DNA from: Bryoerythrophyllum caledonicum
Taxonomy: Eukaryota > Streptophyta > Bryopsida > Pottiales > Pottiaceae
DNA: 64,000 nt
Direction: 5' to 3'
NCBI GenBank assembly: GCA_963971425.1
Contig: OZ020514.1
Coordinates: forward strand, 20,805,406-20,869,405
Made by a program: the position numbers and the translations under genes
The notes under the pieces: generated by a model
The model's database searches: none
What the model was told of the DNA's origin: nothing
What the model saw: the letters and a program-made list of their open reading frames with translations, nothing else
Part shown: positions 1 to 64,000 of the stretch, piece by piece
Position numbering within the stretch: position 1 is the first letter of the stretch
Layout of the letters: every line of letters starts with the position of its first letter

Positions 1-279
1 ATGTCGAGGATGCGAGTTTCATAAAGGTAAAAGCTATAGTCACGTAGGCCAAGTCATATGATGTCTTGGTGGGCTTGACAATTTTATATGCTATGATGTT
101 CACCAAGGTTGTCTACATAGACGGAGAGGAGCCGAAAGACAGCGGACGGACGGACAACACTTTTTGGTGGACAATTGCGTATTAAAAAAATTTACAAACC
201 CTAAATCAAATGTACAACTTATCCCCTCGTGAAGCACGTGTCTCGACACGTCAGACTACTTTTTACGTAACGTCATTGG

Positions 280-372
280 GTCGGGCGCGCACCTTCGGGC
301 CGTGCGCGCAACATTTGGGGCCGGGCACGTACCTCTCAGGGTTGGGCACGTACCATCAAGGTCGGGCGCGTA
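280..372. repeat. GC-rich minisatellite, GGGCCGGGCGCGTAC type
   Basis: Four to five degenerate units of about 20 bp with the core GGGCCGGGCGCGTAC. The array stops abruptly at 372, where the CACTA element begins, and resumes after 10714. Confidence 0.8.
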
Positions 373-800
373 CACTATAAGATAACCGCGTTTTAGGTGG
401 CGTCAAGGCTTCAACGGTCTTGTTTTTTGAGACGTCAAACGTTTGTCAAACAACGGCCGCAATACCTAAATTTTTTTTTGACGTTGCATGAAACGTGTTC
501 CTGTTAAAGGCTAAATGCGCAAATGTCACAGAGGACAGACACATTTTAGAAGACGTCAGTAACAACGTGGTCACGTCTGAGTGCAACGTCATAGAAAACG
601 CAAGAGGTCCACGTCAGCCACTGCATTCATTTTTACTGTGGGATGACTGCAAACCTGAGACCGCTGCCCGGCAGCAAAAAACTAAGCAAAATAGACAGCT
701 CCTCTACATAGATAGGCAAAACTTGCTTGAATGGAAACATTGTCTCTGCTTACATGAGATAAATTATTCTGATGGACTCACAGAAACACATACAATTTAA
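373..800. promoter_or_regulatory. Left subterminal region of the CACTA element with ACGTCA motifs
   Basis: Motifs GACGTCA, ACGTCAG, AACGTCAT and CACGTCAG recur between about 394 and 620 in both orientations. In En/Spm elements such subterminal repeats bind the TNPA-like protein. The ORF over 495-800 crosses them and is not a credible gene. Confidence 0.6.
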
Positions 801-1955
801 AATTTATTAGTGGCTCAACTTAAATGCACATGTTATATATATTTTGTATACATAATATTTTTAAGTTGATTAAATATGGGATTATTTGCTCATTAATTTA
901 AAATGGATCACACAACATGCTTGTTAATATAGCAATTCTAGTAATTCATTCTTTAAATTCATTTTTTTAGAAGAATGAATTCCAAAAAATGGCTATTGTT
1001 TGAGTCGTCTTGGGTTGTTAAAAAATTATGAAAGTGGAAAAAAAAATGGAGAAGGTGTGAGTGGTTTTGGGGTGTTTCAAACTCTAAGAGTGATTAACAA
1101 AAATTGGGAATGGAAGAACTACTATAAGGTTGTTCTAAAAATTGCAAGAGCAACTAAGAAAATGGGAAAGGCGAAAGTGTTTTCGGCTTTAGGAAAATTG
1201 AAAAAAGTGAATTAAAAAAATGGGTAAGATTTAGAGTTGTTGGGTTGTTTTAAAATTTTGAAGAATTAGACAAAAAATTTACGGAAATGAATGAAGTGGA
1301 ATGTAAATGTTTTAAAAATGTCCCTATGTTGAATAAAAAAAACTATAAATTTACAAGGAATCTTCAATTTTAGAGTAGCTCAAAAGAGTGAATAAAAAAC
1401 TTTGGGAATGGTTGAAGGGGTCTTGGAATCTTCTAAGAATTCCAAGAGTAATTGAATAAAATGGGAAAGGTGTTACTAGTCTTCGAGTTTTTTAAAACTC
1501 ACAAGAATGGATTAATTTTATTAGGAAAGGCACTGTAAGTTGTCTTCGGGTACATGTTTACAAGTTAGAATACTTAAAAGAGTGGATACAGAAATGTCAA
1601 ATGCGGCAATAGGTCTTGGAGTGTTCTATACATAAATTGAGTGATTAAAGAGAATGGAAAGGTGAAAGTGGTATTTGGATATCTTGAAGCTCACAAAAAT
1701 AAATAAATTCAATTAGGTAAGGTATAAGTTGTCTTCTGAATAAATTATTTAATGGACTTACAGGAACACTCAAAACTAAAAATATATTAATGGCTCAACT
1801 TAAATGCACATGTTACATATATTTTGTATACCTAATATTTTTAAGTTGATTAAATATGGGATTATTTGCTCATTAATTTAAATAATATCATAGAACATGC
1901 TTGTTAATATAGTAGTTCCAGTAATTCATTTCTTAAATTCATGAAGTCCATGGCA
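745..1955 (+). repeat. Direct duplication of about 220 bp (about 758-985 and 1738-1955)
   Basis: The stretch containing GGCTCAACTTAAATGCACAT and ending near CATGCTTGTTAATATAG occurs twice with only scattered differences. About 750 bp of degenerate tandem repeat lies between the copies. It looks like a segmental duplication inside the CACTA element. Confidence 0.8.
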
Positions 1956-3170
1956 AATGTTTGAGTGGTTGTTAAAAACATTTGAAAGTGGGGAAAAAAA
2001 TGCGGAAGGTGAAAGTGGACTTTAAGTTTAGGAAAACTATAAAGAGTGTGTTAAAAAGAATGGGTAAGGTTTAGAGTTGTTGGGTTGTTTTAAAAATTTG
2101 ATGACAAACGTAAATAACAACCTATTGCCGTAAGAAATGGTTGAATTGGTCTTCAAGTGTTTCTTACATCTGAAGATTGTAAAAAAAATAAAAATGTGTT
2201 TGTGCTTATCGAATGTTTTAAAATTGAAATCCATTGGAGGAATAATTGGGAAACGCTGAATGATCTTCATATGTTTGGAAACTTGGAAGGTTCAAAAAAG
2301 TAAAATGGGAATGCATGAGTGGTCTTGGGTAGTTTGAGAAATTGCAAAAGTGACTAGAAAAAATTGGGAAATTAAACAGGTGTCTTCTGTTTAGTCAAAA
2401 TTGAAAAGAGTGAATAGAAGAAATGGAAAACGAGTGAAGTGCTCTTGAAGGGTTCCAAAGATTTGAATATTGAAAAAATATTAGAAATGTATAAGTGTTT
2501 TCTGGATCTTTTAAAATTGCCCCAGGAGTGAAGAAGAAAAATGGGAAAGCTTGAAGTTGTTTTAGGGGGGTTTAGGACTAATTTAATAAAACATGAAAGA
2601 TTGAAGTGATCTTGGGGTGTTTTGAAACCTTGGAAAAAAAATGGGAATGGAAGAATTTGTATGTCCTTGGCTATTTTCAAGGTTGACGTCAACCAATGCG
2701 ATTCGGTTGCACCAAAACTCAAAGGACCAAAATGGGAAATGGTTGAAGTTGTCTTTAGGTGTTTTAGAAATCTCAAGACTGAATATAAAAAGTAGGAAAA
2801 TGTGTAAGTGCTTCTCGGTTGTTTTTTACAAGTGAAAAGACCGAAGAAAAAAAATGGAAAAGCTTGAAGTGGTCTTTGGGTGTTTGAAAACTTAGAAGGT
2901 TTAAAACAAAATATTGCAAATGGATGAGGTGGTCTTGGGCTGTTATCAAATTTGCAAGACCAAATGACAAAAATTGGGAAATTGTCAAGTGGTTTACCGT
3001 TTAGGCAAAACTAAAAACTATGAATAAAAAAAATAGGAAATGGTTGAATTGCTAATGGGTTTAGGCATAAGTCTCAATATTATATTAAAAAAGTGAAAGT
3101 GTGTAGATGCTCATTGGATGTTTTAAAACTGAAAACATTGAATAAAAATAAAGACAAGGGTTTCGGGAAA
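1000..3170. repeat. Highly degenerate AT-rich tandem repeat, period roughly 60 bp
   Basis: Phrases such as AATGGGAAAGGTTGAAGTGG, TCTTGGGTGTTTT and AAAAAGTGAATAAAAA recur in the same order across the stretch with many substitutions and small indels. Short ORFs on both strands here encode the repeat and are not genes. The period is an estimate by eye. Confidence 0.6.
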
Positions 3171-3303
3171 AATGGGGTATTTATAAAGTTGAAATAGTAA
3201 ATGCAGAAGTTTTACATGAGTCTACTTAACCGAGGCAACATATTTTGCACTTCCTTATCACAATGTTAATTTTCTTTGGCCTAGCCACTTCTTCATAGTT
3301 CTC

Positions 3304-3329
3304 CTTTGTGGGAATCCGTTCCCACAAAG
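3304..3329. other. Perfect hairpin, 11-bp stem with 4-nt loop
   Basis: CTTTGTGGGAA, loop TCCG, TTCCCACAAAG. It sits at the left edge of the TTCCGGAA-rich retroelement-like unit and may mark or lie near its terminus. Confidence 0.75.
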
Positions 3330-3641
3330 TTCCGGAAGTTAACCTAAAAATCCGGCAAAAACAAAAAAATTTAGTGTTAGAATGTTAGAATGATAGGTTT
3401 GAACCATAGAATAGATTAATAAGAAATAAGACAACCTAGGGGTACCCAAGATCCTTAAAGGCGCTTAGGAATTACCTTAAATCCAAGGGATCTGGAACCG
3501 GAGATAATACTCACATCCGGAACCTTCCGGAAGCATCCGGAAACGGAAGTAAATCGGAGCCGGAAGGTACCCGGATCCGGAACCGGTCACGAGCCGGAAC
3601 CGCCATCATGACTATAACGGCCCTCCGTACACCGCTGAAAG

Positions 3642-3649
3642 TATAAAAG
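3642..3649 (+). promoter_or_regulatory. TATA box (TATAAAAG) upstream of the gag-like ORF
   Basis: TATAAAAG lies 172 bp before the ATG at 3821 and is followed by a pyrimidine-rich leader. Spacing and composition fit an RNA polymerase II promoter of a retroelement or gene. Confidence 0.55.
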
Positions 3650-3820
3650 CAAGAAGCTAAATTTGGCTTCCCTCACTTCTTGGGTTGCTCTCATCCCTTC
3701 TCCCTTGCTCCCTACTTTCTTGATCGCATTAGAACGGAAGTATTTCCGCTAGTGAGGGTGTGTGGTAAGGACAGTGCATGCAGGTGAAACCGGAGAGATT
3801 GTGAGAGGTTTTCTGTAGAA

Positions 3821-5809
3821 ATGGCGGAAGGCGAACCTTCCCGGACTACTCGAGGTACGACGACCCAGCCAGCAGTACAACGGGTGGTACCGATCATACC
3901 GACAGATCCGGAGGAGAAGGTCGTCCTCGAACATTACCTCACCAACATGGGCTGCCGCGGGCTGCTCGAAGTTACGTGGGGTGCGAAGGAGGCAAAGTTG
4001 GTGGTGGAGCTACTCGGTGCACCGGACAACCAGTACGACGGCACCATACGAGCTCACCCCGAGACGTGGGGTATTTCGGAGTGGCAGCGTACCTACTTCT
4101 TCAGTAGCGGAACTGTCAAAACAGCAGAGCGGAACGATGACATCCTCGGGGACGAGTTCACAAAGCAAGCTGACCCCAAGGAAGGCTACAGTACCGATGA
4201 CCTCCGGCATTAGGACGCCTAGATTGTAGTAAGGTTCTTGAACCCAATCTTTCACCCGGAAAAACCCAAATGGGTGGTGTCTAAATGGGCCACCACAATT
4301 CTAGGTTCGATGAGGGAGAAGTTTAGTGTAGATTGGGCCTCACTTATGAGCGAGATGGTCAACCGGATGGTGAGAGGGCTCCAGAAGTTGAAGAGGGCCG
4401 GCACCCCTCTTCCCTCGTACCTCACTCACCTCTACGCGCAACACGACGTGCTTACCCCAGACGAGCAAGACGCGTACGAGCTGTTGCTGGAGATCCAGAA
4501 CTATGGTAGTTCGGAACCAGTAGACGACAACGAGATCATGGAAGATGCGGAGGCTTCCTTGCTTGAGGCTGTTTCCCAACCCCGGAAGCGGAGCCGATCC
4601 GTACCAAGAGAGTCGACACCAGGACCATCTTCGTCGATTCAGCCAATGGGTGGGCAACCTCAGCCAGACCCTAGACAAGCTCCACGTGAAGGTCGCATTC
4701 CTCCGGCGGAGCCCCCGCACCTCGTTGGACTCGACGGACCCGACTTACTTGAGCTCATTCAACACGCTCGTTGGCGTGCTGCGATCGTCTGCCAATCCGA
4801 AGCACGATTAAGAGATGTCCTGGACGGCATCCGGCGAGAGCTAGATGTGGAGAGGGTCGTGGAGATACCGACAGCGATCCACGAACTGCAGAAGAACACG
4901 CTTTGACTTCAAGCCTTGGAGGTGCAGCAGGCGGCTATCATCCGGTATCGGGATCAGTTTGCCGCCACATGCGACAAAACGTTTTCGGAGTTGACAGAAT
5001 CCCGGAAGAAGTTGAAGGAGGCCAGAGATCGAGCAAACGTGTCTGCTTAAGCCTTGATCAAGGTACGTGAAGCACTGGCAATTGTGGTTGACACGGTCAA
5101 CTGGAGTCTGCTTTTTACAGGTCAGCTGGAGAAGGAGGGCAAGCTGAACCGGGTGCAGATTATACGCTCCCTGCACGACCACGGCAAGAAGATGAAGAAG
5201 ACATGGATTTGCATGCAGGAGTTGGTAGCCAACATCACCCCGGAAGGACCGGAGGACCGGAGCACCCAAGCATCGGAGGACCTAGCAGTTCCGGTCCGGA
5301 TCCGGACATCCCCAGATGAACCCGGACCTTCTAGCGTACACCCGGAGGCTTCCGGGAAGCAGAAGGAGAACTTAACTCAGTTGGAGCCTACTACGCACGT
5401 GAGCAGCAGTCCTACCGGCAATCCGAACACCGGTACCGGAAAGCATTGGACGGATTTATTTCCAGAGGTAAGTCAGAACGAAACCCCTTCTCCCCTAAGA
5501 CCGCAATCTACTTCTCCTTCATCAAGCCGCCGGAAGTCAACTCCCTCGCTTGCGAGGCGTTTGGCGACCAATCCCCCCAGTCCCGGAGCCCAGTTCCAAG
5601 GCTTCGCTCAAGCTCCGGAGACCATTGTGGTGGATTCCACCTCCGAGCCAGCTCAACTGGCAGCATCACAGGTTCCAACTTCCGGAGCCGGATCACAGGA
5701 CATTCCTGCAGCTACTACACCACCGCGTAAGAGGGCCGGCAAGACCAGGGCAGAGACTTCCACGAGGCATACCAGTCCTCGATTCAAAAGCGTTGGATCA
5801 CCTCCTTAG
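3821..5809 (+). pseudogene. Gag-like / plant retroelement protein, single frame with four internal stops
   Basis: One reading frame can be followed from ATG 3821 (good context, GAAATGGCG) to TAG 5807-5809, about 660 codons. It is broken by two TAGs between 4211 and 4221, a TGA near 4904 and a TAA near 5048. The first third is globular. Around codons 140-230 there is a helical block (WVVSKWATTILGSM, TPLPSYLTHLYAQ, LTPDEQDAYELLLEIQ) resembling the N-terminal domain of plant gag-like or mobile-domain retroelement proteins. A coiled coil follows at about 4920-5040 (KKLKEARDRA). The last 190 codons are a Ser/Pro-rich tail (SPSSSRRKSTPS). No zinc knuckle, protease or reverse transcriptase is visible downstream. 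The stops do not disturb the flanking similarity, so this is a decayed ORF rather than separate genes. Assignment to a retroelement is inference from composition and layout. Confidence 0.5.
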
Positions 5810-7150
5810 GTAGGTTAGATTTAGTAGTATTAGTAGCTTAGTGATTAGAATTAAGTAGCGATTAACGATGGGGCCCAGAGTTGCACCCGGCTACTTAATC
5901 CGGAAACTACGACTTTCGGAAAATTGTAAACACTTCCGGAATTTTGCGTACTTTTCGGATGTCCGGCATCCGGACCCGGGAAAATAGGATCTGAGATTCT
6001 CTTTTTTGGATTTTTCGGGATAAGATCCTTAACTTTAGGGATAAGATCCTCCGGATTTCTTGTAGATAGGATAAGCCTTAAATTAGGAATAGTTCTAGTA
6101 CTTAGTAGATGGGTTTTGGAAAACTCATCACCTTGTTTCTTTTCCTTTACGTTGAAATACATTTCAGAGCTTTCACTGGATTTGCTACCTAGTACTTGTG
6201 AAGAGAGTTATTTTACGTGTAAGGTTCAAGGTCTGTTACGGTAGTACATATTTGTGCAAGTTTCTTTGGAGAAAGGGATGATTTGTGGTGCTAAGGAGTG
6301 AACCGACTTGGATCTTCAGCAGGGGAGTGTCCGGATTAACTGAAGGAGGTTGCAGAGGTGTTCCTGGTCACCTTCAGAGTCCGGAAGAACCAGGAGGGGA
6401 AGAGATATATTGCAGAGGTGTTCCTGGTAGTCTCTAGGGCAAGGAATAGTCCGTGTGAACCCGGATTCCGGTCCCAAAATCGGAGTGTACCCCCACGATA
6501 GGAAAAATGTGCTATGTGAGTCTAGAAGGAGTCCTCCCAAGTTAAACTATATAGCTATCTTTGAAGGGCTACATAATTGCTACCGGAATGTCGTTGTAGT
6601 CCGGAGGGACCTTTGTGTGACCGCATCCGGAAGGCCTTCCGGATGTCGTGAGAGTTACGTCTAGGTTCAACACCACATCACCGGTTAGTAGATTAGGGGG
6701 AGAGTGATTGTCCGGTCACTGTAAACTCCGGGGCAGTGGGTGTCTAGCCACTTAAAGGCACAAGGCAGTGGGGAATCCCGCCACTTACACAAAATAGGAT
6801 CAGTGGCCTTTCGGTCACTCGTTTAAACCTTCCGGAAGCCGCTCTGAGGAGGAACAGAGGTAAATCAAACTACCCTCTTACTTTCCGGAAATCATTTCCG
6901 GAAACAAATGTACATCCCTTCTGGAAACTAGATCCGGCAAGTTTTGTTTAAGGTCCGGAATCCAGAAGAATCCAGAACTATTACCGAGTAGATTAACTAA
7001 CCTAGGTGATGAATAGATTAGTGGTTTTGGGGATAATTTGAAAGGATAAATAGATCTCTGTGGAAATGAAACCGGAGTGGTTTACTTTGGACGTACTTAG
7101 TGACGATTGAGTGCATTCCGGAGGAATATCGACTCTGCAAACTACGACAT
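5810..7150 (+). repeat. Non-coding 3' part of the retroelement-like unit, TTCCGGAA-rich
   Basis: No supported gene. The short palindrome TTCCGGAA and its half-sites (CCGGAA/TTCCGG) recur dozens of times between 3330 and 7130 and hardly anywhere else in the window. A local 60-bp duplication carries TTGCAGAGGTGTTCCTGGT at 6350-6368 and 6410-6428. CAGTGG-containing phrases repeat at 6730-6820. I could not pair LTRs across the unit. Confidence 0.5.
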
Positions 7151-7310
7151 CCTTTTTAGTACAAACATTTCAAAATGTTGATGAATAGAGCTATGCATAT
7201 TCCTCAATTACAAATTGGATAATATTAAAATAGATTCAAAGAGCGGCCAAGGATGCAACGACTTGAAGAGAATAGATAACCACCCATGGTGTACTAAGGG
7301 CTTTCCTATA

Positions 7311-7568
7311 TTATGGTCATATTCATTATTTTGAGACAATTTCAGAGTTTTGAGACTATTTGCCTATAATTTCAGCACCTATTTTGAGCTAATTCATGCA
7401 TTTTATTGACTTTCTAATTATAGAATATCCTTGAGTCAAGGATAAACTTCCCAATTATTATAAAAAATTCAATTAAAAATATAAGATTAATCGAGAAATC
7501 GATTATAAATATAAGATCAGCATTAAATTGAGACTGTGAAAAAGTCTCAATATATCGAATATGGCGTT
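7311..7568. mobile_element. MITE-like element, about 255 bp
   Basis: The ends are inverted. TATGGTCATATTCATTATTT plus TTGAGAC on the left matches, on the minus strand, GCCATATTCGATATATTGAGAC on the right. The interior is AT-rich with no coding potential. A related element with the same TCATATTCATTA...TTGAGA phrase lies at 26241-26369. Confidence 0.55.
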
Positions 7569-8031
7569 TATTGCAAAATACACCATAATCAATAATATAC
7601 AAATCATCCACTTACAATTTAAAGTTTGTCAACTATAGCTGCCGTTACAATTGCCATCATTTAAGAGTACACATCATCGAAGATGTCACCAAATATGTGT
7701 ATGAAAACGTCATTACAAACATGTAGAGAGTGTCCAGAATGACGCCGCCCATGACATTGGTGTCGACATCCTCAACGGAACTACGTCATCCCTAGCGGAG
7801 CTGTTGTAGAAGACCGCCTAGAGGAGAAGTTTTTGAACAAAAGGATGAACATCATCAAAGGCCGGATCACCTTTCATCCATAGTGGATGAAGTCTGTCGT
7901 AGGGAAGGAAGAGCCGTAGGGCGATTTTCAGAAAAGCAACCTCCTCATCACCGACACTTTACTTTTGGAAGTGTGGGTGAGAGCAAACTGAACTTAGGTG
8001 ATAGCAATGGCAGGTGGAGAGCGGCAAAGGT

Positions 8032-8618
8032 CAGGGTTGTCTACATAGACGGACAGGGGCCCAAAGACAGCGGACGGACGGACAGTAGGACGGACGGACA
8101 GGACGGACAGCACTTTTTGGCGGACAGTTGCGTGTAAAAAAAAATTACGAACCCTAAATCAAATTTTCAACTTACCGCCTGGTAAAACACGTGTGCACGA
8201 CACGTCAGACGGCTTTCCACGTCACATCAAGGGGCGGGCGCGTGCCTTCGGACCGCGCGCGCAGCATTTGGGGCCGGGCGCGTACCAATCTGGACCGTGC
8301 GCGTTCATGAAGGGCCGGGCGCGTTCCAATTAGGGCCGGGCGCGTACNNNNNNNNNNNNNNNNNNNNNNNNNNNNNNNNNNNNNNNNNNNNNNNNNNNNN
8401 NNNNNNNNNNNNNNNNNNNNNNNNNNNNNNNNNNNNNNNNNNNNNNNNNNNNNNNNNNNNNNNNNNNNNNNNNNNNNNNNNNNNNNNNNNNNNNNNNNNN
8501 NNNNNNNNNNNNNNNNNNNNNNNNNNNNNNNNNNNNNNNNNNNNNNNCAGCAGCCTCTACCGGACGGACAGCCGGACGGACGGACACTACCGGACGGACG
8601 GACGGCCGAACAACCTTG
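8032..8618. mobile_element. Non-autonomous hAT element with 8-bp TSD, related to hAT-A
   Basis: The left end is CAGGGTTGTCTACATAGACG and the right end, on the minus strand, is CAAGGTTGTTCGG. The target duplication GCAAAGGT is at 8024-8031 and 8619-8626. The left 300 bp match the left end of hAT-A (104 onward): CGGACGGACGG repeats, a CACTTTTTGG stretch, an A-rich run and then GGGCCGGGCGCGTAC units. A 200-N gap lies inside. There is no ORF, so it must be mobilised in trans. Confidence 0.85.
8348..8547. other. Assembly gap (200 N)
   Basis: Exactly 200 Ns inside the GGGCCGGGCGCGTAC / CGGACGGA arrays of the small hAT element. The round number suggests a placeholder of unknown true length. Confidence 0.95.
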
Positions 8619-8626
8619 GCAAAGGT

Positions 8627-9092
8627 CACTACAACGCTAAGAGGAAGGAGATTAGGAGATCAACTAGGAGTAGAGAGAGGTGACTTGAAGGTGTTGGAGC
8701 GAAGCAACGGTGGCTATGGTGGCGGCTATGGCGGCGGCTATGGCTGGAGCCATCGAGCGGTGACGACGGAGCTAGCTGGGAGCAAGAAAGGTGATCTACG
8801 GCAAATCAAGATGGCATGGGGGAGCTCAAAGGGAAGAAGAACGAGGGCAAGAGGAGGTTTGGCCATAGCCAGCTAACCCAGTCATAGCTGACCTCAGCCA
8901 TGGCTAGAAAACCCTAGCCATAGCCGAGTTCAGTGTTTGCCGCCACAGAGAGGCTGCAGCTGCAACAAAGGCAAGCTCAAGAATTTGTAAGTTTACACAT
9001 TAGTACCTCCTTCTCCCATGTTTTTTTTATGCTCACAAAAGAGTTATTGACGTCCTTTCTTGATGTAAATGTGTGCGCCTATCACGTAGACC
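8627..9092. other. CACTA interior, no supported gene
   Basis: GGCGGCTATGG repeats at about 8705-8745 and CATAGCC/GCCATGGC phrases at 8860-8930 make low-complexity ORFs. I see no credible coding region. Confidence 0.5.
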
Positions 9093-9726
9093 ATGGTGCT
9101 AGGGAGGCTACCGTTCGACCCCGAGGTAGATGCCGAAGTGGCAAAGGAGTACTAGCGGCACCAAGAGGACAAGCGCAAGGTCCATCCCGATTACGCAAGA
9201 GAGATTGAGAAGTTTCGTAGTCGTATCGCCGAGATGGAGTATCTAGCTGTGAGTACGAGCAATGAAGTGGTGGGTGAAGAGAACATAAAGGAGCGAGAGG
9301 GGGTTGAATCCCTTTCTAGCAATCAAGCAGACCTCCAGGTATGCACAAAATCTATGAATCCATTCTTTGGAAATTCCTTGAATCCTCTTGTTGTTGAAGA
9401 TGATGTACTTTGCGACTTGAACACTGTATACATGACATCTTCACGTCAGTTGTGACGTCCTAGTTGACATCACAAATAACATATTGTTATGTCATTGAAG
9501 ACAAGGGCAATTCCTCTAATTTACATACAACGTCGTCGTGGAATTGTAGATTTTCCTTTGCACTTTAATATGTCATCCCTATGAACTCTTGCAGGAAGAG
9601 AGTGATGCACAAGGTGAGCCATCAATCTGCCCACGATGTACTACGAAGACAGCAAAGCAGGCGACTACTGCGGTAGGAAGCAATGGCCCAACACCAAAGC
9701 AAGCCAATCTACCCAAGCCTCCATAG
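9093..9726 (+). pseudogene. Two-exon 3' remnant of a CACTA accessory (Ptta/En-Spm type) protein
   Basis: Exon 1 runs 9093-9338 (82 codons), ends in CAG and is followed by the donor GTATGC. Exon 2 runs 9595-9726 after TTGCAG (44 codons including TAG). The phase is 0 and the frame stays open across the junction apart from a TAG at about 9153. The exon 1 product is charged and helical (DYAREIEKFRSRIAEME). Exon 2 has a CPRC motif followed by a Thr/Ala/Pro tail. Position near the right end of the CACTA element, together with a charged helix plus a low-complexity tail, fits the C-terminal part of the second CACTA ORF. The specific family is inference. The region at 7870-8020 may be an earlier exon of the same gene. 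Confidence 0.4.
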
Positions 9727-9949
9727 GTTCTGTTAAACAAGTGATGCTAGCATGACTTCATTGATGTCACAGCGTTTATGTATTGTCTTTTGGGATGCTT
9801 GAAACAACATCTCTCATTTTTTATTGCCTTAGATGAGACATGCTTTATGTGTCATAGTTGGAGTTACTAGAACATCAGGATGTATTGCTTGTCGTTGTTA
9901 AAGACGACAAATGCAACAACGGTGTTGCCAGGTTCACCACCATGCATGT

Positions 9950-10711
9950 TGCTGGAAATGTCAAAGCCAGCAACCAATGTTGATGGCATGTTCATCTTTC
10001 ACATCAGCGCTAACATCCTCATTTGTCTACACTCATGTTTAGTCCACGCTAAAGTGGACACCACATATTTAGCCATGCTTGTTGTGCATGTTACAATAAA
10101 CGTTGAAATAAACAAAGAGAATGCGCAAGTGAACATGAACTCCAGGATGGAAAATGTGAATGTGAACACATTGCTGGACGGGTTGTTGACGTTCAGCAGT
10201 AGCCCTCCATGTTAGCTGTGGTGTCGTAAAAAACGCGCCATCATTAAGGAAAACGTCTTCCATAACATGCACGTGTTCAACATAACGTCAATTCTAACAA
10301 TCCTAGGTGGGGATAAAATGGCCCAAATGGATGACGTCAGCTAACGTGGATTGTACATGTCATCAATGAGGGATCCACGTCAACAAAATTACAAATTTCA
10401 CGTTATTGCCCGGTCAAATTGGTGTTGGATGAAAAAAAGTCCGCGTGGCAATACCTAACAAAAACATTGCTTATGTGGACATGTACATCCGTCCACGTGG
10501 AGCCTTTCTCAAAGCAATTCAGACCTCGTTCTTATAGACGTCATGACGTTGACAACCCCAAATCACTCGTGTCAAGTAAAATTTGGCATGTTTTTTGCCT
10601 GTCTAGGTAGACGGATTTTAGGTGACATCAACATTAACGCCAGAGCATGTTTTTTCTGACGTTCATACATGTTTCTGGACGCGTTACATAAAACGTGGGT
10701 TTCTTATAGTG
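9950..10711. promoter_or_regulatory. Right subterminal region of the CACTA element
   Basis: ACGTCA, GACGTCAGC, CACGTCAAC and GACGTCATGACGTTGAC occur between about 10250 and 10560, mirroring the left subterminal region. The ORF at 9880-10215 crosses this non-coding DNA. Confidence 0.6.
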
Positions 10712-10725
10712 GTAGTATTAGGGGT

Positions 10726-10850
10726 CGGGCGCGCAACGTTACAAGCCTGGCGCGTACCGTAGTGGGTCGCCTGCACACCTACCTATTGGGCGTGCGCGGT
10801 TAGGAGCCGGGCGCGCTTATGAAGGTCGGGCGCGAGCGCTCGTAGGAAGC
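10726..10850. repeat. GC-rich GGGCCGGGCGCG array, right part of the array split by the CACTA element
   Basis: Units such as GGTCGGGCGCGC and GAGCCGGGCGCGC continue the array of 280-372 across the CACTA insertion. The array lies about 280 bp beyond the 3' end of the hAT-A transposase. Confidence 0.75.
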
Positions 10851-11134
10851 GTTTGCACCTCAAAAGGGTTGAGGTAGAAAGAATTTGAAAGAATACAATA
10901 CATTGTACAAGGGTGGTCTAACCTTAAAATCATTTATTACAATGTGGTGCCTTCATGAATGGGCACTCTCAAGTCCAAGTACATATTTTAAGCCACGGTA
11001 CTATTGTACCATGCAATCACCACACCACTAAATGTAGTTTTAACTTGTAGTATGCTCGTGCCCGTCATCGTTTAATCATCTGAGTTCTCTGATTCTTCAT
11101 TGTGTTTCCTCTTCTGATATTATCGGCGAACATT

Positions 11135-14100
11135 TTAGGGAACAGAGAGCCTGCGAAGCACCACTGTATTGTTGCCTCGTACCTCATCGCAATCCTCATC
11201 GTCTGCATCATCGCCCGATGATGAGAAATTCTCGACTGGATTTTCCAGGACTGGTGCCACGTACTCCTCTATCTCCGAGGCTAAGTTTTGTAACTGTAGC
11301 TCGGCTCTAGTAGTTGATGCAGCGTTCACAAGTCGTTTTACTCGGATATTCTTCCTTTTGTCTGTTGCTCCATCCATAATTTTAGAACGATTGCCTTCGG
11401 CCCCAATGACACTCTCCGAGGTTCCGCTTTGCCAAGGTCCCTTGAAGAAAGGGAGATTACCATTGTTCTCGCCCCTCCGTGTCCCTAAATGGCTGCTCAT
11501 AGTAGAGGACCCAACCCGTGCGGAGGGAAGTTGTGGGGTTAGTATTGTGCGCTCTACACCACCATTTGGGCCAAATGCGCTACAGTGGATGGGTGGCCAG
11601 ACTATGGTTGAAGAGGTCTTTTTCTTTACGCTTAAAAGAGTTCTTCCAACCGATGCGATACTTTGAGCACGTGGCCGCCGAAACAAATCTTGGAGCGGCA
11701 TGTCTCCTTTGAGTCCGGTTCTATTGCTTGAGGTTCAATTTGAGTGCGCCTCACAACTTCATTGGATTCCATCGTGGCCAATGGCTCATGGATTCCTTAT
11801 TGTTTCCACCACTACTCACTTTGTTTCCATCGTGAGGAAATGCATTGTGCGATACAATGCCAATGCTATGACCGTCGAGATTAGGGCCATAGCCAGTAGA
11901 AGGGCCTAAGCGGTAGAGCCCTTTGAGTTGGGAGAGTGATTCTCCGAAATGTTGTCATCTCGATCAAGATTGCCCCTCAATGCCGGCCCATCTTCCGCTG
12001 CCCAAGCTTCTTGGGCACGATTTTCACCCGATAATTCTACTATATTATGGATTGCTTCTGCGTTGACATTGTCAAACACAAAAGGATCGACTAGGTCGCC
12101 ATGGACGTTGTGAAAATGGTCATCTAATGCATCTCCATTGTGCTCATTGCTTGCAGAGTTGTCCCTAGGTGGGCTATGATCAAACAAGGGGTTGTTGTCA
12201 CCGGCCAGGTCTTCCCAATCGCCACCCATCTAGTTATAACCCTCATCATCAGATTCTAAGCCCTTGTCCTTCGTGTTTGAAGGAGGTCCCCCATCTGGAT
12301 CAGACTCCTCCGGATGCACATTCTCCTCATACCATCGAAATGGGTCTGGTCGAGCACATTCTCGGAGCAATCGACTATTTGTATAGATGTAAACCAAATC
12401 TTCCGCTTTCTTCACTCCTAAACAATTTCGGCTCTTACTATGCACGAACGAATACATGCTCCAATTATGCTCACATGACAAAGGCCGAGCAAGTTTGTGC
12501 TAGTATATGCTTCGCAATTTGAGGCAATGATTATTCGCCCGCACGGTTCCACCATTGGTGATGCAATAAACTGTTGTTTTCAATCTCCCCAGCTTCTACT
12601 GGTGCATATGGTCCTCGCAATTCTTCATACTCCGTGATTTCAATCATTACTTCTTCAAAGGACACTCCAAGTGGAGCAATGAGCTTTATAACAACCATGT
12701 TTAGCGCCCTTTTGGCGTTACTATCGTTTTGAATATGCAAGTTATTGGCTAGATAAGGATTCAATAAAGCCCCTGCAAAATGAAGATCTGTTGTCATCTT
12801 CTCCCAACGGGCAAGGAATGATCCTTCCAGGCGAGTCGCAATTTCTGCTCGCAGGATGAACGGCTCATTGCGGAACTTGAATACGTGCTCCTTTAGCTTG
12901 TTCATGGTTACCCAAGCCATTTTTATTGCTAAAGTTTCTCCATCAAAAGTCCGCAATGCCTATAGAACAGGTGCCACTACGAAATCAAAGTTAGTGCACG
13001 GATGCCAGAACGTCTTCTCTAGGATAGTAGCCCTCATCTAGGATGCCTTTGCCTGGGCACGGTGCTCGTTTTGCCTATTGAAAAGAGAGGATATATAGGT
13101 TATCTATGCTGGATCTATCACAACCATCTCTTGGGCATTCTTCACTTCCTAGAGTTGATGGATCATTATGTAATTGCATGCAAACCTTGTTGCTGTCGGC
13201 CACAACAGAGACAATTTTAGCAAAAATCGTTGAAAAAGAGCCATGGGAACATGGCGGTACCGGATATACAATGCAACCTCTTTTGCCTTCTTGACAAAGG
13301 TCTGCAAATAGATCTTTCTTCTTCCAGTCCTCGAGGAAGAGGTCCAAAATATGTGCGCAATACCCTTGTGTATATATGTGCGGGTACTCCTTGGTGACCT
13401 TCATTCCTTCCAACATGTTTGACGCATTATCGGTGCAGACATGGACCACATTGAATGGTCGGACCTTTTGGATAAAACTTTTCAATTGATCCGCTATATA
13501 TGCCTTAGATTTTTTCATACCCGTGGTGTCTATAGACCCTAAGAAGATATCACCCATTGGACATACGAGCATGATAATCATGAGAGGGCAACGTGTAACA
13601 TTGTTCCACCCGTCCGAGCATATTGTTGCCCCATACTTGGCAATATCTACACCGGTCTTCTTGACAACAAGGTCTTTCACTTTTTTAAGGGCTCAATGTA
13701 TGTCGTCCTCATGGCATTTTACGATGGCGGTATATAATCAAAACCCGCCTTTGACATTGCGAGTGTAGCCTTGATGAAGGCCGGATGTCTAACCACGTTG
13801 AATGCAACGTTTGCTTCATAAAAAAACTGTGCCCATAATTCGTCCACCTCTTTCTATTTTTTAAGTTTGTAAGCTTCCGGGAAGCTTCATTGTTGTATGT
13901 ATCTTGGTGTCGGTGATGTTGTTTGGCTTTGACAATTTGTGGATTGCGTATTCTCCTCATTTTGAGTTTCCAAGAAACTACCTTGTTGGATCGATTGGCT
14001 AGAACATGGTTCAGTGGAACATGTTGTTGGTGCGCTAGGAAGGCCAACGATCTCCGCCTCGGTCATCCTAGTAGGAATAATACACGCACATCTTTTAAAA

Positions 14101-14293
14101 TGGGCCTTAATAGATGTTGGGCCTTAGTGCACGAAGTCTTCGTCCATTGAGGATATCAATAGTATGACATGAACCTCCCACATTTGTATGCAAACGTGTA
14201 ATTGCACCAAACACATGTTACTTGATCCTTCTTCTTAAATGTGAACTATGGGGCCCACTCCTTCGTTTGAACCCTTTGTTGGGACGACATCAC
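11135..14293 (-). pseudogene. hAT transposase of hAT-A (BED finger, DUF659-type core, hAT dimerisation), decayed
   Basis: The start ATG is at 14291-14293. A BED-like finger (CVWC, FAYKCGRF) lies near 14190. The core follows: WAQFFYEANVAFNVV near 13830, ICSDGWNNVTRCPL near 13590, VCTDNASNM near 13430 and YPHIYTQGYCAHILDL near 13360. These match the DUF659/hAT RNase H-like fold, with Asp in DGW and TDN as likely catalytic residues. FWHPCTNFDFVVAPV lies near 12990, and the dimerisation segment (CEHNWSMYSFVHSK, AEDLVYIYTNSRLL) at 12370-12480. An acidic tail ends at 11135. TAGs lie at 14246-14248, 13104-13106, 13038-13040 and 12960-12962, with a TAA near 13712 and frameshifts near 13080 and 12480. 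The protein is clearly homologous to the hAT-C transposase (42309-45375), which is better preserved. It is unlikely to be active. Confidence 0.85.
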
Positions 14294-14489
14294 AATAAAA
14301 TCGGTAAAGTAATGTGCCAAAAATAATTCACCAAAAGTAATAGGAAATTGTGTGCTAATAGAAAATGTGGACCCAAAGGTCACTCACAAACTTGTAGATT
14401 CATGCAAGGAGCCCAATAAGCAGTTCCACTACACGAAGCCAAGGATGTGAGGTGGGTCAAGTACATCGCATATGGTTCTTATATAGTGC

Positions 14490-14705
14490 TGGAGTAGGAG
14501 CGGCCGGGGCCGAGCGCGCACGCTGTGGGGCCCGACGTGCACAATGTAGGGGCGTGCGTGTACTCTATGTGGCCGAGCGCGCACGCTATGGTGTCAGACG
14601 TGTACTCCGTGTGGCCGGGCGTGCACGCTTTGGGGCCCGGCATGTTCTTTCTGTGGCTGGGCGCGCACATTGTGGAGTCGGGCGCGTACTCTAAGGGTCG
14701 GGCGC
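14490..14705. repeat. GC-rich GGGCCGGGCGCGTAC array upstream of the hAT-A transposase
   Basis: About ten 20-bp units (GGGGCCCGACGTGCAC, GGCCGAGCGCGCACGCT). It starts about 200 bp before the transposase ATG on the minus strand, so it occupies the promoter position. Confidence 0.8.
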
Positions 14706-14709
14706 ACGC

Positions 14710-15100
14710 GATATAGATTATTCCAAAATACTATAAGGTTTGTACTAATTCATCGATATATTGAAACATTGCAATACTTAACATTTTGATATATAAAAAG
14801 CCTCATAAAATTCCACTAAATATACATGATGCCACTCAATATTATAGGTTTCATTGAATATACAATATTTCACTTAATATTTAGTGGCAGTTACAAAATT
14901 GCCGAAGGCTGTTGTTCTAAAACGTTTCAACATTGCTCTATGTAAATTTCTAGCACTATTAAAGTTCTAAACTTCACTATAGCCAGTCAGAAATGCAAGA
15001 AGACGGTCCTAATCCCGAACTTGTTCGTTCAATTCTTGAAATTTTTCATGGCATTCCAAAACTTCATTTTTCTTCTCTTGAACTTCTTCTCCTAAATCCT
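14710..15100. other. AT-rich intergenic stretch
   Basis: I see no gene, repeat array or RNA gene. Degenerate phrases such as CACTAAATATA and CACTTAATATTTAG hint at old decay of the 3' part of gene X. Confidence 0.4.
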
Positions 15101-15700
15101 TGATTATCTTCAAACTTTGCTCAAGTAGATTCAAAACTCAAAGATAATTGTCATGACTTTCCCAGTCACCCTCCGTGGATTTTTGGAATTATCCACGCCC
15201 TCCTCTGGTACCGCATACGTCTTCGAGGCATCCCCTTTTTGTCATGAAATCGACGGCTCTTTGTTCAAGCTTGATTTGAAGGAAAATTCTTGTTGCCTAC
15301 GCAAGGAAGTATCACGCCCCGTATCCGAGTCGTAAGATAAAGTTTTGGACCACTTGATTTTCCCATCCAAAGGTTCAACTTCCATGTTTCTCCAGAGATC
15401 TTCTCCCGGAAACTTCCGCACAAATGGTATTGTCAATCCAATGACTGGCGCCATCTTGGAGTTCGTTTAAAATTCCCTAAGTTGTACGCCGCATTAGTGA
15501 ATATCGCAAATATGGCCACATGTGCCCCGAATGACACCATTCAATATATTTTGCACATTGTGCAAATGTCCACGGATTTGGAACTACCTCCCAACCAGAA
15601 AATGCCTTTAGCTCTCCATCAATCAATACGTGAAGACGCTTCTTCTTCTTTTAGCGTGTGTGATGTTTATCAGGTTTTCGGAGTTTTGGAGTGGTAGATG
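15100..15700 (-). pseudogene. Accessory gene X, copy A (decayed)
   Basis: Minus-strand blocks in different frames match the copy at 50600-51433. RLHVLIDGELKAFSGW lies near 15640-15590, CAKYIEWCHSGHMWPYLRYS near 15560-15500, PFVRKFPGEDLWRN near 15420 and IKWSKTLSYDSDTG near 15340. The reading frame is broken by a TAG near 15480 and by frameshifts. The function is unknown; no catalytic motif is visible, and the second half is acidic. The first block (GW, PW, CxxYIEWCH) is also found at the N terminus of the RING-family gene at 52148-54359, so X and that gene share a domain. The gene lies in hAT-A behind its transposase, with a GC-rich array upstream at 15890-16030. Confidence 0.6.
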
Positions 15701-15889
15701 GCTCTTTAGAATCCATGGTTTGAATTGACGTGACGAGCTGGAGAAATACAAAGGTGTCAATTGACACCGTAAAACACTTCCCAAAAGTGCCAAACAAGCA
15801 GCTGCCACATGGCAGTTTCTTGCTAAAGCGCCTAGAAAATGCGGTCCAAAGTTAGGAAATCTAATATTTATAGAAAACCAGTGATCTAT

Positions 15890-16030
15890 GGCGGGCGCAT
15901 ACGATCTAGAGGCGCGCGTATACGAGGAAGCTGTGCGTGTATGCGATCTGGGCGTGCGCGAACGCAAGGGGACCGCGCACTAATGCAAAGAGGCTGTGCG
16001 CGAACGCAAGGGGGCAGCGCGCGTACGTAT
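15890..16030. repeat. GC-rich array upstream of gene X copy A
   Basis: Six to seven units such as GGCGCGCGTATACGA, GGCGTGCGCGAACGCAAG and GGCTGTGCGCGAACGCAAG. It is about 200 bp upstream of X and matches the arrangement at 51640-51800 upstream of X copy B. Confidence 0.75.
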
Positions 16031-16039
16031 CCCAAAGTA

Positions 16040-17790
16040 AAATCCCTAACTATCCCAATTTACTTTTATAATATTGGATTGAGAAAAGGTCTTATTGTTT
16101 AGCGTGTAGTTGTAACTAGTGGTCTCATATAGTTTACAAAGTAGGTAATTCTATTATGTCTTTCACAAGGTATTCTCCAAACAAAACCCAAAGTAAAATC
16201 CCTCTTATTATACCCCGCAGTTATACATGTATTAAGGGAATTCAACTTGACAATAATCGAGGGGTAAAATCCTCGGGTGGTTATAGCCTATTCAATTAGA
16301 CAGTGCTTGGTCCATTAGACAGTAACCATGCCATAAACATACTTCATTAACTATTTTAGTCCGTTTAAAATATACCAAGTTCTATTTGCAATAATACATA
16401 AATATGGTTATAGAGGTTTGACTTATCTCATGCAAACTCCAACTTGTCTTTCAAAAGACACTTCCTTTCTTCCTTCTCAATTACTCAAATTACCTACCAT
16501 GGCTTTACGGTTATTATCTACTCTCCATATTATTTAATTTCTAATAATGGATATTAGTTTTGACTTCCATGAGTTATCTAAGTTGAAACACTACAATGAC
16601 AACCCTTATTATCTTTATTCAACAATCTTTATAGAACCATGTAAGATTCTTATCTTGTAGGTGATCACTCTTCAAGATGTACGATCCATCATATTCTCAA
16701 CTTTTCCACTAAGTCATTATATCATCATATTGTCTATAATCTAGATGTTATGTAATGTAATAAAGTCTCTGCTATTAAATTCTCACATGAATCAAGTAGC
16801 TATTCTGACCCATAGAATCTAATAGTGAAATTATCTCATAATTTAATTAATAATATTCTCTTCACTATGATTTCCATCACAAGTCATAGTCCCACTACAC
16901 TCAGGCATGTATCCCTCATGCCACTCAATATTCTAATTTTAAGACGTCTCTTAAAAATGACATTTTTTACTGTGCATTGTTTAATAATTATTTTCTTTCT
17001 ATTTGAGCACTGATAATTATTAACACAACGTTTTACTCTACTTCAAATTCTACTCTCTCGTACATTCAAATTCAATTAGACTCAGTCCCAACCCAACCCA
17101 TGATGTATGTTGATGAATGCATGGTATGGCTTTTAGCTTTGATGACTTAGTCATGACTCAGTCAACTTGACTCATGATCCATCTCACTTCATCTCACTGC
17201 AGACTCATAATACAAATGACACCAAAGATTTTATTTAATTTATTCAACATACATTGGCATACACAGATTATCGACTTGAACTTGATTTTCTTTCTTAAAA
17301 ATTATGTATATATTTATTCATTAATTCCACTTGAACGAGATCAAAGTTTTTGCACCATCTTTCTATCACGATTATTTGCTTAAGGTGCTTCAACTTGACA
17401 GACACTCATGATATTCTATTATCTTGTGTTGTAACTTGTGTCTCATCTTTCTTTATTCTGATATACTTAATGGTTCTAAGTCTAGTAGATGACTCTTCAT
17501 ATCTTGGAACTAAAAAGGCATACAACTGCCTCACTTTCTAAATCTAGATTCTAAAAGGTACATCCGCCATATCCATGTGAATCCTTTAACTAAATTTAGT
17601 AATAAAACGTTGAACATATGTACCAACTATTTCTAAAACAGTTTAGAAGTTGTTTCTATTTACACTATCATTTTTAAAAAAAAAATTTAACCAAAATTTA
17701 TTTGTTCACATAGCCCCCTCCTTAAGCAACTTGACACCTAGCAAGTTTTAAAACTCCAATACTAAAGGTAGAGGTTATAGAAAATCACTA
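16040..17790. other. AT-rich region without a recognised gene
   Basis: I see only short ORFs, homopolymer runs and scattered TCATGA/GACTCA phrases near 17090-17200. No coding, RNA-gene or array structure can be supported. Confidence 0.45.
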
Positions 17791-17805
17791 GATTTGTCTC
17801 AGCCT

Positions 17806-18770
17806 TCAACTTTTATCCTTCTCTTGAAACCTCAGGGCTTTAGTATCGTGGCTTCTTGTGGCGATGATCATCATGATTCTTGTGGCGTTATTTCTTATGT
17901 GTTGAGCTGTGAGCTTGCTAACCTCCCGTCGTACATCGTCATCAAACTGAAGAAGCACAGTATTGCGTGTGCCCTGGTAAGTCAGCCACTTGTCAATGGC
18001 AACTTTTCTAGTTCCGGTCATCTCGTAAATGAAACAACCGTTCGCACCATACAAAAAGTGAGTCATTGCCATAATATCTAACATCCGAGCCCATTGCGTG
18101 CAATGATAACGCAACTTCAAAGCCAACAAGAATTCAAGTCTTTTGTCATCATACCGATTGACGTTAATCACAATTCTGAAAGTCTTGCACATATAGGCTA
18201 AGAACTTTGCAAATATTGCCGCTCAGTAACACACCAAATCAGTATGGATGTGATGCTTCTTCCAGAACTCTGTGTATGTTGTAGCACAGTTAACAGAAGT
18301 GTCAAATTGACCTTGGATGATAGGCCAGTTGTACTCCACAGAGTCAATAGTTGCTTCGAGAGACCATTTGAATCTCCTTTTCACCTCTCTGCAGAAACGA
18401 GCATTCACACGCACCGGCTCCGGAGGTTCAATTGTCCATGTGAAATCAACCGTCGCCTTATAGACCAGGTCCCAAGATCTCTCTTCAGTTCTAAACAATC
18501 CATAGTCTTCCAACAACGAATGCATGGCTTTCCAAGTAGGAACAAATACTTCTTGTTCGTCTTCGAATAAACGTTCAAAGTTTCCAAGAAAGTATTGTTT
18601 CTCACAGAATCTCGTCATTGTAGTTCTTACCTACAGCCAAGATGGAGACACAAACGAATAGGGTGGTACATTAAGTTGGACTTGGGCATTATGAGGTACC
18701 ACGTCCAATTGACTTGACTTTGTTTGCTCCACCATCTTCATTAAATCTTTATGAGCCTCATACAACCCGT
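17806..18770 (-). pseudogene. Unrecognised gene, one frame with an internal TGA
   Basis: The minus-strand frame runs from about 18770 through 18618 to 17806 and is interrupted by a TAG near 18640 and a TGA near 18224. The part before the TAG reads GLYEAHKDLMKMVEQT and LNVPPYSFVSPSWL, and a possible donor GTAAGAAC follows it. The main part is globular and Trp/Phe-rich (PTWKAMHSLLEDYGLF, SVEYNWPIIQGQF, YTEFWKKHHIHTD). After the TGA it continues in the same frame (FAKFLAYMCKTFRI, CFIYEMTGTRKVAIDKWL, LLQFDDDVRREVSKL). I recognise no family. Total length is about 320 codons. An array of GAGCACCCGATC palindromes lies upstream at 19320-19600, the same kind found upstream of the DUF7869 gene and of the 35-kb gene. 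It may therefore belong to the same mobile gene set. Confidence 0.5.
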
Positions 18771-19319
18771 AGATGTAATGTCTACTTGATAATTTGCAAT
18801 TATTTACATATAATATAATATTTAATCAATAATAATAATGCTGCATTAATATTGGGGAATTTGTTACATCAAAAATCATATAATTATGCAAGTAAGCTAC
18901 ATGATTTTTATTGTTTAGTCTTCGAAGATAAATTCTCTACACAATGCAACGTACAAATCAAACATGTTTGAGACAAAAGTTGAAGTTTTGTTCTTCAATA
19001 CAAGATATAAAATCCACTACAAAAAAATTTGCGATGATTCTACAGCCTACTGTAGTGGATTTTCAAATATTAGACAAAAGTGAATTTAATTTATTGATGG
19101 AGTGCATGAAGTTGTACAATCATGGAAGATCAATATACAGTCATCTAGTATTTAATTTAATCGTATACAAGTCTACATTTCACAACATTCACTTTATTAC
19201 ATGTTACAAATTCCGAAGCATGCTGAAATGCGACATTTAACTAAATCTGGACTTTCAAAAGTCCACATTGGTCAAAGTCTGTATTTAGTTTGATAATATA
19301 CTATGTGGATTGCTTCATC

Positions 19320-19600
19320 GTATAGGGGGAGCACCCGATCCAACGGGCTCTTCCTTGAGATTTAAGTAGATGACTTGAAGCATTAAACATGAAACATCTA
19401 TCTTGAATCATTAAACATGAAACATGTTTTAGAAGTTGATAGTAGTGGAAGTGATTGGAAGAATGAAACAGACGATACGAAGCATAGTACATGCATTTTA
19501 GACGGAAACATCGGAGGCGCACCTGATTCGGACTGGGAGATTGGGGGAGCACCCGAACGCGACGAGGAAACAGAGGGAGCACTCGATCCGAAGTGGGACA
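19320..19600. repeat. Small GATCGGGAGCGCACCCGATC-type array
   Basis: Units GGGGGAGCACCCGATCC, GGAGGCGCACCTGATTC, GGGGGAGCACCCGAACG and GGGAGCACTCGATCC. It lies about 550 bp upstream of the minus-strand gene at 17806-18770. Confidence 0.6.
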
Positions 19601-20809
19601 CCAAAAGAGCAATTGGTCACAAGTAAAAGCGCCACACATTCATAGCATACAATCAATTATAGTAGAACACAAAGTGTTTGAAAAGGCTTCATTATTTTTG
19701 GATGCAATGTAAGGCAATGGTGAAAATGTGTGTCTTAAAAGTATCACTCTTGTGAATTTTGGATAAAGTCTTTCAGGTAAAAGATGAACGTTCAAATTCC
19801 TTGGACATTCTAGGAACCACCGCGTTGAAGAAATCCTAATAGAAGCAGGCTAGAAGACGACAAAACTAGGGCTCCTCCAATCTGGCTGAGAAAAAACTAC
19901 GCCAATCAAGGATCAGCAGAGTTTGCACTCAATCCCCGACACAAGATCGGGAGCGCACTGTGAGCGAAATAAACCGCCCCTAAAGGGTGGCTTATCTTGA
20001 ACACAAGATCCTAATACAAGGGCCTAGTTCCTTGTGTAACCAATCCTCAGCCCATTCATACACAACTTATACAAGCATGATGACACATCTCATGTTCACT
20101 TAGGTCCCTTGTGGTTGATTAGTGAGGTGGTGACTTAATCCAGCCTTTTGATTGAACCCACCTTTGAACAAGTGTAACTTTTGCTCTAAGGCTCCGAATG
20201 CAACGTTTCCAACTCTTATGGGTTCAATTCAGCATTCCTAACTTGATTAGACCCTTAATGATCAGTTTCAGGCTTAGGTGTGACCCTGGAACCAGTTGGC
20301 AGCAGACAGGCTTCCCTATTTTCTACAAACTTATAATCCTAATTATCTCCTTGACTCTAACTCTGATTCTTATGTTTGTTTTTTTGATTCTTATTAGTTT
20401 TTTGTGCTTAACATGAGGGCAGCATTCAATCAACCATGCGACTCAATCATGAACTCATAACCAACGACCAGCAGTGCACACTCAACATATAAGTTTATTC
20501 AAGATCGTGCACCACATTCCTACGCATATACCACATCCATTCACACAAGAATCCACTCCAGCCTTACTAAGAATGAGCCTCCAGCTGCGTTCACTTACTG
20601 ATGGCGTTTTAATCGATTGTTTAGTTGAATAAATAGCAAACCCTAATTCTACCAAAAAATTGGCAGCGCTTCCGCGTGGTTTTTGTATTTAGAAAATTAG
20701 GTTTCACGTCATACACAAGGAATTTAAGAGGTCCGAGGGAGAAGAGGGGCTCCCTGATTTAATTCGGTCCACCCTCCATCCTTAGCCTTCGAACTGCTCA
20801 CTCCAGCTC

Positions 20810-21590
20810 TCGTGACCTTGCTCCAACTCGTGTGATCTTCTTCCTCTTATTCGTCGTGTGATCTTGCTCCAGCTCGTGTGATCTTCTTCCTCTTGTTCGT
20901 CGTGCTTGCTCACTCCAGCTCGTGTGATCTTCTTCCTCTTGTTCGTCGTGTGATCTTGCTCCAGCTCGTGTGATCTTCTTCATCTTGTTCATCGTGCTTG
21001 CTCACTCCAGCTCGTGTGATCTTCTTCCTCTTGTTCGTCGTGCTTGCTCACTCGAGCTCGTGTGATCTTCTTCCTCTTGTTCGTCGTGCTTGCTCACTCC
21101 AGCTCGTGTGATCTTCTTCCTTTTGTTCGTCGTGTGATCTTGCTCCAGCTCGTGTGATCTTCTTCCTCTTGTTCGTCGTGTGATCTTGCTCCAGCTCGTG
21201 TGATCTTTTTCCTCTTGTTCGTCGTGTGATCTTGCTCCAGCTCCTGTGATCTTCTTCCTCCTGTTCGTTGTGCTTGCTCACTCCACCTCGTGTAATCTTC
21301 TTCCTCTTGTTCCTCGTGTGATCTTGCTCCAGCTCGTGTGATCTTCTTCCTCTTGTTCGTCGTGCTTGCTCACTCGAGCTCGTGTGATCTTCCTCTTGTT
21401 CGTCGTGCTTGCTCACTCGAGCTCGTGTGATCTTCTTCCTCTTGTTCGTCGTGCTTGCTCACTCCAGCTCGTGTGATCTTCTTCCTCTTGTTCGTCGTGC
21501 TTGCTCACTCGAGCTCGTGTGATCTTCTTCCTCTTGTTCGTCGTGCTTGCTCACTCCAGCTCGTGTGATCTTCTTCCTCTTGTGATCTAA
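20810..21590. repeat. 46-bp minisatellite, about 17 units
   Basis: The unit contains CTCGTGTGATCTTCTTCCTC then TTGTTCGTCGTG, followed by one of two equally long variants, CTTGCTCACTCCAG or TGATCTTGCTCCAG. Both variants keep the 46-bp period. Long minus-strand ORFs over it are repeat translations. It is present in only one arm of the foldback. Confidence 0.9.
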
Positions 21591-22451
21591 CCTAATCTCG
21601 TTCACCAGTTCGGGGCCGGGGCTTCCGGCTCTCTCCCCACACAAATTCAGTCTCTCCCATATTCTCTCTTCCTACTCCTCGCACACTAACCGAATGAGGC
21701 TTCTCCAGGGGGTAAGCCCCCAACCTTTGCTCTCCTTGAGTTCCCAAAGAAGTTCCCTCCCGCCTTTGGCCTTCTTCCATAAATGGCTTCCTTCTTACAA
21801 AACCTACTAACCCTATGACTCCTAATTCCGTGCCACCCTTGCATTTAACAAGAGTGGGTGTCCCAGTAACCAAGGAATATCTAAATCTAAACATTAACTC
21901 CATGCCACATGGGTGTGCATGATCTCAATAAGTGAACTATTAGCTAATTTCCAAGGAGGCTAAATCTAATTTAATCTACCTAAATTGAATCCCCTTTGCT
22001 TGGGGTAATTCCTAATTTTACTTAGCGAGTGATGAGGGGGTTGTCCAAGCCTTTTGGACCTTTCCTACTATTTTTTAAGGGCTTTTAAGCCTCTTCTTTT
22101 CTTTTCTTCCCTTCACCATCATTTCTCTTCTTCTTCCATTTTTTTGGTTTCGTGATTTCTTCATCGTGACCAATTGCGATCCACGACTTGGTAGGAGGTA
22201 AATTCTTCTCCAACACTATTAATTAAAAAAAAAATTCTATTGTTTTTTGTCTTTTTTGTCTTTTCTTCATTTTTTCCTTTCTATTTTTTTTTTGGCTAAC
22301 TACCTAAATTCCGCGATTGCCAATAAGTGGTTCCTAGTTAAGGAATTAGCGCATGGAAGGCTATTTAGCTATTTTGATCAAAAGACCACGACCTAATCAA
22401 TGGGATAATCCTTTTTCACCACTTATTAGCCTTAATGGACCCGATGTGAGG

Positions 22452-22561
22452 TCCATTCATCACCGTGAGCCGTTTTTGCGGCTCACACGCACCCGATCCG
22501 CACACAAGAGATGGGAATCGCACCCTGTGAGCCGCAAAAACGGCTCACGGTGACGAATGGA
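22452..22561. repeat. Near-perfect 35-bp inverted repeat, 40-bp loop, at the foldback centre
   Basis: Arms 22452-22486 and 22527-22561 differ at one position. Each arm also contains its own small hairpin (GTGAGCCG, loop TTTTTG, CGGCTCAC). The loop carries CACCCGATCCGCACACAAG, which recurs near 24963. Confidence 0.9.
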
Positions 22562-23451
22562 TCACACAACGTATGCATTGTGGTTAGAAGGAAGTAGAAG
22601 TGGGTTATATAATTGGATTAGCTCATAATTTTTGACCAAAATGGCTAAATGGCTTTTCCATTCACTAATTTCTTAAATAGGAGCCACTTTATGTCAACCA
22701 CGGATTTTATTAAGTTAACCAAAAAATAATTAGGAAGGAAAAAATGAAGAGAAGATTAGGAAAAAATATAAACAATAGAAAAGAAGGAGAAATAGAAGTG
22801 GTAAAGAAGAAATTACCTCCTACCGAGTCGGGGCCGTAGTTGGCCACGGTGAAGAAACCACGGGAAAAATTAGGAGAAGTGAAGAATGATGGTGAGGAGA
22901 AGGAAAAAAGAAGGAGGCTTAGAAAGCCCTTAAAAAAGTAGGCAAAAGGTCCAAGAGAAGTGGGAAAAAACCCTCACCATCACTTGGTAAATTAATCCTA
23001 ACCTCAAGCAAGGGAAATTTAATTTAGGTAGATTAGTTAGGTTTAGCATCCTTGAATTTAGCTTAATAGCTCACTTATTGAGATCATGCACACACATGTG
23101 GCATGGAGTCAAAGTTGAGATTTAGATATTCCTTGGTTAGTGAGACACCCACTTTTGTTGAATGCAAGGGTGGCTAGTGATTTATTAGCTTTTTAGTTAC
23201 TATTTGTTTAGTGTGACCATTAATGTGCCCACCCAAAAGTGGCGGCTGTGGACGACGAAGGGAACGACCATGGGAACAAAGAAGGAAGCAAGGGCTTGAG
23301 GAGTTACCCCTTGGAGGACGCTCATTCGAAGGGTAGGAGCTAGGAAACCGAGAAGAGGTGTGTGGAAAGAGAGAGAAGAGGTAGGGTCTGAGACTTCCCC
23401 CTCGTGTGGGCTGGATTTTGAGTCAATTATTACGAAAATTGGAGGGTAGTT

Positions 23452-24090
23452 AGATTAGAGCGTGGGCTTTTCAACAAGATCACAAGTGTGTGATTTGGAG
23501 TTGTAACGACAAAGATACAAGCTATGGAGCGAGGACAACCAGCTGGAGGATCGACGGCGGATCTCACACGGCCTCGGTTTTTCCCTTGTCAGTTGCGAAG
23601 TTTTAGTCCAATCAAGCTAAGATTTAAGAAGCAGATAGATTAAACCGTTGGCTTTTCAACAAGCTCACAAATGTGCAGATTGGAGTTGTGACAACAAAGA
23701 TACACGCTGCGGAGCAAGGACAGCCAGCTGGAGGACTGGTGGCGGATCTCACACGGCCTTGGTTTTTCCCTTGTCAGTTGCGGAGTTTTTGTTCAATCAA
23801 GCTAAGATTTTAGGAATAGATAGATCACATTGTTGGCTTTTGGCAAGGTTACAAACGTGGGGATTTGAGTTGTGACAACGAAGATACAGGTTGCGGGGCG
23901 AGGACAACGAGTTGGAGCATCGGCGGCGGATCTCACTTGGCCTCAGATTTCCCCTTGTCTGTCGTAGAGTTCTTGTTTGATGAAGCTAAGATTTTAGAAG
24001 TAGTTGGATCAAAGCGTTGGCTTTCCAACAAGATTAAGAACGTGCGGATCAAAGTTGTGACAACAAAGATACGGGCTGCGGAGTGAAGAG
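23452..24090 (+). repeat. Tandem repeat of about 186 bp, 3.5 copies
   Basis: GGCTTTTCAACAAG..TCACAA, GTTGTGACAACAAAGATAC, GGCGGATCTCACACGGCCT and TTTTTCCCTTGTCAGTTGCG recur at about 23455, 23640, 23830 and 24010. ORFs at 23648-24086 are repeat translations. Confidence 0.85.
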
Positions 24091-25002
24091 CACCAAGAAG
24101 AGGTTACGACACAATCACAAGAACGAACATGAATACGGCAGAGGGTGAATTGAGCGGGATCAGGGAGCCTCCTTCCTCTCCCAATTGATTCATTATCCTC
24201 TTGATTGCTTGTGGAGAAGGAACCCTGAATTTTCTAGTTACAACCATCGCGCGGAAGCGTTGCCCAATTTTCAATAGAATTAGGGTTTTCTTTCAAACGT
24301 AACAACACAACCGGTTTTAATAAGACAATAGTAGGTAAATGCAACTGGAGGTACCTGGATGGCATGAAGTTCGAGTAAGGCTCCTTGTGTGAATGTATGT
24401 GATGTGCACGTGATGTATGGTACATGGTTTTGAATAAACGTAAAAGTTGAGTCTTGCACTGTTGATTGTTGGGCTGTGAGTCCAGGGTTAAGTTGGATAG
24501 GTAATTGAATGCTGCCATTGCGTTAAGCACAAAAAAACACTAAGGATTCAAAAATGAATATATAAAACGGAGTTAAAACCTAGGAGATTATGGGCATATA
24601 AATTCTGGATAAGAAAAGGAAGCATGTCTGCTGCTGTCAGGGTCACGCCTTGATCTGGAAGTGGTCTTTGAAGGTCTAATCAAGTCCATAAGGCCAAGCT
24701 GAACCTATCTAAAATTTAAAACGTTGAAAACGGAGTCCTAGAGTAAAACTTATGTATGTATGAAGTTCAGAACCTCCTTAAGGCTGAATTCAATCATCAC
24801 CACCCCTAGGTCCACCAAAACAATTAGTAACCACAACCTAACCACTATGACATGATGGTAGCATGAATGGTTAGTTCCACTGATGATTGCATATGGGGTT
24901 GTATCCGGATTTTAGGAACTTGTGTTCAAGATAGGCCACCCGGTAGAGGCGGTTTATTTGGCTCACACACCCGATCCGCACACGAGAGATAGGAAGCGCA
25001 CC

Positions 25003-28000
25003 AATCAAGTATTAGCTGTGTTTGTAGCATCGAGGCTAACCAACGCTACAATTCGGTCCCTTTTTGGAATTGTCCGTGTCTTCGGATTTGCCTTAGTTGA
25101 CCAAGAGGCATATACGACGCAGTTACAATCCCAAAGTCATGGACGACGACCGGGCTCTGGTACCCACGTCGCTTCCCAGCATCCTGCATACTTCTGCTCG
25201 TGCTCCTTTATGGCGTTTCTTGGCTCCCAAAATTGAATGATAAATTTCCCGTACTCCTCGTGACCTTGCTCATTCTTAACTGATAAACATGCTCTCCCCA
25301 TCTAGACAGGATAAATATCACGGTCAGAGGGACGGAGGAGGATCCATGATCCCGCTATGATATGCCGCCATGGATTCAAAGCTTCCTTCAGCCTCTCCTT
25401 GAATGACCTGCAAAAAACTTCAGGTACCCGATCTTCAGGTGTGACATCCCCATTAGTAATGAGGAACAAGGGAGCTGGAACCGCCGCTCTCCAATCATGA
25501 TTTGGCCAAAAGCCTTCTGCCAACACGTCTGGAGTGGGAGGAAGGGGTTTTTCAAGTTCTTCAAGTATTCCTTTCCAGTAAGCGATATAAGGCGGCATAG
25601 CTGTTCTCTATCCAGCGCACTTGACCATCCATCCCTCCCACAATGCTATATAAGCGTGAATTCCAGACTGAATCATAGACTTCTTATCCAGCGCTTTTGC
25701 AGCCTTTTCTTTGGCCTTGACTTGATTGCCACGTTTGGAAGGCTCCTCATCTCCCCACAACCGCCTGAAAGGCACTGGCGTTGGCATACTAGAAGGTATC
25801 ATGGGTCTCCTGTCAACATCTTCCTTCCAAAGTAGAACTCCAGGTTGGTTTCTAGGGAGCCAATGTGCATCAACTGCATTTTCCTTATACCGCATGATGG
25901 CCCAGCCGTCTTTCTCTACGTAGAACTTTAAGAGGTGTTGATTTTTTGTGCCAAGGAGTCTGTCACCACGATCACGTGTATAGCCCTCCACAAATGATTT
26001 GAAATCGGCAACCTCTTGAACAAACTCGGGCATGAAACTCAAATCCTGCGACTTCATGAAGGATGACATCAAATCAGCGACTACATAGGTATTCTCACTC
26101 TTCAACTTCTTGGACAAGTAGCTGAAGTAAGCATCTATATCCTCATGGGTGTGCCCTACCAACAAGAATCCAACGTGGATTTCCTTGAACACCCCCTAAT
26201 AAGTCAACATGGATAAAAACGCAAAGAGATACTGGTTCTTATATGGCCATATTCATTAGATTGAGAAATTTCACAAAGTTTGAGACTTCCATTCCTACTA
26301 CTGTTAAGTTCAAAGTCACTCATTTGAGACTCTAAAATGTCTCAACTTAATGAAATGTCTCAATTTAATATTATCCTTTGCTGAGTTGTCCAACTGCAAG
26401 TACAAATTTGTTGGAAGAGGGACCGCGTGAGTGGAGTGGTCGGTATCCACTCAAGGTAGGAGGTCCATACATCTGGACTTCCCTCTTAGCATTGCAGCAA
26501 ACATTGAGTTTGCCCGCTCGTGAAGAAAAAATCTGCCTGTTACACAAATGGGTGGTTTTTCCAAACGCCGAAGCAATTTTGCAATGGATGAAATAGTGTA
26601 GTTTGAGTTTCCTGGCTAGAAGCCACTGGAGTAATGAGCATATGCGCCGTCCCCATGACAATGAGTGACCATACTAGTGACGTTCATTGGAAGTTGTCCA
26701 AGAGTTGCAGTGAACTTTGTGGCAACTCGCATATGTGGGATTGCCGTCTTCGTTGTATCCATCTTATAGTGGATTATGCAAAGAATCTCTCCCTTACTAC
26801 GCTTGGACTCCTCTCTCTAGCTATGGTACACAAGCCTACACGAAGCTTGAAGGTTATGGTGCTGAGTTCGTTGTTTCACAAAAGAAACATATTCCGCAAA
26901 GCCTTTCACCGACTTGTTAATAAACTGCTATAGAGTATCGCAAACGGTGCACTTTGCAAAAGAACTATCAACCGGCTTCACCGCAACATTGTTGAAGAGA
27001 TCCCTCTTCATTCTACTAATAGCTGACTGTGATATCATGGGCAACCCCAACTCCGTATTTTTCTGCAACAATGTACAGAATATGTTAATCGGAAACATAG
27101 GCAACCCAAACATTCCCACGTGTGCAAATCGATGAAGTCATCATACATTGCGAAAGTGAAGAAAATGTTAGCTAAATAATCCCATGGGACATAGGATTGG
27201 ACTCTAGAGACCGGATGCGCACTCGATCTCTCTCGGACTTACTAAATAGAGTAGCGTGAACACAATACAATACCTCATTAGCGTCGGCTCGGATCTTTTT
27301 CCAGCTATGTCGAGACGGTAGAAACTTGAGTGTGTCCATCCGCCCTGGCACAGTCGACCGCATCTGATGAGGCATCTGATCAGCGTTTTCATTGATGATT
27401 GTTGTAATTGAACCTATAGCCTGCACAGTACCAAGGCGGGGACGTTTGACGCTTATGTTCCCGTGTGTTGATGAGGTGACGCCCAGTTTATACTGGTCAA
27501 TATATTCGTGAAATGTTGACTTTGCGATACCGCGAATCTTGTACCATGCTGTTGCGCAGACATCCCCACCAAGCAATGTGACATACTGTCTTTACCGAGT
27601 GTGGTCCAAGTAATGGAGTTGACCTCCAATAGATCTAGCATAATCTCGTCGATTGTCGAAACTCTTCAACCAAAACTTCTGCCGGATTAGGTGGATATCC
27701 TCAGGACGGATTAGGCAGACGCATTGAGTAGGGCAACATGATTCCGAAGTGACCGCTTGAATCGCTTCCGACATAGTCTTTTTAGAGTACGCGGCGAGCT
27801 TCTCGTCAGTTTGTTTCCGGGGACGGATAAACCGGTACGGTGCGTTGGGACAACCACCCAGGTGCGCATTCGGGTCCGCTAGTTCCGGAAGTCGAATGAA
27901 GTGATTGAGTGTCTCGCTTAGACCACGCCCACCTTCAAATTTGCTTTCCGAAATTGGCCAACTGTGATGACTCATGATGTCACCACGATCCCCAATGAAA

Positions 28001-28548
28001 ACGTCCAACATCGTAACGCCAACGTTCCCCTCCCCTAGGGAAATATTCTAGAATGGCTCAGTAGCTAGGGAACAGTTGACCCTGCCAGTGGCCGCTAGAA
28101 TACCGTCGCTGCTATACCGCTTTACCACCTTACCCACCCACCTGATCTGAGGTAAAAAAGGAAGAGGGATTTGGGATTTAGAAGAAGGATCACCGTGCAT
28201 ATTAACACGAACATTCTTCGATGGAAGGGCTAAACACTCTACCATCCAAAGGACTATCCTACCAACAGAATCAGCCAGGATGGAGATGCCGTCCTATTGT
28301 GGGTGCATGAGAAGATAACAGGCCTCCAGGATGATTTTAGACACGCTAATTAGCGATAGATTGGCCAGGTGAAGATGAATGTTGACACCAAGCCAGTGAC
28401 CGGTCGGAGCAGCCTCAATGACAACGCCCTCTCCAACCACACCATGACGGGCGTAGACAAGGGAGACTGCCTTGCCCGGAACGAATTCAGAGTGCGGCCC
28501 TGGGGGAAGATTTATGAAATCAACGGAGGGCGTAGGTGAAGTAGTCAT
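25003..28548 (-). pseudogene. DUF7869-like gene, candidate DDE-type transposase, decayed
   Basis: A gene of roughly 1,000 codons can be followed on the minus strand from ATG 28548 to a TGA near 25005. The order is: an N-terminal domain (FINLPPGPHSEFVPGK, VGEGVVIEAAPTGHWLGV); CPTQCVCLIRPEDIHLIRQK near 27740-27660; VCATAWYKIRGIAKSTF and THGNISVKRPRLGTVQAI near 27560-27410; a C-x2-C pair (FAKCTVCDTL) near 26950; then IIHYKMDTTKTAIPHM, LYLQLDNSAKDN and VGFLLVGHTHEDIDAYF; and a C-terminal WVPEPGRRPW. These blocks fit the DUF7869 family. Asp at 26757-26759, Asp in LDN near 26388 and Glu/Asp in HTHEDID near 26142 are spaced like an RNase H-fold D-D-E triad, which is my inference. TAGs (25300, 25600, 26196, 26590, 26830, 26930, 28047 and 28296, all approximate), a TAA near 27591, a TGA near 26440 and a MITE at 26241-26369 break it. 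Confidence 0.65.
26241..26369. mobile_element. MITE-like insertion in the DUF7869 exon
   Basis: A 129-bp AT-rich insert separates codons for the conserved LDNSAKDN and KNQYLFAFL, which are contiguous in this family. Its ends are inverted: ATTAGATTGAGAAATTTCA on one side against, on the minus strand, ATTAAATTGAGACATTTCA. The ends lack GT/AG, so it is not an ordinary intron. A TA duplication is possible. It is related to the element at 7311-7568. Confidence 0.65.
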
Positions 28549-28659
28549 TGATCATGGTCTGCTCGAACAAACAGTTCCACACGATTCGATTATCCCAGCA
28601 AAATGACAATAGTAAGTGGAAAAGAAAATGTGAGTTTAAATCAACGTAGAGAGACATCG

Positions 28660-29110
28660 AGCACCCGTTTCCTATTGAGAGATGGAGAGCGCACCCAATG
28701 AGCACTAAGAGATCGGGAGCGCACCCGATTATTACGGGGAATGGGAGCGCACCAAATCACCACTAGGAGATCGGGTGCGCATGCGATCCCCGAGTCGTGA
28801 TCGCGAGCGCACTCAATCACCAATGGGAGATCGGGAAGGCACCTCATCCTCCGAAGGTGATCGAGAGCGCATCCGATCGCCCACATGAGAACGGGAGCGC
28901 AATCGATCCCCCGCAAGAGATCAAAGGCGCACCCAATCCCCCACATGAGATCAGGAGCGCACCCGATTCCCCAGAAGAGATCGGAGGCGCACATGATCCC
29001 CCTCACGAGAACGAGAGCGCACCAGATCCTTCGCAAGAGATCAGAGGCGCGCCTGATCCCCTGCAGGAGATCCGGAGCCTGACTCCTCTTCATTGCTAGA
29101 TCAGATGCGC
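28660..29110. repeat. Palindromic array GATCGGGAGCGCACCCGATC, period about 38 bp
   Basis: About eleven units of AGATCGGGAGCGCACCCGAT followed by CCCC and 10-14 variable bases. Each core approaches the perfect 20-bp palindrome GATCGGGTGCGCACCCGATC. The array begins about 110 bp upstream of the DUF7869 start. ORFs across it encode the repeat in both directions. Confidence 0.9.
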
Positions 29111-30240
29111 GCTCAATTTCAAAATTCCTAGAATTCCATAAGTCGTATGGAAATATGGATATGTATGGATATACGGATACGTATATACGGTAGCAAACCC
29201 AATTCATGTTACAAACGTCTGTGGACGAACCCGTGAGTGATACGGTTTGCTCTCGCACGAGATTTATCAAGAAGATTGAATGAGAAGAGATTGAGCAAGA
29301 AGATGTCACGGAGACAATTGAACAGACATCCATGAATTTTATGCATGCTAAAAATCGAGTGCCAATAAAGGACCATACTTTAAATTGTGAACGCCGTCCA
29401 CCTTGCTCACCCAAGGAGCTCACAAAAGGTCATAGAACATCGCACCTCATCGCTCCTCCTCGCATGCACACGCACCTCTTCAATGCGCCTCTTCGGTTCA
29501 ACCTGTCTCTAGTATCGACGAAGCGCTTTCCAGTTATGAGCACGAAGATGAGAATGAAGAACACAACGATGGACCAACCGCGAACAAAGACAGAAGAGAA
29601 AGAATAGAGAAAGACCGCGGTGAAGACTTCAAAGGCGATGAGGAAGACAACAAAAAACAACCACAAAATATGAAAACGGCTATGGCGAAAAGGAAGAGTG
29701 GCTATGGCAAGCTCGAGCAAGGGAGGAGGAATTAAGAATGAGGATGGGGAAGAGGAAGGTGAGCGTGGCATGTGAGAGTGACGGTAGACTAGCAATCGAT
29801 TGTTGTCGGCTGAAGTTGACGTCGTTCACTTCGTCATGATGTTTGAATACTTATGGCAACGAGAAGTACTTCACCCGGTTAATACTCAACACCCGGCTAA
29901 TACATCCAATATATGTACCCTAAGCGGTGATTGGTTTTTTGTTGTATTTACAACCAAAGGCATTATTATCTTACAAACACAGGGTTTCTAATAAACTCCT
30001 AAAGGCCCAAGGCATTTTCAAACCATGAATCCAATAAAAATTTCAATAATTCAAAATTATATATATATATATATATAATTTATTTTTTTGATGGAGCTCA
30101 TCTCAAGGACAATCAACTATAGAGAATTTTTTAAAATATATTTTTTTCCAATTTAAGGAACCTACCTGAAATCAAATCGTCCCCCCGAGGGACACTTGGG
30201 CCTTTAGGGGTTAAGCAACCAAATGTTATTTTCTTTTAAA

Positions 30241-30365
30241 AACCATAGACCCTAAATTCTGGACCCAAAACCCTAGACTCTAAACCCTGGACCCTAAACC
30301 ATAAACCCTCAATCCTAGATCAAAAACCATAGACCCTAAACTCAAGACCTAAAACCCTGGACCCA
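30241..30365 (+). repeat. Degenerate interstitial telomere-like CCCTAAA repeats (mirrored at about 32760-32900)
   Basis: Phrases such as CCCTAAA, ACCCTAGACTCTAAACCCTGG and ACCCTAAACCATAAACCCT recur irregularly. The reverse complement lies in the right arm of the palindrome at about 32760-32900. CCCTAAA is the plant-type telomere unit. These copies are too degenerate to be an active telomere. Confidence 0.65.
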
Positions 30366-30649
30366 AAAGTAAGGGATTTGGAATGTAAGGGTTAGAAAAA
30401 ATAAGAGATTGAAGAAGTAAAAGTTCAAAAAATATGGGTAAAATAAAGTAATGGATTGTAAAAGTAAAGGTTAGGAAAAGTAAGGGTTAAAAAAGTAAGA
30501 GTGAGGGAAATTAAAGAATAGAAAAGTAAAAAGTTGAAAAAATGGTGAAAATGGTAAAAAGGTAAAAAAGAGACATTTGAAAATCAAAATTTATAAAAAG
30601 ACAAGGGATTTAAAAAGTAAGGGTTGAAAAAGAAAAGGATTGAAAAGAT

Positions 30650-32480
30650 ATCTAAGATACAACTATACATACACAGATGATATATATATATACACAACAT
30701 ACAATTATATCTTGATATGATATATATCTATTTATACAACATACAATGATACATACATACATTTTGTACATAAATACAACATACAATAATTATATATCGA
30801 TACATTTTATATATTTATATATAAATCCAACATACAACTATACATACACAAATGTTATACATAAACTAGGGTTGGTACCCGTCGTTCCGACAGGGAGAGC
30901 GGAGGGTGTGTTAAATTTACGTTTGTATGTTTTGTATTTTAAAACCTATAAGCTCAAATCGAGTCTAGATGGAAAAGTATTTCCCCCGTTGTCATCAACT
31001 GGCCGAGGCAATTCCAAGTTAAATAAACGTATGTAAATGCAAAAATTAAATTTACCCATTATATACGCATTATGTACTATATATACCTATTATTCACTTT
31101 AAATACCCATTATTTATTTCATATACGTGTTATTGTCTTTAGATAACTATCATTTATTTTATGTACCCGAGGTAGTATATTGTGTAGTTTCAATATTTTG
31201 GAAATTATGGTTTTATTTTTCTATTTTTGATACATAATACAATTTTAAAACTCAATAAGCCAAATTTGAATAAAAGGGCACTATAAAGGATTCCTCCAAA
31301 GGGCACATATGGAGGATTCTTTCAAAGTTCACATTCAATACAACGGGCACATTTGATTCAAATGGCAAATCCAAAGGTCACGTGACCGGGAGCGGCGGAC
31401 AGACGGACTGACGCCTATTATATAGGTAGATATACAACATACAATTATATCTCCATACATTTTGTACATATATACAGCGTACAATAATTATATATCGATA
31501 CATTTTATATATTTATATATAAATCCAACATACAACTATACATACATAGATGTTATATATAAATATACAATATATAATTATATCTCCATACGATATATAT
31601 CTGTTTATACAACATACAATGATACATACATACATTTTGTACATATATACAACATACAATAGTTTTATATCGATACATTTTATATGTATATATATATCCA
31701 ACATACAACTATACATACATAGATGTTATATATATATATATACAACATACAATTATATCTCCATACGATTTATAATATCTATTTGTAAAACATCCAATGA
31801 TACATACATACATTTTGTACATATATACAACATACAATAATTATATATCGATACATTTTTTATGTTTATATATATCCAACATACAACTATAAATACTTAG
31901 AAGTTATATATATATATACAACATACAATTATATATTGTATGTATGTATCATCGTATGTTGTATAAATAGATATAAACCGTTTGGAGATATAATTGTATG
32001 TTGTATATATATATATATATATAACATCTGTGTATGTATAGTTGTATGTTGGATATATATATACATATAAAATGTATCGATATAAAACTATTGTATGTTG
32101 TATATATGTACAAAATGTATGTATCTATCATTGTATGTTGTATATATGTGCAAAATGTATGTATGTATCATTGTATGTTGTATAAACAAATATATATATC
32201 GTATGGAGATATAATTGTATGTTATATAAATAGATATATATCGTATGGAGATATAATTGTATGTTGTATATTTATGTATAACATTTGTGTATGTATAGAT
32301 GTATGTTGGATTTATATATAAATATATAAAATGTATCGATATATAATTATTGTATGTTGTATTTATGTACAAAATGTATGTATGTATCATTGTATGTTGT
32401 ATAAATAGATATATATCATATCAAGATATAATTGTATGTTGTGTATATATATATATCATCTGTGTATGTATAGTTGTATC
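30650..32480. repeat. TA-rich tandem array at the palindrome core
   Basis: Units contain CAACATACAATGATACATAC, ATTTTGTACATATATACAAC and TATCGATACATTTTATAT. The orientation flips near 31900-31950. All ORFs here are repeat translations. Confidence 0.85.
30867..31432. mobile_element. Helitron-like insertion in one palindrome arm (tentative)
   Basis: Comparison with the right arm, which acts as an empty site, shows about 565 bp inserted between CATAAA and TATACAAC. There is no clear target duplication. The right end carries a short hairpin, CCTATTATATAGG, just before GTAG. The insert contains GGTACCCGTCGTTCCGACAG and CGGCGGACAGACGGACTGACG. Absence of a TSD, an A|T target and a 3' hairpin fit Helitrons, but the expected TC start and CTRR end are not clean. 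Confidence 0.4.
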
Positions 32481-33051
32481 TTGGATATCTTTTCAATCCT
32501 TTTCTTTTTCAACCCTTACTTTTTAAATCCCTTGTCTTTTTATAAATTTTGATTTTCAAATGTCTCTTTTTTACCTTTTTACCATTTTCACCATTTTTTC
32601 AACTTTTTACTTTTCTATTCTTTAATTTCCCTCACTCTTACTTTTTTAACCCTTACTTTTCCTAACCTTTACTTTTACAATCCATTACTTTATTTTACCC
32701 ATATTTTTTGAACTTTTATTTCTTCAATCTCTTATTTTTTCTAACCCTTACATTCCAAATCCCTTACTTTTGGGTCCAGGGTTTTAGGTCTTGAGTTTAG
32801 GGTCTATGGTTTTTGATCTAGGGTTGAGGGTCTATGGTTTAGGGTCCAGGGTTTAGAGTCTAGGGTTTTGGGTCCAGAATTTAGGGTCTATGGTTTTTAA
32901 AAGAAAATAACATTTGGTTGCTTAACCCCTAAAGGCCCAAGTGTCCCTCGGGGGGACGATTTGATTTCAGGTAGGTTCCTTAAATTGGAAAAAAATATAT
33001 TTTAAAAAATTCTCTATAGTTGATTGTCCTTGAGATGAGCTCCATCAAAAA

Positions 33052-33082
<31 letters not shown>

Positions 33083-33753
33083 ATTTTGAATTATTGAAAT
33101 TTTTATTGGATTCATGGTTTGAAAATGCCTTGGGCCTTTAGGAGTTTATTAGAAACCCTGTGTTTGTAAGATAATAATGCCTTTGGTTGTAAACACAACA
33201 AAAAACCAATCACCGCTTAGGGTACATATATTGGATGTATTAGCCGGGTGTTGAGTATTAACCGGGTGAAGTACTTCTCGTTGCCATAAGTATTCAAACA
33301 TCATGACGAAGTGAACGACGTCAACTTCAGCCGACAACAATCGATTGCTAGTCTACCGTCACTCTCACATGCCACGCTCACCTTCCTCTTCCCCATCCTC
33401 ATTCTTAATTCCTCCTCCCTTGCTCGAGCTTGCCATAGCCACTCTTCCTTTTCGCCATAGCCGTTTTCATATTTTGTGGTTGTTTTTTGTTGTCTTCCTC
33501 ATCGCCTTTGAAGTCTTCACCGCGGTCTTTCTCTATTCTTTCTCTTCTGTCTTTGTTCGCGGTTGGTCCATCGTTGTGTTCTTCATTCTCATCTTCGTGC
33601 TCATAACTGGAAAGCGCTTCGTCGATACTAGAGACAGGTTGAACTGAAGAGGCGCATTGAAGAGGTGCGTGTGCATGCGAGGAGGAGCGATGAGGTGCGA
33701 TGTTCTATGACCTTTTGTGAGCTCCTTGGGTGAGCAAGGTGGACGGCGTTCTC

Positions 33754-34270
33754 GACATAGTAGCGAGAAGAAGATCAGACCTTGTATTTAGGTATGTTGA
33801 ATGTGACATTCCTCATTCAGAAGTATGGTAGTATTCTAGTTATAATTAAGTGAGCTGCTTTTTGGTTTCACTAAGTTCAATTCCAGGAAATTGCCTTGGT
33901 TTTTGTTAGTTAGAATTCAATGAATGGCTTGCATGGAGCAGATTTTCTAGCCATCTTGATATGCTGAGATGGTGTTTTGAAATTTTGAATTTCAATCAAT
34001 ACTAAGTTAATTAATTGATTAGAATGAAGTGACCTGCTTTCGGATTTCATCATGTTCATTCGAAGATAATTAATTAGAGTTCTCCTGGTCCAAAGCTTTA
34101 GATGGTTTCGAGGTCTGTTGTATAGGAATTGTGAATTGGATCTGGAATCATCGATTAGTGAATCAAATCCGGCGCCGGAGTGGCTAAACCAGTAAGTATT
34201 TCATTGCTCATTTATATTTGAACTGCTCATATACTTCCATATACGTGAAATCGTATATTTAGTGACCGTA
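33754..34270. other. Intergenic, no supported gene
   Basis: AT-rich with near-repeats of TTCATTAAGTTCATT-like phrases. I see no coding region. Confidence 0.4.
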
Positions 34271-35440
34271 TATACGTTGTCGACATCGGGCGCGCACCCA
34301 ATGCCTCGGATGGGATCGGGTGCTCACTCGAAACCCTAGTCAAGATGGAGAGCTCATTCGATCCCCACTAAAAGATCGAGAGCGCACCCAATCTTGTAAT
34401 GGCCATTAGATGCTCTCAAAATCAACGAGTGATGATCGGAAGCGCGCCCGATCTGCAATAATATCGGGAGCGCTTCCGATCTATTTCGTCATAGGTTGCT
34501 ACCACAATTTTATTATAGATCTCGGGAGTGCGTTCGATAAAGAAAAAGGCGGTCAAGAGCGCTTGAGATCTCCTCCTATAGATCGGGAGCGCGCCTGATC
34601 TTCTAGTTGAAATCGGGAGTGCACCTGATGGCAGTGGTGATTAGTAAGCCGAATTTTGTGCGTGAGTGGCTGAACCAATTAGTAGTAATTTTTTCAATAG
34701 AATTAGAACTGTTCATATATTTCCATACACGTAAATCCGTTTGCCAAGTAACCGTATGTTCGTCCGCAATAATGTTGGGAGCGCTCCCGATCTACACTGG
34801 GAGATAGTTTGCTCCCTCAATCTCATAAGAGACCTCGGGAGTGCGTTCGATGAAGAAAGTGGCGGTCGAGAGCGCTCGAGATCTCCTCATATAGATCAGG
34901 AGCGCGCTCAATCTCGTAATTAATATCAGGAGCGCACCCGATGGCAGTCGACATCGGACGCGCAGCTGATGTCTGGATTGGGATCGGGTGCGAGCCCGAT
35001 ACCCTAGTCGAGATTGGGTGCTCGTTTGATTTCCACTAAAATATTGGGAGCGCACCCAATCCCCCATTGGATCCCCAAGTTCGAGAGCGCACACGATTCC
35101 CGAAGTTTGGGAGTGCTCCCGATCTGCCATGTTATCGAGAGCGCTCTCGATCTCTTTCGTAATAGAATTCTCCGACAATCTCATTAGAGATCTTGGGAGC
35201 CCGTTCGATCGAGTAAGTGGAGGTCGACTGCGCTCTAGACCTCAGATCCTCGTAAAGATTGGGAGCTTGTTGGGTCTTCTGGTAGGGATCGGGAGCTCGC
35301 CTGGTCTCTTAGTTGAGATTGGGAGCGCTCTCGACCCCCACTTGACATCATTTGCAATCCTGATCTCCAAGTGATGATCGGGAGCGCACCCGGTCTCAGT
35401 TCTATCGTTTGCAACCCCGTTGTCTTGTTCGCAATCTGCT
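34270..35440. repeat. Long palindromic array of the GATCGGGAGCGCACCCGATC family
   Basis: About 25 degenerate units (ATCGGGAGCGCTTCCGATC, GATCGGGTGCGAGCCCGAT, ATCGGGAGCGCACCCGATGG). A larger duplication is visible: the block containing TTCGATAAAGAAAAAGGCGG and GAGAGCGCT near 34530 recurs near 34850. The array ends about 100 bp before the first recognised exon of the 35-kb gene. Confidence 0.85.
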
Positions 35441-35537
35441 GCGCTCTCGTTCTCGGGCATGAATCTCAAATTAGGATTGCACTTTCAGAATCATGTTACG
35501 TGCTTCTAATAGCCTTTTTCTTCGTTCATTTTTGCAG

Positions 35538-36907
35538 AGCCAACCGCGAAGCGTTAAAGAATGTGCCAAAGGAGTTGCTCCCGGTGAGGCTTAAACCTGC
35601 GATCAGTTGCAGATTGCTCACAATGCCGTATCAACGAGACCCAGATTTGCAGCCTGTCGCTTTTTACCTTGCCAACATGACCAAGGAATGGGGTCTAGAG
35701 TTGGAGATGGAAGAGGCTTATGGAAGAACCTTTGTCCCACCGGTCATCCTGATTGAGGACAAAAAACAGTGCAACGAACCGCCACGCTTATTACCAACCA
35801 AGGACTGTCAGGTTCTGGGACTGTACGAAATTCAATCGGCAGAACACGTCCTTGCGATTGTCACTGAATATGTAGCATCAGCAAGAGCAAAAAAAATGTT
35901 TGGTTTTGTTCTACCCACCGCGAGATTGAATTATTCGCTTTGCCAAGTTGTGGAGCAGTTGGGGTTCTTTATCGATGGCGATAGTGTCGACGCAAGTGAC
36001 TTGTGTGATGTCAAGGCTCAATTGATGGTGGGTGTCATTGCAAAAAACGTGGGAGAGGAAGATAGCCAGCGGCGTCCTCCGATCACCCCTCCAAAGCGGA
36101 TGAGAGCTAACGGGCGGCGGTCCGGCTGTGGCAGAGGAACCCATCAAGAAGAAGTCGACCAGGAAGAATCCCGAAGCCAAAATTGTTGAGGGAATGACAT
36201 TGGCCAAAGCTGTGAATCTTACCCAGTCCGTTGTTGCAAAATTCACTACAAAGGAGCTCCTGCAGTTGCGTGACTTTTTTGAGATGGAGTTCGCTCCACT
36301 GCACATATTTGGCCAGCGCCCTTTCAAGATCAAGGACGATCCAAATGAACTAGACCTCCTCGTGGACATTGACAAACTACACAGGGCTCCGGCACCAGCA
36401 ATCGTGTACCGGCCTCTTTTACCGTTACGAGACGAAGCTTTAGTCACGCAGAAGAAGATGATTCTCTCCTTCAACGCAACGCTGCAACATGTCTTCGTGA
36501 TGCCAATACGGGGACCTCCTACTCCAGTTGATGACCCAAACACGAAAGACGGAGTTGTGGAATTCTTTGACTAACAGCCAAGACGGGATCAAATCAACAG
36601 GGATATGCACTTCTAAATAATAGGAGGCCAACATGGTGTCGCAGCTCACAGACAGCTCCTCAAAGAAGGTAGCCTCAGTGATCGCGACGCCGCCAACGCC
36701 CGTTAGTACTTCGTCACGATATTGTGGACAAAAATGGAGTCATTCAACCAGCTCACGTACTTCAACAAGTTCCTAAACCAAGACTTTTCTCGTAATCGAA
36801 AGGAGGGCAATTTTTTAAATCAATTGCAAACAGCTCGGAGATGCTCGAACGAGCTGGGCAACCTGCTGCCCAAACGGAATGGTGCCCTCAACACCAAAGA
36901 ATTCAAT
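35538..36907 (+). pseudogene. First recognised exon of the 35-kb gene (GGQH protein), with stops
   Basis: The exon follows the acceptor TTTTTGCAG at 35537 and runs to the donor GTAAGT at 36908. The first part has MPYQRDPDLQPVAFYLANM and VVEQLGFFIDGDSV. One frameshift is needed near 36100-36128. A Lys-rich stretch then leads to TKELLQLRDFFEMEF. Past TAAs near 36573 and 36615 and a TAG near 36700 the frame continues. It includes IIGGQHGVAAHRQLL, reminiscent of the Gly-x-His-Arg core of ParB-like domains, though that assignment is weak. Upstream exons are not found, and a palindromic array fills the region before it. The product is unknown. The exon is part of a longer gene continuing to at least 46501. 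Confidence 0.5.
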
Positions 36908-37064
36908 GTAAGTCGTACTATTCCATTTAGTTTAGTGAGGTTCAACATTTCCACTAAGTTTTCCAATTCTTTATATTCGTTGTTTTCGCTTTTCTTCAGG
37001 ATCGGGGGCTCACCCAATCTTCTCCCTCAATCGAGAGTGTACTTACTTCAATTCATGCTTTTAG

Positions 37065-38537
37065 GCGTTTGTTGAGAAGCTCAAAGCATGTTTCTCAGAA
37101 AACAAACCAAGCGCTCTGGATCTCGATAAAAGTAGTGGAGCACCGAAATTGCCATTGCTGTACGTTCTGAATCCTCTCTTCCGACAATGGTTTCAAATTG
37201 AGGACTTATACATCAATGGACTATTTCCCAATCTTTGGAACAATGTTCCAGGAGTCCTTTCTGCGAGTTCCGATGACGATGACGACGACGGAGCAACTTC
37301 GTCATCATCAAAAAGTCGCGCTTTGAAGCTGGCGAAGAACAAGGAGTCTCGAGCGCTCATGAAGAACGATCTTTGGGATCTGTATGGACTGACAAATGAT
37401 GAGTGTCAGAAGATGGCTGACATGGTGATGTGGAAAGTGATTTCCGTAAAATCCTCAAAGGGACAAAAGAAGCCGGCTGTTTTGAAGAGTTTGAAGGACC
37501 TTTGGTTCATTGAGAAGAGGCTGAGAGTGTTGAAGAATGAGCTCATGCACCACTTTGACGGGAAGCTGCTTCCACAGAAGACGGTAGAAGAACCATATAA
37601 GGAGGAGGAGTACGAGGAATTTGTTGCTGCCCACAAGATTCCTGAGGATGTACTTCTCAGCTAGTATAACAGACTGAGTCAAGACAAGGGTGGTCAATTA
37701 TTCTTCTCGAAGCGGACTGCCAATCTGAATCCTTTTCATAAGACAGACGACATTGCACCCTTTCTCAAGGCTATGTTTTAGCATCTAAAGGACAGTGAGA
37801 GGGATAGTGCTCGTGGTATTTGTGGCGCATCCAGACAAGAACTTGAAGAGCTGATGGAATCCTACTATTGTGTCAGGTCGCTAGATAGAAAAAACGGTGG
37901 TTTAAAGAATATCTTGACAGACGACAACCTGAAGACCTTCAACACGAAGAATTTGAAGTAGATCTACATTTACTACTTCGTCAATCGAGGGCAGCGCGGA
38001 TCCGGAGATGCATCCGTCCTAAAGCAAGAGATGGTGAAATGCTTCACGGAAATGGAGAGCAGGGATAAGAAAAATTTTAGAAGAGCGCAAAGTCAAGGTG
38101 TATTTATTACTGACCGCGTTAGGTTGGTTGGCCTGGTGAACTTGCTCGATGATAAAGATCGGAATTATCTTCAAGGCCCTATTTGGGATTACACGTCGAC
38201 AGTGTACCTCACTTCTCCGGCTAAGCAATTTGCCAAACTGCTATCGGTTGAGCCAACCTTATCCCTCTACTTCAATTTCGTCTTCAATTTCGTCTTCGGG
38301 AGGACCGATGGCAATGCAGTGGAGGCAAGCTTCCGAGACTACTTTGGGCCTGATCTGCAGTTTCATCCTCTGTGGAATGCGAAGGACTTTGAGAGCGTCT
38401 CCGGACCGAGTTGTGATCAGGTCGGGCGTGCCAACTTCAACGTTGGCGCGGTGGACAAATTGATTGGTGTACTTTGCCGTCGCAACATTGTTATTATCAA
38501 CATCGGAGCTGGTTTTGCGATTACCTGGATATCCCAG
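37065..38537 (+). pseudogene. Second exon of the 35-kb gene
   Basis: Acceptor TTTTAG at 37064, donor GTAAGA at 38538. The phase 0 junction with the previous exon keeps the frame. It encodes FVEKLKACFSENKPSALDL, a short Asp run followed by Ser at about 37275-37310, a Lys-rich helical region, and NFVFGRTDGNAVEASF with FNVGAVDKLIGVLCRRN near its end. In-frame TAGs lie at about 37662, 37779 and 37959; otherwise the frame is open for 490 codons. The intron of 36908-37064 carries one GATCGGGGGCTCACCC repeat unit. The product is unrecognised. Confidence 0.5.
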
Positions 38538-38879
38538 GTAAGAATAATGTCATCATTTGTCATCATTATCATTCTTGCTCTTGAAGTTTTTAGCGGCGTT
38601 TGTTCATGTACCTTACGTTCGAAATGGCTCTTTTCTTGCAGACCAAAGGCGCTAGAGTTGTGGAGGTTGTGTTCTCAACAACAAACAAGACCTTCGCTTT
38701 TGACAATGCGAAGAAATTTTGGGATGCTCGTTAGGTTCAGGGTTACCAATCCGACGTCCTTGGGGGTCTGAGAGCGTCCTAGGGCGTCCTAGGACGAGGA
38801 CGTCCTAACGTCAAGTCGGACGCAGCGTCCGGGGGGGGTAAAATGCATTTACCGAAGGCCGTAGTAAGTTTTCTGGACC

Positions 38880-39083
38880 GTCAGATTCGACGAAGTGCGA
38901 CGCGGCGAGATCTCAGCCGTCGAAATGCGTCGAGTCGTCCGTCCGGACCCCGCCGTCGGAGAGATCGGACGGCACCTCGGCCGTCCGCGTAATCGGACGG
39001 CCGATGGACAGATCGTACGGCCCCGATTGATCGCGGGGCCGCACGACGGCCGTCCGATTAGGCCGACGGCTTTAGGGCCGTCC
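38880..39083. repeat. CGGCCGTCCG-type GC-rich array upstream of the coiled-coil/RING gene
   Basis: Units such as CGGACGGCACCTCGGCCGTC and CGGACGGCCGATGG; it runs into the 200-N gap. The counterpart at the other end of hAT-C is 45640-45850. Confidence 0.8.
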
Positions 39084-39283
39084 NNNNNNNNNNNNNNNNN
39101 NNNNNNNNNNNNNNNNNNNNNNNNNNNNNNNNNNNNNNNNNNNNNNNNNNNNNNNNNNNNNNNNNNNNNNNNNNNNNNNNNNNNNNNNNNNNNNNNNNNN
39201 NNNNNNNNNNNNNNNNNNNNNNNNNNNNNNNNNNNNNNNNNNNNNNNNNNNNNNNNNNNNNNNNNNNNNNNNNNNNNNNNNNN
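39084..39283. other. Assembly gap (200 N)
   Basis: Exactly 200 Ns in the GC-rich array of hAT-C; probably a placeholder length. Confidence 0.95.
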
Positions 39284-39379
39284 CAACCACAATTCCCAAA
39301 GAGAGTGTGGAGACAACGACGGTAGAAGACCCCGTACAATCAGATATTCCGAATATTTTAATTGTAGGAGGTGAAGACC

Positions 39380-41793
39380 ATGGTAACGTGGAACGAGGGG
39401 GGGGAGAATATGGATGGAGAAGAAACCGTTGTTCCAAACGTTCAAACTTTGGAAGGCATGGCACCAAAGACAATGGATGCCGGGCCAAGCACTTCAACGC
39501 GGGAAGCATTGGAATCAAATTCCAAGGACCCGATCATTGACAAGGGTACTTTGATTTCCAATATTGAAGAAATGCTTCGAACAATGCCAAACAAGGATAA
39601 GTTGAAAGGCTTGCTCGACTTGAGTATTAAGTGGGCTGAAGCGTGCGCTCAAGTAACAGAATTTGGTCATCCAATTGATCTGCCAATTGATTCGAACGAA
39701 TGGGACCAAATACATGGAATAGTGAGAGTGGCACGTAATTTGGTGGACGGGGCCGAAATTCTTGCAGGAATGGCTCCTCATCTTCTAGATATGGCTCATA
39801 CGTTTTCAACTATCACTCCGAGTGTGCTACAAGCCACTGATGGCTTCGACACGTTGGCTTCCTCTATAACGCCAATGTTAAAAGACAGGATCGCGCTAAC
39901 TCAGAAAGTGATGGATATGGAGGAGGAGGCCTATAAAAATGAAACCCTCACTGGACACCTTAAATCGGAATTAGAAAATAACAAGCGTATGCTAGAGGCT
40001 AGTAGGAGACGCGTTACAAGGATGTCGGAGAAGATGGATGCGCAGGTTCGTGAGGTGGATGTGGTAGTCATTGACGACAACGCTGAAACTTCTGACGACC
40101 TTTCTCTTTCCAAGTTTGGAGGGAACGATGCAGAGGATGCCACACCGGTTAAATCTAACAGACCGACTGAGCCATCTTCTGTTCAATTGGCAATACTAGC
40201 TGGGAGTAGCCAAGTACGGCCTGCAGCGCCTGGAAAAGGGAAGGCGATAGTCGAAGGTGAGGGGGAGATGGAATCGATGTCACAGAAGTCGGAGGTGGCA
40301 AATAAGGAGAGGGACGAGGCACGAGCGGAACTAGAGACACTGCGGAGGACATTGAGATCGGTGGACGACACACCATGGAACGAGAACACAATGCCTTGGT
40401 TGGGTTGGGTTCATCGCCTTCAGGACAGGGAGACCATGGTCTTAAAAGTACAACATGATTTGAAGAAATTTGCCGCCGAATCACAAGAATCATGTGAACT
40501 CGTGGATACCTCATTGGAGAGATTGAAGAAATTCGTTGGACAACGTGGACATGAGTCCACGAAGGTTACTATTTGGGGTGATGTACCGGAGATGATGGAT
40601 CGCACAAACTATCATCGGAAGGGTAGAGCCATAGTATTGACTGGGCTTTAGAAGTGGAGGAAGGATGGATGCCCTACAATACCTTCTCATCACATTTTCT
40701 AGAATCTGAGCGAAGAATAATCCATACTTGCGACCCTGTCCCGGCATTCCTCAATGACAAATGCAGCTTGTGCCAAGATCATTTCGGTCCGGAGGGAGCG
40801 TATACGTTGGGCCAATGTGGCCATAACTTTCATATTACTTGCATTTCCGCAGGTTCTATGATACAATCGGCGTGTCCTATGTGTCGCTCTCCAATTAGCT
40901 CAAGATTCTACGAAGTGATGGGAATAAGAGATGTTATGCCACCGGGGCACGAGTTCAACCGATGGAATCTCCCCTTGGATCAACTTCCAAAGAAATCCTT
41001 GAACTATCGTGAGTGGGGAAAACCACTTATGTGGAATAGTGAGCTTTCTTGTCACCAACTATACGAGGAGTATGGGATGGAAATTGATCCATTATTTTGG
41101 ATGACACAAGACTATGAGGTGGAGATACGGGCGCGAGAGATTGAAGATGGCGAGCAACAAGAGTTGTTTTGCCGCAACTTTGGGGGGCATTGGAGCACTG
41201 AGCACAAGCGTTTCTTCCGATTTCCTCCAAGGAGAGTTGAGAAGGGAGAAGATGGTGTATGGCATGAGATAAACGATGGCATTGAGTTGAGAGATGAGTA
41301 CAAGAAGTACAATTGTACTTTGGTGGGAAGAGCCCTGCTCCTTGCAAAGTTAGAAGAGGCCGCAAAGCTACGGAGTTCAACAGAAGAGGATTCTCTTAAA
41401 GACGTAGAGTGTTTTTATTGGGATGCGGTGCAAGCTTTTGATCGGAGGATTGGGGACGCCATTGGCTATTGGCGGAACGTGCTACAGAAACCCGAAGGGG
41501 AATTATTGGTGTCATTCCCACAGAATGACGCTTTTGTGAACAATGTGGTGGAACGAATAAAGAAGGCTATGGAAATCTTTGCGGCGAAGAAGGTGGATCC
41601 TGGCGGGAAGCGGAAGAGGGATGATGGCAATGACATCGACGATAGTTGGTGGTCGGAGATGCATAGGGAAGTTGCAGCCGTGGATCGAGAGTACGAAGAG
41701 GGGGAGAGGATTGCTAGGCCAAGCCAGAGACCGCGGACTCGTAGTAGCACTCGAACGGATCATACCGACGAGCCTTCTTCTTCAAGGCAATAG
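39380..41793 (+). CDS. Coiled-coil / RING-H2 protein carried by hAT-C (one frameshift)
   Basis: Two overlapping frames form one gene of about 800 codons. The first, from ATG 39380 to 40651, has an acidic N terminus and long helical or coiled-coil segments (EMLRTMPNKDKLKGLLDL, NNKRMLEASRRRVTRM, KERDEARAELETLRRTL). A -1 shift near 40620 joins it to SIDWALEVEEGW and then the second frame. A RING-H2 finger follows near 40768-40890: CSLC, 14 residues, CGHNFHITC, 10 residues, CPMC, so all eight zinc ligands are present. After it come a conserved region (FRFPPRRVEKGEDG, FGGHWSTEHKRF) and a basic Arg/Ser-rich tail (KRKRDD, SQRPRTRSSTRTD). The same architecture, with SIDWAKLGW and GPEGAY-like blocks, occurs at 52148-54359, which confirms the joining point. 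A RING-H2 finger suggests E3 ubiquitin-ligase activity, perhaps acting on silencing or the transposase; that role is inference. Confidence 0.75.
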
Positions 41794-41829
41794 AATGTGG
41801 TAGATGAATGTAAAGCTTAGCGTAGTTGT

Positions 41830-42300
41830 TGTTTAAGGAATGGTGTGGCAAGAAGTCGGAGGCATGCCATGGTGGAGCATACTTTTTGAAATAAAGGTTT
41901 ACAATTTGTAATTTATTTTGTCAACTTCTGAATTCTTTAATTGTATGTGGGTGTTAGAAATATTGTGGTGCATTAGGTGGATGCGAAGCAGTGAAATGAA
42001 TAGAAGTTTGCAAACTCGAATTACATTCTGCATACAACAAGAATGACATGTTTAAGTCATTTTGTATGGGATGACTAAATCCATACACAAAACACAAGAC
42101 AATAGAATAGCAAAAGAGATGGATGTAAAACTTGTGCATATATGAAAAAACTTTATTGATATTCGGAAGAAATCCAAGAATCAATTGAGAGAATAGAAGC
42201 TTTTAATGCATACGTAGAACGACTATAAAGTATCCTAAACTCGAACTACAATATTAACATATAAAATAAGTGCGGTGAATGCATACTACGTAAATGGGCC
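41830..42300. other. Short convergent intergenic region of hAT-C
   Basis: Lies between the two 3' ends. AATAAA at about 41891 could serve as a poly(A) signal for the plus-strand gene. I see no gene. Confidence 0.5.
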
Positions 42301-42308
42301 AAATTTTC

Positions 42309-45300
42309 CTACTCATTCACATCGGTAGGAAGTTCGTAATCGCTGTCATCTTTGATTTTAGCTCCACTAGATCCTGAAGGATCGTCTTCATTATCCGAGG
42401 CGGGTTCTTGTTTGATTCTCCGTTTCATCGACAATGATTTAACGATTTTGAATCTCTTACAAGTTCCAATGACATCAATGGGATTACTAGGTCGCGTGCG
42501 AAGAAATGGATGCATGGAAGCTTTACGTTTCCTCGTGTCGTTTGTAGGCCGCCTAGGTTGTAACCCTAAACCTCCCTGAACCTCGGGGTGATGTATGAAG
42601 AGCTTAGACAGAGGTACATCGCCATCACTAGGTAGGCCATCGGATGGGTGTTGCGGCGTTCGGGGTCGCATATGTTTTGAAAGGGACACCAAACCGTGGG
42701 AGGATTTCAAATTGGTTGTAGTGACCGTTGCAAGAGGGGTTGCAAATAGAGACCGCGACGCGCGACCTTGCAAGGACGGTTGATCCTTAGAGGAGGATGC
42801 CTTCTTCTCCGTAACGTGAATGGGACTCCGTATACCACCGTAAGTACCGCCTTCCATAGTTTTCTCCCCGAGAACAACCGTGTCGTCTAGGAATGGCTCT
42901 TCCGTTGTTTGCTCGCGGTTGTCCGCAAGTGCGAGACTGTGGACGCCTTCGTCAACACTCTTCACTGAGGACCCTTGCTTTTTTTGCCCGTGTAGTACCG
43001 TTGTACGGTCGGATGATAAATCTTCTCCTCCCTTGTCCTTCGTGTCTTCCGGAAGCGGAGTCGGTCCACGACAAAGGATATTATTGCTATTGAGCATGCC
43101 GTCTCCATTCAGGTACCGCGCTATGGGCAACAAGTCATCTTCTTTCTCAGCAAGAGTGTCGTCATCGACAAAATCATACTCGGTGATTGGGGCGCCGTGA
43201 GTATGATCCATACGTTGAGAAGGGCTGCTATCGATGCCATCGTCTAGATGCTCTACATCGTAATTGGCAAGGGCACTGGTGTTTGAATCGTCAGAGTAGT
43301 CCGGGTCATCCAACTCACGTGGTTGTGGATCCTCTAAATCCAAGTTCTCCGCGTACCACCTCTTCTCATCCGTCAACTTTGCATTCGCAAGCAAGTTCGA
43401 GTTTGTATACACAAAGACCAAGTCATCAGCCCTTCCCGGTAATAACCGATTCCTTTTCTTGTCGCGGACGAAAGAGTAGCTACTCCAATTGCGTTCGCAA
43501 GAAGAAGATGACACTATCTGCGCTAGTATTCTCTTTGCAATTGGTGCAAGGAGCTTTCCACAAGCACCTTCAAAATTCCACCAAGCATACGGAGAACATT
43601 TTTGGTCCTTAGGATCCAACATGTCATGGAATGGTACATCCTTGTTTCGAAATGCCAGGAACTCGTTCACTACCTCCGGGTAAATCTTAGGATCACATAG
43701 CTTTCGTAGTACTCGTTTGCATGCCGTGATGACATCCGGATCATCAGCCAACTCTTCGTCATGGAGTAAATAAGGATTGAGAAGTGCACCCGCGGAATGT
43801 AAATCCGTGGTCATCATCCGTTTCCGTGCGTAGAACCTGTCCTTAGCAATGAACGCTAAATCGCTAGCGAGACTGAATGGTTCATCACGCAACGCTAGGA
43901 CATGCTTCTCGAGGTCGCGAAGGATGTGGAAAACCTTGGGCATGCAAGGTTCCTTGGCATCGAATTCCCGAAGCGCATACACTATAGGGGCTACCATCTC
44001 GTGGAAGTTCGTGCACCGCTCCTAGAAATGCTCATCTAGAACCACTCTTTTGATGGCTCGAGAAATGACTACTTTATCTCTAGCCGAGAGTGACTTCTTA
44101 GAGGCATATGCCCGCCATTCAGGATCAACGACGGTTTGCTCCAATGATTCCTTGACCTTCAGCAGGCGATCTATCATTATGAAATTACATGCAAATCTTG
44201 TTTGACCGGGGAACAATAGGCTGAACTTCGCCTCGTGTTTACGAAACAGGGCGAGGGGCATTTGCCGATTCTTGACAAACTTAACCAAGAACTTGGCCTT
44301 CTCGAGAGTTTCTTTTACCCATGTAGCCTTCCCCTTGTCCTCCAACAATAAGTCCATGGCATGCGCGGCACATCCTTGAATGTATATGTGTGGATATTTT
44401 CTGACGACCAATGCTGAGGCATTGAGCATGACTGGAGCATTGTCAGTACACACCTGAACAATGTTGTTGGGGCCAACTTGTTCAATGAACTTGAACATGA
44501 TGGATGCCAGGTACGCAGCGTTCTTTCATTGCCCGTGGTATCTACAGCTCCCAAGAAGAGCTCTCCAGCGGGAGACACGAGCATTGCATTGCACAGAGGG
44601 CGGCTAGTCACAGACGTCCATCCATCTATGGCTAGAGTTCCTCCAAACTTCCGAACACTCTCGAACAGTCACTTATTGAGTTGTGCTTCCAAATCAGCCT
44701 TCGCTTGTCCCAACAACCTTGTTCGAATGTCATGGTTAGAGGGTGGGACATATGGTTTTTTGAAAGAGGCAGTCTTCATCACGGCTTCCTTGAATGCAGC
44801 ATTCCGTGCTATAGCAAACGGCACGTTTGCTTTGTAGAAAAACTTCGGCCACACTTTGTCTAGCTCCCGCCGCTCCACTTCTTGAAAGCCATCTTCGAGC
44901 ACGGATTGCCTCACCAATCTGGGGAACGTGGCACCTACACTCCCTTGTTCGGTGAAGTCGTGGTGGAAGGTGGGGGTTGGTTCAACCATGGTTGATGGTA
45001 AAATCACGGGGGGGAGGCTTGAGTGGACCCTACACAAGAGTCTTCACCGGTGGACTTGGGCGTGCTATATCCTGAGGCAGGCGTAGATTTCAATGGTGGG
45101 GTGGGGCAATGTTCGGAGAAAAGTTCTCCATTGTGTTTCGGGTAGTGGCCACGACAATTTTTAAACAAAGTCTGTACGCGGGGTGTCAATTTGGTGCAGA
45201 GGCCAACACCGCTATTGCGCTTGCCAGGGATTTCTTCGTACCCGAGATGACTTAGTTGTCGTTCTAGCCTTTTTGCAAAAATGCGGTGACAAAGACTACA

Positions 45301-45375
45301 TCGGACGGAGTCGGTCTTCCTGCCTTGTACTTCAGTGATTTCGACATACCAAGGAGACCAAGGTTTGGTAGACAT
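42309..45375 (-). pseudogene. hAT transposase of hAT-C (BED finger, DUF659-type core, dimerisation domain)
   Basis: ATG 45375 starts a BED-type finger (VRCSLCHRIF, RQLSHLGYEE). After a frameshift near 45030 comes KVWPKFFYKANVPFAIAR, then LAIDGWTSVTSRPL near 44620, VCTDNAPVM near 44440, YPHIYIQGCAAHAMDLLLED, TRFACNFIMIDRLL and the C-terminal hAT block (SSSSCERNWSSYSFVRDKK, ADDLVFVYTNSNLL). DGW and TDN hold the expected Asp residues and the CERNW block the likely Glu region. The last 562 codons (43997-42309) are open and end in an acidic tail with KRRIKQEP. Breaks are a TGA near 44666, a one-base shift near 44520 and a TAG at 44022-44024, where a Trp normally follows Phe (FW). It is the best-preserved hAT transposase in the window but still disrupted. 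Confidence 0.9.
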
Positions 45376-45639
45376 TCTGATGGGTGTAGTATCGAGAATT
45401 GAACAAACGTGATAGGTAGTATGTGGAAGAAATATCAGGAGTTCCAAAAGAAACTCTGATATTCAAGACTTCCGAACTCAATGATTACCAAGCAATAGAT
45501 ACATAATGCAGCTGAAAGCTCTTGGGAAACAAGATGTTAGATGTGAAGTGAGGCTCCATGTGCTGTTTTCTTTATACTCACGGTGATTCTGACCGTTGCG
45601 AGACAATTCATTGTCAATCTAATAGGGGACGGGGGAGCT

Positions 45640-45850
45640 GTAGTGAGAAGGCCGTCGGCCTTGGCGGACGGCCATGGCGGACGGCCGTGGCGATCGGCCA
45701 TGGCGGACGGCCATGGCGGACGGCCACGCGGACGACGGACGCCGGTCGCCTGAAGCTGATGGCCGTGCGGTCGGCTGCGGAAAACAACGGACGGCCGTGC
45801 CGTCCGCCCAAGCGGACGGAATGGGCGGTCGCCCGGGACTGCGGACGGCT
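45640..45850. repeat. CGGACGGCCATGG array upstream of the hAT-C transposase
   Basis: Units GGCGGACGGCCATGGCGGAC and variants. It lies about 270 bp upstream of the transposase ATG and near the right end of the element. Confidence 0.85.
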
Positions 45851-46779
45851 ATTTACCCCCGGTTAAATTGACAAAACTGGTTATGTCACCGGACGTCCTG
45901 ATAGGCCGGAGGACGTCCCCCGTCCTGACGTGCGGACGTCAGGGATGTCGAGCGTCTTGACAACCCTGGTTAGGTTCTAGTCCTTACCCCGCCTGAGGCT
46001 CCGTCGGCTAAAAAGAGGTTGTCCAAGGCGGAGAGAATTAGAAAAAAGTCCTTGGTCGTTTCACTCGCACCTGCCCAAAATGTACAGCCAGAGAGAAGAA
46101 TCATTCTCAGGCGTGCACGACAAAAGGAGAAGACTTTGTCAGAATCCTCAGAAGAAGAAGCTGGCACTAACCACGGTGGCCCTGAGAGCGACAAAGAGAA
46201 AGACAATGAATCGGATTGTGATGACGAAGAGGACAACATTAGGGAAGAAGAGATACGATCCAATCGTACTGAAGAGGGCGCCCACGAAGAGGACAACAAT
46301 GACATTGGATCGGATGGAAGAGGCACCCCAATTAGAAATCCGATCGCTGCGCTACCTAGACTTGATGTGAATCGGTCCGCCGACGAAGCAGACCTCACTC
46401 AGCGCCATCCGTCCGAGACCGAGGCCAAACTTAGCGCTCTATTTTCTGACACTAGGCGACAGTTGCATCTTGGCCCGGACAACACTGACATTGGTGGCAA
46501 CGTATGATCCAACGACTTCTTTTTTCCATGGACTTAAACACCTTATAATTGACTTTGAAATAATTAATGCAGTGCATGGTAATACATCTTTGGTAGTGTT
46601 TATATCTTCAATACCCCTCCTTCTTACAGGCATCACGGAGTGCCGGTGCCTACCGCACGAGTGGATCGCCGTCCTCGAATTTGATATAGCCCACCCCCTC
46701 ATTCTGAATACGCAATCTTTGTCTGCCACAACGTCTGCTTCTCATGTAATGTTTAGTTTTCATACTCTAAAATTCTGGT

Positions 46780-46980
46780 GTATTGAGATCGAGTGCGCCC
46801 CTGATCTCTTTGACCGGATCGGGTGCGCTCTCGATCTCGCCGATGGGACCGGGTTCGCCTTCGTTGTCGTCTATCAGATCTGTTGTGCTTCGGATCTTCT
46901 CGATTGGATTGGGCGCGCCCCCAATCCCATGGTCCGGATCAGGTGCGCACCCGATCTTCCATTCCGATCTTTTCGGTCTT
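46780..46980. repeat. GATCGGGTGCGC palindromic units in an intron
   Basis: Five units (GATCGGGTGCGCTCTCGATC, GATTGGGCGCGCCCCCAATC, GATCAGGTGCGCACCCGATC) lie within the presumed intron after 46501. The last two are close to perfect palindromes. Confidence 0.8.
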
Positions 46981-47103
46981 TGGGTATGATTGTCGATATA
47001 TGTATGTCCGTCCACTGAATGTATGTCCTTCGCGTAGCCAATTTCCGCCGACCCTCGCGATGTATCTCCATCTTCGTTACCCACCCAAGACAACCCCCAC
47101 TCC

Positions 47104-47823
47104 GTGAAGGATATGCACGTCGATATGTTTTTAGGGCATGGAATCGAGGTTGGCGGAGCCAGGCAAGACGAAGCAAGGGAGGAGATAATGGAAGAACGAA
47201 GGATGAGAGAGTCGGATGAGGAGCGGGAGGTACTGGAGGCGGAAGAGAGGTGGTATAACAGGCCTCAATCCCCACCAAGGGAGCCAATTCGTATTCCGTT
47301 CGATCATGAAAGGGCAATGAGAGTCCGAGGTGTTGGTTCTAGAACGAGGATAACGGCGAGGATTTTACGTGTCCCAGCAGCAGTTACTGCTCCCGTAGAC
47401 GTGGAGTCTCCTTTGTCTGGGCCAGCTTTGATGCAGGTAAATCAGTCCTATCAATCTTCATCTGGCGATACCACTGATGGACACGTGCCCGACGATGGGG
47501 AAGGCCCAACCGAAGTGGAGATGGTGGTTGTCGGCACAGTTATTGACTTATGGTCTCTACAAGTACCTGCTACTCCGGGGCGTAATCTTTCATTGACGGA
47601 TTCAACTTGCGAATAAGTAGTCGGTGAAAGGGCTTACGAAGGCATGTTCAATGATGAATTGTAGCCTCTTAGCCCCGCTAACATTGCATCAAAGTCTGCC
47701 GATCTTCAGGTCGTTGCTCCTAGTGGAAGCGTGTCGAAGCCAGACGGAGCTTTTATTGAAAGCGGAAACATTTCAAAGCGTCAGTCGTCCAGCAAACGTG
47801 TTGTTCCGGCGTCAATAGTTGAT
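47104..47823 (+). pseudogene. Acidic/charged linker exon of the 35-kb gene
   Basis: A frame from about 47104 continues to the donor GTGAGA near 47824 despite a TAA near 47614 and a TAG near 47662. It encodes Glu/Arg-rich helix (EEIMEERRMRESDEEREVLE), a Pro/Arg stretch and a Ser-rich tail (SGSVSKPDGAF). The low-complexity, disordered composition resembles the preceding exon's acidic end, so it is probably the same gene. The GATCGGG-type units at 47883-47960 lie in the next intron. Confidence 0.45.
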
Positions 47824-48064
47824 GGTGAGATTCCTTGACTATGTTTCATTTTGAGTAATTCGTGAGACAATTTCTTCCTGTTCAGATTGGGGGCTAGCCC
47901 AATCTTCTAGTGGTGATCGGGAGCCCGCCCGATATTTCTGTGGAGATCGGGTGCTCGCTCGGTCCTCTACTTGAGATGCCCTTCTCTAAAGTCCATTTCC
48001 ATGTTTTGTCTAATAGAGTATGGCTCATCTTTGGATTTTGCTTCTTGTTTCAGGTGGTCTTTTT

Positions 48065-48660
48065 TGAATAGTTGAGCCCTGAGCACCTCGGGAATCCACG
48101 GTAAGGGTACCGAGGTACACTGTCGTCGTGGACTTAAATGAATTTTTAGTTCACGAGCCTAGCTTCAATCGCATTTGCACTCCTAGACCCGACGGCGGTC
48201 GTTTTCTAGAGTGGTTGTACAATAAGGCTAATGTGGTCATATGGAGTTGTGCGATGTTCCGTAATGTGGATGATATGGTCACAACACTTCTACATGATAC
48301 TAAACTGACGCGAGATCAGCTTATAGTCTTGTCGCATGATGATACGACGAAGTCCACTTATCCTAGAGTGGACCATCCTACCAAGAGGTACATGCTGAAG
48401 GACCTCTCTAAACTCACAAGGGGCCATGATATCATCAACCCCAGCCTGACATTGCTTATTGACAATAGTCGTGAGAAGAATTTCCTGAATGACGAGTTCA
48501 GTGCTATTCACCCATCTATGTGGGCTGGTGATATGGATGACAACTTCCTCCGCTAGACCCTGCGTTCATGGTTGTCGAGTATGATAGCATCACTTTGTTC
48601 TGTACCTCAATATGTGCAAGCCAATCCCCTTTTTGGATTTTCTAATGGTTCTGTTCTTAG
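48065..48660 (+). pseudogene. FCP1-homology (NIF-like) domain, plus-strand copy 1
   Basis: After TTTCAG near 48050 the frame reads through two TGAs to VPRYTVVVDLNEFLVH. It then gives RPDGGRFLEWLYNKANVVIW, a central region, SLTLLIDNSREKNFL and SSMIASLCSVPQYVQANP. These match the FCP1/NIF fold of the HAD superfamily: strand 1 motif, RPG.-FL-.vviWS motif, lllDNS motif and C-terminal Y-x-E-like helix. The normal DxDxT/V catalytic motif is DLNEF here, so the general acid Asp is replaced by Asn. This resembles a known plant FCP1-like group with DxNGLL. A TAG at 48554-48556 interrupts the C-terminal helix. Probably a pseudophosphatase or pseudogene; function not known. Confidence 0.7.
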
Positions 48661-48935
48661 ACGCTCTAAAGTAAGTGAATCTGTAGTAAAAGGATGCTCT
48701 CAATCGTGGGACCAACAAACTTTTATTTCACCTGAATCTTCTCCGTCGTGAAATGAAAAGGTCTAGTATATTTTAATTTTACCACGCCAGTTTTGTATAG
48801 CTGTAGGGTTTGTTACACTCTTTTACGCTGTTGACAATGCCATGTCATATCTGTTTTGTTATGATTCCCCTTAATAATTTGTACATTACCTTCTCTATTG
48901 TGTATAACATTCTTTTTTTTTGTTATGTTCACAGC

Positions 48936-49534
48936 GACGCCGTGACTACTCGAAGAAAGTTGTCGTATTGTCTGTCAACACATTGCTTTATTTTAAGCCA
49001 TACCATAATCACAACCCATAACGATTTGATCCGAAGAACATAATATTTTGGCATGGTCTCGTAGAATTCTTCCAAATCCTTCTGAGGTCCTTCCGTGTGG
49101 GTATATGGTCGTCCATGCAAGCCAAGCGCCCGAGAAAGGTTCTTCAAGTCATCCTCCCTGAAGATATAAGGACAAAACTCCTTTTTGTTTGTGGACGAAA
49201 TAAGTGTACTTTGCCGGCAAGGTATCCATCATGCATGAAGGATCTACTGAGGCTAACTCACGACAAGGCAACAAAGGAGTTCTACATAAAGGACAAGGTA
49301 TTGATGGTTGACGATTTCACATGGTGGAATTTGATGAACGGAAACTTGGCATGTTACTTTCCAAAGTCATCACATGGGGAAATGACCTTACCCAATGCAA
49401 GGAAAATTATACCCGACATTGCAACAACATTGCTTCTGTTCATCCTGCCGCTGCAATCTTCACCGTCTGTAAAGGAGTATCTTCAGACACATGATATGGA
49501 TGGTCAGTGCAAACGGAGACTATGCCAGCAATGA
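48936..49534 (+). pseudogene. FCP1-homology domain, plus-strand copy 2
   Basis: The exon follows TTCACAG near 48935. It begins DYSKKVVVLSVNTLLYF, where the strand 1 motif is SVNTLL, so both the nucleophile and acid Asp positions are altered. A TAA near 49020 breaks the frame. It continues VEFFQILLRSFRVGIWSSM, VILPEDIRTKLLFVCGRNKC, DKVLMVDDF and IIPDIATTLLLFILPLQ up to a TGA after 49530. It aligns with minus-strand copy 3 (60897-61521) block by block (LPEGVFQCLSFVYSRS; VIPNVATDIIPLIFAL), so the two loci contain the same kind of tandem domain. Confidence 0.65.
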
Positions 49535-50040
49535 CAATATGACGAACTATTTAAGAGTAGGTAGAGGTGATGCAATCTCAGCCTCCGAGTGCGTAAGAGC
49601 ACTTGATTGGGGACTGCAAGAATAGAGGTGAACGCGATCAGGACTGTGGGATTGGGAGAGCCCCCGATCGAGATTGTTTTGGGAGATCCTGAGAGCGTAG
49701 GAGAATTTTCGTGAGCGTTATTTTGAATTTGTAGAGGTAACCTAATATAGATGGGTACTCTCTCCATTTCTTGTTCCCACTGTTGTACATTCCAATATTA
49801 TGTGAATAAATTTTCAATTCCTTATTGGTCTTCAATCATTGCATACATGAATGTCTATTTACTCCCTTTTATATTTTCAATTCTTTAAAGGTCTTCAGTT
49901 CGATGCAACACATGAACATTGTCTATTTTCTTTGCTCGGTCTAGGATGTAACCTGGATGTACAAATTCTAAGAGATTGTTGTTTTGTTAGCTGGTCAGTT
50001 GTTAGCAAGTAAGTTGTTTTGTTAAGATTTTCCTAAAAAA
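49535..50040. other. Intergenic, nothing recognised
   Basis: One GGGAGAGCCCCCGATC unit near 49655 and AT-rich DNA. No gene seen. Confidence 0.4.
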
Positions 50041-50049
50041 ATTCTGGGA

Positions 50050-50300
50050 TTAGGAGCTCACCCAATCTAGTTGTATCCTGGATGAGGACCTTTCCGGATC
50101 ACAACGTAACCACAATGGGGAGCTCGCCCAGTTAGACTTAACTTGGATGAGGACCTTCCCGAGTCCCAACGTAACCTGGATAGGGAGCTCGCCCGGTCTG
50201 GACATAACATGGTTTGGGACCTCCCTTTTCGGTTTATGAAAGTTTATCTCCAACTCTCCACCTAATCTACATCGGGAGCTCTCTGGATCTCGTAGTAAAG
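50050..50300. repeat. Short GGGAGCTCGCCC-type array
   Basis: Units GGGATTAGGAGCTCACCCAATC, GGGGAGCTCGCCCAG and GGGAGCTCGCCCGGTC alternate with GGATGAGGACCTTTCCGG and ...GGACCTTCCCGA. A variant of the palindromic family, downstream of the FCP1-like exons. Confidence 0.7.
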
Positions 50301-50599
50301 TCCGGATTTCAAAGTCCACATTTCATTCTAAACTCCATTTTTACTTAAATATCGCATTGAATCATAAAACTTGATTAACATCAAAGATAAACAACATTGT
50401 TTTGAACTCAAGCCATTTACAAATGAAGTGCAAATTACAAAATTCTTGAGGTCTATGATTTCAAAATGTTACAAAATTGCCCATTTATCATTCATGGCAC
50501 TACTCCCATTGCTATCAAATTCTTTGACTTTTAAGTAAACACCAACTTTGCATATTCTTGGATTTGATCGTCCTTTTTTTGGAATAGTGTGCGTAATTA

Positions 50600-51433
50600 T
50601 TAAAGTTCTTCTTCGTTGTCGCTGGCTTCTTCTACTAGATTCTTGTACTTCTCTAAACTCTGCTCATATTTAGCAAGAAGTTCAAGATGAACCTCGCGGC
50701 CAATTGGAACATCATCCGAAGACTCTAGGTTTTCATTGATGTTCACGTATGCAACCGCGTCCTTCTCAATTGCATTCTCTTCCTTGACGGATTCTTTTCT
50801 AATTGTCCGTATTTCTTGGAGGGCAGAATTGAGCCACTGGCATTTAATAAAGCCTTCAATCTCCTTGGAAATAGATGGGTTGCATCCTGTGTCCGAGTCG
50901 TCACTAGAAGTGTCAGACCACACGACTTTCTTGTTTGGAACTTCATCCTCTTTCGCCTTTTTTCTTAGAGCTTCGCCCGGAAACTTGCGCTCTATTGATA
51001 GTGTCGCTGTGGATACTGGTGTCATCTTGGATTTTGGCTGTATTTCCATCGTCCTCCAATCGAGTACTACTCCAAGTATAATTTTTTCGTACACCATACG
51101 TAAAATGGATAGATTCACTTCGTTCCGGTGAACCTTCGCCGTGTTGTAGATTTGCTGGTTTGCTTGGATGCATTGCTCTTTGTATACTTCGTTGGCACCT
51201 GTAATAATTTAAGTTACCCTTGTCGTAGTGCCAAAGTTGCGAATACCGCAAATGCGGCCACATTCGTCCCAAATGACACCTGTCAATGTACTTTGCACAC
51301 TCTATAATGTCTACGAACTTGGTACATCTCCCCAGCCTCGAAATGCTTTCAGCTCATCGTCGATGAATATCTGAAGTCGTTTCTTCTGCTTGTGGTTGCG
51401 TACTCGACCCGCATCACGCTGTCGTTTCATCAT
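50600..51433 (-). pseudogene. Accessory gene X, copy B
   Basis: The start is at ATG 51433 or 51430. The N-terminal block is KRLQIFIDDELKAFRGW. A frame change near 51300 leads to CAKYIDRCHLGRMWPHLRYS near 51270-51210. A second change leads to LRMVYEKIILGVVLDW and IERKFPGEALRKK, KVVWSDTSSDDSDTG and an acidic coiled coil (LLAKYEQSLEKYKNLVEEA) that ends at 50600. It matches copy A (15100-15700) in order and spacing. The N-terminal region is also related to the start of the RING-family gene next to it. No enzyme motif; function unknown. Confidence 0.65.
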
Positions 51434-51639
51434 TCTCTTTTTGGAATCCCAAATCTTAGAAGGGCCACTTGAATTTATACTTGAAACAAGCGTGAAGGGG
51501 TGCCGGGAGTAAAAGGTTGTCAATAGACACTGTAAAACACTTCCCAATAGAGCTTTGCAAGCAGTCGCCACGTGGCAGTTGGAGGCCAAAGCGCCTAGAA
51601 AGTGGGCCCATCGTGGTTCAATTCCAAACTTATAGTGAG

Positions 51640-51800
51640 GCGCGCATGCCCTTCTATGGGCCGCGCGCATACGAGATGGGACATGTGCGTACCAATCATA
51701 ATTAGGCGGTACAAACATCGTGGCCGAGTGCGTGCGAACAGGGGTCGCGCACGTGCGAATGGGGGCCGGGCGCGTGCGTTTTGTCGCTGGGCGCAAACGA
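51640..51800. repeat. GC-rich array upstream of gene X copy B
   Basis: Units GGCCGCGCGCATACGAGA, GGTCGCGCACGTGCGAA and GGGCCGGGCGCGTGCG, about 210 bp upstream of the X start. The same relative position is seen for copy A. Confidence 0.8.
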
Positions 51801-51959
51801 ATAGTGGCCCTGTAAAGTTCAGTTCTTTGCAAATTGAGGGAATTAAATGTTACGAAATCATTTCGGTGTTTAAAAGTCAGTTGCTAAAATTGGGACAATG
51901 CTTTAAAGATGTCTTTATATTGCCTATGCAAATTCCGCAATATACAAAATGTTTATAAA

Positions 51960-52147
51960 TGCTATGCCTTCATCTTGCATTCTATTTGTCTATGCTCCAC
52001 TTCATGATGCAACAGCTTCACTTGGTTCAGCACTTGTTCTAGCCCCATCATTACGCAATTTACGAGCAGCTCGCGTCCTTCGGTAAGGCCCATTCGAGTC
52101 TAGCAGAACACGTAACATAAATGAGTTCCAAAGTGCTTTAAGAGTCT
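51960..52147. other. Intergenic between X and RING-B
   Basis: Probably the decayed 3' end of the RING-family gene. Nothing specific recognised. Confidence 0.3.
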
Positions 52148-54359
52148 TCACAGTCGCCGGACTACGTTCCTCAAGAAGGAAGTCAATAGCTTCCTCCTTC
52201 CAAATTTTCTTCCACTACAATTCTTCCCATTGCAATGCATTGCAAAGATCAAGATCTGTGGCCTCTCCCAATTCTGACACCACACGTCCCTAGTGATTCC
52301 ATAGTTTCTCATCTGGTTGTCGCCCAAATTGTAATAACTTGCGTCTAGCATCCCAATGTCCGCCCATGACTTGGTAGAAGAAGTTTCGTTTATCAACATC
52401 CGCCGCGGTGGTTCCCGATATGAGCTTCTTGTCCACTCGTATAATTTCGGTGTGGTCATTTTTCCAACCAATTTGCGAGCTCACACTAGACTTGTGTAGC
52501 TGGTGGCACACTGCACGCCAACTCCACACCAAATCTTCTCCCCACTTTTGAGCATAGGCATCCCGAGGTGCAGTCTCCGGGTTCAACTCCCAAATAGGTG
52601 GCATGTAGGTGGTGGGACCAAACAAATCAATCAAGCGCTTATGAAATGGTGCTCTGCACTTTGCTGAAAATCTACATGTCAAGAGACTACCTAGCAGACA
52701 CATTGGATGGCATAAACACCGGCGCGTTCCAAGAGCATATGCACCTTCTGGCCTAAAAGGATTTAAACGAATTGGGCAAGCATCTTCATTTTGCGTGAAG
52801 CTTGTTGGTGTGGGCCATAACTTGTGTGCTTCCCCTTTCTGCTTGGTCGAAGGGCATGAGAAGACATAGCATTTGCGTGGTCCCACCCCAACTTTGCCCA
52901 GTCAATAGATCCACCATCACGCACTCGCAATTCACTTGGAAACATCTCATCAATGTGTGCCCAACATGTGAGTCCAAAGCCACGGCGAGTATTTGCCGTC
53001 AGATATTTGTCGTCAATCTTCTGGACCTCTATTGCCATTTGCCTCGCACGGTCAACATTCAAGATGCATGCCACCTTCCATTTTTTGAAGGATTTTGTTT
53101 GCAATGCAAAGCTGAACTAGTTCCGTGCTTGGATTGGGTGGGGTAAACAACAGAGAATCTTTGGTGCCGATGCAATCTACAAATGGCTGCGCTCCTACAG
53201 TCAGCGGCGGTAGGAAAAGCGACGGACAACTAACAATGCGTCGACGTTGTGGTCTCGCCGGGGTCTCTAGCAAGCAGCTAATAATGTTGCCAACCAGATT
53301 GACTAGAATTGTGTCGTCCATACCTCGAACAATGCCGCCAATATTAGCCTCGCTCGCAACAGCTCAATGACGCAACTCTTCTATCTCGACTGCTTGCTTG
53401 GTGATAATATCACCCACTTCACTAGATTGCAGCTTGAGGTTTTGAATCTCTTCTTGGAGACGTTGAATTATCTCATCCTTCAAGCTTATAGTGTCCAATA
53501 ACTCGAGGTGAGCATCGACGGCCGTACTTCCGGACCTTGATGCTACATGCCTCGTGTTGGAAGTGGTGACTACGACATCCATCATTGGCATTTCATCCAT
53601 AACATGGATGAGTTCTTCATCTCCAACACCCCCAAGACTTGCTATGGGTTCATCATCGCCAACAAGATTTACGATTGGTAAATCTACTTGGCTACCTCCT
53701 TGAACCAACAAAAGTCCTGCTTGATGGAGCTTCACTCGTTGCCGCTTTTTTCTTAAAGCACACGCCACTATAGAATTGAATGAACGCCAACCTACACGTC
53801 CATCTAAGTCCAAATCAGGTGATGAATCTGACTCTCTTGGAGGTACTTCTTCTAGGCCATCCGCATTCTGTGGCCCTAGTGCCGTAAACGGAAACCTTGG
53901 ATGTTGTTCTCTAGGCTCATCGGCATGCATCTACACCCTTGGCATTTTTGGAGTTTCCCGCACAGTCTTCTAATCCACTCGCTTATTGAAAATGACCTCG
54001 GTATATACCATGCGAGCGAGATAGAGGGGACATTCATTAGGGGGCATGAATTCAAGCTCGTATAAGTATTGGTGCCCTTGGAGGGCATGAGTTTGAAACT
54101 GCTCGTTGATGCAATACTTCAAGTTTGCCTTGTTTGTGCGATGATTTATCAAATGGCGGTGTGAAGGAATCAACTTTGACAAGTGGCACCACTCGATGTA
54201 ATCCTCGCAAGTGAGGAGAGACCATGGCAATGGCTCATCTTGCCAACCCACAAATGCAGTTTTTGCTGGATTGTTGAACATGTGCATCCGCTTCTTCAAG
54301 AGCTTCCCGTGCCGTGACCTATCTTTGTCTTTTCCCCTCTTCCACTGCGCGGTGGACAT
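52148..54359 (-). pseudogene. RING-family gene B with degenerate zinc finger
   Basis: ATG 54359. The N-terminal domain (TAFVGWQDEPLPW, CEDYIEWCHLSKL, LYLARMVYTEVIFNKRVD) is shared with gene X. Next come a variable region, a coiled coil (LKDEIIQRLQEEIQNLKL) near 53430, GLTCWAHIDEMFPSEL and GGSIDWAKLGW near 52960-52890, then the RING-like part near 52770-52660 (PEGAYALG, CHPMC) and GGHWDARRKLLQFG. The last blocks align with the hAT-C gene (SIDWAL, GPEGAYTLGQCGH, FGGHWS). Several zinc ligands are lost: the second Cys is Arg, the third is Arg, the first His is Cys, and the seventh Cys is Ser. Stops and frame changes lie near 53960, 53362, 53050 and 52880. It shows that the RING gene and X domain belong to one family of transposon-borne genes. 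Confidence 0.7.
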
Positions 54360-54399
54360 TGGTGGTTGCTATTAGGCTTTTGGCTCACTCTCACTTTCC

Positions 54400-54660
54400 A
54401 TAGCGGAACACTCTAAAAAAATCTACCGAAATATCCGTTAACTATGCTAAGCTCTATCTATAAAAAAAAACAAACAAAAATTACCACATTGGATTTCAAA
54501 ATAATCCAAGGTAGTGATGTTTATTAATTCAAATTGTGAACAAAGGTGATGCAATACGTCGTTAGTGTACAAATCAGGAGCCCTAATAGAAGATCACACA
54601 ATCTGCCACCTTGAAATGATAGTCGAAGGCCACAATCTCCAATTGGAGTTTTGTGAGATG
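54400..54660. other. Leader region between RING-B and the GC-rich array
   Basis: No gene. Probably the 5' untranslated or promoter part of RING-B. Confidence 0.4.
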
Positions 54661-55130
54661 GGCTAGGCGCGCGCGGCCATTAGTAGTATGGACGCGTACC
54701 CACGCGGCATGGAGATTGGGCGCATGCCATATGACGACCAGGCCCGTAAGTTGGAGTCTCGCGAGTACAATTTGGGGTCTCGCGCGTACGATCTAGGGTC
54801 GGGCGCGTGGAATCTAGGGCCGCGCGTGCACACTGGGCGGTTCGGCGCATGGCTAAGGGAGGGTGCGCCCATGGCGTGGAGCCGGGCGCGTCCCAATTCG
54901 GGCCATGCATGTACAGTTGTAAGGCGGGCGCCTGCGAGTTGGGGCCAGGCTCGTGCGAGTCTGGGCTAGGCGCAGGTGGGTCCGGGCCAGGCGCGTGCGA
55001 ATCCGGGTCAGGCGCGTGCGAATCCAGGTCGGGCGCGTGCAAATGTTGGGCCAGACGCGTGCAAATCTGGATTGGGCACATATTGAATCGAGGCCGGGCG
55101 CGTGGCGTTTGAGTGAGGCGCATGCGGACG
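54660..55130. repeat. GC-rich array between RING-B and the kinase gene
   Basis: About 22 units of about 20 bp (GGGCCAGGCGCGTGCGAATC, GGTCGGGCGCGTGCAAAT). It lies 300 bp upstream of RING-B (minus) and 200 bp upstream of the kinase ATG (plus), so it sits in the place of a shared bidirectional promoter. ORFs crossing it encode the repeat. Confidence 0.9.
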
Positions 55131-55334
55131 TGCATACGAGGCCACGATTTATCATTCCACTATAAATGGAACAGATTCTAATCTCATTTTACTTAGGCTC
55201 CTCTCAAGTGGCTCCTTGTCCTAGTACTATTTGTACTTTGCTAGGAACTAAGGGGGGGCCACTACACATTGGGTGTGGGGGAGGTTTTGATTTTCTTTTT
55301 AAATTCTAATTTGTGTAGGGTTGTGATTATTGCA

Positions 55335-57541
55335 ATGGCCACTAATCGTAATATTGGAAAGCGCCCCGCGTATGTTGATTTAGATGCTCGAGATGCATCC
55401 GAACTTCTACCTACTAGTATTCCAGAGTCGAGCCGCAATCCTTCCAATGAACCGAAGGCACCGTCAAAGAGGGCAAAGCAAAAAATATTTGCGCACAAGA
55501 AGGATGCGGATTATCCACCGAAGGAGTATACCGCATTTCTCTGAGGTGTGGCAATACAATATTACCGTCGGTGGTGCAAAACTGACGTGGTGCGATTCCT
55601 TCAAGTGTATTTGGAGAAGGGAGAGCCAGGAATCATGTGCCTACAAGCCAACCTCCAGTCAAAATTTGAGCGTGCTCATGTGAGTTCCGAATTGTACAAG
55701 GATGCATACGTCATGTACCACTATGCCTCATTCATGGAGAGAGTAATGACTCAATGCACAAGTAATGCATCGCATGTATTCGATTGTGAGGTGAAAAAAC
55801 CTTGCGGGGGCCAGCATCAACCTCGAGACTTGGAACTCCGCAAGTTCCTCAAAGGTGTGAAGACCAGGATCGGCAAGTTTTCAAGCTCTCGTACGAGAGG
55901 CATGCATGGAATGAACAAACAATAAAGTCGGCCATGCAGATGCATATGTTGCACAACGTTCAATTCCTTCCAGAAGATATCAGAGTCTATGGACTTTCCG
56001 GATATAATGCCGTTGGTGGATACGGAAAGGTTCGGAAGGTCCGCATCATGGGTGTAAGAGTCATTTCGACATACATGGAGTTTGCTGGGAAATTCCAACG
56101 GCGTCACATCCGAAGGAGAAATTTAGACAACAGTCTCACCACGCCATGGTATGTCATGTTGCACACCCAGGAGTTATAAAGTTTTGGGCGGTGAATACGA
56201 AGAATATGGAAGCGTACACATTGTGGTGGAATGGTGGTAGCTGAGCCCATTTTTAAACTGTCGATTCAAAAGCAAATCTGTCGGCTTCAAGCAACTCAAT
56301 CCTTTCAGCTTCATACATAACGGCGGACGATACTGTACAAATTTTAGTCTTTCTAAAGAATAGTGCAAGACTTGCTTGGGCTTTGATGTGCACGATGGCC
56401 CAAGTGCACAAGGCAAATGTCATTCACAATGACATCGCTCCCACAAACATGCCTTTGGATAGAAGTCAGTTAGGATTACTCACTTTTGGGCAAAAAAAAT
56501 ATGCCCTGAAGTATATTTTTTTGGACAAAAAAACTTGATTTTGCCCAATTTAATGGGAATAAAAGGTTTTTCTTCAGAAAAAAGTATGTTTCAAGATGGA
56601 TCAATGCATGATGTATCTAATTGGATAAGAAATCAGAGAAAAAATCAACATTGAGTCCTATTTTAGGAGCCTTGAAGAAATATCTTGTTTTTTAGCAATA
56701 AAAGTGAAAATAAGTTTCTGATCTAGAATTTTCAATAATAATATATGAACACATTATGGCGTGAATGTGTCTCAAAACTTTTGAAGTATTTAACTTCCTA
56801 GAACTCTCAAAATAAGTATATTTGGCAAATGTCATATATGATATACTTGTGACAAGTATATATTGATGAAAGACATACCTATATTGGCCAAACCGTAAGT
56901 CAAAACTAAACATTTTTAGGGTTCCTAGACTTTAAATCAAGGCAATTATCACATTCCATCAATAAAATTCCAAGATCGATCCCACATTTGCACTATGCAC
57001 CAAGTGAAGGTTTGTGACTCTTTCCAAAACCATTTGTGATACTATAAATATACCACCTTAGTGGACTTTCACCCCTCTCCACTTTCCTCTAGAGAAACCA
57101 GGGTCTGTCTTCATTGGCATATGTGATTGGAGAATTGCGAGCCGAGTATCATACGAAGAGCCATCAAAATATGGATTCCGGACTGAGACGGAGCTTGACA
57201 ATCAACATCGTAAACGACATTGGGTAGCTCTAGAGTTGTTTTACAAATTCGGCCCATAAAATTCGGAAATGGCATTGGATGTGATGCAACGGCAACACCA
57301 ATACACCTAGCTTGCCGATTCGTACTCCGTTGGGTGGATGGCTAGAGCGATTTGGGTGAAAGAATCTGACTCAACATTCTTCAAATCAATTGTCAACTAC
57401 GCAACTTTTCAAATGAAGATCGACAAGTTTCTGGAGCAAGATCCAATCAAACGTCCAACAGTCTCTAAAATGGTTGATGAGCTAATGGCTAAACCATTCA
57501 ACTTTGAAGTTCCAAACGCTTGCTTCCGCTATAAGATATAG
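55335..57541 (+). pseudogene. Protein-kinase-like gene, decayed
   Basis: ATG 55335 opens a frame with a basic N terminus (SKRAKQKIFAHKKDADY). It continues past a TGA at 55542-55544 into a helical domain (YYRRWCKTDVVRFLQVYL, LQSKFERAHVSSELYK). A frameshift near 55900 leads to a kinase N lobe: glycine loop VGGYGKVRKV near 56010, AGK (beta-3 Lys) near 56080 and HPGVIKFWAV near 56170. The catalytic loop VIHNDIAPTN is at 56419-56448 (HND instead of HRD). The C lobe resumes after about 650 bp of probable intron: CDWRIA near 57120 (DWR instead of DFG), WVALEL (APE position), SYSVGWMARAIW near 57320 and DPIKRPTVSKMVDELM near 57440. A TGA near 56240, a TAA and a TAG near 57258 and 57308 break it. Altered HRD/DFG motifs suggest a pseudokinase even before decay. 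No closer family assigned. Confidence 0.75.
56460..57100 (+). other. Probable intron or inserted AT-rich DNA inside the kinase gene
   Basis: AT-rich with no coding similarity. Kinase similarity stops near 56455 and returns near 57110. Clear GT/AG borders were not identified. Confidence 0.4.
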
Positions 57542-57699
57542 CAATTTTGGCTTAGCATTTTGGTAGTGAAGGCAAATTGTTGATCCTTTTGCAATATGTA
57601 CTAGCATTGTGATATAATGGTGTGTTTTGCCTATCTCACAATAAATAAAATATTAACATTTTTCATACACATTGCGATATGAAGCTCATGCATGTTAAG

Positions 57700-57810
57700 C
57701 AGTCAAGAGAGCGCGCAACCCCTGAATCCCATACCCGTACGCGCGTGCCCTCAGACGCCATGCGCCCGGCCGAGCCCCCTCCAAGAACGGGCAGAGCCCC
57801 TCCACAAATG
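57700..57810. repeat. Short GC-rich CGCGCGTGCCC array
   Basis: Five to six degenerate units (GTACGCGCGTGCCC, GCCATGCGCCCGGCC, CAAATGCGCCCAAC) about 160 bp beyond the kinase 3' end, in the orientation opposite to the array at 54660-55130. Confidence 0.6.
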
Positions 57811-57819
57811 CGCCCAACA

Positions 57820-59130
57820 TTCAGCTCGCACTCTTTTAGTTTTAAATTCTATTTTAGGTAACTAATTCACATAGCCGCAACAATCGCAGCTCAAAAACTA
57901 GAGAGAAAATGAGAAATCTTTTAACATGGCTTCGGCAAAAGAAAAAAAAAGGGAGAGTGGCCACAGACGCCCTTTTATCCAAGTAGGAAGAAGCTCAAAG
58001 GTGGCGGCTACATCTCTACCATCGAAATCAATAATCCCTAATCAAGATCATGGGGCCATGATCAACCAAGGCCCTTAACTCGATTTTAGGGCTTGACATG
58101 CCTAAAAGTACCAAATTAATGGGAATTGAAAAAATTTAATTTCACCAATGTCTTCAAAACAAATTTTAACCCCAAGATTGACTATTTATACACCCCAATC
58201 TAAGTTTTTGATCATTAAAAATCAACTATTCTTCAATCTAATTGTTATTTTTTTTTTGGAAATTCTACTTCTAACTAATCTAAAGAAGGAATCTCAAGGA
58301 TTCTTTCCATGGAAGCCATATTGGCCATCTTCTTGAACCTTTTCTTCTCCTCCTCCAATTCTTCTTCTTCATTTTGTCTTCTTTTTCTTTTTCTTTTAAC
58401 TCCTATAAATAAGTGACTATAATTCTTCTACTAACTAAACCCTAATCTACTCAATTGTCTTCAATTAAACTAATCAATAATCTAAATGGTCTCTTCAGGC
58501 ACTTTTAAATCTAGTTTTACCCTCCACGCTAATTCATGGCGATGTGAGATCCGATTAACTAACAAATACTAATTAACACTAGGTGGTGCTACTAACCACT
58601 AATCTAACCTAATTCGCAGCTAACACAACTGGTTCTCCAGTAATTAAGACTAACTAAGATTGTGGCGCTTTTACGCACTCACAGAGTGGACAAAAGATTT
58701 GTTGAAAGCCCTAACGCTCGAGAGCCAACTCCTGATCGGGTCAACTCTCCTTTGCCACTTTGGTCGTGTTTAAGAATTAAACGCTCGAGAGTCAAAGCGT
58801 TTAAATCGCGAAAGTTGTACTTCTGCGAAGAAAATTTTCTATGGCGGTTTGAGGGATGCTTCTTATTCACGCTCCCTGACGGTGTCATTTATATGCTCAC
58901 CTACTGAATGCACTATTGAGTCGTTTTTTTGATTAGGCAATTTTTATCAATGTCGAGGAGCACTGCATTCATAGTACATACAGTTTAGCTTCATTCGAGC
59001 TAATTTTTATTTGGAAGGATGAAAAATGAGCTTTGTGAATGTAACCTTGAGCATTTGAGCTCCATTTGACCTAAAGTGCATTAGGCTGGATGTCACCGGA
59101 CGTGGCGTTGAGGGCCTCTCCGCATCATAG
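57820..59130. other. AT-rich region without a recognised gene
   Basis: Pyrimidine-rich runs near 58330-58410 and short ORFs only. CCTAATCTAC/ACTAATCTAACC phrases recur. Nothing else supported. Confidence 0.4.
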
Positions 59131-59137
59131 TATTTTA

Positions 59138-59166
59138 ACGTAGATTAGTTTATTACTAATCTACGT
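59138..59166. other. Perfect hairpin, 12-bp stem and 5-nt loop
   Basis: ACGTAGATTAGT, loop TTATT, ACTAATCTACGT. Isolated in non-coding DNA. Confidence 0.85.
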
Positions 59167-59593
59167 GTAGCGGCGCACTTCATACATTTATGAATTATTT
59201 CCATCCACGTAGGATTGCATGTATGCACGTAAACCGCCGCACACGTCCTTCACTCAAAATCTTTGTCAAGTCAAGCTTTGTGAGTGCTTTAGAGAGTGTT
59301 TAGTAATTATCTTTGTTTATAAGTGATTGTTTATCATTACTAAGGCTTCGCATTCTCTTATAGAAAAAGAAGTAGAACGCCGATCTCCAATTGGGGGCCG
59401 GCGTGAATAAAGTATTTGTTCATTCCACCACTAAGTCCATGCCCACCGGGCATGGGTTAGTATTATGGAACTACTTCCCCCTTTTGAGAGTAGACACTAT
59501 GTCCCCACTAACAAGTAGCCAAGAACAAAGAACCATAGGTCCCAAAGGTCTCCAAAAAAAGGGCGTGTACGATGAGATGCATAGGTTCGTCTA

Positions 59594-60106
59594 TCAAGGG
59601 GGGTCGGAAGCGTCAAGAAGGGGTTGGTTGTTTTCAAGTTTTCGTTTGTGTGGGAGTATCGACAAAGCATGTTGAATTGAAATAATGTTAATATTTGAAA
59701 TAGTGGTTTTGATTGAAGTGATGGGGATTTTGAATGTTTCTTCAAGGATTGTCATTGAGGGAATGAAGGAGGTGGCTCTAACATGCGCGGTAATGACAAT
59801 GATGGGGTCTACTTTCCATCCTAGTGCTTGAATATCATTAATTAGTGGTTGGTATTTATTTGTGTTGTTTGCAATAGTGTCTGGAGAGAACCTATCATTG
59901 CAATATGTGAATTCAATAAATTGAATAGTAAGACTATGGACTATGTGGTTTATTGGAGGGTCTTTGAATGATAGTCCTCTGACATATAGTAGGTCCGTTT
60001 TGAATCTTGCATTGCAGCGGCATCTTTGAGTGCAACATATGCATGATAATTGCCAAGGAGGGACAGTATTTTCTTGTAAGTTGTCATAAAAGGTTCCAGC
60101 ATTCAT
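59594..60106 (-). pseudogene. Fragment of a possible non-LTR retroelement C-terminal region (tentative)
   Basis: An open frame of 170 codons. The first part has Cys/His residues (CICCTQRCRC). A compact block follows: IQFIEFTYCNDRFSPD, KYQPLINDIQALGWKV, IIVITAHVRATSFIPSM and SIQHALSILPHKRKLENN. I associate the EFTYCNDR / GWKV-x-PIIVITA / NKRKLE order with the C-terminal region of reverse-transcriptase-bearing elements in algae and other eukaryotes, but this is from memory and weak. There is no adjacent reverse transcriptase, so it would be a truncated copy. ATG 60106 is simply the first Met. Confidence 0.35.
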
Positions 60107-60896
60107 GAGAATGAAAAAAAGAACGGATATTTAACTAAATGTGGAAAAAAAAATTCCAGAAATAAGAATGGTGAGAACATTTCATCGGCGGACAGCTGAC
60201 TCATGAAAATGGGCTTCACCCATTCTAGAGAGGGTTTAGGCCGAAAATGTTGCCAGAGCGTTGATGCAGTTCAAAAAATCTACCACAGTCGAAGATTCCA
60301 GTGGCGCCCAATGGTTAAGGGTGTAGTTATCAAATTCCGAATCATACATACCGATTTACAAAGTTTAAAGAATGACGTCAATATTATTTGAAAAATCACA
60401 GTACGTGATTGTCGGCTGACAGCCAATCAAAGACAAGAACAACAAACTGCATCAATTTGCTTAAACCTATTCTACGGTAATAATTAAATCCAAGGAAATA
60501 TAAACGAAAAAAAACGTAGAAGATAAAAGATATGCGGGTGGAATTGTCGAACATAAGTTCTGAGTATGGCGTCGAAAACATTGAACGGTAGTGGCAAGAC
60601 AACGAAGATGCAGTCAGAGAACATGAACACATAAATTAATAGGATGATAAGTACAATGTCGGTTGCCCGCCGACCAACAAAATAGACCTAGTAGAGAAAA
60701 CAACGTCTTTTACAAATCACTTATTCTACTAACAAAAACCTCATAGTCTACCCAGCGAGATAAGTTCTAGAACAATGTGAATTAAAAGAACATGTGATAT
60801 AGAAAGCGCTAGGGATTGTCAGTATGACATTAGACGATTCGAAGGTAATATGCTCAACGAACAACAGTCGGCGGGCCGCCGATGGAGAAAGACCTA

Positions 60897-61521
60897 CTAT
60901 TCAACTTCCGACCATTTGACGACGGCTCGCCCATACTTGCGCGCATGCGTAACCGCCCAATGCGCCTGCCCTGGGCGTTCAACCTGCGTCATATATTCAG
61001 GGACGGATGAAAATCTATGGAGGGCGAAGATGAGCGGAATGATGTCAGTTGCCACATTCGGGATTACTCTGTCTTCGGTTGGAGACGTCAAATGACCACG
61101 GAACGGCCAGGGGATATAGCACATCGAGTCGAAGGTACGTCGGAGCGATTTGGGTTCAACGTCGACAAACAGTACTTGGTGGGGCTTGCAAACATGTCTA
61201 GATTGCTTCTTCTTGTAGAGCGTGGACGGCGTTTTGTAGCTCCAAGGAAACCTGGAACTATCAGCTACGTCACTTCTGCTATAAACAAACGACAAACATT
61301 GAAAGACTCCTTCCGGAAGAATGTGCAACAAGAGCAGCTTTAACTTGTTTGGAGGCATCGTAGACCACAGTCCGATGTTCAAGCACGGAAGTAACATTTC
61401 GAACGGTTTCTTTAGGCCCGGCCTCCGGACAACATTTCCATGAGGGAAATGAGAAGATATCGGCTTGCAAGGGTCCACATAGCAAAGAAGACCATTGACG
61501 CATAGTACAATACATTTTTGA
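60897..61521 (-). pseudogene. FCP1-homology domain, minus-strand copy 3
   Basis: Reads CIVLCVNGLLCYVDP near 61520-61480, RRPGLKKPFEMLLPCLNIGLW, HILPEGVFQCLSFVYSRSD, HQVLFVDVEPKSLRRTFDS, VIPNVATDIIPLIFALHRF and VPEYMTQVERPGQAHW. The strand-1 motif CVNGLL replaces DxDxTL, so the nucleophile is Cys and the second Asp is Asn. The open frame covers 193 codons without a stop, and it aligns with plus-strand copy 2 at 48936-49534. An intron-like gap with a palindrome (61632) separates it from the next domain upstream. Confidence 0.7.
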
Positions 61522-61989
61522 ATCAGTGATGGAGGAGCGTGCAGGCATCTGAAATGGAAGGATGTTCCCTAGAAAATGTTAAAGAAACATTGTCATAATG
61601 CAAACTACGGGTGGAGATGAGAAGTAAAACACGTCGGCGGGCCGCCGCCGACGGAGGAAACTACAACAAGTAGATGGATAAGAAACAAAGCACTCAAATG
61701 AACTATGCGAGGAATATAAAACAGAGAAAATTAGTTCAGCAAAATTTGAGATGAATATATAAAAGTAATTACATGAAATTGTCTATAACATTTATCAATG
61801 CATTACGATGGGCGAGAGTCCAGTGAATTAAAGTGGGTGCCTTTCCGGGAGGCCTTCTGAGAAAATATGGCTCTCTAAGGTGGAGGAGTGACTGTCAACT
61901 TGGCCATTACTTCATCTAGACAACCTGGCTTGTCGTAGCCTTCTTTGTAAGTAGAGCGTACCTCCCGGTATCTATTGTGGACCGTTGTT

Positions 61990-62650
61990 CCTGGGAAAAT
62001 ACGACGCTGACCCAAATCGGAGTTCGACCTGCAGTAATCCTGGATGCTGAATCTGGACTCCAATAGTCCTTGAAGCCAGGGAATCAGCATACTCTAAAGA
62101 TACGTCTGTCCACCAGGTAGTGTGTGTTCCGGGGGAGAATATGTGAATATTGAAGGATGCACTCCATTAAAAGGATCATTTAGGATATTACGGAGGGGGT
62201 AATGATCAATCAGAAGTGTGTTCCATTCATTCGCGTCTGGCCCAATAAGATAGCGTCTATCTTGAAAAAGACAAGCAAGCCGCTTCAGCAGCATGTCGTA
62301 CTTCATTGTTTTGGGATTCGTCTAGGGAGATATATCACAAAACCCGTTGGTCATCTCTCGGACGTCCTTATGTAGGTCAGGGTACACCTCATGCAAATAA
62401 CCCATGTGTATGATCATGGGTTGATATTTCTCGGTGGACTAGAATGCCAATCCGAAGTTGGACTGGCAGAACGTCAGGAACCCAAGAAGACCCGGCCTAG
62501 GTTTTTGATGAAAATAGGGCTTCGTATCTCTTCCCCGGTAACCATATCGTTCAGCCATTAGAAGCCCTCTAACTTCTAGGACGAGGTTGTATCTTGAAGG
62601 ACCCACCTGAATGTTCCTCAGAACAACTTCGGAGCTCACGTTGGCAGCCG
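61990..62650 (-). pseudogene. FCP1-homology domain, minus-strand copy 2
   Basis: Upstream frame: NLVLEVRGLLMAERYGYRG near 62590, KPRPGLLGFLTFCQSNFGLA near 62490 and FWSTEKYQPMIIHMGYL. After a TAG at 62322-62324 it gives MKYDMLLKRLACLFQDRR, EWNTLLIDHYPLRNILND and GVHPSIFTYSPPEHTLPGG. After a TAG at 62094-62096 it gives LIPWLQGLLESRFSIQDYC. The order (strand 1, RPG-FL-FW, NTLLID-P-L, Y/FPYS, PGG-L-L-GL, Y) is the same as in plant FCP1-like proteins with DVNGLL. The strand-1 motif EVRGLL has Glu in place of the nucleophile Asp and Arg in place of the second. It is the clearest FCP1 family match in the window. Confidence 0.75.
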
Positions 62651-63445
62651 GGTATGGGGTAGATGTAGCTGTCGGCGGCCCGCCGACTACTCCGACCGCC
62701 CCAAGCAAGCTCCGTCAGAGGCGAAGGCTTGGCTGTCATCTCCTCGATGATACCGTGGTCCGCAACGGATTCGATCGAAACACGGTGGACACATTCGGGC
62801 CCCACCTCCTCTAGCAGTGATGGTGCAAAGTCTCGATCGTCAGCTTCCATACAGAAGTAGTGGGAAGGACGAATGTCGGGGAGGGAAGCCGTTGACTACG
62901 AGCCGTCGATCGAGTGACGACTCGGTCTCTCCGGTGAGTTGTCATCGAGTATTATGATAATCGGGTTTTTTGAAATCGGAACAAGCTCCTCAATTTCCTT
63001 GACAGGACAGTCCACCTGAACGAAAAAGTCGATTCAAATGCATACAAGAAGTGATGAGCCATGTGCAAGGGAGACTGTGATTATTGTGAGGAATTTTATT
63101 TCAAAGAAAAATTGTGTTATAGACATGAATGTCAAAGCCTGGAAACATTAGGCGATTTTGGCGTCGGCTGCCCGTCAACGCTGAATTACTATGCAACGGT
63201 ACGAGGGGGACGCCTATAGCTCGGGTAGGCCAGAACAAAGTCCTCCCATTGTGGATCACCGGGGGAGAGTCAAGGGCATCTAGAGCCAGGATTCCTCCGA
63301 ATATATTCGGGTACAGGCAAGCCTCACTCTAACAAAGCGGAAAGGTACTTAACGATCCCGGGAAGAACGGCGTTCTTCTCTGACTCCATTGACTCTGGGG
63401 TGAATGTCATCGGATGCATTACATTCAAAGGACTATTCCTGACAT

Positions 63446-63840
63446 TCATGTAAGGACAGTCGTCATCTGACTATTCGCGCCAGATCCTAACATTGCCTTT
63501 CGCTTCAAAAACAATGTAGAGAGTCTCATGAGGAATACGTTCCGAGTTCCTACCAATTTCTTAGCTACATCACAATAGGAATTATTGTATACGTGTTTGA
63601 CTAATTTAAGAACCGGGCAGTGACCTCTGAGGGCTACCAATTGGGCAGCGAGCTTAGGCTGACTTTTGCTAATCCAAAGCACAACTGTGAAGTTATCCAC
63701 GCGGAAGTTGATAAACTTAGCCGACGTCGGCCTGAATTTCGTATGCCACTTTCTGTACTTGCTTATATTCTATGCGATCAACATACCGTTTACACCTAGG
63801 ACAAGGAAGTAGTGATTGACCTTCACAGTTGGCAGCTCAA
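63446..63840 (-). pseudogene. FCP1-homology domain, minus-strand copy 1 (partial)
   Basis: Reads LPTVKVNHYFLVLGVNGMLIA, a TAG at 63770-63772, KWHTKFRPTSAKFINFRVDN and TVVLWISKSQPKLAAQLVAL, followed by LKLVKHVYNNSYCDVAKKLV. The strand-1 motif is GVNGML and the RP...FTVVLW block follows at the expected distance. The 3' part beyond 63446 is short, and more domains may lie beyond the window edge. Confidence 0.6.
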
Positions 63841-64000
63841 GATCCTTCTGAATGGATTCTCCCCCCGCTTGAGACCGAGCGACAATTAGGGGCACTTGGA
63901 GGCAAAAGTCGATGACATAGATATAATAAGTATCAAACATCAGCACCAGACACTATGATTGTTATGACGACATAAATTTGGAGTATGAACCTCAGAAAGT

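Follow-up and report, generated by a model that had tools for sequence, protein, structure and literature searches.

The X, RING-B and kinase genes of Bryoerythrophyllum caledonicum described here almost certainly form, together with a hAT transposase gene, parts of one transposable element. The genes X2, X1, RING and kinase are probably selected accessory genes that reside in this transposon. The X-RING-kinase block of the window, the 64,000-nt stretch that was analysed (GCA_963971425.1, OZ020514.1, 20,805,406-20,869,405, forward strand), is tentatively read as belonging to a degraded copy of this large, abundant hAT-superfamily DNA transposon, of which it forms the right half.

Results

A copy elsewhere in the genome (C6) measures 14.1 kb from TIR to TIR, and its five genes lie between the TIRs in the order transposase (-), X2 (-), X1 (-), RING (-) and kinase (+). 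Three pieces of the window, 104-371, 10718-15944 and 50358-57816, are collinear with the C6 element in alignment, all in one orientation and without overlapping segments relative to C6. Two parts of C6 have no counterpart in the window, namely approximately 750 bp that separate X2 from X1, and the TIR on the right. Because the window aligns collinearly in pieces to C6, its two X genes would most simply be X2 and X1 of a single copy, split by nested insertions. The earlier note had proposed one mobile gene kit, and the collinearity of X2, X1, RING and kinase with the hAT transposase between the TIRs bears this out. The features of the window are as follows.

104-371, + strand: left TIR (from 104) and subterminal repeats; aligns with C6 501-553 and 664-892; the TIR matches; no TSD partner found
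8032-8618, + strand: short copy of the X-RING-kinase element family with both TIRs; TSD GCAAAGGT; the span includes a 200-N gap, so the coordinates do not give the true length
10718-14430, - strand: hAT transposase gene (about 11060-14430), broken frame, with flank; 10718-15476 aligns with C6 979-5680 at 84%
14480-14710: GC-rich 20-21-nt repeat array (family D8) upstream of the transposase; same array in C6 at 4791-4949
15010-15870 (ends approximate), - strand: X2 gene, broken frame, module and acidic tail; aligns with C6 5221-6328; X matches
38738-45968: second hAT element, both ends present; 8-bp TSD GTTAGGTT at 38730-38737 and 45969-45976
39371-41793, + strand: RING-C gene of the second element, two frames (39371-40651 and 40654-41793)
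42309-45447, - strand: transposase gene of the second element, several frames; PF05699 37.1 and DUF659 69.8 bits, both above cut-off
50600-51490, - strand: X1 gene, broken frame, module and acidic, coiled-coil-like tail; 50358-51809 aligns with C6 7079-8559 at 83%
52010-54402, - strand: RING-B gene, stops present, with X module, coiled coil, RING and conserved post-RING region; 51730-54837 aligns with C6 8585-11740 at 83%
54660-55130: GC-rich array of 21-nt repeats, flanked by RING and kinase genes that diverge from it; C6 has an array in the same place
55335-57541, + strand: kinase gene, broken frame, split by 56453-57075; 55092-56452 and 57076-57816 align with C6 12030-13392 and 13394-14139
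56453-57075: 623-bp insertion within the kinase gene, seen in the C6 alignment and absent from the 39 other scored copies

The second hAT element is nested between X2 and X1 and includes a 200-N gap. An Rfam scan and a tRNA scan of the window each gave 0 matches. Arrays of 20-21 bp are located upstream of the element genes and near both ends, and the motif GGGCGCG occurs 25 times between genes and 0 times within the 9453 bp of genes.

The gene order recurs in lists of copies scored across the genome. A RING gene stands head-to-head beside the kinase in 23 of 40 kinase copies, as compared with at most 1 in any of 200 randomisations, a control made for the kinase-RING pairing only. RING follows the transposase in the expected order at 25 of 94 transposases and in the other order at 0; X is followed by RING in 14/40 X copies, the transposase by X in 11/94 and by the kinase in 11/94, and the exact left TIR lies outside the transposase in 9/27 on C1. 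Exceptions to the order were single (kinase-RING 1/40, X-RING 1/40, transposase-kinase 1/94, TIR 1/27). The rows scored were 40 of the 61 listed X and 40 of the 78 listed kinase rows, the later ones, mostly second pieces, being dropped, together with the full sets of RING (150) and transposase (94) rows and 77 of the 100 listed exact left TIRs (C1 only, of 928). This linkage test concerns one family, the RING-B/kinase A element. Spacing between the element genes is fixed in the other copies of the scored lists.

The transposase of the C6 copy scored 29.5 bits against PF05699 (Dimer_Tnp_hAT; cut-off 21.4) and 107.8 bits against DUF659 (cut-off 34.7); the hAT C-terminal dimerisation region is present in it, and likewise in the second element of the window. 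TIRs are short and of the CAGGG type that is typical of hAT TIRs, with CANGGTTGT... at one end and ...ACAACCCTG at the other, and the left-end pattern of the element has 928 occurrences in comparison with 0 for the backward control. Exact 8-bp TSDs were found at C10:25.59 Mb, C7:24.57 Mb and, in the window, at 8032-8618 and 38738-45968. The TSD of C6 is imperfect (7/8 bases, with 3 extra bases), and one or both ends are missing from the remaining fetched copies. The dimerisation region, the 8-bp TSD and the CAGGG TIRs, all present, place the element in the hAT superfamily. Both fetched copies with exact TSDs (C10 and C7) have N gaps where the transposase and X would sit; no claim of non-autonomy is made here for copies that have RING and kinase only.

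Gene X was said to occur twice, and it does: a query with X of a different copy hit the window at 51433-51089 (59%, E 6.5e-37), where the frame is broken, and at 15650-15465, beside a hAT transposase (61%, E 7e-23). The main claim of the earlier note, that the RING-B N terminus carries the X domain, also stands. The two match within the window (40% over 55 aa, E 4e-12) and between better-kept copies (41% over 132 aa, E 1.7e-31), and the profile-profile check by hhalign gave 99.9% (E 8e-33). These alignments establish homology between X and the N terminus of RING-B. No Pfam match was found for the X module, and its predicted model has no recognised fold.

The RING of RING-B scored 12.0 bits against PF13639, below the cut-off of 27.3, and those of RING-C (34.9 bits) and RING-D (27.5 bits) scored above it. 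In 12 copies of RING-B, 89 of 96 zinc-ligand cells are kept and 7 of 96 are lost. The C-terminal half of RING-B had been described as shared with a gene in the second hAT element. The shared half is real (28% over 156 aa, E 6e-14, in the window; 31% over 221 aa, E 3e-26, for RING-C against the C6 copy of RING-B). The gene in question is RING-C, which has its own reading frame and runs antiparallel to the transposase gene; hhalign found no X module in it (0.4%). Three divergent head-to-head RING/kinase pairs were found, namely RING-B/kinase A, a pair beside C1:57.79 Mb and pair D; the pair is kept in other families, at RING identities of 25-36% and a kinase identity of 33%. For element D, neither a left end nor a transposase turned up within the 16 kb examined.

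Kinase A (copy C1:36.06 Mb) scored 44.1 bits against PF00069, above the cut-off of 31.7, and kinase D scored 25.6 bits, below it. The protein kinase motifs, that is, the catalytic Lys, HxDxxxxN and DxG, are kept in 8/10, 8/9 (D), 9/9 (N) and 9/11 copies. From the over-cut-off profile and the mostly kept catalytic residues, kinase A of the element is, by sequence, a PF00069-type protein kinase. The weaker claim, that the kinase N terminus carries the X module, fails the profile-match test: all seven hhalign comparisons gave 0.2-0.5% over 6-22 columns. However, hhalign is weak in this region: restricted to the N-terminal parts of kinases A and D it gave only 1.6%, while an alignment of these kinases that runs through the same part has 33% identity over 332 aa (E 3.5e-59). 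A remote homology between the X module and the N terminus of the kinase is therefore unproven rather than excluded. The proposed common module fused to different effectors is real for X (acidic tail) and RING, and fails for the kinase, which has no profile match.

Variants common to several copies were distributed over codon positions 1/2/3 as 206/158/260 (P 3.7e-6), and private variants as 414/376/387 (P 0.38). Shared variants favour third positions and private ones do not, which argues for selection while the element was mobile. Gene by gene the bias of shared variants is modest (P 0.015-0.081). The codon-position test was given precedence over NG86 ratios, as the latter were sometimes as low in shifted frames as in the true one (kinC without CpG: 0.41 against 0.49).

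Discussion

The comparisons established a single element, its gene order, the homology of the module, the catalytic motifs and a signature of selection, and from these we infer every biochemical role and target of the accessory proteins. Through the module that it has in common with X, the RING protein may be recruited to DNA of the element itself or to the complex of the transposase, and the likeliest DNA address of the module would be the GC-rich 20-21-bp arrays near the promoters and ends of the element. X1 and X2 would be RING-less co-factors or competitors bearing the same module. The RING protein, as a putative ubiquitin ligase, could remove or alter a host silencing factor or the transposase at the element DNA, and the kinase, starting from the divergent intergenic region that RING also uses, could regulate the ligase, the transposase or a host factor. 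The net outcome would be anti-silencing or control of transposition, with a logic comparable with that of VANC of VANDAL elements. An anti-silencing role of the accessory genes is conceivable but less likely than not. Its specific form, a DNA-addressed, post-translational counter-defence in which the X1/X2/RING module recognises the promoter and end arrays and delivers kinase-controlled ubiquitin ligation that removes host silencing proteins, is rather unlikely; if it were true, families with different arrays would bear co-diverged modules.

X, RING and kinase might instead act on the transposase, in its assembly, turnover or timing, and not on host silencing. The fixed-order linkage of the genes to the transposase agrees with this idea, as do X1 and X2, which carry the module without RING as competition-type regulators might; however, Ac and similar hATs are commonly regarded as requiring nothing beyond their transposase, and we consider such co-factors somewhat unlikely. 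The halves in the window are 35 kb apart with approximately 750 bp missing between them, so that at least two independent neighbouring elements (transposase-X2 and X1-RING-kinase) might merely resemble one. Their same orientation, the lack of overlapping segments, the collinearity with the complete C6 element and the fixed spacing in other copies all make this improbable.

It is similarly improbable that host RING and kinase genes were passively taken up by a hAT and amplified along with it while serving no purpose in its life cycle. Plant transposons are well known to capture genes (PMC13317346), and many frames in the fetched copies are broken. Passive capture does not readily account for the codon-position bias that shared variants have and private ones lack, for the persistence of the head-to-head RING/kinase pair at such low identities in other families, or for the mostly kept catalytic residues.

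This element shares with the hAT superfamily the dimerisation domain with DUF659, the CAGGG-type TIRs and the 8-bp TSDs. To our knowledge, simple hATs, as hAT elements are usually thought of, carry the transposase only, whereas this element has four extra genes (two module-only genes, RING and kinase) in its 14.1 kb. VANDAL elements are MULEs and so belong to a different transposon superfamily. In the accessible text of PMC5735166, VANDAL/VANC of Arabidopsis likewise has an additional gene family beside the transposase as well as non-coding tandem repeats, in which related families differ; RING and kinase are no part of VANDAL as described there. DNA binding of VANC is demonstrated in the same source. 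A VANC-type protein binds tandem motifs in the element that encodes it and causes loss of DNA methylation; compared by description, the arrays are present here and binding to them is putative. The fungal TET/JBP-carrying hAT7 and IS3EU, according to the accessible part of PMC12730594, are also DNA transposons, one of them a hAT, with resident enzyme genes. In that account IS3EU has an alpha-kinase gene opposite to the transposase; the fungal genes are dioxygenase and alpha-kinase and those here RING and a Pkinase-type kinase, and the TSD of hAT7 is 7 bp as against 8 bp here. Pack-type gene-capturing transposons also have non-transposase genes between TIRs (PMC13317346, in part), but here a fixed gene order recurs with signs of selection, and divergent families have it too. 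Among the matches listed in a literature search, with Repbase and most subscription papers outside it, no hAT with a RING or Pkinase gene was reported.

Genome annotation is affected as well, since transposons would account for many of the RING-like and kinase-like frames in a genome of this kind. A plant hAT lineage this abundant, in which RING, kinase and two module-only genes persist with signs of selection, would offer a natural system for studying transposon manipulation of host ubiquitin and phosphorylation signalling, and the module and the arrays are defined targets for direct tests of host manipulation. Such a transposon may carry with it the means of acting on the plant in which it resides.

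Structure and ends of the element

The element is a hAT transposon. Its copy at C6:6.325 Mb extends from TIR to TIR (positions 501-14635 of the fetched stretch) and carries five genes.

Genes of the C6:6.325 Mb copy
1321-4645, minus strand: transposase
5221-6261, minus strand: X2
7247-8299, minus strand: X1
8868-11318, minus strand: RING, with one stop
12274-13856, plus strand: kinase, in more than one frame

The TSD of this copy is imperfect: its flanks agree at 7 of 8 positions, and there are 3 extra bases. Two other copies retain both ends and are flanked by exact 8-bp duplications (GGATTGCA and AATGTAGG). Across the genome, matches to the left-end pattern with no more than 3 mismatches number 928, against 0 for the backward control. 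At C1:38.00 Mb, the transposase, X2, X1, RING and kinase genes lie in one row; the transposase there is interrupted by a further element, element D, whose right end is ...GACAACCCTG, then CATCGAAT.

The copy in the window

The window aligns collinearly with the C6 element in seven segments.

Features of the window
104-371, 10718-15476, 15482-15944, 50358-51809, 51730-54837, 55092-56452 and 57076-57816, all in one direction: segments aligned to the C6 element
38738-45968, flanked on both sides by GTTAGGTT: second hAT element, with its own transposase and RING gene (RING-C)

On the simplest reading of the alignment, these segments would be one copy split by nested insertions: about 10 kb before the transposase, 34 kb separating X2 from X1, and 623 bp inside the kinase. 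The second hAT element sits within the 34-kb stretch. No counterpart was found in the window for about 750 bp separating X2 from X1 in C6, nor for its final 500 bp, which include the right TIR. Exact 200-N assembly gaps lie at 8348-8547 and 39084-39283 and within fetched copies, and two of them fall inside repeats of this hAT family, which makes element lengths measured across gaps unreliable.

The window also holds other repeats. A second repeated gene set is located at 36104-37661, 48083-49531 (plus strand) and 60900-62321 (minus strand), and at positions 2299-7500 of another locus, L037. It includes an NLI-interacting-factor-like phosphatase (PF03031; 39.3 bits at 48128-48553, 50.9 in L037), which has unnamed neighbours in similar order in both places; the hAT element at 38738-45968 lies inside this set, which is perhaps another multi-gene mobile element. 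Two adjacent frames at 3821-4906 have relatives of 26-55% identity at the c3_2691, c7_715 and c10_2558 loci and are probably another transposable element. A near-perfect 4.4-kb palindrome (29389-33751) has arms that are 99% complementary, and a 46-nt unit in tandem (20729-21691; 16 registered copies) translates into repetitive charged frames.

A module shared by X and RING

The earlier note proposed that X occurs twice and that its domain forms the N terminus of RING-B, and both proposals held. An X query from another copy matched the window at 51433-51089 and 15650-15465. By blastp within the window, X at 15.5 kb is 40% identical to the RING-B N terminus over 55 aa (E 4e-12), and the RING gene at 40.6-41.8 kb is 28% identical to RING-B over 156 aa (E 6e-14). 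In better-kept copies, X and the RING-B N terminus share about 41% over 132 aa (E 1.7e-31). With hhalign, X scored 99.9% against both RING-B and the divergent RING beside C1:57.79 Mb, and the module scored 98.6% against RING-D, the RING of element D. RING-C is without the module; a search for structural relatives of the module gave none. The weaker suggestion, that the kinase N terminus resembles the module, failed the profile test (0.2-0.5% in 7 of 7 hhalign comparisons), a test that likewise missed the N-terminal regions of a related kinase pair (1.6% by hhalign; the two share 33% over 332 aa).

In X1 and X2, the module is followed by a tail of acidic, coiled-coil-like character. In RING-B, it is joined by a coiled coil, the RING and a post-RING region that is conserved. 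The RING of RING-B scores below the Pfam cut-off, which RING-C and RING-D exceed, and fetched RING-B copies retain 89 of 96 zinc-ligand cells. Kinase A, of the element family, exceeds the PF00069 cut-off (44.1 vs 31.7 bits) and kinase D, of element D, is under it (25.6 vs 31.7 bits). Fetched kinase copies keep the lysine (8/10), the catalytic Asp (8/9), the Asn (9/9) and the DWG Asp (9/11).

The fetched loci yielded two further divergent pairs with RING and kinase head-to-head. One lies beside the C1:57.79 Mb copy, and its RING aligns with RING-B at 29% over 316 aa and at 36% over 194 aa; the other lies in element D, where RING-D aligns with RING-B at 25% over 215 aa and at 31% over 251 aa. 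For neither pair did these loci show a transposase of its own or a left end.

Gene order across the genome

The genome comprises 437 Mb in 894 contigs, the window being 64 kb on contig C1. DNA searches gave 446 (RING-B), 737 (X) and 1319 (kinase) first-look candidates, with 40 of each scored, and protein searches gave 2895 for the RING N terminus (150 scored) and 2463 for the transposase (94 scored); these candidates are not confirmed copies. Because the scored lists are subsets of large families, the linkage fractions are lower bounds. A head-to-head RING lies within 10 kb of 23 of 40 kinase copies (other arrangement, 1/40; at most 1, mean 0.1, in 200 randomisations); for X, the expected order with RING was seen in 14 of 40 copies (other arrangement, 1/40). 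For the 94 transposases, the expected order was seen with RING within 20 kb in 25 (other arrangement, 0), with X in 11 (0) and with the kinase within 25 kb in 11 (1). The exact left TIR lies outside 9 of 27 C1 transposases, eight at 2.0-2.1 kb (other arrangement, 1/27).

Ten 20-kb neighbourhoods of RING-B copies were chosen among the best matches of the RING-B DNA search. RING and kinase are head-to-head in eight, one of which has about 2.4 kb of additional sequence separating the two genes; C1:38.46 Mb yielded just the end of a kinase, inverted, and no kinase was found in the 20 kb at C3:26.92 Mb. X adjoins RING in five and partially in a sixth.

Plastid-type contigs with rbcL, then accD, are present in the assembly. 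The Rubisco chains that match best come from plants and green algae, and the genome is taken to be that of a land plant. The Rubisco large chain is encoded on three contigs (C821, C590 and C894) with differing scores and frame lengths; these genes may be plastid copies, nuclear insertions or from more than one source.

Probable selection and non-coding arrays

Codon positions were compared in pooled X1, X2, RING and two kinase parts, transposase copies being too few. Variants common to at least two copies fall 206/158/260 on positions 1/2/3 (P 3.7e-6), those private to one copy 414/376/387 (P 0.38), and the distributions differ (P 4.6e-4); the per-gene bias of shared variants is modest (P 0.015-0.081) and sites are not independent. 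This pattern would be expected of genes that are under selection during the element's mobile phase and decay once inserted. NG86 medians were 0.38-0.54 in the true frame vs 0.50-1.18 in shifted frames (0.41-1.21 without CpG codons, once lower than the true frame).

In C6, the transposase, X2 and X1 each have 20-21-bp repeats upstream, and such repeats are also present in the RING-kinase interval and close to both ends. The intergenic intervals contain GGGCGCG 25 times, never from X2 to X1, and the 9453 bp of genes contain it 0 times; CGCGCGC has 29 intergenic occurrences and one in the transposase; all 19 occurrences of CGGACGGAC are within the two end intervals. The arrays of element D are different (CATCCGC-like). 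We infer that the module may bind the arrays.

Relation to known elements

According to PMC12730594, fungal hAT7 elements carry TET/JBP genes, and IS3EU elements have a gene for an alpha-kinase; enzyme-carrying DNA transposons are therefore already known. No report of a hAT element with RING plus Pkinase was found in the literature searched (titles and abstract starts). The gene set of this element is a likely candidate for manipulating the host.
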